NCBI GenBank assembly: GCA_021847485.1
Contig: JAJZRA010000016.1
Coordinates: 1 to 32,204, forward strand
Direction of reading: 5' to 3'
Source of the DNA: a bacterium
Lineage (GTDB): Bacteria > Elusimicrobiota > Elusimicrobia > Elusimicrobiales > UBA9959
Length of the DNA stretch: 32,204 nt
In this document: positions 1-32,204 of the stretch, in pieces
Numbering within the stretch: position 1 is the first letter of the stretch
How the letters are laid out: every line of letters starts with the position of its first letter
The notes under the pieces: model-generated
What the model saw: only the letters and a program-made list of their open reading frames with translations
What the model was told of the DNA's origin: nothing
The model's database searches: none
Position numbers and translations under genes: made by a program

Positions 1-525
1 CGCGGCGTCGGAAAGGAAGGAGCGGCCCCCGGTGGTCCACCCGCCGGCGTCGGCCTCGATATAGACCTTGATAGGATGCGCCGGGGCCGGCGGCATGGCC
101 TTTAGCTTGGCCTCCAGCTTAGCCACCAGCGCCTCGCCGGCCTCCTTGCGCCCCAGCCTGGCCGCTATCAGGCGGATGGTGGTGAAAACGTCCTCGACCC
201 GCTTCTCCTCGGGCAGCGCGGCCACCTTCACGCCCAGCGAGGCCAGCTGTTTCGCCACGGACTTGCCGGCCCAGGCGCCGGTGAAGACCACGTCGGGCTT
301 CAGCGCGTAGACCTTCTCAACGTTGGGGCGCAGGTAGTCGCCGGCCTTCTCTATCTTAGCCGCTTCCGGCGGGTAGTCGCAGAAATTGGAGACGCCCACC
401 AGGTCCTTGCCGGCGCCGAGGGCGAAGACGATCTCGGTGTAGGAAGGCATCAGCGAGACGGCGCGCAGGGCCGCCGCGGGCGCGGCGGGCAGGCAGAACG
501 GCAGGAGCAGGACGAGTCGTCGCAT
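1..525 (-). CDS. btuF: Cobalamin (BtuF-like) periplasmic substrate-binding protein, partial
   Basis: The frame starts at ATG 525 and runs off the left edge; 175 codons are visible. Residues 1-19 form a signal peptide (MRRLVLLLPF, then an Ala/Pro-rich end). The mature protein opens with SLMPSYTEIVFALGAGKDLVGV and continues with NFCDYPPEA and LKPDVVFTG, the N-terminal lobe of the periplasmic-binding family that carries B12 and Fe-siderophores (PF01497). It should capture corrinoid in the periplasm and pass it to a BtuCD-type importer, which would lie beyond the edge. The cobalamin riboswitch directly upstream is the main reason to prefer B12 over iron as substrate. An AAAGGG about 12 nt before the start may serve as ribosome site; it lies inside the terminator stem, so translation could also be gated. 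The family is secure; the substrate is inferred from the riboswitch. Confidence 0.87.
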   Translation of the reverse strand, partial: MRRLVLLLPFCLPAAPAAALRAVSLMPSYTEIVFALGAGKDLVGVSNFCDYPPEAAKIEKAGDYLRPNVEKVYALKPDVVFTGAWAGKSVAKQLASLGVKVAALPEEKRVEDVFTTIRLIAARLGRKEAGEALVAKLEAKLKAMPPAPAHPIKVYIEADAGGWTTGGRSFLSDAA

Positions 526-557
526 AAAAAAGAAAGCCCTTTCCAAAGAGAAAGGGC
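526..557 (-). terminator. Riboswitch-linked intrinsic terminator
   Basis: On the minus strand GCCCTTTC (557-550) pairs with GAAAGGGC (543-536) around a 6-nt loop, followed by TTTCTTTTTT that runs straight into the ATG at 525. It lies between the B12 aptamer and the BtuF-like gene, so it is the likely expression platform. Because the U-tract abuts the start codon, the same hairpin could also hide the ribosome site. Confidence 0.8.
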
Positions 558-589
558 CCTTGTTCCCCCTCGGAAATCCCCTCGCGGGG

Positions 590-668
590 TCCGCAGTAGA
601 CCGGGCTTAGCCTTGCGGCATCACCGTTGCGGGGCAGCCGGGGCTTCGCACCCCGTTCCTCTGCGGAT
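590..668 (-). promoter_or_regulatory. Cobalamin riboswitch aptamer
   Basis: Read on the minus strand, the stretch shows the hallmarks of the cobalamin riboswitch. There is a closing stem (CCGCAG near 666-661 with CTGCGG near 596-591). Next comes AGGAA, a GGGGTGCGAAGCCCC stem-loop, the near-invariant core GCTGCCCCGCAACGGT, a short GCCGCAAGGC hairpin, and a degenerate B12 box AGCCCGGTCTACTGC. A second small hairpin (CCCC-GCGA-GGGG) and then the terminator follow. B12 binding is expected to switch off the downstream BtuF-like gene by favouring the terminator. The aptamer is compact, with no peripheral arm visible 5' of the closing stem. Confidence 0.88.
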
Positions 669-674
669 ACTCTG

Positions 675-680
675 ATTATG
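675..680 (-). promoter_or_regulatory. Likely -10 box of the riboswitch transcript
   Basis: CATAAT on the minus strand ends 6 nt before the first base of the aptamer stem (668), which is where transcription would begin. No good -35 box is seen. The box lies just past the U-run of the terminator of the preceding gene, so terminator and promoter are packed together. Confidence 0.45.
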
Positions 681-681
681 C

Positions 682-711
682 CAAAAAGCCGCGGCACGTT
701 TCCACGCGGCT
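682..711 (-). terminator. Intrinsic terminator after the small membrane protein gene
   Basis: Minus-strand AGCCGCG (711-705) pairs with CGCGGCT (692-686), followed by TTTTT. It overlaps the TAG stop (712-710) of the upstream gene and ends the long minus-strand run that starts at hypA. Confidence 0.7.
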
Positions 712-895
712 AGGCTTCCTCCTCTGAAAATATCCGCCGCAGCCCCAGCGCGCAGGCCAGCGGGACGGGCAGGGAGACGAAGCCTATCTTCAGCAGCCTG
801 GGGTCGCGCGTTATCAGCGCGCAGAGCAGGCAGGCCCAGGTCCAGTAGGCCAGGAAAGCGAATATAGGAAGGGCGGCGAAGGTCTTCTTGGACAT
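710..895 (-). CDS. Small two-helix membrane protein, unknown function
   Basis: About 61 residues beginning MSKKTFAALPIFAFLAY. The ATG at 895 follows the TGA of the upstream gene by one base and has GGGG 8 nt ahead; a GTG at 904 in the same frame would add three residues. Two hydrophobic stretches (about residues 6-27 and 37-54) predict two membrane helices, ending in a charged RRIFSEEEA tail. I do not recognise a family. Its position, coupled to the CruF-like carotenoid gene and followed at once by a terminator, makes it the last gene of that operon, perhaps an accessory subunit. The tight coupling supports it being a real gene. Confidence 0.6.
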   Translation of the reverse strand: MSKKTFAALPIFAFLAYWTWACLLCALITRDPRLLKIGFVSLPVPLACALGLRRIFSEEEA

Positions 896-896
896 G

Positions 897-1739
897 TCAG
901 ACACCCCAGAGCGTGAAGTTGACCGGCGGCACCACGTATTTCATAGCGATCACGCCGTAGACCATCAGCAGAGTCAGCACCGCGGCTTTGAGCGCTATCA
1001 GCAGCAGGAAGAACAGCCCGGAGCCTTTCCGGACGCCCCAGCGCGCCGTGATGCGCGGCAGCCGGTCGAAGGCCACGGCGAAAAGGCCTATGACCAGGAA
1101 CCACCCGGCGAAATTGGACAGAGGTATCGAGAAGAGCTTGATGCTCTCGTTCGAGATCCACTTCCACGACTGCCAGTACGGGTGCACCTGCACGGGGTCC
1201 AGCCACAGATCGAGGCTCAGGGCCAGGAACCCGCCGAGGGCGGCCTTGACCCAGATGGAGAGCCTGGGCAGCAGCACGTCGGCGATGTGCACGCAGGCGT
1301 AGGCTATGAAGAACCAGGACAGGCAGATCACCGCCGGGATCTCCCCCCACCAGAAGAAGCCCCGCGTGAAGTAGTAAGTGCCGGAGACGTCCTTGAGCTG
1401 GCTGGAGAAGGCCGAGATCAGGTGGTAGCGCCCCAGCAGCACCCAGACGTTCTCGGCCAGGCCCGTGAAGAAGAACGAGCCGCCCAGGAACATCATGGCC
1501 CCGTAGCGGCCGTACTTGCCCAGCGCGTGGTAGAAGCAGACCGCCCCTATGCCTATAGGGACCAGGTCCAGCAGGAACATCTGCAGGTAGCCGCTGAAGT
1601 TGACGCCGTCGTTAGGCGGCACCGACAGGACCTGGGGGAACAGGTGGTGAAGCACCGTGGAGGCCGCGATCACCGCGGCCATGAAGATCCCTATCGCGAG
1701 GGAAACGTTCTTCTCTTCTGCCGGAAGGGCGGCGTCCAT
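897..1739 (-). CDS. CruF-like carotenoid biosynthesis membrane protein (PF04240)
   Basis: A 280-residue integral membrane protein with about seven hydrophobic segments. Family signatures in order: FTGLAENVWVLLGRYHLI near residue 90, GTYYFTRGFFWWGEIP and the following SWFFIAYACVHIAD, then DLWLDPVQVHPYWQSWKWI, and IPLSNFAGWF near 210. The LDPV and P-x-x-N-F-x-G-W motifs are typical of the CruF/bacterioruberin hydratase family, which acts on the ends of acyclic carotenoids. The real substrate here is unknown. The start codon follows the stop of the FadL-like gene by one base, so the two are probably translated together. No carotenoid backbone genes (phytoene synthase or desaturase) are in view, so they lie elsewhere or the protein has another lipid substrate. 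Confidence 0.72.
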   Translation of the reverse strand: MDAALPAEEKNVSLAIGIFMAAVIAASTVLHHLFPQVLSVPPNDGVNFSGYLQMFLLDLVPIGIGAVCFYHALGKYGRYGAMMFLGGSFFFTGLAENVWVLLGRYHLISAFSSQLKDVSGTYYFTRGFFWWGEIPAVICLSWFFIAYACVHIADVLLPRLSIWVKAALGGFLALSLDLWLDPVQVHPYWQSWKWISNESIKLFSIPLSNFAGWFLVIGLFAVAFDRLPRITARWGVRKGSGLFFLLLIALKAAVLTLLMVYGVIAMKYVVPPVNFTLWGV

Positions 1740-1740
1740 A

Positions 1741-3024
1741 TCAGAAGCGGTAGCGTGCCTCGCCCATCACGTACCAGCCCTTCAGCGAGTAGTCCACGCC
1801 CCCCGCGGTGCGGCGGCCCGCGCCGGCCAGCGCGCCCAGCGTGGTCTCGAAAGGCGACCAGGTCCGGGTCCACGCGGCGGAGAAGCGGTGCATCGGCACG
1901 TCGATGGCCGTGGCGAAGTCTATGCTCTTGGCGTCTATGGCGGGCGTGTCGAAAGCGTAGCCGGCCTCCACCTCGTTCTTCCCGTTCAGGCGCTTCACCG
2001 CTCCGAGGCGGAACTTGTAGGAGTTCTTCCAGTGGTAGGTCTTGCCGGAGCTGTTCAGCAGGCCGACGGGGCTGTCGTAGGTGAGGGCGTTGGAGAAAGC
2101 CTTCCACCAGGTCTGCGTGAAGTCGCAGGAGAGCTTGACCCCGTTACCGGCACGCCAGGCGGCGCCGACGCCGGTGGTGGCCGGGTGGTGCACCGGCATC
2201 TCGAAATCGCTCTGCTGCCGGTAGGCCCCGTTCAGGTAGACCTTTTCTTCGCCCTTCAGCTCCACCCGGGCGCCGCTCCTGGCCACGGCGCCGAAGCGCC
2301 AGCGGTCGTTAAGCTCGTAGGTCACGCCGGCCACGCCTTCCACGCCGTAGCCGTCGGCCTCCTTCTTGTTCTTCTGGGCCATGCCGGCCACCGGGGCCAG
2401 CGTCGGGACGAACGCCCCGGCCGTAGCGCCCCAGCCTATCGTGGACTCCGCGGAGAGCGCGCCGTAGATGACGTTGACTCCCAGGCCGGCCGAGAATTTC
2501 TCGCCGAGCCTGCGCGCGTAGGAGACGTTGCCCACGCCCACGATCACGCTGCCTTCGTAATCGAGAGAGGTCACCAGCGGGTCGCCCGGGGCCGCGTCCC
2601 TGAAATCCGCGCCCTGCAGCAGGGGAGTGTAGGCGCCGGCGGCTATGGCGCTGTCCCCGTCCAGCGGGATCACCGCGCCGAAGGAGCCGATCACGAAACC
2701 TGCCTGGGCGCGGTCCTTGCCGAAGGGGCTGTACGAAGCGCCGGCCCCCAGCGGTATCGTGAAAGAGTTGCCGTCCTTGGAGTAGCTGTAGCCCCCCCGC
2801 AGTTCCAGCCCGGCCTCCCGGCCCTTTACGCCCGAAAGACCGGCCGGGTTCCAGTAGATGGCCGTCCAGTCCGCGTCGTCGGCGATGACGGCCCCTCCGC
2901 GGGCTATCGCCTTGGCGCCGATGCCGTCGAACTCGTAGCCGGAAGCCGCCGCCAGCCCGGGAAAGGCCGCGGCCGAAGCCAGGAACCATACCGCCATACT
3001 CCCCGCATAAGAAGCCTTACGCAT
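1741..3024 (-). CDS. FadL/TodX-like outer-membrane hydrophobic-compound transporter
   Basis: About 427 residues. The start at 3024 (MRKASYAGS) is chosen because GGAGG sits 5 nt ahead; an ATG at 3036 would place that site inside the gene. A signal peptide ends near AAASG. The mature N-terminus, GYEFDGIGAKAIARGGA then DDADWTAIYWNPAGLSG, is the plug signature of the FadL family (PF03349). The rest alternates short beta strands and ends YVMGEARYRF, a C-terminal aromatic as needed for outer-membrane assembly. Such channels admit long-chain fatty acids or other hydrophobic molecules. It lies 75 bp after a sensor kinase and one base before the CruF-like gene, so a lipid or carotenoid-like cargo is plausible but inferred. 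Confidence 0.83.
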   Translation of the reverse strand: MRKASYAGSMAVWFLASAAAFPGLAAASGYEFDGIGAKAIARGGAVIADDADWTAIYWNPAGLSGVKGREAGLELRGGYSYSKDGNSFTIPLGAGASYSPFGKDRAQAGFVIGSFGAVIPLDGDSAIAAGAYTPLLQGADFRDAAPGDPLVTSLDYEGSVIVGVGNVSYARRLGEKFSAGLGVNVIYGALSAESTIGWGATAGAFVPTLAPVAGMAQKNKKEADGYGVEGVAGVTYELNDRWRFGAVARSGARVELKGEEKVYLNGAYRQQSDFEMPVHHPATTGVGAAWRAGNGVKLSCDFTQTWWKAFSNALTYDSPVGLLNSSGKTYHWKNSYKFRLGAVKRLNGKNEVEAGYAFDTPAIDAKSIDFATAIDVPMHRFSAAWTRTWSPFETTLGALAGAGRRTAGGVDYSLKGWYVMGEARYRF

Positions 3025-3099
3025 TTCCACCTCCATGGAAGTCCATCCTCCGCAGATCCGCTCCCGCCGGAGACCCGCGTCCAGCGCGCCCGCCGCGCT

Positions 3100-4386
3100 T
3101 CACGCCAGCGGGAACCGCATTACCGCGCGCAGGCCGCCCTCCGGCAGGTTGAAGAACTGAATATCCCCGTCGTTGCGGACCAGCAGGTCCCGCGTGATCA
3201 GCAGGCCTACGCCGGTGCCGTCCTTCTTGGTAGTGACGGCTTTCCGGAAAAGCTGTTTCAGGAGCTCCGGCTGCATCCCCGGCCCGTTATCGATGACGGA
3301 GATCTCGACTTCGGCCCCCGCCGCCTGCGCGTCCACGGAGACCAGGCGCTCCCCGGCGTTGTCGCGGACCGCCTCCACGGCGTTGCGCAGGACGTTGAAG
3401 AACGCCTGCTGCAGGTCCGCCTTGGCGGCCGTTATCTGCAGGTCCAGGCTGGCCGGGAAAAGTTTCTTTATGGTGACGCCGCGCGCCTGCGGCGAGTAGG
3501 AGATCACCGCGAGCAGCATCTGCAGGAACTCGCCCAGCCGGATCCGCTCCGGGGGATGGGAGGTGGATTTGCCGAACTGCGTGATGTTCTTGAGCGACTC
3601 CACCATCCCGTCCACCACCGCGCTGATATCCCTGAGCGCGGCCGCGTCCTCGGCGCTGTGCCGGCGCAGCATCTCCATCTGGACGTAGCCCGAGATGGAG
3701 GAAAGGGGCGCGCGCAGGTCGTGCGCGATGCGGTGGGCCAGGATGCCTATCTGCGAATGAGCCTCGAGTTCGTTGAGCTTGGAGATGACCGCCTGTTTCT
3801 CGGCGGCCTCCTCCTCGACGGCGCGGCGCAGCTGCCTGATGATGAAGCGGCCGATGGAGCCGGTGACGAACATGAAGACGACTATGGTGGCAACCAGCAG
3901 CAGCGTGGTGGGCAGGCTTGCGTAGACGGCCGAAGCCGAGGCGGAATGCGTCAGGACCCCGAAATACTCGCAGGCTATCAGCGCGGAAAAAAGGAGCGCC
4001 GCCACAGCGACGCTCAGGTGCCGCTCTACGCCGTAAGCGGCCTCGGAGATGAGGATGGCGAAATAGAAGAAGATGAACGGCGAAACTATCCCTCCCGTCA
4101 TATGGACTATGACGGAGACCACGGCCAGGGCCAGGACGCTCAGCGCGGTGATTATCAGGTAGTACCGGCCTTTCAACCGGTCGATAGAGAGATAGAAGGC
4201 GCCGTAAAGGACCGCGCCCGCCATGGAGAAAAAGGCTATCCGCCTGTCGAAAGGGAAGGACGGCAGCAGATAGAAGAACAGGCTGCCGAGCAGGCAGACT
4301 ACGGAAGAGAGCATGGCCTGCTGCCTCAGGTATTTGCGCCCGAGCACCCCTCTCACCAACGCGGCATCGGAGCTAGTTCCCTGCAT
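3100..4386 (-). CDS. Membrane sensor histidine kinase, RegB/PilS-like (kinase 1)
   Basis: 428 residues. The N-terminal half (about 20-200) holds roughly six membrane helices with the motif TGGIVSPFIFFYFAIL, resembling the GGxxNPF quinone loop of RegB. A short coiled segment leads to the H-box AHRIAHDLRAPLSSISGY (His near 221), the N-box DLQQAFFNVLRNAVEAV, and the ATP lid DNGPGM and GTGVGLLIT near the C-terminus, so it should be an active autokinase. GGGAGAAGGA precedes ATG 4386, and the start overlaps the upstream cyclase-like gene by 14 nt. It closely resembles the kinase at 6204-7466, also at DNA level in the N-box region, so the two arose by duplication. No response regulator lies beside it. 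What it senses is not shown; a quinone or redox signal is a guess. Confidence 0.9.
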   Translation of the reverse strand: MQGTSSDAALVRGVLGRKYLRQQAMLSSVVCLLGSLFFYLLPSFPFDRRIAFFSMAGAVLYGAFYLSIDRLKGRYYLIITALSVLALAVVSVIVHMTGGIVSPFIFFYFAILISEAAYGVERHLSVAVAALLFSALIACEYFGVLTHSASASAVYASLPTTLLLVATIVVFMFVTGSIGRFIIRQLRRAVEEEAAEKQAVISKLNELEAHSQIGILAHRIAHDLRAPLSSISGYVQMEMLRRHSAEDAAALRDISAVVDGMVESLKNITQFGKSTSHPPERIRLGEFLQMLLAVISYSPQARGVTIKKLFPASLDLQITAAKADLQQAFFNVLRNAVEAVRDNAGERLVSVDAQAAGAEVEISVIDNGPGMQPELLKQLFRKAVTTKKDGTGVGLLITRDLLVRNDGDIQFFNLPEGGLRAVMRFPLA

Positions 4387-4906
4387 GTTCGAAGTCCTTC
4401 TCCCAGTAGCGTATGAAGGTAGGGGCTATCAGCAGCAGCAGCGCGTAGCCGAAAGGGACTTCCCAGGGGAGGTTCAGCAGAGGTATCATCCCCCAATCCC
4501 AATGCAGCACGTCCTGCCGGTACTGCCACACCCCCAGCCTGGCCCCCACGGCTTCAAGGGGCAGACAGACCAGTATCCCGCTGATTATATCAAAGAAGAA
4601 GATGCGCTTGTCGTGCGGGCGCACGCGGTCGGTCCGGAGCGCCAGCCGGTAGAGCTTCTCCGAGAGCAGTATGACCAGCGGGAACATCACCATCCAGCCG
4701 GTAAGCTCCGCGAAAGGCGCGTCGCGGTAATAGGTCAGCTTGAAATGGTAATCCCAGAGGGGCTCGGTGGCCACCTCCCAGACCACGCCGACGATGGCGC
4801 TGGCGATCATCTCGCCGGTCATGTCGCGCTTGAAAAAGCGCCTGAACACCCACCACATCAGCGGGGCCTGCAGCAGGCCGATGCCCTCGAGTATGTCCAT
4901 GCTCAT
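4373..4906 (-). CDS. Lycopene-cyclase-like membrane protein, tandem paralog B
   Basis: 177 residues from ATG 4906, which shares an ATGA with the stop of the preceding gene; the open frame extends further upstream but only as antisense-like sequence. About five hydrophobic helices are seen. It aligns end to end with the 181-residue neighbour: both carry QxPLxWWxFRRF, ExATEPLWDYH, VRPxDKxIFxFD, GVWxYRxDxLxWDWG, PWE and FGYxLL. The second half (GVW, then about 14 residues, then W-G-x-x-P-L and P-W-E) recalls the W/PxEE core of heterodimeric lycopene cyclases (CrtYc/CrtYd), but the paired glutamates are replaced by PWE. I cannot assign a reaction. Kinase 1 begins before its stop codon. It is probably a membrane enzyme or binding subunit working with its neighbours. 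Confidence 0.7.
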   Translation of the reverse strand: MSMDILEGIGLLQAPLMWWVFRRFFKRDMTGEMIASAIVGVVWEVATEPLWDYHFKLTYYRDAPFAELTGWMVMFPLVILLSEKLYRLALRTDRVRPHDKRIFFFDIISGILVCLPLEAVGARLGVWQYRQDVLHWDWGMIPLLNLPWEVPFGYALLLLIAPTFIRYWEKDFEHAGN

Positions 4907-5448
4907 TTGCCGCCCCCGGGCACCACCTCGTCGAAAGTACGCTCCCAGGCGCGCACGAAAGTGGGCCCCACCAGCATCAGCAGGCAGTAGCCGAACAGCG
5001 CCTCCCACGGCATCTTCACCAGCGGTACCGTACCCCAGTCCCAGTTGAGCCGGTCGTAGCGGTAGGTCCAGACGCCGGCCTTCACGCCCAGCGTCTCTAT
5101 CGGGAAAGAGATCAGCACGGCCGCGAGCAGGTCGAAGAGGAAGATGGACTTGTCGCCCGGCCGCACGGAGGGCCTCTTCCTGAAGAACTTGTAGAGGGTC
5201 TCGGAGAAATATACCACCAGCGTGAACATGACCGCCCAGCTCAGTATTATCCCGACGGGCGTATCCTTGTAGAAGGTTATCCGCAGGTGGTAGTCCCAGA
5301 GCGGCTCGGTCGCGAACTCGTTGAAGAGCCCTATCATCGCGCCGGCGATCATCTCCCCGGCCACGTTGCGCCCGGCGAACCGGCGGAAAAGCCACCAGAC
5401 CAGCGGGACCTGCACGTACATCCAGATCTCGAACAGCGTCAGCGCCAT
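4903..5448 (-). CDS. Lycopene-cyclase-like membrane protein, tandem paralog A
   Basis: 181 residues, MALTLFEIWMYVQVPLVWW onward, with about five membrane helices. By eye roughly half of its positions match the next gene. Two acidic/aromatic clusters recur within the chain: EFATEPLWDYHLRITFYKD in the first half, and GVWTYRYDRLNWDWG with PWEALFGY in the second. This suggests an internal two-fold repeat, as in fused lycopene cyclase domains. GGGAGAA lies a few bases before ATG 5448. The gene overlaps the CrtYd-like gene upstream by 10 nt and its paralog downstream by 4 nt, so all must be made together. The likeness to lycopene cyclases is motif-based and weak; a carotenoid or isoprenoid substrate is inferred mainly from the neighbours. 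Confidence 0.7.
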   Translation of the reverse strand: MALTLFEIWMYVQVPLVWWLFRRFAGRNVAGEMIAGAMIGLFNEFATEPLWDYHLRITFYKDTPVGIILSWAVMFTLVVYFSETLYKFFRKRPSVRPGDKSIFLFDLLAAVLISFPIETLGVKAGVWTYRYDRLNWDWGTVPLVKMPWEALFGYCLLMLVGPTFVRAWERTFDEVVPGGGK

Positions 5449-5831
5449 CGTTCTCCCTTCTCCCGCCCGGCGAAGAAGCCTTCGAAGGCGTGCATCAGTA
5501 TCACGACGAAGAGCGGCGGGAACCAGTAGTAGAGCAGCGGTTCCTCTATCGGGATGCCGAAGACGGCCGGGCCGAGGGTGCGGTTGGGGTTCCAGATCCA
5601 GTGGCCGCGCGAGACCGAGAAGAACTCGGCGAAGAACATCAGGACCTCGAAGGTGGCCACCAGCGCCGCCGCGGCCTTCCAGTTGACCCGCTCCCGCGCG
5701 GCCCGGTAGAGCGGGATGACGAAAAGGAAGAACGGCGCGGCCAGGACGACGCTGGCCGGCCAGCGTTTCTGCGCCGTGGCGTCCTTCTTTTTCCTGTCCC
5801 CGTCGCTGAGAAGCTCGTCTATATCAGGCAT
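5439..5831 (-). CDS. Lycopene cyclase domain protein (CrtYd-like)
   Basis: 130 residues. A charged N-terminus (MPDIDELLSDGDRKKK) precedes three membrane helices. The motif FEVLMFFAEFF, then RGHWIWNPNRTLGP and VFGIPIEEPLLYYW, is the core of the CrtYc/CrtYd lycopene cyclase family (W-x-W, then G-I-P-I-E-E). In that family two small subunits, or a fused protein, form beta- or epsilon-ionone rings on carotenoids with the paired glutamates in the active site, and those glutamates are present here. It overlaps the CrtYc-like gene upstream by 8 nt, which fits a heterodimer. No other carotenoid backbone enzyme is in the window, so ring formation on lycopene remains a prediction. Confidence 0.72.
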   Translation of the reverse strand: MPDIDELLSDGDRKKKDATAQKRWPASVVLAAPFFLFVIPLYRAARERVNWKAAAALVATFEVLMFFAEFFSVSRGHWIWNPNRTLGPAVFGIPIEEPLLYYWFPPLFVVILMHAFEGFFAGREKGERWR

Positions 5832-6144
5832 CTTTTTTAAACAGCTTGGCGTAGGAGAGGTAGACGGCCAGGCAGAACGGCGTGGCGCCGAACCAGAAGA
5901 CGAACTCCTCCACCGGCGCGCCCCCTATCCGCCAGCCCACCAGGCGGTCTATCTTCTCCGAGAAGAACCAGACGTCGAACTTAAGAAAAAGGTATTCCAT
6001 GACCACCGAGACGGCGGCCATCGCGGCCGAGGCGGCCCAGAAGCCCTTGCGGCGGGCCCGGGGCAGCCGGCCCAGCAGGAAGAACGCGAACAGCAGGGCG
6101 GGCACCCAGAAGAGGACTGTGTAGGTTATCAGGTAGACCGGCAT
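5824..6144 (-). CDS. Lycopene cyclase domain protein (CrtYc-like)
   Basis: 106 residues from ATG 6144 (MPVYLITYTVLFW); a TTG at 6159 is the only longer start and has its G-run too close. Three membrane helices are predicted (about 4-25, 37-57, 80-100). Between helices 2 and 3 it shows MEYLFLKFDVWFF and RIGGAPVEEFVFWFG, the W and P-x-E-E core of the CrtYc half of heterodimeric lycopene cyclases. Size and topology fit that subunit. It heads a chain of four overlapping membrane-protein genes. The 59 bp before it hold a possible -10 (TATCAT, minus strand, about 6171-6176), so it may have its own promoter besides read-through from kinase 2. Confidence 0.72.
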   Translation of the reverse strand: MPVYLITYTVLFWVPALLFAFFLLGRLPRARRKGFWAASAAMAAVSVVMEYLFLKFDVWFFSEKIDRLVGWRIGGAPVEEFVFWFGATPFCLAVYLSYAKLFKKDA

Positions 6145-6203
6145 GTTGTCTGAAGTCAACCCCCGGTCAATGATAGCATGTTTCGGCCGCCGGAGAAAGG
6201 CCT

Positions 6204-7466
6204 TCAGCCGATCGGCAGGCGGGCCGCTACTTCCAGCCCCCCCTCGGGCCGGTTGCGCAGCTCCACGTCGCCGCCGTTGCGGCGCAGCAGGTCGCGCGTT
6301 ATGATCATGCCGACCCCGGTGCCTTCCTTCTTGGTGGTAATGGACCTCTTGAAGATGGAGGGCAGCAGCTCCGGCAGTATGCCGGGCCCGTTGTCCGCGA
6401 TGGCCACCACCGCGTCGCCGTTTTCGGCGCGGACCGACACCTCGACGAGCTTCTCGCCGGGATTGTCGCGCACGGCCTCGACGGCGTTCTTAAGGACGTT
6501 GAAGAAGGCCTGCTGCAGGTCGGCCCGGGAGGCCGACACCAGCCCCCCCCCGCCGTAGTTCCGTTTGAAGGCCACGCCTTCGGCCTGCGGCGAGAACCTG
6601 ACTATGGCCAGCAGCGTGTCCATGAACTCGTGCAGCACTATCCGCTCGGTCCGGCCGCCCCCGGCCCGGCCGAAGCGCGTGATGCCGCGCAGCGACTCTG
6701 ACATGTTGGCCACCACGTCCTCCAGCTCCCTGAGCGTGGCCTTTTCGGCAGGGGGCTTCTCTTTGAGCGATTCCACCTGGATATAGCCGGAGATGGAGGC
6801 TATCGGGCCGCGCAGGTCGTGCGCGATGCGGTGGGCCAGCACGCCCAGCTGCGTAGTGGAGTTGAGCTCCGAGAACTTGCGGACGAGGGCGTCCTTCTCG
6901 GAGGCCTCCTGCGCTATCGCCGAGCGCAGGTTGCGGATGATCCGGTCGCTCAGGTTCTTGGTCAGGGCCAGGTACGGGACCAGCAGCGCGGAGATTATTA
7001 GCGGGAAAGCCGGGCGCGCGTAAGCCTCGGCAGCCCAGGGGGCCGGGTTCGGCAGGGCGCCGTAATAGATGCCCCAGACCACCACCAGGTAGCCCAGGGC
7101 GCTGACCGGCACCGTCAGCGGGTTCTCCAGGCCGTAGATGGCCTCGGAGACCAGGATGGCCATGTAGAGGAAAGGCAGCGGGGAGACCACGCCGCCGGTA
7201 TAGTAGATCGAGATGGTTATTATGACGGAGCCCACCTGGCTGAGCGCTATGCCCGCCGTGCGGTAGCAGTTGCGGAAGATCCAGTCGAAAAAGAGGAAAT
7301 AGAGGGCGTAGCTGCAGGACGAAACGAGGGAGAACCAGGCGACCTTGTTGGGGAAGGGCAGCTTGCCCGCGAAGAGGAGGAAGGTGGCGGTGAAGCCCAG
7401 CACGGCAGCCATCAGCGCGTTGAAGCGCAGGGCCGTCCTGGCCTTATCGCGGTAATACCCCGCCAT
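6204..7466 (-). CDS. Membrane sensor histidine kinase, RegB/PilS-like (kinase 2)
   Basis: 420 residues. About six N-terminal helices carry YYTGGVVSPLPFLYMAIL, the counterpart of kinase 1's GGIVSPF loop, followed by AIYGLENPLTV. The catalytic part has H-box AHRIAHDLRGPIASISGY (His near 215), N-box DLQQAFFNVLKNAVEAV, DNGPGI and GTGVGMIIT, all intact. The ATG follows the TAG of the HypB-like gene with no base between, so it is translationally coupled to hydrogenase maturation genes. Kinase 1, 1.8 kb downstream, is a close paralog; the four cyclase-like genes lie between them. There is no receiver or output protein next to it. The GGxxSP loop suggests quinone or membrane redox sensing by analogy with RegB, which I cannot confirm. 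Confidence 0.9.
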   Translation of the reverse strand: MAGYYRDKARTALRFNALMAAVLGFTATFLLFAGKLPFPNKVAWFSLVSSCSYALYFLFFDWIFRNCYRTAGIALSQVGSVIITISIYYTGGVVSPLPFLYMAILVSEAIYGLENPLTVPVSALGYLVVVWGIYYGALPNPAPWAAEAYARPAFPLIISALLVPYLALTKNLSDRIIRNLRSAIAQEASEKDALVRKFSELNSTTQLGVLAHRIAHDLRGPIASISGYIQVESLKEKPPAEKATLRELEDVVANMSESLRGITRFGRAGGGRTERIVLHEFMDTLLAIVRFSPQAEGVAFKRNYGGGGLVSASRADLQQAFFNVLKNAVEAVRDNPGEKLVEVSVRAENGDAVVAIADNGPGILPELLPSIFKRSITTKKEGTGVGMIITRDLLRRNGGDVELRNRPEGGLEVAARLPIG

Positions 7467-8171
7467 CTACGCCAGGCCGGCCTTCGCGGCGGCGCGCCGC
7501 AGGTCCCTCGCGAAAGCCGTCTTCAGCAGCGCCGCCGGGCGGCCCAGCGCGGCCTCGAGCTTCGGGTCGCGGCGGATGGCCGCGCAGGCGCCCGCGGGCC
7601 TGCGCCCGTCGGACATGTTCTCCACCACGCCGAGCACCGGCACGCCGAGCCGGCGGTAGAGCGCCAGCGAGCGCTCCAGCACGTCGTGAGCCAGCACCGA
7701 CGGGACGGTGACGGCCAGCACCTCGGCGCCCTTGGCGAAGCGCATCACGTCCAGCGCGGCGTCGTTGATGCCTGGCGGCATGTCGAGCACCAGGAAATCC
7801 AGCTCCCCCCACTGCGTTATCGCCAGGAGTTCTATGATGGCGTCCGAAACGTTGGCGCCGCGCAGCGGCACGGCCTTGTTCTCGGAGAAGAACACGACCG
7901 ACATGAACTTGACGCCCTCGAAGACCGGAGGTTCGAGGCCTTTCTCCTCTTTCGGGAAGAGGCCTTTGGCGCCGAGGACGAGATGGTCGGAGGCGCCGGC
8001 GAAATCCAGGTCGAAGAGGCCGGTCCTGTAGCCCTGCTTCGCGAGCAGCAGCGCAAGCGTCGAGGCGGTCACGCTCTTGCCGATGCCGCCTTTCCAGCCG
8101 GTGACGGCTATGACGCGCTTTACGCCTTTGAGCCTTTCCGCTATGACGGACGGACGGGGATCTATGGTCAT
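7467..8171 (-). CDS. MinD/Mrp-type ATPase, likely archaeal-type HypB
   Basis: 234 residues of the ParA/MinD/Mrp P-loop class. It has a deviant Walker A GWKGGIGKS (residues 25-33), DLDFAGAS after strand 2, and Mrp-like DMPPGINDA near 130. It lacks the N-terminal Fe-S region and CxxC tail of full Mrp scaffold proteins. Its start overlaps the hypA stop in an ATGA. In Thermococcales the partner that loads nickel onto HypA is a MinD-family ATPase unrelated to the GTPase HypB of E. coli, and its gene sits beside hypA. This pair matches that arrangement and is the reason for the call. It should use ATP binding to boost nickel handling by HypA for the hydrogenase at 12211-16226. A generic Mrp-like role cannot be excluded. 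Confidence 0.78.
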   Translation of the reverse strand: MTIDPRPSVIAERLKGVKRVIAVTGWKGGIGKSVTASTLALLLAKQGYRTGLFDLDFAGASDHLVLGAKGLFPKEEKGLEPPVFEGVKFMSVVFFSENKAVPLRGANVSDAIIELLAITQWGELDFLVLDMPPGINDAALDVMRFAKGAEVLAVTVPSVLAHDVLERSLALYRRLGVPVLGVVENMSDGRRPAGACAAIRRDPKLEAALGRPAALLKTAFARDLRRAAAKAGLA

Positions 8172-8572
8172 TTCTCGCCCTTGATGTAGCTGATGGAGAC
8201 CCCGCGGCCGCGGGCTATCTCAAAATCCGGGCTTTTGCACTTGGGGCACTTCAGGAAGGTATGGGCCATCTCGGGGACGAAGTGGATGAACTCGGCCTCG
8301 TCCTTGGTCTTCTTGAGCCCTTTGAGCGGGAATTCGTGCGCGCAGGCCTTGCAGCGGAAGGCGGCGGGCTCCACCTCGATCTTGAAGCGGCAGGCGGCGG
8401 CGGCCGGGAACTGCTTGCGCAGCTCTTCCAAGGCGAAGGAGAAGATCTCCTTATCTATAGCCTGCAGCTCGCCGAAGACCACGCCGGTCTCCTTGAGCTT
8501 CTTAAGCTTCTGCTCACCGGCGTGCTCCACCGCGCTCTTGATGACCGACTCCGCCAAAGCCCATTCGTGCAT
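8168..8572 (-). CDS. hypA: Hydrogenase nickel incorporation protein HypA
   Basis: 134 residues beginning MHEWALAES; His2 of the M-H-E start is the nickel ligand of the family. Zinc-site cysteines are CKAC (74/77) and CPKC (109/112). The spacer between the two pairs is 31 residues, about twice the usual bacterial length, with a charged insert (LKGLKKTKDEAEF); archaeal HypA such as that of Thermococcus has a similar extension. HypA delivers Ni(II) to the large subunit precursor before proteolytic maturation. It is the first gene of the long minus-strand run, coupled to the MinD-type HypB. A -10 box lies 6 nt before the ATG, so the message may be leaderless. Confidence 0.92.
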   Translation of the reverse strand: MHEWALAESVIKSAVEHAGEQKLKKLKETGVVFGELQAIDKEIFSFALEELRKQFPAAAACRFKIEVEPAAFRCKACAHEFPLKGLKKTKDEAEFIHFVPEMAHTFLKCPKCKSPDFEIARGRGVSISYIKGEK

Positions 8573-8578
8573 GCCTCA

Positions 8579-8584
8579 ATTATA
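8579..8584 (-). promoter_or_regulatory. Putative -10 box for hypA
   Basis: A perfect TATAAT on the minus strand ends 6 nt before the hypA ATG. The expected start of transcription falls on or next to the start codon. The GAGG between them is only one base from the ATG, too close for a normal ribosome site. No -35 match is visible, so this is tentative. Confidence 0.45.
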
Positions 8585-8662
8585 CAAAATCTCCCCTCCC
8601 GCACTTCGGACACAGTTCTGGCCTGCCACGGGCCCGGGGGCCGGACCGCGAGAAGCGAAGTC

Positions 8663-8840
8663 GGTCCGCCAAGGGGATGCCTTCCTCGGGTCGGTGTCGG
8701 CCACACCGTGGCCGCACCTTGTTCGCTCAGGCCCGGCGCTGGCCTATGGCCGTGCCGCATCAAGCGCTATGCGCGTCAGGCGGCCTTACGCAAGCCGGGC
8801 CTTCCGCGACATCCCTCGAAAGGCATCCCCTTGGCGGACC
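8663..8840. repeat. 178-bp nested inverted-repeat element
   Basis: The outer arms, 8663-8683 and 8820-8840, are perfect 21-bp inverted repeats. Inside are further matched pairs: GGCCAC/GTGGCC (8699-8713), AGGCCCGGC/GCCGGGCCT (8729-8737 with 8794-8802) and GCGCT/AGCGC (8736-8740 with 8763-8767). The whole can fold as a long stem closing a branched top. It lies between the divergent hypA and secreted-protein genes, and no convincing reading frame crosses it. It may be a small non-autonomous mobile element or a structured RNA. I saw no second copy in the window. Together with the promoter and leader that follow, it fills the 516-bp gene-free stretch 8573-9088. Confidence 0.75.
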
Positions 8841-8883
8841 TCCGTGGCGGGAAATCGCAAAAGTCGCAAATGTCGCGATAACG

Positions 8884-8912
8884 TTGACAGGGCGGGGCGG
8901 ATTTGATATGAT
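8884..8912 (+). promoter_or_regulatory. Near-consensus sigma-70 promoter
   Basis: TTGACA (8884-8889), a 17-bp spacer, then TATGAT (8907-8912). Transcription should start near 8919 and read into the secreted protein gene at 9089. This is the best housekeeping promoter in the window. Confidence 0.8.
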
Positions 8913-8918
8913 AGTAGT

Positions 8919-9088
8919 ACGTTACCGTACCTTACAAGCCGCGAAGGTATCCGAAAAGTCCAAAGACTGCCAGCGCGGTGATGTCCTTCCATATCGACGG
9001 AAGGCGCGTTAAGTTTCCACCTACCTTAAGGAACTTAGCACAAAGTATCGGGAAATATAGAAGTTTATATTTTCGGAGGCTTGTTGCT
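8919..9088 (+). other. Long structured 5' leader of the secreted-protein gene
   Basis: About 170 nt separate the predicted start of transcription from ATG 9089. The leader contains a CCTTCC/GGAAGG hairpin (around 8985-9004) and an imperfect AAGTTTCC/GGAACTT stem (around 9011-9037), then an AU-rich stretch and GGAGG 9 nt before the ATG. I looked for known riboswitch cores (TPP, SAM, cobalamin, c-di-GMP) and recognise none. A leader this long is unusual in a window where most leaders are short. Confidence 0.4.
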
Positions 9089-9787
9089 ATGAAAAAGTTC
9101 GCTATTTCGCTTTTAGTCGCGCTGGCCGCGCCCCTCGGCGCCGCCGCCCAGAACGCCGCCCTCGACGCCGTGCTCTCGCGCACGGACGCCGTCCTCGCCG
9201 CCGAGTTCGCCCGCGCCGCCCAGGACATGACCCCCTTCACCGTCCCGCCCCCCGTCAGCATCTCCGACGGCCGCTATACCGACACCCCCGCCGCCGACTA
9301 CCTGCCGCTCGACAAGAAGGCCGTCTACGAGTACGAGTACACCTCCAGCGAGTTCACCGGCGTCAAGGTCGTCCGCGTGGAGTTCCTTGACTACTCCGAC
9401 GCCGAGAAGTCCGTGCGCATCAACATGGTCATCTTCAACAAGACCAAGCCGAAGGTCTCCAACTTCAGCATCGCCTCCACCCCCGCCGGCATCAGCGCCT
9501 CCGACTCCCCGCTCTACGGCCCCCGAGTCGAGATCCCTTTCCCGCTGACCTACAACATGACCTGGAACGAGGGTTCCGACCGCAGCCGCGTGGCCGCGCT
9601 TAACGCCAAGGTCACCGTGCCCGCCGGCACCTACAACGGCTGCCTGAAGATAGTGACCAGGCTGGGCGGCGGCGACGCAGGCTCCGCCGAGCGCGACTAC
9701 GCCCCCGGCGTGGGCCTCGTCTACGAGCAGGTCAACGCCGAGGACCACCAGGAGACGATAAAGCTCACCTCCTACCAGCTGAAATAA
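9089..9787 (+). CDS. Secreted protein of unknown function
   Basis: 232 residues from ATG 9089, chosen over an upstream in-frame ATG because GGAGG precedes it and a signal peptide (MKKFAISLLVALAAPLGAAAQ) follows directly. The mature part contains DYLPLDKKAVYEYEYTSSEF, VRVEFLDYSD and a C-terminal section with AKVTVPAGTYNGCLKI and APGVGLVYEQV. This pattern (ordered beta strands, VPAGTYxxC, GVGLV) is common in bacterial lipid-binding-like or DUF3108-like periplasmic beta proteins, but I cannot name a family. It has its own strong promoter and a palindromic terminator-like element, so it is a single-gene unit. Confidence 0.8.
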   Translation: MKKFAISLLVALAAPLGAAAQNAALDAVLSRTDAVLAAEFARAAQDMTPFTVPPPVSISDGRYTDTPAADYLPLDKKAVYEYEYTSSEFTGVKVVRVEFLDYSDAEKSVRINMVIFNKTKPKVSNFSIASTPAGISASDSPLYGPRVEIPFPLTYNMTWNEGSDRSRVAALNAKVTVPAGTYNGCLKIVTRLGGGDAGSAERDYAPGVGLVYEQVNAEDHQETIKLTSYQLK

Positions 9788-9800
9788 CCCGCCGACCTTA

Positions 9801-9853
9801 AAAAAAGGGGACAGGCTACTTTTTCCCGGAAAAAGTAGCCTGTCCCCTTTTTT
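9801..9853. repeat. GGGGACAG palindrome, copy 1 (possible bidirectional terminator)
   Basis: Two 24-bp arms (9801-9824 and 9830-9853) pair perfectly around a CCCGG loop, with an A-run on one side and a T-run on the other. The core is GGGGACAGGCTAC. The same palindrome recurs at 24214-24264. It lies between convergent genes (secreted protein and ebfC) and can terminate transcription in both directions. Similar GGGGACAG palindromes in other genomes are associated with REP-type transposases; none is present here. Confidence 0.85.
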
Positions 9854-9868
9854 AGCTGAAGCGTTCTT

Positions 9869-10156
9869 TTACATTCCCAGGCCGGGCAGCCCGCCCAGCG
9901 AACTCATCTTCTGCGCGGCGGCCTTCTGGCTCTCGCGCACGGCGCGGCTCATCGTCTCCGCGAGGGAGGCCTCGAGCTTGGCCTTGTCGAGAGCGGCCAG
10001 GTCGGCCTTGATCTCGACCTTGCGCACCTCCTGCGAGCCGCTCACGGTCACCTTGACCAGGCTGTCCTCGCTGGCCATCTCCAGAGCGTCCAGCTCCTTC
10101 TTTACCTCGTCCATCTTCTTCTTCAGCTCCCAAAGCTGCTTCATCTTGTCCAGCAT
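9869..10156 (-). CDS. ebfC: YbaB/EbfC nucleoid-associated protein
   Basis: 95 residues from ATG 10156, set by AGGAG 6 nt upstream; the open frame continues 31 codons further but through a palindromic repeat. Sequence order: MLDKMKQLWELKKKMDEVKKELDAL (long helix), VKVTVSGSQEVRKVEI (beta hairpin), then a helix and a flexible SSLGGLPGLGM tail, as in the YbaB/EbfC DNA-binding dimers (usually about 100-110 residues). These bind DNA as tweezer-like dimers and help organise the chromosome. It is often next to dnaX and recR, but here it stands alone. TTGATA and GATAAT boxes with a 15-bp spacer (10223-10249, minus strand) inside the repeat upstream could be its promoter. Confidence 0.88.
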   Translation of the reverse strand: MLDKMKQLWELKKKMDEVKKELDALEMASEDSLVKVTVSGSQEVRKVEIKADLAALDKAKLEASLAETMSRAVRESQKAAAQKMSSLGGLPGLGM

Positions 10157-10173
10157 GCCGTTCTCCTTAATTG

Positions 10174-10263
10174 GGGACAGCGCCCTATTTTGTGGGGAGC
10201 TGTCACCTATTTTTGTCCTTAAATTATCGTTACTTTTTCCAGTTATCAACAGGGCGCTGTCCC
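10174..10263. repeat. GGGACAG palindrome with long spacer
   Basis: Arms GGGACAGCGCCCT (10174-10186) and AGGGCGCTGTCCC (10251-10263) are perfect 13-bp inverted repeats, each followed by TATTTT outward or inward. The 64-bp middle holds a related half-site, AGCTGTCACCTATTTTTGTCC-like, around 10199-10218. It sits between the permease stop (10268) and the ebfC start (10156) and appears to carry ebfC's promoter. Confidence 0.75.
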
Positions 10264-10267
10264 TATT

Positions 10268-11740
10268 TTATGCGGAGGCGTTTTCGGGGGCGCCGTTGCG
10301 CAGGCGCGAGTTCTTGAAGCCGTACATAAAGTATATCACAAGCCCGACCGCCAGCCAGCCCACGAAACGCATCCACGTCATGAACGTGAGGCCCAGCATC
10401 AGGTACAGGCAGAAGCCTATGCCCAGCAGCGGCGTCAGCATCCCGCCCGGGGCCTTGAAAGGCCGGTGGCGCGCCGGGTCCCTGCGGCGCAGGATTATCA
10501 CCCCGGCGCAGACCAGGATGAAGGCGAACAGCGTCCCGATATTGCACAGCTCGGCCATCACGTCGAGGCTGAAGAAGGCCGAGAAGAAGGCCACGAAGAT
10601 GCCGGTCCAGATCGTGGTGACGTGCGGGGTCTTGTGCACGGGGTGCACCTTCGCGAAGTACTTGGGCAGCAGCCCGTCGCGGCTCATCGAGAAGAAGATG
10701 CGCGGCTGGCCCATCTGGAACACCAGCAGCACGGCGGTCGTGGCCACCACCGCGCCCAGCGACACCAGGCCCACCAGCCAGCGCGCGGCGTGGTTGTACT
10801 CCAGGCCCGCCACCAGCGGCTCGGCTATCTTGGTCTTGAGCTCGGTGAACGGCATCATGCCCGTCAGCACCACGGCCACCAGCACGTAGATCACCGTGCA
10901 GATCAGCAGCGACCCTATTATGCCCACCGGCATGTCGCGCATCGGGTTCTTGGTCTCCTCGGCCACCGTCGAGACCGCGTCGAAGCCGATATAGGCGAAG
11001 AAGATATAGGCCGCGCCGGCCTGGATGCCGGTCCAGCCGCCCGGGGCGAACGGCACCCAGTTGCCCGGCTTGAAGTAGTAGAAGCCCACCCCGACGAAGA
11101 CCGCCAGCACCAGCAGTTTGATGCCCACCATCAGCGAGTTGAACCGGGTGCTCTCCTTGATGCCCTTGATCAGCAGCCAGGTCAGCACAGCCGTGACCGA
11201 GACCGAGAGCAGGTTGAAGACTATCGGGATCCCGAAGAGGTGCGGCACCGAGGCGATATCGTAGCCGCGCAGCAGGAAGGTATGGTAGTCCAGCCGCAGC
11301 CAGACCGGCACTTCAAGGCCCGTCAGGCTCTTCAAGAAGTCGTTGAAATAGCCCGACCAGCTGATGGCCACGGCCACGTTGCCGATGGCGTACTCCAGGA
11401 TCAGGTCCCAGCCGATGATCCAGGCTATCAGCTCGCCCATCGTCGCGTAGGCGTAGGTGTAGGCGGAGCCCGCTATCGGCACCATCGCCGCCAGCTCCGC
11501 GTAGCACAGCGCGCAGAAGCCGCAGGCCACGGCCGTGATCAGCAGCGAGATTATCAGCGAGGGGCCGGCGTTCCCCTTGACCGCGGCCTCTCCCACCATC
11601 GCGAAGATGCCGGCGCCGATGATGGCGCCTATGCCGATCATCGTCACGTCGAAGCCGCCGAGCACCCGCGCGAGCTTCTCCCCCGGCTTCTCCGACTCCG
11701 CCACTATGCTGTCCACCGACTTGATCTTGAATAAGGACAT
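10268..11740 (-). CDS. APC-family (cationic) amino acid permease
   Basis: 490 residues with about 12-14 membrane helices. The N-terminal signature LGGFDVTMIGIGAIIGAGIFAMVG, PIAGSAYTYAYATMGELIAWIIGWDLILEYA, and IFFAYIGFDAVSTVAEETKNPMRDMPVGI are those of the cationic amino acid transporter branch of the APC superfamily (YfnA/CAT-like). It should import an amino acid by proton or substrate exchange at the inner membrane; the substrate is not readable. GAGAGG lies 4 nt before ATG 11740. It begins only 13 bp after the hydrogenase protease stop, so it may be co-transcribed with the hydrogenase operon. Its stop codon lies next to a palindromic repeat. Confidence 0.9.
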   Translation of the reverse strand: MSLFKIKSVDSIVAESEKPGEKLARVLGGFDVTMIGIGAIIGAGIFAMVGEAAVKGNAGPSLIISLLITAVACGFCALCYAELAAMVPIAGSAYTYAYATMGELIAWIIGWDLILEYAIGNVAVAISWSGYFNDFLKSLTGLEVPVWLRLDYHTFLLRGYDIASVPHLFGIPIVFNLLSVSVTAVLTWLLIKGIKESTRFNSLMVGIKLLVLAVFVGVGFYYFKPGNWVPFAPGGWTGIQAGAAYIFFAYIGFDAVSTVAEETKNPMRDMPVGIIGSLLICTVIYVLVAVVLTGMMPFTELKTKIAEPLVAGLEYNHAARWLVGLVSLGAVVATTAVLLVFQMGQPRIFFSMSRDGLLPKYFAKVHPVHKTPHVTTIWTGIFVAFFSAFFSLDVMAELCNIGTLFAFILVCAGVIILRRRDPARHRPFKAPGGMLTPLLGIGFCLYLMLGLTFMTWMRFVGWLAVGLVIYFMYGFKNSRLRNGAPENASA

Positions 11741-11753
11741 CCGGCCTCTCAGT

Positions 11754-12230
11754 TCACAAAGAATTGAAGTAATCTACCAATTTTCGGCCGGCCTCTTCCA
11801 CTTCCGGGGACAGCCCCTCCGCGTAGTCCAGCGACTTGGCCTGCACGCCCACCACCACCAGCTCCGCCCCGGTGTCCTCCCTCACTATCGAGAAGGTCAC
11901 CGACAGCGGGAAGCTGTGGGTGGAGATCGGCATGGCCTGGTTGATGTCCTCCAGCGGGATCACGCGCAGTTCCCCCGCCCGCCCCTTGAAGTGCGCGGCG
12001 TCCACCAGGATGATCTTGTCGGGTTTCCAGTCTATGGCGGTCTGCGCCACGCTCTCCGGCGTGGTGCCGGCGTCCAGCAGGCGCAGCTCCGGGCGCGAGA
12101 ACTTCACGCCCGAGCAAACGTAAGGGCCGACGCCATCGTCGGCCCTTAACGTACTGCCCAGCGTTATCACCAGCGTCCGGCCCTTCGGGGCCAGCGCGGC
12201 GGCTACCTCTTTACTCCACGAAGCTGACAT
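11754..12230 (-). CDS. Hydrogenase maturation endopeptidase (HycI/HyaD family)
   Basis: 158 residues. TLRADDGVGPYV (Asp31/32), DAGTTPES, ILVDAAHF (Asp77) and PISTHSFPL (His105) match the nickel-contacting Asp/Asp/His and fold of the HycI/HybD proteases, which clip the C-terminal tail of the large subunit once nickel is in. The glycine loop reads LGSTLRADD where the family normally has G-x-G-N, an odd change. The gene overlaps the end of hydA by 20 nt in another frame, so the protease is made with its own substrate, whose tail (after His434) would be the octapeptide YLDVSFVE. This is a strong context-supported call. Confidence 0.9.
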   Translation of the reverse strand: MSASWSKEVAAALAPKGRTLVITLGSTLRADDGVGPYVCSGVKFSRPELRLLDAGTTPESVAQTAIDWKPDKIILVDAAHFKGRAGELRVIPLEDINQAMPISTHSFPLSVTFSIVREDTGAELVVVGVQAKSLDYAEGLSPEVEEAGRKLVDYFNSL

Positions 12231-13539
12231 CGAGGTAGTGCGCGGAGCACGAGATGCACGGGTCGTAGGCCCGCACCAGCATCTCCAGGTGCAGCCGGAT
12301 CTCGTCCTTCTTCAGGTTCAGGATCTCCGGCAGGAACTTGGCGAAGTCGTGCTCGATGTTGTTGACGTTCTGGTTGGTCGGGATGATGCAGTTGGCGGCC
12401 TTGATCATGCCGTCCTTGTCGGTGACGTAGTTGTGGTGCAGGATGCCGCGCGGCACCTCCACCGAGCCCACGCCGTCGCCGGCGCGCACCGGCACCGAGC
12501 CCTTCTCGTTGACGCCCACGGTGATCTGCTGGGAGTAGTCCAGGCCGTGCTTCTTGAGGTCCTTCAGGATCGCCAGCGCGTGGTGGTAGCAGTGGATGAT
12601 CTCCACCACCTGCGCCATAGTGTTCATGAAGGGGTTATGGCAGACCGGCTTGAGCCCGATCTCCTTGGCGTAGGCCTTGGCCTTCGGGTGCAGCTTGTCG
12701 TAGTTCAGGTTGAACCGGGCGAGCGCGCCGACGAACAGGCTGTCCTTGTTCCACTTGGTGAACTTGGCCGAGGAGCGGGGATCGATGAACTCGTTGGTGG
12801 ACTTGCGGTACTCCTTCCTGGAGACGCGCTTGCCCTCGGAGGAGCCGATATCGCCCAGCAGCATCGGGTACTCGCCGTCGTCGCTGACGAGGGCCACGTA
12901 CTCGGTCTCGCGGTGGAAGTTCGGCAGCTTGAGCGTCTTGGCGAGCTTGAGCAGCGGCTCCAGCTCGGCGGTCATGCCCTCCATGATCTCGATCTGCCTG
13001 TCGATCTCCTTCGGGCTGGGCAGCTTGGTCCAGCCGCCGGCGATCATCGTGATCGGGTGCGTATGGCGCCCGACGAGGATGTCGCAGACGTCGTTGACGG
13101 CCTTCTTCAGGCGCAGGATCTGGCGCACGGTCTTGTTGTGCGTGGCCACGAGCGGCACGAAGGAGGGCACGCCGAGAGCGTCGGGGGCGACCAGCAGGAA
13201 GGCGTGCAGCACGTGGCTGTCGAGGAACTCGTAGTCCAGCAGCAGCTTCCTGAGCTTGATCGTCTGCTCGGTCGGCGTCACGCCCAGCGCGTCCTCGGCG
13301 GCGGCGACGGAGGCCAGCGAGTGGCCGCAGGAGCAGATGCCGCAGATGCGGCTGGTGATGTGCTGCGCCTCGAAGATGCTGCGGCCGCGCAGCATGCCCT
13401 CGAACAGGCGGGGCGTCTCCACGACGTGGAACTCGCACTTCTCTATCTTGCCGTTCTTGACGTTGGCGACGATGTTGCCGTGGCCCTCTACGCGGGTCAC
13501 GTACTCTACCTTGATATCCAGGTCCTTAGTGGCAGCCAT
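12211..13539 (-). CDS. hydA: [NiFe] hydrogenase large (alpha) subunit, group 3b-like
   Basis: 442 residues. The proximal nickel motif RICGICSCGH (Cys66, Cys69) and the C-terminal DPCISCSAH (Cys428, Cys431, His434) give all four Ni-Fe ligands. The tail YLDVSFVE after His434 is the expected cleavage peptide. It carries the catalytic NiFe(CN)2CO site, splitting or making H2. Neighbours in the order beta, gamma, delta, alpha match the hydBGDA sulfhydrogenase operons of Thermococcales and the bacterial group 3b enzymes, which are cytoplasmic and use NADP(H). The start overlaps the hydD stop (TAATG). Group 3b is inferred from subunit composition and length; phylogeny would settle it. Confidence 0.94.
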   Translation of the reverse strand: MAATKDLDIKVEYVTRVEGHGNIVANVKNGKIEKCEFHVVETPRLFEGMLRGRSIFEAQHITSRICGICSCGHSLASVAAAEDALGVTPTEQTIKLRKLLLDYEFLDSHVLHAFLLVAPDALGVPSFVPLVATHNKTVRQILRLKKAVNDVCDILVGRHTHPITMIAGGWTKLPSPKEIDRQIEIMEGMTAELEPLLKLAKTLKLPNFHRETEYVALVSDDGEYPMLLGDIGSSEGKRVSRKEYRKSTNEFIDPRSSAKFTKWNKDSLFVGALARFNLNYDKLHPKAKAYAKEIGLKPVCHNPFMNTMAQVVEIIHCYHHALAILKDLKKHGLDYSQQITVGVNEKGSVPVRAGDGVGSVEVPRGILHHNYVTDKDGMIKAANCIIPTNQNVNNIEHDFAKFLPEILNLKKDEIRLHLEMLVRAYDPCISCSAHYLDVSFVE

Positions 13540-14333
13540 TATTTAGCACCTTCCTTGCACTTGTTGTACATCTCGAACTTCTTGGTGATGAGTTCGGGCT
13601 TGAGGTTGTATTTGGAGATGACGTCCTTGGCGGCGTTCTTCGCGGGGTTCTTCACCTCGCCGCGGCAGCCGTAGCAGATGTTGCCGTTGTTGACGCACCA
13701 GGAGTTGCAGCCGGCCTTGGTCCACGGGCCCAGGCAGGCCACGCCGCGCTCGTACATGCAGACGTTCTCGTTGAGCTTGCACTCGGAGCAGACCGGGTTG
13801 TCCGGCACGGTGTAGGGCAGGCCGCGCAGCGCGTGCTTCACCACCTCTATGATCTCCGGCGGGTACACCGGGCAGCCGTTGATGTAGTAGTCCACCTTGA
13901 CCACCTGGTCGATCGCCCTGGTCGGCGTGCTGTCGAAGAGCTTGTAGTCCTTGCCGTAGACGCTCTGGCGGATCTCGTCGAGCTCGAAGCCGTTCTTCAT
14001 GCCGTTGACGCCGCCGGTGCAGGCGCAGGCGCCGTAGGCTATCAGCACCTTGGCGCGGGCGCGGATCTTCTTCAGGCGCTCCTCGGCGTGATGGTCGCCG
14101 ATCGAGCCCTCAATGAAGACCACGTCGTAATCCTTGTCCCATTTCTCGCTGATGGCCTCGCGGAACTCCACCACGTCCACGGCCCCCAGGATGTCGAGCA
14201 GCAGCTCGCCGAGGTTGGTCATCTGCAGCTGGCAGCCCTCGCAGGAGGCGAAGTCGAAGAAGGCCACCTTGGGCTTGGCGGCGGCCTTCGGGGCCTTCGC
14301 CGGAGCTTTCGTATCTTTCTTAGCGGTTTTCAT
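13539..14333 (-). CDS. hydD: [NiFe] hydrogenase small (delta) subunit
   Basis: 264 residues. FFDFASCEGCQLQMTNL begins the hydrogenase small-subunit fold with the proximal cluster cysteines, followed by YGACACTGGVNGM and YINGCPVYPPEI. The C-terminal half has a cysteine-rich region (CSECKLNENVCMY, CLGPWTKAGCNSWC, ICYGCRG) for the medial and distal Fe-S clusters. It conducts electrons between hydA and the diaphorase module. Residues 1-22 are an unusual Lys/Ala/Pro-rich stretch with histone-H1-like composition and no twin-arginine signal, so the enzyme is cytoplasmic. CGGAGAAC precedes the ATG; 15 bp separate it from hydG. Confidence 0.93.
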   Translation of the reverse strand: MKTAKKDTKAPAKAPKAAAKPKVAFFDFASCEGCQLQMTNLGELLLDILGAVDVVEFREAISEKWDKDYDVVFIEGSIGDHHAEERLKKIRARAKVLIAYGACACTGGVNGMKNGFELDEIRQSVYGKDYKLFDSTPTRAIDQVVKVDYYINGCPVYPPEIIEVVKHALRGLPYTVPDNPVCSECKLNENVCMYERGVACLGPWTKAGCNSWCVNNGNICYGCRGEVKNPAKNAAKDVISKYNLKPELITKKFEMYNKCKEGAK

Positions 14334-14348
14334 CGTATGTTCTCCGTA

Positions 14349-15182
14349 TTAAAGTTTCTTCGAGTCCTTCACCTCTTCGTAGGTGAAGGTGGGGCCGTCC
14401 TTGCAGCAGTAGTAGTTCTTCGGGTGGTCTATCTGGCAATGGCCGCACTTGCCCATACCGCACTTCATGTGCCGCTCGAGCGACAGGACGATCTGCTTCT
14501 CCGGCAGGTTCTTCTTCAGGAGCTCGGCGATGACGAACTTGTACATGATCGGGGGGCCGACCACGACGCCGAAGGTCTTCTCCGGGTTGATCGTCACGCC
14601 GGGGATCAGGCTGGTGATCAGGCCGACGTTGCCCTTCCAGTCCGGGGCCGAGCGGTCCACGGTGCAGGAGAAGTTGACGTCCATGCGCTTCTGCCAGAGC
14701 TTGATCTCGTCGCCGAAGAGCATGTCGGTCGGCGTCTTGCAGCCGAGCAGGATGTCCACCTTGCCGAACTCGCGGCGGTTGTCCATCACATAGTTGATCA
14801 GCGAGCGCAGCGGCGCTATGCCGAGGCCGCCGGCCACGAACAGCAGGTCGTTGCCGGTCATCAGCTTCACCGGGAACGGCTTGCCGAACGGCCCGCGGAT
14901 GCCGAGCCAGTCGCCCTTGCCGAGCGAGTGCATATGCTTGGTCAGGCGGCCGGCCGAGCGCACGGTCAGCTCGAAAGAGCCGCGCTTCGTGGGGCTGGAG
15001 CAGACGGAGATCGGCGCCTCGCCGACGCCGTAGAGTTCTACCTGCACGAACTGCCCGGGCTCGTGGTCCAGGTCGCCGTCCTCGAGCTTTATGTCGAACC
15101 ACTTCTCGGTGGCCGTCATCTGCTTGGCGGCGATGATCTGCCCTTTGCGGAGTTTCCAGTTGGAGTTGTGTATCTCGGTCAT
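14349..15182 (-). CDS. hydG: Hydrogenase FAD/NAD(P)-binding (gamma) subunit
   Basis: 277 residues of the ferredoxin-NADP reductase class. The flavin domain includes EPGQFVQVELYGVGEAPISVCSSP; the nucleotide domain includes LLFVAGGLGIAPLRSLI and FGVVVGPPIMYKFV. A C-terminal 2Fe-2S motif follows, CGMGKCGHCQID with CCKDG. The same layout is found in dihydroorotate dehydrogenase subunit B and sulfhydrogenase gamma. It passes electrons between NAD(P)H and the Fe-S subunits. It lies between hydB and hydD with short gaps (9 and 15 bp), and GGGGAC precedes the start. The name follows Thermococcales usage. Confidence 0.92.
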   Translation of the reverse strand: MTEIHNSNWKLRKGQIIAAKQMTATEKWFDIKLEDGDLDHEPGQFVQVELYGVGEAPISVCSSPTKRGSFELTVRSAGRLTKHMHSLGKGDWLGIRGPFGKPFPVKLMTGNDLLFVAGGLGIAPLRSLINYVMDNRREFGKVDILLGCKTPTDMLFGDEIKLWQKRMDVNFSCTVDRSAPDWKGNVGLITSLIPGVTINPEKTFGVVVGPPIMYKFVIAELLKKNLPEKQIVLSLERHMKCGMGKCGHCQIDHPKNYYCCKDGPTFTYEEVKDSKKL

Positions 15183-15191
15183 GATGTCCCC

Positions 15192-16226
15192 TTATTTGCT
15201 CTCGGCGGCCAGGGCCTTCAGGGTGTCCTTCAGGTTGATCTTGGCCATGCAGGTGCGGGTGCAGCGGCCGCAGCCGGTGCAGAACGCGCGGTTGAACTTG
15301 TCGAGCGGATACTTGAACTTGCGGTAGTAGCGGTGGCGCTGCCTGTGCGCGCGCTCCTCGCGGAAGTTCTCCCCGCCGGCCACGGTGGCGAACGTCTCGA
15401 ACTGGCAGGAATCCCAGGTGCGGTTGCGCGACCCGGTCTTCATGTCGAGGTTGATGCTGTCCGTCATGTCGAAGCAGTAACAGGTGGGGCAGACGTTGGT
15501 GCAGTTGCCGCAGCTGACGCAGCGGGAGCCCACGTCGTGCCAGACCTTGCTGTCCATGCCCTTCGCGAAGACCTCGGTGAGCTTTTTCGGCTCCACGCCG
15601 ATCTCGTTGCCGAAGGCCTCTTTCTTGGCCTCGCGCACCTTGCCGAGCGCGGTCATGTCGGCGACGGAGGCCTTGCCCAGGCCCATACCCTCAACCAGTT
15701 CCTCGCCCTTCTGCGTGTTGACGTGGATGATCCACTTGTCGCCGATGTCGGTGAAGAACAGGTCGTAGCCGCCGTTAGGGTAGTGGTTGCCCACCAGCGC
15801 GCAGCTGGCGTTGCCGTCGCAGTACTTGTTGCACTCGAGGCCGATGATGACTATGTTCTCCTTGCGGAGCAGGTAATTGTAGTCGCGGGGCCGCTCGGAG
15901 AAGACCATGTTCAGGCACTGGATGCCGGCCAGGTCGCAGGTGTGCACCGCGAAGACGGCCAGCTTCTCGGCCTCGAGGACGGCCTTGTCCTGCGGCTTGC
16001 CGCCGTTCAGGTCGAAGTCCAGCATCTTCTCGCGCGGCGGCATGAAGTACTTCTTCGGCGGCAGGATCGTCGGGATGTAATCCATCGAGATCTGCTCGGC
16101 CTCGGTTACCTCTTCGAAAGCAAAGTTATTGTAGCCCTTGGCTACAGGGGCGTAGACCTTCATCTGCTTGGCGAGGCTCTTGATAAAGCAGTTGAGGTTG
16201 TCTTTCTGCAGTATGTGGTAATTCAC
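15192..16226 (-). CDS. hydB: Hydrogenase Fe-S (beta) subunit
   Basis: 344 residues from GTG 16226, fixed by GGAGGT 6 nt ahead. The C-terminal half carries two 4Fe-4S motifs, CVSCGNCTNVCPTCYC and CTGCGRCTRTC, with further cysteines (HTCDLAGIQC, ECNKYC) in the N-terminal half. This is the 4Fe-4S dicluster subunit B of sulfhydrogenase/group 3b enzymes (family related to HydB/AsrA), linking the flavin subunit to the catalytic pair. It is the first gene of the operon hydB-hydG-hydD-hydA-protease. In Thermococcales this module also reduces sulfur to H2S; whether that applies here is unknown. Confidence 0.92.
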   Translation of the reverse strand: MNYHILQKDNLNCFIKSLAKQMKVYAPVAKGYNNFAFEEVTEAEQISMDYIPTILPPKKYFMPPREKMLDFDLNGGKPQDKAVLEAEKLAVFAVHTCDLAGIQCLNMVFSERPRDYNYLLRKENIVIIGLECNKYCDGNASCALVGNHYPNGGYDLFFTDIGDKWIIHVNTQKGEELVEGMGLGKASVADMTALGKVREAKKEAFGNEIGVEPKKLTEVFAKGMDSKVWHDVGSRCVSCGNCTNVCPTCYCFDMTDSINLDMKTGSRNRTWDSCQFETFATVAGGENFREERAHRQRHRYYRKFKYPLDKFNRAFCTGCGRCTRTCMAKINLKDTLKALAAESK

Positions 16227-16267
16227 CTGGTGACCTCCGTTTTCGTGTTAACGCGTGCTGCCCCTAT

Positions 16268-16273
16268 ATTATA
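16268..16273 (-). promoter_or_regulatory. Putative -10 box of the hydrogenase operon
   Basis: TATAAT on the minus strand, in GAATATAATATAGG, would start transcription near 16261 and give a leader of about 35 nt with the GGAGGT site. No standard -35 is seen at 16-18 bp, which may mean activator dependence or another sigma factor. Confidence 0.5.
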
Positions 16274-16518
16274 TTCAATTTACCTACGTTATCCCCCGCC
16301 GCACGGCGGGGCGCGACCAGGGGCTAAAACGCGGTTTATTAGCGTATCTTATAATATCCGCCCCTCCCCGCGGCCTCGGCGCCCAATGACGCCCGCGGAG
16401 GCGGCCCGCAGGCGCGCCGCGCCGGCCGATTAGAAGAATTAATAGCCCTTTCGCGCCGTTAAAAAATAACGCTTTTACGTCGGAGAAAAAGCCCGCCCGG
16501 GCCCGCCGCCAAAATTTG
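16274..16518. other. Intergenic region between hydB and sixA
   Basis: Together with the promoter boxes at its ends this fills about 300 bp between divergent genes. It holds a GC-rich hairpin (CCCCGCC-GCAC-GGCGGGG, 16294-16311), a plus-strand TATAAT near 16351-16356 and a very GC-rich block (16357-16430), then an AT-rich stretch. A small RNA starting after the plus-strand TATAAT is conceivable but nothing firm supports it. No reading frame here looks real. Confidence 0.4.
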
Positions 16519-16530
16519 TAGAATATGCCT

Positions 16531-17001
16531 ATGAACGAACTGGTCTTCCTCCGCCACGGACATGCTCTCAGCGCCAGGGAAGCCGGCGTCTGCTGCGACG
16601 CCGAGCGCCCTCTTTCGGACCGGGGCGAGGAGGAGGTCCGCCTGGCCGCCGCCCGCCTGCGCGAGGCCGGCTTCTCCCCGGACGTCATAGTCGCCAGCCC
16701 GTTCGCGCGCGCCGCGCGCACCGCCGCCATCGCGGCCTCGATCTTCCCTTCCGCCAGGCTGGAATCCTCCGCCGCCCTGAGCGACGGCCCCGTCCAGGCC
16801 ATCCTGGAGATGCTGGACTCCCACCCCGAAGGCTCCCTGCTGGTAGTAGGCCACCAGCCGCTGCTCGGCGCCGCGGCCGGCTTCTGCCTCGATTCCGCCC
16901 CCCTCGACCTGTCCCCGGCCGGCTTCATCCGCATCCGCCGGGACGAGCGGGCCCCCAAGTCGCTCCTCGAGGTCTACGCCCCCGGGGAGAAGGCCCGTTG
17001 A
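16531..17001 (+). CDS. sixA: SixA-like phosphohistidine phosphatase
   Basis: 156 residues from ATG 16531 (MNELVFLRHGHALS); an ATG two codons earlier (16525) is possible, but it abuts a TAGAAT box, and the later start fits a leaderless message and the family's usual N-terminus. Histidine-phosphatase motifs: LRHGHA (catalytic RHG), PLSDRG, ASPFARAARTA, and VVGHQP with the second histidine. The length of about 155-160 and the absence of a long C-terminal domain match SixA, which removes phosphate from histidine of phosphotransfer (HPt) proteins such as ArcB. Given three orphan kinases in the window a signalling role is attractive, but the SpoIID and UppP neighbours could mean an envelope role. 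The stop overlaps the next start (TTGA). Confidence 0.82.
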   Translation: MNELVFLRHGHALSAREAGVCCDAERPLSDRGEEEVRLAAARLREAGFSPDVIVASPFARAARTAAIAASIFPSARLESSAALSDGPVQAILEMLDSHPEGSLLVVGHQPLLGAAAGFCLDSAPLDLSPAGFIRIRRDERAPKSLLEVYAPGEKAR

Positions 17002-18140
17002 GAGTCCTGACCCTCCTGCTGGTCCTGGCCTGCGCGGCGCCCGCCGCCGCGGCCGAAAAGCAGGTCCTGATCCGCCTTTTTTCCCTGCACAAGGTCTCCG
17101 CCGTAAATTTGGAGACCACCGCGCCGGTACGCGCCGCCGGCGCCCAGTTCTCCGGCAAGGCCAGGATAGCCGTCAAAGGCCAGCTGGTGGTCATGACCGG
17201 CGCCCTCCAGGCCGGCCCGGCCAAGTCCATAACCGTGCACGCCTCGGCCCCGGTCCGGCTGTCCGGCCCCGGCCTGCCGCGCCGCAGCTACACCGGGGAC
17301 ATCGTCTTCACGTCCGCCAGGAAGCAGCTCAAGATCGTCAACTCCGTCCCGCTGGAGGACTATATCGCCGGCGTAGTCACCGGCGAGGCCTCGGACCTCT
17401 CCCAGCCCGAGGCGTACAAGGCCCAGGCCGTCGCCGCCCGCACCTACGTCCTCAAGCACCTGCGCATCCACGCCGGGGAAGGCTACAACCTCTGCGACTC
17501 CACGCACTGCCAGCTCTACACCGGCCAGGGCGCGGTCAGCGCCAAGGCCCTCGCCGCGGCCCGGGCCACCAGGAACGAGGTCCTCTACTACAAAGGCGAG
17601 CTCGCCGCAACCTTCTACCACTCCATCTGCGGCGGCCGCACCGAGCGGATGACCGACGTCTGGCCTTTCGAGGCCAAGCCCTACCTGATCTCGGTGCGCG
17701 ACGGGCCGCCCGGGCACCCCTACTGTTCCATAGCGCCCAACTTCAGGTGGAAGACCAAGATCTATTTCAGCGGCCTTACCCGCCTGGCGCGCCGGGCCGG
17801 CTGGATCCTGCCCGACGAGGAGGCCCGCGGGCTCAAGATCTCCCGCTGGGGCGCCTCGGGCCGGGCGGCCGAGCTGGAGCTGCGCACGCAGCGCAGGACG
17901 GTCGGGCTCGGCGCCACCGAGTTCTACCACGGCATAGGCCGGCGGGCCGGCTGGAACGCGGTGCGCAGCACTTTCTTCCGCATCCTCAACGGCCAGGACT
18001 ACGTCCTGCTCGACGGCAAGGGCAACGGCCACGGCGTCGGCATGTGCCAGTGGGGCGCGGAGGGCATGGCCCGCAAGGGCTTCAAATACCGGGACATCCT
18101 GAGACATTACTACCCCGGCACGGAGATAGGACATGACTGA
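16998..18140 (+). CDS. SpoIID/LytB-domain murein lytic protein
   Basis: 380 residues starting at TTG 16998, which overlaps the sixA stop as TTGA and is preceded by GGGAGAAGG. A signal peptide (RVLTLLLVLACAAPAAAA) is followed by a region of beta strands and the SpoIID core: LEDYIAGVVTGEASDLSQPE (catalytic Glu near 130), YKAQAVAARTYVLKHL, CDSTHCQLYTG, FYHSICGGRTE and, near the end, GNGHGVGMCQWGAEGMA with ILRHYYPGT. SpoIID enzymes cleave peptidoglycan glycan strands lacking stem peptides; in non-sporulating bacteria related proteins act in division or wall remodelling. It overlaps uppP by 8 nt, so wall turnover and lipid carrier recycling are encoded together. Confidence 0.9.
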   Translation: MRVLTLLLVLACAAPAAAAEKQVLIRLFSLHKVSAVNLETTAPVRAAGAQFSGKARIAVKGQLVVMTGALQAGPAKSITVHASAPVRLSGPGLPRRSYTGDIVFTSARKQLKIVNSVPLEDYIAGVVTGEASDLSQPEAYKAQAVAARTYVLKHLRIHAGEGYNLCDSTHCQLYTGQGAVSAKALAAARATRNEVLYYKGELAATFYHSICGGRTERMTDVWPFEAKPYLISVRDGPPGHPYCSIAPNFRWKTKIYFSGLTRLARRAGWILPDEEARGLKISRWGASGRAAELELRTQRRTVGLGATEFYHGIGRRAGWNAVRSTFFRILNGQDYVLLDGKGNGHGVGMCQWGAEGMARKGFKYRDILRHYYPGTEIGHD

Positions 18141-18909
18141 GCTTCACGCGGCGGTTCTCGGCGTACTGCAGGGGGCGGGCGAGTTCCTGCCCGTCTCGAG
18201 CTCGGCGCACCTGGCGCTGGCCCCCCGCCTGCTGGGCTGGCAGTACCAGGGCCTGGCCTACGACGTGATGCTGCACCTCGGCACGCTGGGCGCGGTGGCC
18301 CTCTATTTCGCCAAGGACTGGCTCAAGATCTTCCGCGACGGCTTCTCCGCCCCCCGCTCCCCCGACGGCCGCCTGCTGTGGCTGCTGGTCCTGGCCTCGC
18401 TGCCGGCCGCGGTCGCCGGCGTCCTGCTCAACCACCTGGCCGAGACCGCCTTCCGCAACCCGCTCTGGATAGCCTTCAACCTGGTCTTCTTCTCGGTCTT
18501 CATCTGGCTGGCGGACAGGCGCCCGCGCCAGACCCTCGCCGAGAGCGCGCTGACCGCGCGCGACGCGCTGCTGATAGGCCTCGCGCAGTGCCTGGCGCTG
18601 ATGCCGGGCGCCTCGCGCTCCGGCATGACCATCATGGCCGCCCTGTTCCTGGGCTACCGCCGGGCCTCGGCGGCGCGCCTCTCCTTCCTGCTGTCCACGC
18701 CGGTGATCTTCGGCGCGGCGCTGCTGGAATCCCGCAAGATCGCCCCGGCCCAGCTGGACGCGGCCTTCGCGTGGGGGCTGGGCGCGGCCTTCCTGTCCGG
18801 CCTGGCCTTCATCTGGCTGCTGATGTCCTGGCTGCAGAAGCGCGACCTGAAACCCTTCCTCGCCTACAGGGTCGCCCTGGGCGCCTACATTTTCTGGCTC
18901 TTCCGCTGA
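18133..18909 (+). CDS. uppP: Undecaprenyl-diphosphatase UppP (BacA)
   Basis: 258 residues with about seven to eight helices. LQGAGEFLPVSSSAHL (residues 12-27) and PGASRSGMTIM (near 157) are the two active-site motifs of BacA/UppP; the first normally reads LQGLTEFLPVSSSGHL, so a Thr-to-Gly change sits beside the catalytic Glu. The enzyme dephosphorylates undecaprenyl diphosphate in the inner membrane to recycle the carrier for peptidoglycan and polysaccharide synthesis, and can confer bacitracin tolerance. It is the third gene of the sixA-spoIID-uppP run and ends at a strong bidirectional terminator. Confidence 0.93.
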   Translation: MTELHAAVLGVLQGAGEFLPVSSSAHLALAPRLLGWQYQGLAYDVMLHLGTLGAVALYFAKDWLKIFRDGFSAPRSPDGRLLWLLVLASLPAAVAGVLLNHLAETAFRNPLWIAFNLVFFSVFIWLADRRPRQTLAESALTARDALLIGLAQCLALMPGASRSGMTIMAALFLGYRRASAARLSFLLSTPVIFGAALLESRKIAPAQLDAAFAWGLGAAFLSGLAFIWLLMSWLQKRDLKPFLAYRVALGAYIFWLFR

Positions 18910-18936
18910 TCGGTTCCGGGAGGCCGCAGCCCCGAT

Positions 18937-18965
18937 AAAAAAAGCCCGGCGGTCCGGGCTTTTTT
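18937..18965. terminator. Bidirectional intrinsic terminator
   Basis: AAAAAAAGCCCGG, CGGT loop, CCGGGCTTTTTT. It lies between convergent uppP and kinase 3 and has an A-run and T-run on opposite sides, so it can end both transcripts. The kinase stop codon abuts it. Confidence 0.9.
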
Positions 18966-20257
18966 CATTGTTCGGCGGGCGCGCCTTCCGGAGGGCCTGC
19001 GTAAGGCAGGAAGATGGAGATCCGGGACCCGCCGCCGTCGATATTGGAAAGTTTCATCGTGCCGCCGTGGCGGCGCACGATGCGCTCGCAGACGTAGAGG
19101 CCCAGCCCCGTCCCGCCTTTCTCGCGGCGGGTGGTGTCGAAAGGCTTCACGTCGTCGTGGAGCATCTTGGCGGGGAAGCCGGGCCCGTTGTCGGTTATCT
19201 CCAGCGAGATCCCGCCCTCGGCGGGTCTCGCGGCCACGCGCACGCGGCCCTTCTCCGGCACGAACGACAGCGAATTGGCGACGGTGTTGATGAAGACGCG
19301 CTCGAGGTGGGCGCGGCTGGCCCGCAGCGTGGGCAGGAAGTCGGGGATATCCACCTCGACGGAGGCGTTCTTCCTGCGGGCGGCGTACTCGGTCAGCAGC
19401 AGCGCGTCCTCGGCGGCCTCCTTCAGCTGCACCGGCTCGAAAGTGTATTCCTGCCCCCTGACGATGCTCATCGCCGCGGAGATCAGGCCCTTGGCGTAGC
19501 GCGCCCCTTTAAGGATGCGCTGCACGTCGTCCTTGGAAAGGTTTCCCCCGTCCTCCTCGGCCAGCTGCGCGCTCAGCAGGATCACGGAGACGGCGTTGCC
19601 GATGTCGTGCATCACGCCGCTGACCAGGGTGCCCATCTCGGCGGCCGAGGCGGTCTTGACTATCTCGCTCTCCTTCTCGCTGATCGCCCGTTCCAGCGTC
19701 TCCACCTGGCCGCGCTTGAAGGCCAGGCCGGCCTCGGCGCGCTTGCGCGACTGCGCCGTGGAGTAGACCACGACCGAAGAGAACGCCAGCACCGCCGCCT
19801 TGATGCCGAACGACAGCACCTTGACGAACTCGCCGCCGCCGAGCGGCCACGACATCGCGCCTATGGCCAGCACGCACAGCAGCACTATGCCGGCCGCGTC
19901 CTTGAAGCTGGCCATCAGCGACGCGGCGAAGACGGGCAGCAGGTACAGCGCCCAGAAATAGGACTCGCCGCCGCCGGAACAGTACAGCACCCCGGTGATG
20001 ATCCAGAAGTTGACGAGCAGGATCAGGTCTATCAGCCAGACGTTCACCGCGGCGCGGCGCCGCAGCAGCCAGTTGAAGACGAAGTTGGTGCCGAGCAGCA
20101 GCAGGAAGAAGTAGAGGATCCCCGGGTAATCCACCTGCGGGCTGTTGCGGTAGAAATACGCGAGCGCCACCATGAAGACGGAAAAGACGACCTCATAGGA
20201 GTTGCGCGAGAAGGTGGTCACTTCCCCGCGGTCCAGGGCTTTTATGTAATTTTTCAT
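18965..20257 (-). CDS. Membrane sensor histidine kinase (kinase 3)
   Basis: 430 residues. About six helices in residues 20-175 include YCSGGGESYFWALYLLPVFAAS. A coiled coil (LAFKRGQVETLERAISEKESEIVKT) leads to an unusual H-box GVMHDIGNAVSVILLSAQ (His near 217), in which HDIGN replaces the common HELRTP. The ATPase part has FINTVANSLSFV, TDNGPGF and GGTGLGLYV. The sequence differs clearly from kinases 1 and 2, so it is not part of that duplication. No receiver gene is adjacent; the nearest is the REC-MBL fusion 2.6 kb away. A TATATT box (20273-20278) gives a short leader. Signal and target are unknown. Confidence 0.9.
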   Translation of the reverse strand: MKNYIKALDRGEVTTFSRNSYEVVFSVFMVALAYFYRNSPQVDYPGILYFFLLLLGTNFVFNWLLRRRAAVNVWLIDLILLVNFWIITGVLYCSGGGESYFWALYLLPVFAASLMASFKDAAGIVLLCVLAIGAMSWPLGGGEFVKVLSFGIKAAVLAFSSVVVYSTAQSRKRAEAGLAFKRGQVETLERAISEKESEIVKTASAAEMGTLVSGVMHDIGNAVSVILLSAQLAEEDGGNLSKDDVQRILKGARYAKGLISAAMSIVRGQEYTFEPVQLKEAAEDALLLTEYAARRKNASVEVDIPDFLPTLRASRAHLERVFINTVANSLSFVPEKGRVRVAARPAEGGISLEITDNGPGFPAKMLHDDVKPFDTTRREKGGTGLGLYVCERIVRRHGGTMKLSNIDGGGSRISIFLPYAGPPEGAPAEQ

Positions 20258-20303
20258 GGGATCCCTATCGAAAATATAACATTTTCCGGCGGCGGCAGTG
20301 TAG

Positions 20304-20309
20304 TATAAT
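20304..20309 (+). promoter_or_regulatory. Putative -10 box for the AI-2E family gene
   Basis: A perfect TATAAT ends 8 nt before ATG 20318. The predicted transcript start leaves at most 1-2 nt of leader, and no ribosome site is visible between them. Confidence 0.5.
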
Positions 20310-20317
20310 TACCCCAT

Positions 20318-21412
20318 ATGACGTCCCGCCCCGCGCCGCAGAAACTCCTTAAGTTCGACAAGGCCCAGGTCTTCAGCTTCTTCTTCTTCGGCATCCTGCT
20401 GTTCCTGCTCTACCAGCTGCTGCGCATCCTCTCGCCGTTCCTCAACGCCATCCTCGCCGCGGCCACGCTGGCGCTGATCTTCTTCCCGCTGAACCTCTGG
20501 GTCCGCCGGAGCCTGGCCTCCAACCGCACCGCCGCCGCCGGCCTCGCCACGCTGACCGCGCTGCTGACCGTAGTGCTGCCGCTGCTGGTCTTCGGCTGGC
20601 TGCTGCTGCGCGAGTCGCGCGAGCTCTACCCTAAAACGAACCAGTGGCTCACCACCATCTCCCAGCGCGACCTGCAGATCCCCGTGCCCGAGAAACTGCG
20701 CGACTACTGGGACCTGGACCTGCGCGAGATCGTCAGCGGCAACATCAAGAACCTGCAGGAGAGCATCGCGCGGTCCGGCACCGTCATCCTGAAGAACATC
20801 CTGTTCTTTTTCGTCAACCTGGCCGTGGTGATCATCGCCCTCTTCGCCCTGTTCCGGGACGGGGAGCGCTTCCTCAAATGGCTCATCGATATCCTGCCGA
20901 TGGACCAGGAGTACAAGCACCGCATCGCCCGCCAGCTCTACGTCACCACGATGGCCGTGGTCCGCGGCCTGCTGCTCACCGCCGGCATGCAGGGCCTGAT
21001 CGGCGCCCTCGGCTACTGGCTGGCCGGCGTCCCCGCCCCCGCCATGTTCGGCCTGCTGACGTCGCTGGCCGCGCTGGTGCCTTTCGTAGGCACCAGCTTG
21101 GTCTGGCTGCCGCTCTCCGCGGCCATGTATTTCTGGAAGGGCCCGCAGACCGGCCTGTTCGTGCTGGCCTGGGGCGCCCTCGCGGTCGGCCTGCTCGACA
21201 ACTTCATCCGCCCCGTGCTCATCGGCAAGGGCGCCAAACTCCCCATCTTCCTGCTGTTCCTCGGCATCTTCGGCGGGCTGAAGGCCTACGGGCCCGTAGG
21301 CATCTTCCTGGGCCCGCTGCTGATCTCGTGCGTGATCGTGTTCCTGCAGATCTACCGCGAGCACAAGAACCTGCCGCACCTCCCCCCGCCGGAGCCGCCC
21401 GCGCAGCAGTGA
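20318..21412 (+). CDS. AI-2E family transporter (PF01594)
   Basis: 364 residues with about eight helices. The pattern is typical: an N-terminal helix pair (VFSFFFFGILLFLLYQLL, ILAAATLALIFFPL), a soluble stretch (about 100-150), then FRDGERFLKWLIDILPM, GLLLTAGMQGLIGALGYWLAGV, LTSLAALVPFVGTSLVWLP and DNFIRPVLIGKGAKLPIFLLFLGIFGGL. This family includes E. coli TqsA and YdiK and Na+/H+ antiporters; most members' substrates are unproven, so autoinducer export should not be assumed. It is a single gene, divergent from kinase 3, closed by a terminator. Confidence 0.9.
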   Translation: MTSRPAPQKLLKFDKAQVFSFFFFGILLFLLYQLLRILSPFLNAILAAATLALIFFPLNLWVRRSLASNRTAAAGLATLTALLTVVLPLLVFGWLLLRESRELYPKTNQWLTTISQRDLQIPVPEKLRDYWDLDLREIVSGNIKNLQESIARSGTVILKNILFFFVNLAVVIIALFALFRDGERFLKWLIDILPMDQEYKHRIARQLYVTTMAVVRGLLLTAGMQGLIGALGYWLAGVPAPAMFGLLTSLAALVPFVGTSLVWLPLSAAMYFWKGPQTGLFVLAWGALAVGLLDNFIRPVLIGKGAKLPIFLLFLGIFGGLKAYGPVGIFLGPLLISCVIVFLQIYREHKNLPHLPPPEPPAQQ

Positions 21413-21427
21413 AGGCGCGCAGGCGTG

Positions 21428-21461
21428 AAAAAAGCCCGGCGGAAGCCGGGCTTTTCCTTTT
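21428..21461. terminator. Intrinsic terminator, probably bidirectional
   Basis: GCCCGGC, GGAA loop, GCCGGGC, followed by TTTTCCTTTT on the plus strand and preceded by six A on the other side. It separates the convergent AI-2E gene and nuclease gene. Confidence 0.88.
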
Positions 21462-21474
21462 ACCGCGGCGCGGG

Positions 21475-22194
21475 TCAGTCCCTGGCGGTGGATTCCGGGC
21501 AGAGCCTGCGCACCGGGCAGCGGGGGCAGTCGCCCTTGCGCGACATATCCAGCATCAGCATCTTCTCCCCCGTCTCGCGCAGCAGCGCCAGCGTCGCCTC
21601 GCCGGAGGCCGGCGACCAGGGCGCGGAATATTTCTTAAGGCTGGTGAGCACGAAGTAGCCCACCGAGCCCACCTTCAGGCCGAAATCGCGTTCCACGCCC
21701 AGCGCGTAGATCGACAGCTGCAGGCTTCCGGCCACGTCCCAGTCGTTGCGGTCCTCGAAGCCCATCTTGTAGTCCAGCAGCTCGGCGTCGCCGCCCGGCA
21801 GCCGGTCCACCCGGTCGATCGTCCCTTTGATCTTCCACTTCTCGAAAGGGAACTCGAAGCTGCGCTCCGAGTAGAGCACCTGCGCGGGGTTGGCCTGGAA
21901 GTGGGCCCACCACTTCTCCAGCACCAGCGCGCCGCGCTTGTAGAATTCCATGGTCTCCTGCGGCTTGGAGTAGCCCTGGTGCAGCCAGGAATCCTCGTAA
22001 TAGGCGAGCAGGTCGCCCAGGTCGCCCGGCTTGGCGTGGAAGCGCGCCAGCGCGCGGTGCACCGACAGGCCCAGCGAGGAATGCGGCGTCGGCGGCGCGA
22101 ACCTGCGCTCCACGTAGATGAACCGGTACAGGAAAGGGCAGTCCAGGTAGGCGCGGACCTTGCTGTAGTTCAGCTCCAGCGGGTCGAAGATCAT
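21475..22194 (-). CDS. Fe-S PD-(D/E)XK nuclease, RecB/Cas4-like
   Basis: 239 residues. The N-terminal LNYSKVRAYLDCPFLYRFIY, the core KGTIDRVDRLPGGDAELLDYKMG (the D and E/D-x-K metal site, about 120-142), QLSIYAL, and the C-terminal CPRCPVRRLCP follow the RecB-family nuclease (PDDEXK_1) layout. One cysteine near residue 18 plus three in the C-x2-C-x5-C tail are arranged as in the 4Fe-4S nucleases AddB and Cas4. It probably acts on DNA ends in repair. There are no CRISPR repeats or cas genes in the window, so a Cas4 role is unlikely. The start overlaps the rsmD stop in an ATGA. Confidence 0.83.
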   Translation of the reverse strand: MIFDPLELNYSKVRAYLDCPFLYRFIYVERRFAPPTPHSSLGLSVHRALARFHAKPGDLGDLLAYYEDSWLHQGYSKPQETMEFYKRGALVLEKWWAHFQANPAQVLYSERSFEFPFEKWKIKGTIDRVDRLPGGDAELLDYKMGFEDRNDWDVAGSLQLSIYALGVERDFGLKVGSVGYFVLTSLKKYSAPWSPASGEATLALLRETGEKMLMLDMSRKGDCPRCPVRRLCPESTARD

Positions 22195-22778
22195 TTCGCG
22201 GGCTTGAGCCTGAAGAAGTCCACGAAGGTGTCGCCGTACTTCTCGCGGCGGGTATGCTCCAGCCCGGCCGGGGCCGACACCTCCTCCTTCTTGTGGTGCT
22301 GCACCGCTATCACGGCGCCGGGGTTGGCGATGCCCGCCTCCACCAGCAGCTCCAGGGTCTTAACGCTGTAGGCCAGCGGCAGGTTCTCCTCGGTGCGGTA
22401 AGGCGGGCCCATGAACACGATGTCGTAGCCCTTGTAGTCCGCGAAATGCTCCAGCCACTTCAGGCCGCTCAGCACGTCGGCCTTGAGCACCTTGCCCTTC
22501 TCGGAGAAGCCGAGATGGGCCAGGTTCTTCTCTATCGTCTTGACGCAGATCCCCTCTTTCTCGACGAAGACCACCTTGCCGGCCCCGCGAGAAAGGGCCT
22601 CCAGCCCGACGGTGCCGACGCCGGCGAACAGGTCCAGGAACGTCGCGCCGGTGACATAGGGGCGGACGATATCGAAGTAGGACTGGCGGATGCGGGCGGA
22701 AATAGGCTTGACGAACTTCTCCTTCGGGACCGAGAAGATCTTCCTGCCGCGGTGCGTTCCTGCGATGATCCTCATCAT
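22191..22778 (-). CDS. rsmD: 16S rRNA (guanine966-N2)-methyltransferase RsmD
   Basis: About 195 residues from ATG 22778 (MMRIIAGTHRGRKIFSVP); the ATG at 22775 matches the family start MRIIAG equally well, and a longer frame to 22886 runs back into the divergent promoter region. Motifs: ISARIRQSYFDIV, FLDLFAGVGTVGLEALSRGA (SAM site), VFVEKE, and FMGPPYR, the catalytic N/D-PP-Y type motif in which Met-Gly replaces the usual Asp-Pro. It methylates 16S rRNA during 30S assembly. It is coupled to the nuclease gene downstream. Confidence 0.88.
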   Translation of the reverse strand: MMRIIAGTHRGRKIFSVPKEKFVKPISARIRQSYFDIVRPYVTGATFLDLFAGVGTVGLEALSRGAGKVVFVEKEGICVKTIEKNLAHLGFSEKGKVLKADVLSGLKWLEHFADYKGYDIVFMGPPYRTEENLPLAYSVKTLELLVEAGIANPGAVIAVQHHKKEEVSAPAGLEHTRREKYGDTFVDFFRLKPAK

Positions 22779-22802
22779 AAATTTAACTTTGGCGCAACAT
22801 TT

Positions 22803-22816
22803 CCTTAACGTTAAGG
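22803..22816. promoter_or_regulatory. 14-bp perfect palindrome between divergent genes
   Basis: CCTTAACGTTAAGG lies midway between rsmD and the REC-MBL gene, directly before an AT-rich block (TTTATAATATAATTATA) with -10-like boxes for the plus-strand gene. A dyad of this size in this place suggests a repressor operator or self-regulation site. No matching regulator is identified. Confidence 0.45.
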
Positions 22817-22869
22817 GATTTATAATATAATTATAGTAAATACCGCTAGAGGACGGGCGGAGAAAACAA

Positions 22870-24198
22870 ATGGCAAACCCGGACATTATTATCGTCGACG
22901 ACGACCCGATGGTGGGAGAGCTCTCGAGGGACCTGCTGACCGACGCCGGCTACACGGTCACGCTGGTGCAGGACTCCATGCAGGCCATCCCCGTCATCAA
23001 GGCCGAAATGCCCCGCCTGATCGTGACGGACATCATGATGCCGGGCATCACCGGCATGGACATCTGCAAGGCCGTCAAGTCCGACGCCGCCCTCAAGCAC
23101 ATCAAGATCATCGTGGTCTCCGGCAAGTCCTACGAGGTCGAGAAGCAGCGCGCCTTCCAGTTCGGGGCCGACTTCTTCCTGCAGAAGCCGTACAACGTCG
23201 ACACCTTCTCGAGCACCGTCAAGTCCATCCTGGACGGCTCCGTCGCCAACCCCGCCCCCCCGCCGGCCGCCCCCGTGGCCCCGGCCATCATCCACGAGGA
23301 CGAGACCCCCCAGATGAGCGACCTCGCCCCCGGCCAGATCCGCGTCACCGTCTGGGGCTCCCGCGGCCTGCCCGCGCTGATGCCCAATTCCGCCTCCCGG
23401 TACGGCCGCCAGACCTCGTGCCTGTCGGTCGAGACCAAGGACCATCTCTTCGTCTTCGACGCCGGCACCGGCATCGTCGAGCTGGGCAAGGAGATCGCCG
23501 CGAAGAAGCGCTACTACAAGGACATCTGGGTCGTGCTGACGCACTTCCACCTGGACCACATCCTCGGCCTGGGCAGCTTCGCCCCGATCTACGACCCCAA
23601 CTTCTCCATCCACCTGATCGGCTCCAACGACCCCGAGAAGACGCTCAAGGAGGTCGCGCAGAGCACCTTCTACAGTTCCTTCTCGCTGACCAAGCAGGCC
23701 CCGAAGGCCAAGATCGACATCTACGAGATCCTCGAGGACAATTACGAGCTGTTCCCGGGCGTGAAGCTCTCGGCGATGTACGCCAACCACCCTACGAGCA
23801 CGATGATCTACGTGCTGGACCTGCTCGGCAAGCGGATCACGTACTCCCCCGACAGCGAGATCTGGGGCGACGCCACCGCCTTCCAGGACTACGACGAGAA
23901 GCTCGGCGGCTTCGTGCGCGGCTCGGACATCTTCATCCACGACGCGGCCTACAACGACAAGGACTACGAGACCTTCAAAAAGCAGGGGCACTCGGGCCTG
24001 TCCATCGTGGTGGACTTCGCCGCCGAGAAGGCCCAGGCCAGGGACCTCGTGCTCTGGCACGCCAACACCGACTACGCCGACGAGCAGCTGGACCAGATGC
24101 TGGCCGACGCCAAGGCCCGCGCGCAGGCCAAAGGCTACCAGCTGGAGTGCCACCTCCCGCAGGAACGCCAGACCTTCCTGCTGCAGGGCCACCCCTGA
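22870..24198 (+). CDS. Response-regulator receiver fused to metallo-beta-lactamase-fold hydrolase
   Basis: 442 residues. Residues 1-118 are a receiver domain: IIIVDDDPMV (acidic pocket), IVTDIMMPG (phospho-acceptor Asp54), VVSGKS and FLQKPYN. A Pro/Ala linker (about 119-155) leads to a metallo-beta-lactamase domain with VWGSRGLPALMP, RYGRQTSCLSV, FDAGTGI, THFHLDHILG (about 224-233), ITYSPDSE, FIHDAAY, and KQGHSG, then WHAN. The metal ligands look complete. The second domain resembles the cyclic-nucleotide or phosphodiester hydrolases that begin with V-x-x-W-G-(S/T)-R-G. Phosphorylation by a kinase may therefore switch a hydrolase; the substrate is unknown. GGAG lies 7 nt before the ATG. Confidence 0.9.
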   Translation: MANPDIIIVDDDPMVGELSRDLLTDAGYTVTLVQDSMQAIPVIKAEMPRLIVTDIMMPGITGMDICKAVKSDAALKHIKIIVVSGKSYEVEKQRAFQFGADFFLQKPYNVDTFSSTVKSILDGSVANPAPPPAAPVAPAIIHEDETPQMSDLAPGQIRVTVWGSRGLPALMPNSASRYGRQTSCLSVETKDHLFVFDAGTGIVELGKEIAAKKRYYKDIWVVLTHFHLDHILGLGSFAPIYDPNFSIHLIGSNDPEKTLKEVAQSTFYSSFSLTKQAPKAKIDIYEILEDNYELFPGVKLSAMYANHPTSTMIYVLDLLGKRITYSPDSEIWGDATAFQDYDEKLGGFVRGSDIFIHDAAYNDKDYETFKKQGHSGLSIVVDFAAEKAQARDLVLWHANTDYADEQLDQMLADAKARAQAKGYQLECHLPQERQTFLLQGHP

Positions 24199-24213
24199 CC
24201 CCCGCGTAACGCG

Positions 24214-24264
24214 AAAAAGGGGACAGGCTACTTTTTCCCGGAAAAAGTAGCCTGTCCCCTTTTT
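24214..24264. repeat. GGGGACAG palindrome, copy 2 (possible bidirectional terminator)
   Basis: Arms 24214-24236 and 24242-24264 pair perfectly around CCCGG and are identical in sequence to the element at 9801-9853. It again lies between convergent genes, here the REC-MBL fusion and the DUF3467 gene. Confidence 0.85.
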
Positions 24265-24286
24265 TAAGACTTTTTAGCGGCCCGGC

Positions 24287-24583
24287 TCAGCTGTGGCCCT
24301 GGGTCAGGTTCACCGCGCGCTCCGGGATCACGCCGAAGCGGTCCTCGTAGCGCTTGATGTTCTCGAGCAGCGCGGCCAGGAAGCGCTTGGTATGCACCGG
24401 GCTCGAGATGATGCGCGTGCGGAGCTTGGCCTTGGGCTGGTTGGGCTGCAGGAAGAGGAAATCGAAGATGAACTCCGTCTCGCTGTGGGTGACCCCGGCC
24501 AGGTTGGCGTAGACCCCCTGCGCGGTGGCGTCGTCCATCTGAACCTCGAGCTGCATCGGCTTGGCGTCCTTGTTCTCGGCCAT
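24287..24583 (-). CDS. DUF3467 domain protein
   Basis: 98 residues from ATG 24583, set by AAAGGAG 5 nt ahead; the frame extends upstream only through the divergent promoter. Sequence: MQLEVQMDDATAQGVYANLAGVTHS, TEFIFDFLFLQPNQPKAKLRTRIISSPVHTKRFL, then a C-terminal helix ENIKRYEDRFG. This is the pattern of the DUF3467 family (PF11950), small cytoplasmic proteins of unknown function found in many anaerobes and archaea. It is a single gene, divergent from a secreted protein and closed by a palindromic terminator-like repeat. Confidence 0.85.
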   Translation of the reverse strand: MAENKDAKPMQLEVQMDDATAQGVYANLAGVTHSETEFIFDFLFLQPNQPKAKLRTRIISSPVHTKRFLAALLENIKRYEDRFGVIPERAVNLTQGHS

Positions 24584-24630
24584 ATCTTCTCCTTTGCGCG
24601 CGGCGCTGTCGCCGGCGGCGATGATAAGAG

Positions 24631-24636
24631 TATAAT
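24631..24636 (+). promoter_or_regulatory. Putative -10 box of the secreted-protein gene
   Basis: TATAAT with a 20-nt gap to ATG 24657 that contains GGAGG (24647-24651). This is an ordinary leadered start, in contrast to the short leaders seen elsewhere. Confidence 0.55.
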
Positions 24637-24656
24637 ATATTTCCACGGAGGACCGC

Positions 24657-25652
24657 ATGAAAAGACTCGCCGCCGCCCTGCTGCTCGCCCTGCCGGCCGC
24701 CGCCGCCGCGCAGACCGACCTCAAATGCCCGGAGGTCTCCCCGCGCGCCCGCTCGGTCAAGATCTCTCTGATGCAGCCGCTGCGGCGCGGCAAGCGCTGG
24801 CTGCCCGGCGCGCCGGGCACGGTGAACTACTACGCCTGCGACCTCTACGGCCTGATGACCGAGCACGCCGAGTACGACGGCAAGAGCCTCGTCCTCAAGC
24901 GGGCCTACGTCTACAAGGACCAGGCCGAGTCCCGCGACCTCTGCGACCGCCGCAAGTCCGAGGAGAAGCTCACCTCCACCTTCAGCGAGGAGGCCCGCTC
25001 GGCCATCGACGACTTCTGCCGCCGCAACAAGAAGAAGGACTTCGGCGCCGTCTTCGTCTACGACGCCTCCCCCTCCCAGGGCGGCGAGAGCTCCCGCAAG
25101 CCGGTCCGCCAGGTCTTCCGACTGTTCAACGCCAAAGGCTTCGTCGCCGAGGAGGACTCCTTCGATCCTATGATGAACCTGGAGTCGGCCACGCTCTACG
25201 CCTACGACAAGGACAACAACCTGGTCGAGAAGACCGTCAACGACCCGGACGGCCGCCAGCTCAGGCGCGAGACCTGGTCGTGGGACAGGCGCACGGCCTC
25301 GCGGACCTGGTCGGTCTACGGCGAGAACAACGAACTCCGCCGCAGGACCGTCTACGAGGAGCGCGAGGACGGCACGCTGCGCCGCGAGGTCCGCACCGAG
25401 TACGACTCCGGCGAGCAGACGCTCTCCCGCACCGAGATCTACTGCGACGCCAAGGGCCGGCCGGAAAAGGAGCTGGTCTACGACCCCGATTCCCCCGAGC
25501 CCAAATACGAGTACACCTACGCCTACCGGCGAGACGCCAAAGGCAACTGGACCGAGGAGCGCAAGACCCGGGTAATAGTCTACAACGGCAACCGCATCCC
25601 CGACACCCAGTCCGCCCCCGCCATCACCCTCCGCGACATCCAGTACTACTGA
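24657..25652 (+). CDS. Secreted protein with YD/RHS-like repeats, unknown function
   Basis: 331 residues with signal peptide MKRLAAALLLALPAAAAAQ. Residues 30-130 contain four cysteines (KCPEV, YYACDLYG, RDLCDRR, DDFCRRN), probably disulfide-bonded. From about 150 on there are tandem beta-hairpin units of the type FRLFNAKGFVAEE, YAYDKDNNLVEKTVNDPDG, RTASRTWSVYGENNELRR, IYCDAKGRPEKELVYDPDS and YAYRRDAKGNWTEER. These resemble the Y-D-x-x-G-x-L repeats of RHS-type shells, but the protein is far too short for a toxin cage and has no effector domain. Likely periplasmic or surface; function unknown. Confidence 0.8.
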   Translation: MKRLAAALLLALPAAAAAQTDLKCPEVSPRARSVKISLMQPLRRGKRWLPGAPGTVNYYACDLYGLMTEHAEYDGKSLVLKRAYVYKDQAESRDLCDRRKSEEKLTSTFSEEARSAIDDFCRRNKKKDFGAVFVYDASPSQGGESSRKPVRQVFRLFNAKGFVAEEDSFDPMMNLESATLYAYDKDNNLVEKTVNDPDGRQLRRETWSWDRRTASRTWSVYGENNELRRRTVYEEREDGTLRREVRTEYDSGEQTLSRTEIYCDAKGRPEKELVYDPDSPEPKYEYTYAYRRDAKGNWTEERKTRVIVYNGNRIPDTQSAPAITLRDIQYY

Positions 25653-25668
25653 AAACAGGTGTGAAAAC

Positions 25669-25739
25669 AGGGACAGACACCTATTCCGCCCCATTTGGCC
25701 CCATCAGCGCGCCTTACGGCAAAATAGGTGTCTGTCCCT
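25669..25739. repeat. GGGACAG palindrome, variant
   Basis: Arms of 17 bp (25669-25685 and 25723-25739, core GGGACAGACACCTATT) are perfect inverted repeats with a 37-bp loop. It shares the GGGACAG...CTATT layout with the element at 10174-10263 and lies between convergent genes. Confidence 0.8.
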
Positions 25740-25751
25740 ATTTTTGAGCGG

Positions 25752-25784
25752 AAAAGAGCCGGCCCCGCTTTTGGCGGGGCCGGC
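25752..25784 (-). terminator. Intrinsic terminator of the cold-shock gene
   Basis: On the minus strand GCCGGCCCCGC pairs with GCGGGGCCGGC (25784-25758) around a short loop, followed by TCTTTT. It lies 27 bp after the cspA stop. Confidence 0.82.
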
Positions 25785-25810
25785 CGTCTTTCCAGGTAAA
25801 GAACTGGTCC

Positions 25811-26026
25811 TTACTTGGCGGCCTGTATCTTCTTGACGTTCACGGCCTTCGGGCCCTTGTCGGTATTCTCGGTGTCGAACTCGACTTCCTGGTTTTCCGC
25901 CAGGGTCTTGAAGCCCTCGCCTTGAATGGAAGAGTGATGGACGAAGAGGTCCTTAGAGCCGTCCTCCGGGATGATGAAGCCGAACCCCTTCTTGTCGTTG
26001 AACCACTTAACTTTACCTTTAGCCAT
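25811..26026 (-). CDS. cspA: Cold-shock protein (CspA family)
   Basis: 71 residues: [23 protein letters not shown] (RNP1-like), [17 protein letters not shown] (RNP2-like), [17 protein letters not shown]. This is the complete OB-fold RNA chaperone that binds single-stranded RNA and melts secondary structure. GAGAGG lies upstream of the ATG. The leader of about 50 nt contains a GNRA-capped hairpin, as is common for cold-shock mRNAs. Follows glgP on the same strand but has its own -10. Confidence 0.95.
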
Positions 26027-26063
26027 TTGCTTATTTACCTCTCTTTAGTTACCGATACTTCAG

Positions 26064-26092
26064 GGCCGTCTCCGGCCGTTGAAAATATTATA
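26064..26092 (-). promoter_or_regulatory. cspA -10 box and leader hairpin
   Basis: TATAAT on the minus strand (26092-26087) is followed by GGCCG-GAGA-CGGCC (26077-26064), a stable GNRA-loop hairpin near the 5' end of the cspA leader. It could stabilise the mRNA or respond to temperature. Confidence 0.5.
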
Positions 26093-26126
26093 TATATTTT
26101 CGCGCGCGGTGAAGCAAGCCGCCGGG

Positions 26127-28673
26127 CTACTCCTCGCTCCACTTGATGAACAGCGGCATCAGCGCGTTCACCGCGTCGGGATGCCTGCCGACGACGCGCA
26201 CCGCGAAGTCGTGGCGCCCGCTCTTGTAGCACGGGATCTCGCCCTTGTAGACGTACGCGTCGCCCATGCGGGACTCGTGCTTCATCGAGACGGCCTTCCC
26301 GTCCTTGAACAGCGCCTCGCCGCCGGCCGTGCCTATGTAGAGCTGCACGTCCACGTCCTCGGGCTTCAGCTCGCCCAGCCAGACTATCGCGCTGACCGGC
26401 AGCCGGGCCCCGGCGTGCACTTCCATCTCGGGCTTGAACTGGTCGGTCACCACGCGCACGCGCGGCCAGCTCTCGGCCAGGCGGGAGCGCCAGCGGGCCA
26501 GCTCGGCCACGCGGGAGTTCTCGCGGAACTTCACCGAGGCGCGGTGCGCCGGCGTGTAGAACTTCTCGTAGTACTCGCGCAGCATGCGGTTGGTGTTGAA
26601 GTGCGGCACCAGCTTCTGCACGCAGGCCTTCATCATCTTGATCCAGCCGTGCGGCAGCCCGTCCTGGCCGCGGTCGTAGTAGAGCGGCGCGATGACCTTG
26701 CGGATCAGGTTGTAGATGCTCTCGGCCTCGACGTAGTCGCGCTCCTCGTCGGAGTTGTAGGACTCGGTGCCGCCGATGGCCCAGCCCACGTCAGGGGAGT
26801 AGCCCTCGGGCCACCAGCCGTCCAGCACGCTCAGGTTCATCACGCCGTTGATCACGGCCTTCATGCCGCTCGTGCCGCTGGCCTCCAGCGGCCGGATCGG
26901 GTTGTTCATCCAGACGTCGACGCCCTGCACCATGTAGCGGGCGACGTTCATATTGTAGTCTTCCACGAAGATGATGCGGTTCTTGAAGCGCTTGTCCATC
27001 GACAGGCGCGCGACCTGCTTGATGAACTCCTTGCCGTGCGCGTCGGCCTGGTGCGCCTTGCCGGCGAAGACGAACTGCACCGGCATCTTCTCGTCGGCCA
27101 CCATTTCGAGCAGGCGCTCGAGGTCCCGCATGAAGAGCGTCGCGCGCTTGTAGGTGGCGAAGCGCCGCGCGAAGCCGATCGTCAGGTAGTCCGGGTTCAG
27201 CACGCCGGAGGCCTCCTCCAGCACGGTGCGGTCCGCGCCGAGGCGCGCGTGCTGGCGCCTGAGGCGCTCGCGCACGAGGGCCACCAGCTTGCGCTTGCGG
27301 ACCATGTGGGTGTCCCACAGCTCCTTGTCGTCGATCGCGTCGATCTTGGGCCACTCGCAGGAATCGGGGATGTTGTTGTGCCCGCCGGCCAGCGCCTTGC
27401 TGTAGAGCTGATGATGCTCGTGGCTGATCCAGCTGCAGGTGTGTACGCCGTTCGTGATGCCCTCTATCGGGATCTCGTAGCGCGGCAGCTCGGGCCACAG
27501 TTTGTGCCACATGTCGCGCGACACGTCGCGGTGCAGCATGCTGACGCCGTTGAGGAACGCGCACAGGCGCATCGCCACCACGGTCATGCAGAAGCCCATC
27601 GACGTGGGCTCCTCCTTGCCGATCTCCAGGAACTCGGGGAACGTCAGCCCCATCTCCCGGACGTAGTGCTCGAAGTACTTGCGCACCAGCTCGAAGTCGA
27701 AGTACTCGTTGCCGGCCATCACCGGCGTGTGGGTGGTGAAGGCGGAGGAAGCCCAGACCAGCTCGCGGGCCTCGGCGTAGGAGAGCCCGCGGGACTTCAT
27801 CATGTGGCGGATGCGCTCGAACAGCAGGAAGGCGCTGTGGCCCTCGTTGACGTGGTAGACCGTCGGCTCCAGGCCCATCGCGGCCAGCGCCCGGCGGCCG
27901 CCTATGCCCAGCACGATCTCCTGGCGGATGCGGTTCTCGCGGTCGCCGCCGTAGAGCTGCTCGGTTATCGTGCGGGCGGCCGGGGAGTTCTCCGGCAGGT
28001 TGGTGTCCAGCAGGAACAGCGACGTGCGCCCGACGGGCACCTTCCAGACGCCTACCTGCACGCGCTCGCCGGCCAGGTCCACCTCCACGCGCAGCGGGCG
28101 GCCGGAGCCGTCCTTCACTATCTGCACCGGCATGTTGTACCAGTCGTTCTCGGGGTAGCGCTCCACCTGCCAGTTGTCGCGGTTCAGGACCTGCTGCACG
28201 TAGCCTTTCTTATAGAGCAGGCCCACGCCGACCACCGGCATGCCGAGGTCGGAGGAGGACTTAAGATGGTCGCCGGAGAGCATGCCGAGGCCGCCGGAAT
28301 AGATCGGCAGGCCCTCGCCTATGCCGTACTCCATAGAGAAGTAGGCCACCAGCATGTCCTTGTCCTGGTCCTGGCGGTTCCTGGCGAACCAGGTATCCTT
28401 ATAAGAGACGTAATCCTCGAACTTCTTCTGGATCTCCCTGAGCCGGCCGAGGAAGGCCTCGTCGCGGCTGAGCTGCTCCAGGCGCTCGGGAGCCAGCGTG
28501 CCTAGTATCCACTTGGGGTTGCGGTGGGAGCGGTGCCAGAGGTCCTCGTCTATGCCCACGAACATCATGATGGCGTCCCAGTTCCAGGTGAACCACATGT
28601 TGGTGGAAAGCTCGTCCAGGGCCTTCAGGCTGTCCGGCAGGTTCGGTATCACGTTGAAAGATTTGATCTTCAT
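26127..28673 (-). CDS. glgP: Alpha-glucan (glycogen/maltodextrin) phosphorylase
   Basis: 848 residues, of the Thermotoga/Thermococcus-type GT35 branch. An N-terminal DUF3417-like part (LSTNMWFTWNWDAIMMFVGID, about 20-110) precedes the catalytic core: FSMEYGIGEGLPIYSGGLGMLSGDHLKSSSDLG, HVNEGHSAF, TTHTPVMAGNEYF, GITNGVHTCSWIS, GFARRFATYKRA, and the PLP site EASGTSGMKAVINGVMNLS (Lys near 604). It releases glucose-1-phosphate from storage glucan in the cytoplasm. It is a single gene whose promoter places a -10 box 7 nt before the ATG. This fits a fermentative life, with the hydrogenase as an outlet for reducing power (inference). Confidence 0.94.
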   Translation of the reverse strand: MKIKSFNVIPNLPDSLKALDELSTNMWFTWNWDAIMMFVGIDEDLWHRSHRNPKWILGTLAPERLEQLSRDEAFLGRLREIQKKFEDYVSYKDTWFARNRQDQDKDMLVAYFSMEYGIGEGLPIYSGGLGMLSGDHLKSSSDLGMPVVGVGLLYKKGYVQQVLNRDNWQVERYPENDWYNMPVQIVKDGSGRPLRVEVDLAGERVQVGVWKVPVGRTSLFLLDTNLPENSPAARTITEQLYGGDRENRIRQEIVLGIGGRRALAAMGLEPTVYHVNEGHSAFLLFERIRHMMKSRGLSYAEARELVWASSAFTTHTPVMAGNEYFDFELVRKYFEHYVREMGLTFPEFLEIGKEEPTSMGFCMTVVAMRLCAFLNGVSMLHRDVSRDMWHKLWPELPRYEIPIEGITNGVHTCSWISHEHHQLYSKALAGGHNNIPDSCEWPKIDAIDDKELWDTHMVRKRKLVALVRERLRRQHARLGADRTVLEEASGVLNPDYLTIGFARRFATYKRATLFMRDLERLLEMVADEKMPVQFVFAGKAHQADAHGKEFIKQVARLSMDKRFKNRIIFVEDYNMNVARYMVQGVDVWMNNPIRPLEASGTSGMKAVINGVMNLSVLDGWWPEGYSPDVGWAIGGTESYNSDEERDYVEAESIYNLIRKVIAPLYYDRGQDGLPHGWIKMMKACVQKLVPHFNTNRMLREYYEKFYTPAHRASVKFRENSRVAELARWRSRLAESWPRVRVVTDQFKPEMEVHAGARLPVSAIVWLGELKPEDVDVQLYIGTAGGEALFKDGKAVSMKHESRMGDAYVYKGEIPCYKSGRHDFAVRVVGRHPDAVNALMPLFIKWSEE

Positions 28674-28680
28674 AGGGGAA

Positions 28681-28710
28681 ATTTTACGAAATTATCCACC
28701 GCGCTGTCAG
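28681..28710 (-). promoter_or_regulatory. glgP promoter, probably leaderless
   Basis: On the minus strand CTGACA (28710-28705), an 18-bp spacer, then TAAAAT (28686-28681), then 7 nt and the ATG at 28673. The transcript would start at or beside the start codon; TTCCCCT in between is no ribosome site. Confidence 0.65.
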
Positions 28711-28760
28711 CGTTAAATTCTCACGTTAAAGGACGCGGGAACGGCCCCTCCTTATTTAAG

Positions 28761-28789
28761 TTGAACTGGCCGCGGTTTTTTTATATGAT
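28761..28789 (+). promoter_or_regulatory. tRNA-Ala promoter
   Basis: TTGAAC (28761-28766), a 17-bp spacer rich in T, TATGAT (28784-28789). Same -10 as the promoter at 8884. Transcription would start about 35-40 nt before the tRNA. Confidence 0.75.
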
Positions 28790-28832
28790 ATGTAAGGTTC
28801 TTTAAAGCGCAGGTAGTAAGGCAGATATTTTC

Positions 28833-28910
<78 letters not shown>

Positions 28911-28914
28911 TTTA

Positions 28915-28936
28915 AAAGGCCCCGCAAGGGGCCTTT
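28915..28936 (+). terminator. tRNA terminator
   Basis: AAAGGCCCC, GCAA loop, GGGGCCTTT, then GATTTT. It ends the tRNA transcript 6 nt after the CCA. Confidence 0.82.
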
Positions 28937-28980
28937 GATTTTGGCGGCCGCCGTCCGCGCGGCCGGCCGCCGGGACCAGA

Positions 28981-30105
28981 ATGCAAGACCATCCAGTCAA
29001 AGCCGGCATCATTATAAGGAAATTCAAGGGCCTCAGCGGCGCGGTCAACTACGCCGCCGAGCTGGCCCGCCGCCTCCCCGCCCACGGCTTCGAAGTCTCA
29101 GTGCTGGCCCAGCGCGCGGACCCCGCCCTCGCCGCCGCCTGCGGCGCCGCGTTGCGCCGCGTCCCGTCGCTGCCGTTCGGCGGCATGAGCGGGCGCCGCC
29201 TCTTCTCGGCGGTGGCCGGCTACTACGCCCGGGGGCTGGACCTCGTCCACGGCCAGGGCGACACCCTCCGCCAGGACGTGCTCAGCCTGCACAACTGCGT
29301 GCACGCCGCCCACGAGGCAGTGCACGGCGCGCCGCTGCCGGCCGCCAACGCCGTCGGCCGCCTGCACGCCCGCCAGCTCGCCGGCCGCGCGTTCCGCCGC
29401 CTGATAGCCAATTCCCGCCTGATGAAGGACGAAGTCTCCCGCCGCTTCGGCGTGCCGGAGGAGCTCGTCACCGTAGTGTACCCCGGCCTCGACCCTGCCC
29501 GCTTCGACGGGAAGGCCCGCGGCCTGCGCGCCGAGCTGGGCCTCTCCCCCTCCGACGCCGTGGCCGGCCTCGTCACCTCCGGCGACATGGCCAAGCGCGG
29601 CTCCGCCTCTTTCGTCAGGGCGCTGGCCGCGGCGGCCGCCTCCGCGCCGTCGCTTAAAGGCCTCATAGTCGCGGCCCCCGCGCAGGCGGAGCCTCTCCGC
29701 AAGCTGGCCGCGGACCTCGGCGCCGCCGGCAGGCTGGTCTTCACCCCTCCCCGCCCCGACGTGGAACGCCTCTACGCCACGCTGGATTTCATGGCCTACC
29801 CGGCCCTCTACGAGGAGTTCGGCATAACCGTGCTGGAGGCCTCCGCCTGCCGCCTGCCGGTGATCATGCGCTTCGGCAGGGTGGGCGCCGCCGAGGTCCT
29901 CCCCGCGGGGCTGCGCGCCGAGCTCGACTTCGGGGACGAAGGGCAGCTGGCCGCCCGCATGGCCGCGCTCGCGGCCGCCCCGGAGCGCCGCGCCGCGCTG
30001 GGCGCCGCCGCGGCCGAAGCCGCGCTAGCCGTCACCTGGGACAAGGCGGCCGGCGCCGTGGCGGACGTCTACAGGCAGGTCCTCGCGGAACGCCTGCCCG
30101 CCTAA
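28981..30105 (+). CDS. Glycosyltransferase family 4, WaaG-like
   Basis: 374 residues with the two-lobed GT-B fold. The N-lobe has IIIRKFKGLSGAVNYAAELARRL (glycine-rich acceptor loop) and DVLSLHNCVHAAHE; the C-lobe has VVYPGLDPARF, GLIVAAP, and the nucleotide-sugar E-x7-E motif YEEFGITVLEASACRLPVI (about 275-295). The layout is close to the LPS core glucosyltransferase WaaG. It likely adds a hexose to LPS core or a surface glycan from a UDP- or ADP-sugar at the cytoplasmic face. First of three GT4 genes in a row. Confidence 0.85.
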   Translation: MQDHPVKAGIIIRKFKGLSGAVNYAAELARRLPAHGFEVSVLAQRADPALAAACGAALRRVPSLPFGGMSGRRLFSAVAGYYARGLDLVHGQGDTLRQDVLSLHNCVHAAHEAVHGAPLPAANAVGRLHARQLAGRAFRRLIANSRLMKDEVSRRFGVPEELVTVVYPGLDPARFDGKARGLRAELGLSPSDAVAGLVTSGDMAKRGSASFVRALAAAAASAPSLKGLIVAAPAQAEPLRKLAADLGAAGRLVFTPPRPDVERLYATLDFMAYPALYEEFGITVLEASACRLPVIMRFGRVGAAEVLPAGLRAELDFGDEGQLAARMAALAAAPERRAALGAAAAEAALAVTWDKAAGAVADVYRQVLAERLPA

Positions 30106-30127
30106 TTGTTAGAATATAGCTACCACA

Positions 30128-31288
30128 ATGGACCCTACCAAGCTGACCATCTTCCACCTCGACGACGGCAAGGAACTGCGCGGCGGCCAGCGCCAGATGA
30201 TGTACCTGGTCAAGGAGCTGGACCGCCTCGGCCACGACAACACCGTCGTCTGCCGCGCCGGCTCCCCGCTGCACAGCGCCGTCCTGCGCAAAGGCTTCAA
30301 GGCGCTGACGCTGCCCTATTTCACCGAGTGGGACCCGGTCTCGGCGCTGCTGCTGCGCCGCGCCATCAAGGCGCTCCCGCCGGGCGGCGCCCCGCCCATC
30401 CTGCATTCCCACACCGGCCATACCGCCGCCGTCGCCTGGCTGGCCTCGGCCGGGCTGGACTGCGTGCGCGTCGCGCACCGCCGCGTGGACTTCATCCCCG
30501 GCGGCCTGACGGCCCGCTTCAAGTACGGCCGCGCCCACGGCGTCATCGCCATCTCCGACGCCGTCCGCGACATCATGCTCCGCAAGGGCGTAGCCCCGGA
30601 AAGGATCGCCGTGGTCAACAGCACGATAGACCTCGACGACACCCCGTGGAAGCCCGGCGAGCTGCCCGCCTACCGCTCGGCCGCCCGCGCGGACCTCGCG
30701 GCCGAGCTCGGCCTCCCGCAGGACGCTTTCTGGGCCGGCTCGCTCATCGCGCTGGTCCCCCACAAGGACCCCGAGAACCTCGTGCGCGCCGCGGCCGAGG
30801 TCCTCAAGGCGGCCCCCGCCGTCCACTTCCTCGTGGCCGGCGAGGGCCCGCTGCTCGACCGGACCTCCCGCCTGGCGCACATGCTCAAGATCCAGGACAA
30901 TTTCCACCTTATCGGCTACCGCCCCGACCCCTACAAGGTGCTCGCCGCGCTGGACCTGTTCGTGCTGGCCTCCTGCGAGGAGGGCATGGGCAGCGTGCTG
31001 GTGGAGGCGATGAACGCCTCGCTGCCGATAGTGGCCACCACGGCCGGCGGCATCACCGACGTCATCGAGGACGGCGCCAACGGCCTCACCGTCCCCCCGC
31101 GCGACCCCGCCGCGCTCGCCGCGGCCCAGCTGCGCGTCATCGGCGACGGCGCCCTGCGCGCCCGGCTGGCCGCCGAGGCCCATCGCCGCCGCGAGGACTT
31201 CTCCTCGCCGCGCATGGCGGCCCTCACTCTGAAGTGTTATGAAACGGCAATTGAGAATCTTAAGCGCGATCGACATCCCGTGGAATAG
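30128..31288 (+). CDS. Glycosyltransferase family 4
   Basis: 386 residues. IFHLDDGKELRGGQRQMMYLVKEL opens the N-lobe, followed by ILHSHTGHTAAVAWLA and VAHRRVDFIPG. The C-lobe has LIALVPHKDPENLV, FLVAGEGPL, NFHLIGYRPDPYKVLAALDLFVLASCEEGMGSVLVEAM (E-x7-E) and GGITDVIEDGANGL. It is a retaining GT-B transferase, probably of LPS or capsule assembly. A TAGAAT box ends 12 nt before the ATG, so it may have its own near-leaderless promoter, though it lies only 22 bp after the previous gene. Its last 50 nt overlap the third glycosyltransferase in another frame. Confidence 0.88.
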   Translation: MDPTKLTIFHLDDGKELRGGQRQMMYLVKELDRLGHDNTVVCRAGSPLHSAVLRKGFKALTLPYFTEWDPVSALLLRRAIKALPPGGAPPILHSHTGHTAAVAWLASAGLDCVRVAHRRVDFIPGGLTARFKYGRAHGVIAISDAVRDIMLRKGVAPERIAVVNSTIDLDDTPWKPGELPAYRSAARADLAAELGLPQDAFWAGSLIALVPHKDPENLVRAAAEVLKAAPAVHFLVAGEGPLLDRTSRLAHMLKIQDNFHLIGYRPDPYKVLAALDLFVLASCEEGMGSVLVEAMNASLPIVATTAGGITDVIEDGANGLTVPPRDPAALAAAQLRVIGDGALRARLAAEAHRRREDFSSPRMAALTLKCYETAIENLKRDRHPVE

Positions 31289-32204
31289 CGGGCTGGCCGC
31301 CTACGCCTTCGCGCAGGCGGAGGCCCTGCGCGCCCGCGGGCATTTCGTCGTCTTCGCCTGCCCGCCCGGCACGGCGGCCTGGGACTACGCCGCCCGCGCC
31401 GGCTTCAAGGCCGTCCCCGTGCCCGGCCGCAAGGAGCACCACAAGCTGCCGCTGGCGCTGCTGCGCCTGCGCGCCGCCGCGGCCGCCGACGGGATAGACG
31501 TAGTGGCCGCCCACACCGGCCGCCTGCAGACCCTCTCGTGCCTGCTCGGCCTGCGCACCGTGCGCGTCAAGGCCGACGCCAAGCTCCCGACCGCCGGCTT
31601 CACCTTCAGCTCCGTCGCCGGCGTCGTCGCCGCCTCTTCCTATATAGCGGGCCTCTACGCCGCCGCCGGCCTGGACCCGGCCCGCGTGACCGTCATCCGC
31701 CAGGGCATAGAGCTGCCGCGCGTCCTGCCGCGCGAGCCCCGCGCGCCCTACCGCGTAGGGCTCCTCGGCCGGCTGGACCTGGTCAAGGGCCACTCCGTCT
31801 TCCTCAGGGCCGCCGCCGAGCTGCTGCGCGCCGGCGTCCCCGCCAGCTTCCACGTGGCCGGCTACGAGGCCAACCTCAAGTACCACGACCTGCGCGCCGA
31901 GGCCGCCGACCTCGGCATCGGGGAACACGTCTACTTCCACGGCCGCACCGAAGGGCCCTACGCCTTCATGGGGTCCTGCGACCTCGGCGTCATAGCCTCG
32001 CTCGGCAGCGAGGCCGTCAGCCGCGCCGCGCTGGAGTGGCTGGCGGCCGGCAAGCCGCTGGTCGCCGCCTCCGTCGGCAGCCTGCCCGAGTACGTGGAGA
32101 AGGAACGCCTCGTCCCGCCCGGCGACCCGGCGGCCCTCGCCGCCGCCGTCGGCGCGCTGCTGCGCTCCCCCCACCTGCTGCCCGAGCTGGGCGCCGCCAA
32201 CCGC
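31239..32204 (+). CDS. Glycosyltransferase family 4, partial (runs off the right edge)
   Basis: 322 codons are visible from ATG 31239 with no stop before the edge. The frame reads MKRQLRILSAIDIPWNSGLAAYAFAQAEAL, AAHTGRLQTLSCLLGL, VIRQGIELPR, YRVGLLGRLDLVKGHSVFLRAA, FHVAGYEANLKYHDL, and LGVIASLGSEAVSRAALEWLAAGKPLVAA, then GSLPEYVE. This is a GT4 transferase with the S-E-x-x-S-R-x-x-L-E donor site seen in LPS core enzymes. It overlaps the upstream gene by 50 nt; a TTG at 31251 would shorten the overlap slightly. The pair is probably translated together. Truncated by the window only. Confidence 0.86.
   Translation, partial: MKRQLRILSAIDIPWNSGLAAYAFAQAEALRARGHFVVFACPPGTAAWDYAARAGFKAVPVPGRKEHHKLPLALLRLRAAAAADGIDVVAAHTGRLQTLSCLLGLRTVRVKADAKLPTAGFTFSSVAGVVAASSYIAGLYAAAGLDPARVTVIRQGIELPRVLPREPRAPYRVGLLGRLDLVKGHSVFLRAAAELLRAGVPASFHVAGYEANLKYHDLRAEAADLGIGEHVYFHGRTEGPYAFMGSCDLGVIASLGSEAVSRAALEWLAAGKPLVAASVGSLPEYVEKERLVPPGDPAALAAAVGALLRSPHLLPELGAANR

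Follow-up and report, generated by a model that had tools for sequence, protein, structure and literature searches.

A conserved block of lycopene-cyclase-domain proteins and a membrane histidine kinase in Elusimicrobiota

What kind of system is encoded where genes for lycopene-cyclase-domain proteins, membrane histidine kinases and an outer-membrane channel lie packed together on one strand? The question is raised by a 32,204-nucleotide stretch of an Elusimicrobiota genome (contig JAJZRA010000016.1 of assembly GCA_021847485.1; here, the window), in which nine open reading frames were re-identified as a minus-strand block running from 7466 to 710. In block order, with YC and YD naming the CrtYc-like and CrtYd-like proteins and PA and PB two paralogs of ~180 residues, they are:

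6204..7466, minus strand: HK1, six-TM histidine kinase, the upstream copy (ORF; HATPase_c 67 bits, HisKA 20.6 bits)
5824..6144, minus strand: YC, CrtYc-like lycopene-cyclase-domain protein of 106 aa with PxEE (APVEEF), ATG start; TIGR03462
5439..5831, minus strand: YD, CrtYd-like lycopene-cyclase-domain protein of 130 aa with PxEE (IPIEEPLL); PF18916
4903..5448, minus strand: PA, membrane protein of 181 aa whose family is undescribed (below every Pfam and NCBIfam cut-off)
4373..4906, minus strand: PB, 177-aa paralog of PA (49% identical over 174 aa)
3100..4386, minus strand: HK2, histidine kinase with six TM segments, the copy linked to the module (HATPase_c 67 bits, HisKA 25.6 bits)
1741..3036, minus strand: FadL/TodX-family outer-membrane channel, over the PF03349 cut-off (88 bits)
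897..1739, minus strand: CruF-type membrane protein (PF04240 52 bits, cut-off 25)
710..895, minus strand: small membrane protein of 61 aa behind the CruF-type gene, with homologs at other CruF-type loci

Adjoining genes either share a few to 14 nt (4 nt between PA and PB, 14 nt between PB and HK2) or stand within about 65 nt of each other; the almost gapless chain of the original prediction was recovered with every reading frame as described.

Cyclase-domain proteins and carotenoid genes

YC scores above the TIGR03462 cut-off (43 against 39.4 bits) and just under that of PF18916 (25.5 bits, cut-off 27), while YD passes PF18916 (31.8 against 27 bits) and is homologous to YC (hhalign 93%). The P-x-E-E core that had been read in both proteins extends to their relatives: P77, E79 and E80 of YC are conserved across 28 aligned sequences, and the motif of YD is kept in 26 of 26. 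The pair thus resembles the heterodimeric lycopene cyclase CrtYc/CrtYd in being adjacent, small, membrane-embedded and mutually homologous, with the motif in each partner and family cut-offs passed. It differs from that enzyme in its company, since YC and YD always occur in genomes with one particular kinase family, together with PA/PB and FadL, and in the frequent lack of a partner for making the substrate: 21 of the 25 genomes carrying YC, YD and PA, many of them at least 90% complete, gave no CrtI-like desaturase match at E≤1e-15.

That the pair is nevertheless an ordinary lycopene cyclase, served by carotenoid genes elsewhere in the genome, seems to us very improbable. The family scores would fit such an enzyme, as would the two SQS/PSY-family genes on another contig of the window's genome and the two CrtI-family genes over cut-off that flank an aldehyde dehydrogenase gene in genome G151. 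However, SQS/PSY-family genes are also found in relatives without the module, and the window's genome (83% complete) had no CrtI-like match at E≤1e-15; for crtB, the proposed look-up elsewhere in the genome gave members of the broader SQS/PSY family. Because a CrtI-like desaturase is missing at this threshold from 21 of 25 carriers, canonical lycopene cyclisation is disfavoured even though PxEE is kept, and the same count disfavours an ordinary carotenoid cluster. A hopanoid link was rejected, as no squalene-hopene cyclase domain was found in 36 genomes.

PA and PB are another matter. Neither matches a Pfam or NCBIfam family over cut-off (the best TIGR03462 match has E=0.22), and the original count of four lycopene-cyclase-like proteins holds in profile searches for YC and YD and not for these two. 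Their C-terminal half does align weakly with the YC profile (hhalign 41%), which hints at a possible kinship to YC/YD. An AlphaFold2 model of PA (pLDDT 88, pTM 0.83) has a single plausible fold match, its best Foldseek hit, to the mycobacterial Insig homolog MvINS (PDB 4XU4; prob 0.99, E 0.031, TM-score 0.46, a weak match). Both are small helical membrane proteins; they differ in genomic setting, and no PDB entry, MvINS included, was matched by the PA sequence. A library of viral folds yielded nothing convincing, and for YX, a fused protein at some loci, the predicted structure reached only pLDDT 42 from a two-sequence alignment and was left out of consideration.

Recurrence of the gene order

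The order YC-YD-PA(-PB)-kinase(-FadL) recurs in several Elusimicrobiota families in unrelated contexts, and the YC-YD pair is seen again in Coatesbacteria and Chitinivibrionales, although the short Coatesbacteria contig shows no kinase of this family. Conservation of the order in relatives, the test on which the original prediction had staked itself, was thus borne out. Among 341 Elusimicrobiota genomes, 25 carry YC, YD and PA, and the carriers are uncultured groundwater bacteria. The kinase family is present in every one of the 25, a tight association with the set, and at 25 of 29 loci the kinase lies directly downstream of YD, PA or YX, with FadL directly after it at 18 loci. Because the order recurs across the phylum, the clustering is far beyond chance. 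Inside the family the block is often found beside HypA-Mrp and BtuF, neighbours that seem unrelated to it; the hydrogenase link that HypA-Mrp might hint at is not general, as distant copies stand in other contexts. Such neighbours could be taken as a sign that these are merely unrelated membrane genes thrown together, but this is contradicted by the same order in unrelated contexts and by the strong association of the kinase and of PF04240, and we regard it as barely credible. Literature searches centred on the cyclase domain, on that domain with histidine kinases and Elusimicrobia, and on terpenoids in Elusimicrobia, rather than on the gene order, brought up no such operon.

PF04240 is represented by seven genes in the 341 genomes, all seven of them inside this operon. 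The 61-aa protein follows the CruF-type gene, having homologs at all six other loci with a CruF-type gene. The CruF-type protein of the block passes PF04240, as carotenoid hydratases of this type do, but falls far short of the TIGR03460 equivalog for CruF itself (32.4 against 154.7 bits) and belongs to the broader family only; most carriers lack a carotenoid pathway. With two unrelated families of carotenoid end-group enzymes in one operon, one of them confined to it, the isoprenoid character proposed for the module gains support.

The kinase family and its input

HK1 and HK2 are 43% identical over 414 aa. HATPase_c is over cut-off in both and HisKA under its cut-off of 26.9 bits in both, while the alignment shows the H-box and the N and G boxes conserved, the intact catalytic boxes of a two-component kinase. 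The idea that two kinases bracketing the set define it did not survive: the tree and the locus survey place an HK1-type upstream kinase at that position only inside the window's genus, and the rule is one kinase downstream of PA.

The closest described relatives may be the RegB/PrrB/ActS kinases (NF033792), which the two kinases match over their full length but weakly, with scores of 62-82 bits against a cut-off of 350. HK1 has six predicted TM segments, and a GGxxSP loop (GGVVSP at residue 91 of HK1, GGIVSP at residue 98 of HK2) resembles the GGXXNPF heptapeptide with which RegB binds ubiquinone (PMC8191878). The family of the block differs in having Ser for Asn, GGxxSP being invariant in 31 of 31 aligned kinases.

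Only ten other Elusimicrobiota genomes encode the kinase (E<1e-20), which is thus rare elsewhere in the phylum, all of them without YC, YD and PA. The kinase therefore does not need these proteins, which argues against their being its obligate receptor, and it therefore may have an input of its own. This last point counts towards a scheme of regulated biosynthesis, in which YC, YD, PA and, where present, YX would join the CruF-type protein as enzymes modifying an isoprenoid (squalene, a quinone tail or a polyprenol, for example), and the kinase would respond to another signal, the redox state of quinones for instance, and do no more than switch the pathway. The retained PxEE motifs, the confinement of the CruF-type protein to the operon and the RegB-like loop would all be at home in such a scheme; on the other hand, the operon lacks a prenyl synthase or desaturase at every locus read, just one minimal set, without the CruF-type gene, is common, and PA/PB have no enzyme relative. 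We consider it possible but rather unlikely.

Insig-type proteins act in sterol sensing, and it is tempting to ask whether YC, YD, PA and PB could be subunits that bind a lipid without catalysis and gate the kinase in a similar manner. The fold match of PA, the presence of the kinase in all carriers and its place directly downstream at most loci speak for this, but a catalytic-type PxEE in both YC and YD would be hard to understand in silent subunits, the kinase occurs alone in ten genomes, and in a mirror-tree comparison the distances of kinase and YC/YD did not co-vary once the species proxy was accounted for (partial r 0.12, p 0.25). Such a purely receptive role is, in our estimation, unlikely. 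We are equally doubtful of the broader analogy, in which the four proteins, with a cyclase/Insig-like fold, would assemble into a lipid receptor that gates the kinase, giving a bacterial two-component system for isoprenoid sensing made from re-used carotenoid-enzyme domains.

As for the output, the absence of a phytoene synthase and a response regulator holds for the block itself, the window's copy having no adjoining regulator, and not beyond it: besides the SQS/PSY-family genes already mentioned, HTH-receiver genes lie beside YC in G162, G163, G167 and one Coatesbacteria contig, G171 has a receiver at its contig edge and G014 a CheY-like gene. HTH-receiver homologs within the window's genus were set aside as candidates for the cognate regulator; they are uninformative because all 32 genomes have them, with or without the module.

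A tentative reading of the module

An operon of this composition, in bacteria nearly all of which lack a carotenoid pathway, points to an undescribed system for sensing or modifying an isoprenoid lipid. Our own reading, to which we give tentative credence just short of even, is that the block represents a conserved module made up of YC, YD, PA (with or without PB), a kinase of one family and FadL, and that it works as a two-component system for such a lipid; the window's copy would be an extended version, to which a CruF-type gene and a second, duplicated kinase have been added. YC and YD would pair as a cyclase-type heterodimer whose target is the terminal isoprene of some acyclic isoprenoid, which it would convert or at least bind, while PA and PB, possibly of the same broad fold, might hold this lipid or present it. 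End groups of the same kind would be modified by the CruF-type protein, and FadL would pass a hydrophobic compound across the outer membrane. The kinase may read the lipid or the state of the membrane with its six-TM domain, which bears the GGxxSP loop, and signal to an HTH-receiver regulator; the gene for this regulator adjoins YC in certain distant lineages and would here be expected in trans. The conserved order, the kinase and PF04240 associations, the kept PxEE motifs, the regulators beside distant copies, the kinase loop, the SQS/PSY-family genes and the MvINS-like model of PA speak for this reading. Against it stand the ten genomes with a lone kinase, the lack of co-variation in the mirror-tree comparison, the weakness of the PA fold match and of its profile match to YC, the missing regulator beside the window's copy and the Coatesbacteria contig without the kinase. 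Squalene-type C30 compounds and the tails of quinones or polyprenols are candidate ligands, and the physical coupling of the parts, the direction of signalling and any enzymatic activity are presumptions of this model.

If the reading is right, carotenoid-type cyclase domains would have been re-used in a signalling module whose hosts mostly have no carotenoid pathway, and the PA family would acquire a setting. It would also caution against taking genes annotated as 'lycopene cyclase domain' in these genomes as a mark of carotenoid synthesis, and would be a first way into how a largely uncultured phylum senses or modifies isoprenoid lipids.

Gene order and family membership

The window corresponds to contig 41 of a genome of 2.2 Mb, which is 83% complete. 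Its minus strand carries the following features in transcription order, where HK1 and HK2 are six-TM histidine kinases, YC and YD are CrtYc-like and CrtYd-like lycopene-cyclase-domain proteins, and PA and PB are paralogs of ~180 aa.

Minus strand: HypA, Mrp, HK1, YC, YD, PA, PB, HK2, FadL, PF04240 protein (CruF-type), 61-aa membrane protein
550-685, minus strand: AdoCbl (B12) riboswitch-like element, 41.2 bits, below the gathering score of 50
1-546, minus strand: BtuF-like gene, downstream of the riboswitch-like element

BtuF and its next gene come behind the module in relatives too. Near HypA and the Mrp-type P-loop protein is a NiFe-hydrogenase operon (window 11754-16226, minus strand) encoding a maturation protease, large and small subunits, and FAD/NAD-binding and iron-sulphur subunits.

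All four small proteins had been taken to be lycopene-cyclase-like, and this holds for YD, which passed the PF18916 cut-off, and YC, which passed that of TIGR03462, but not for PA and PB, for which no Pfam or NCBIfam family exceeded its cut-off. FadL passed PF03349, the CruF-type protein was over the PF04240 cut-off and under the CruF equivalog cut-off, and both HK1 and HK2 were over the cut-off for HATPase_c and slightly under that for HisKA.

The operon is real and conserved: the gene order of the original prediction is kept in related genomes, as seen in 13 loci read within the genus and in a 29-locus architecture table that includes distant genera. One search for PF18916 proteins found them in 13 of the 32 genus genomes and in 0 of 29 more distant relatives, and the genus loci share the same block, mostly flanked by Mrp and BtuF. 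Two have other surroundings: G022 contig 34 has only YC-YD-PA-kinase, and on G014 contig 21 the block runs from YC through to CruF. In three genus cases YC-YD or YC-YD-kinase sits 3' of an APC gene; as the same block recurs in different surroundings, the module behaves as a unit. The PA profile has matches in 22 of 341 Elusimicrobiota genomes, spanning 12 genera, and the YD profile in 24, the set being carried by 25 genomes once the fragmentary copy in G139 is counted; a YD scan of named genomes returned such loci plus one Coatesbacteria and one Chitinivibrionales contig. Across the table, the kinase lies immediately 3' of YD, PA or YX in 25 of 29 loci and FadL immediately 3' of the kinase in 18 of 29. 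YX is an extra protein of ~255 aa, made of two cyclase-type halves, between PA and the kinase in four distant loci (G162, G163, G167 and G171), and YC, YD and YX are homologous by profile comparison (hhalign 93-96%).

The module kinases and their possible regulators

A six-TM sensor-domain profile identified the kinase in 35 genomes at E < 1e-20, all 25 carriers among them, with only weak matches elsewhere; its co-occurrence with YC/YD/PA gives a Fisher p of 3e-30 without phylogenetic correction, and 0.002 within the genus. All 31 aligned kinases have a GGxxSP motif in the sensor domain, and the catalytic boxes are generally kept wherever the sequence is complete. The window's third histidine kinase does not have GGxxSP; it lies on the minus strand adjoining a plus-strand BacA/UppP-type gene (window 18133-20257). 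RegB kinases sense ubiquinone through GGXXNPF (PMC8191878), a motif that GGxxSP resembles, with Ser in place of Asn, so that a quinone-like ligand is a lead for the module kinases rather than a test.

Ten genomes have the kinase but not YC/YD/PA, and most of these solitary copies occupy the HypA-Mrp to BtuF interval as well. In a tree of 48 kinases, rooted at its midpoint only, module-linked copies lie on the deep branches outside the genus, and HK1-type and solitary copies mostly fall in one shallower group. On this basis, we infer that the module-linked kinase is probably ancestral and HK1 a duplicate able to outlive the module.

Distances were compared over 11 loci, using Mrp as a species proxy and no correction for multiple tests. 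Those of YC and YD remain correlated once the proxy is allowed for (partial r 0.42, p 0.02), the pattern that a heterodimer should give. The kinase shows no such correlation with YC/YD (partial r 0.12, p 0.25), leaving gene order and co-occurrence to suggest a direct coupling between kinase and cyclase-like proteins; that between kinase and FadL is weakly significant (partial r 0.25, p 0.02, uncorrected).

The originally noted absence of a response regulator does not hold for several other copies of the module. The gene immediately 5' of YC encodes an HTH_17-type domain and a receiver domain in G162, G163 and G167; G171 has a receiver 5' of YC at the contig edge, the Coatesbacteria contig an HTH-receiver gene divergent to YC, and G014 a CheY-like gene 5' of YC. 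Since HTH-receiver proteins are found in 32 of 32 genus genomes, with or without the module, it is possible, though unproven, that the cognate regulator is encoded in trans in this genus. One such regulator (G000:C28:9996-10550) and its homologs mostly lie beside a divergent gene for a second receiver protein. The window itself encodes a receiver domain followed by an apparent metallo-beta-lactamase-type domain, judging from sequence (22870-24198, plus strand).

Candidate substrates and the PA fold

The window had been noted to contain neither phytoene synthase nor desaturase. Elsewhere, 39 of 41 relatives carry SQS/PSY-family genes, which in the window's genome lie on contig 44. In 21 of the 25 carriers there is no CrtI-like match at E<=1e-15. 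Only G151 among carriers passes the CrtI-family cut-off; the homologs in G002, G022 and G139 are full-length but weaker. On contig 46 of G151 (L146:5786-10273), not adjoining the module, an aldehyde dehydrogenase gene is flanked by two CrtI-family genes over the cut-off, a set that recalls a C30 carotenoid cluster. A search of 36 genomes gave no squalene-hopene cyclase domain; most genus genomes encode UbiA-family proteins, and all seven PF04240 genes in the 341 Elusimicrobiota genomes are inside this operon. An acyclic carotenoid end carries a terminal double bond that is the target of both CrtY-type cyclases and CruF-type hydratases, and because of this shared target a squalene-type, quinone or polyprenol tail would be a reasonable guess for the substrate.

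An AlphaFold2 model of PA, built from 29 sequences, is confident (pLDDT 88, pTM 0.83) and has five long helices, with short strands following helices 2 and 4. The sole probable match in the PDB is 4XU4 (prob 0.99, E 0.031, TM 0.46), which is MvINS, a mycobacterial Insig homolog; sequence profiles gave no convincing solved relatives. The C-terminal half of PA aligns with YC over a Glu...GxWxY...PxE stretch, at an hhalign probability of only 41%. An Insig/cyclase-like fold is a lead for PA.

In the full text of mostly open literature, searched by the cyclase domain, histidine kinases, Elusimicrobia and terpenoids rather than by gene order, we found no description of such an operon. Its novelty would lie in a new combination of known kinds of components, together with one family that has no Pfam or NCBIfam model. 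The operon's likeliest role is as a two-component module linked to an isoprenoid lipid, in which the cyclase-like proteins may be enzymes or receptors.
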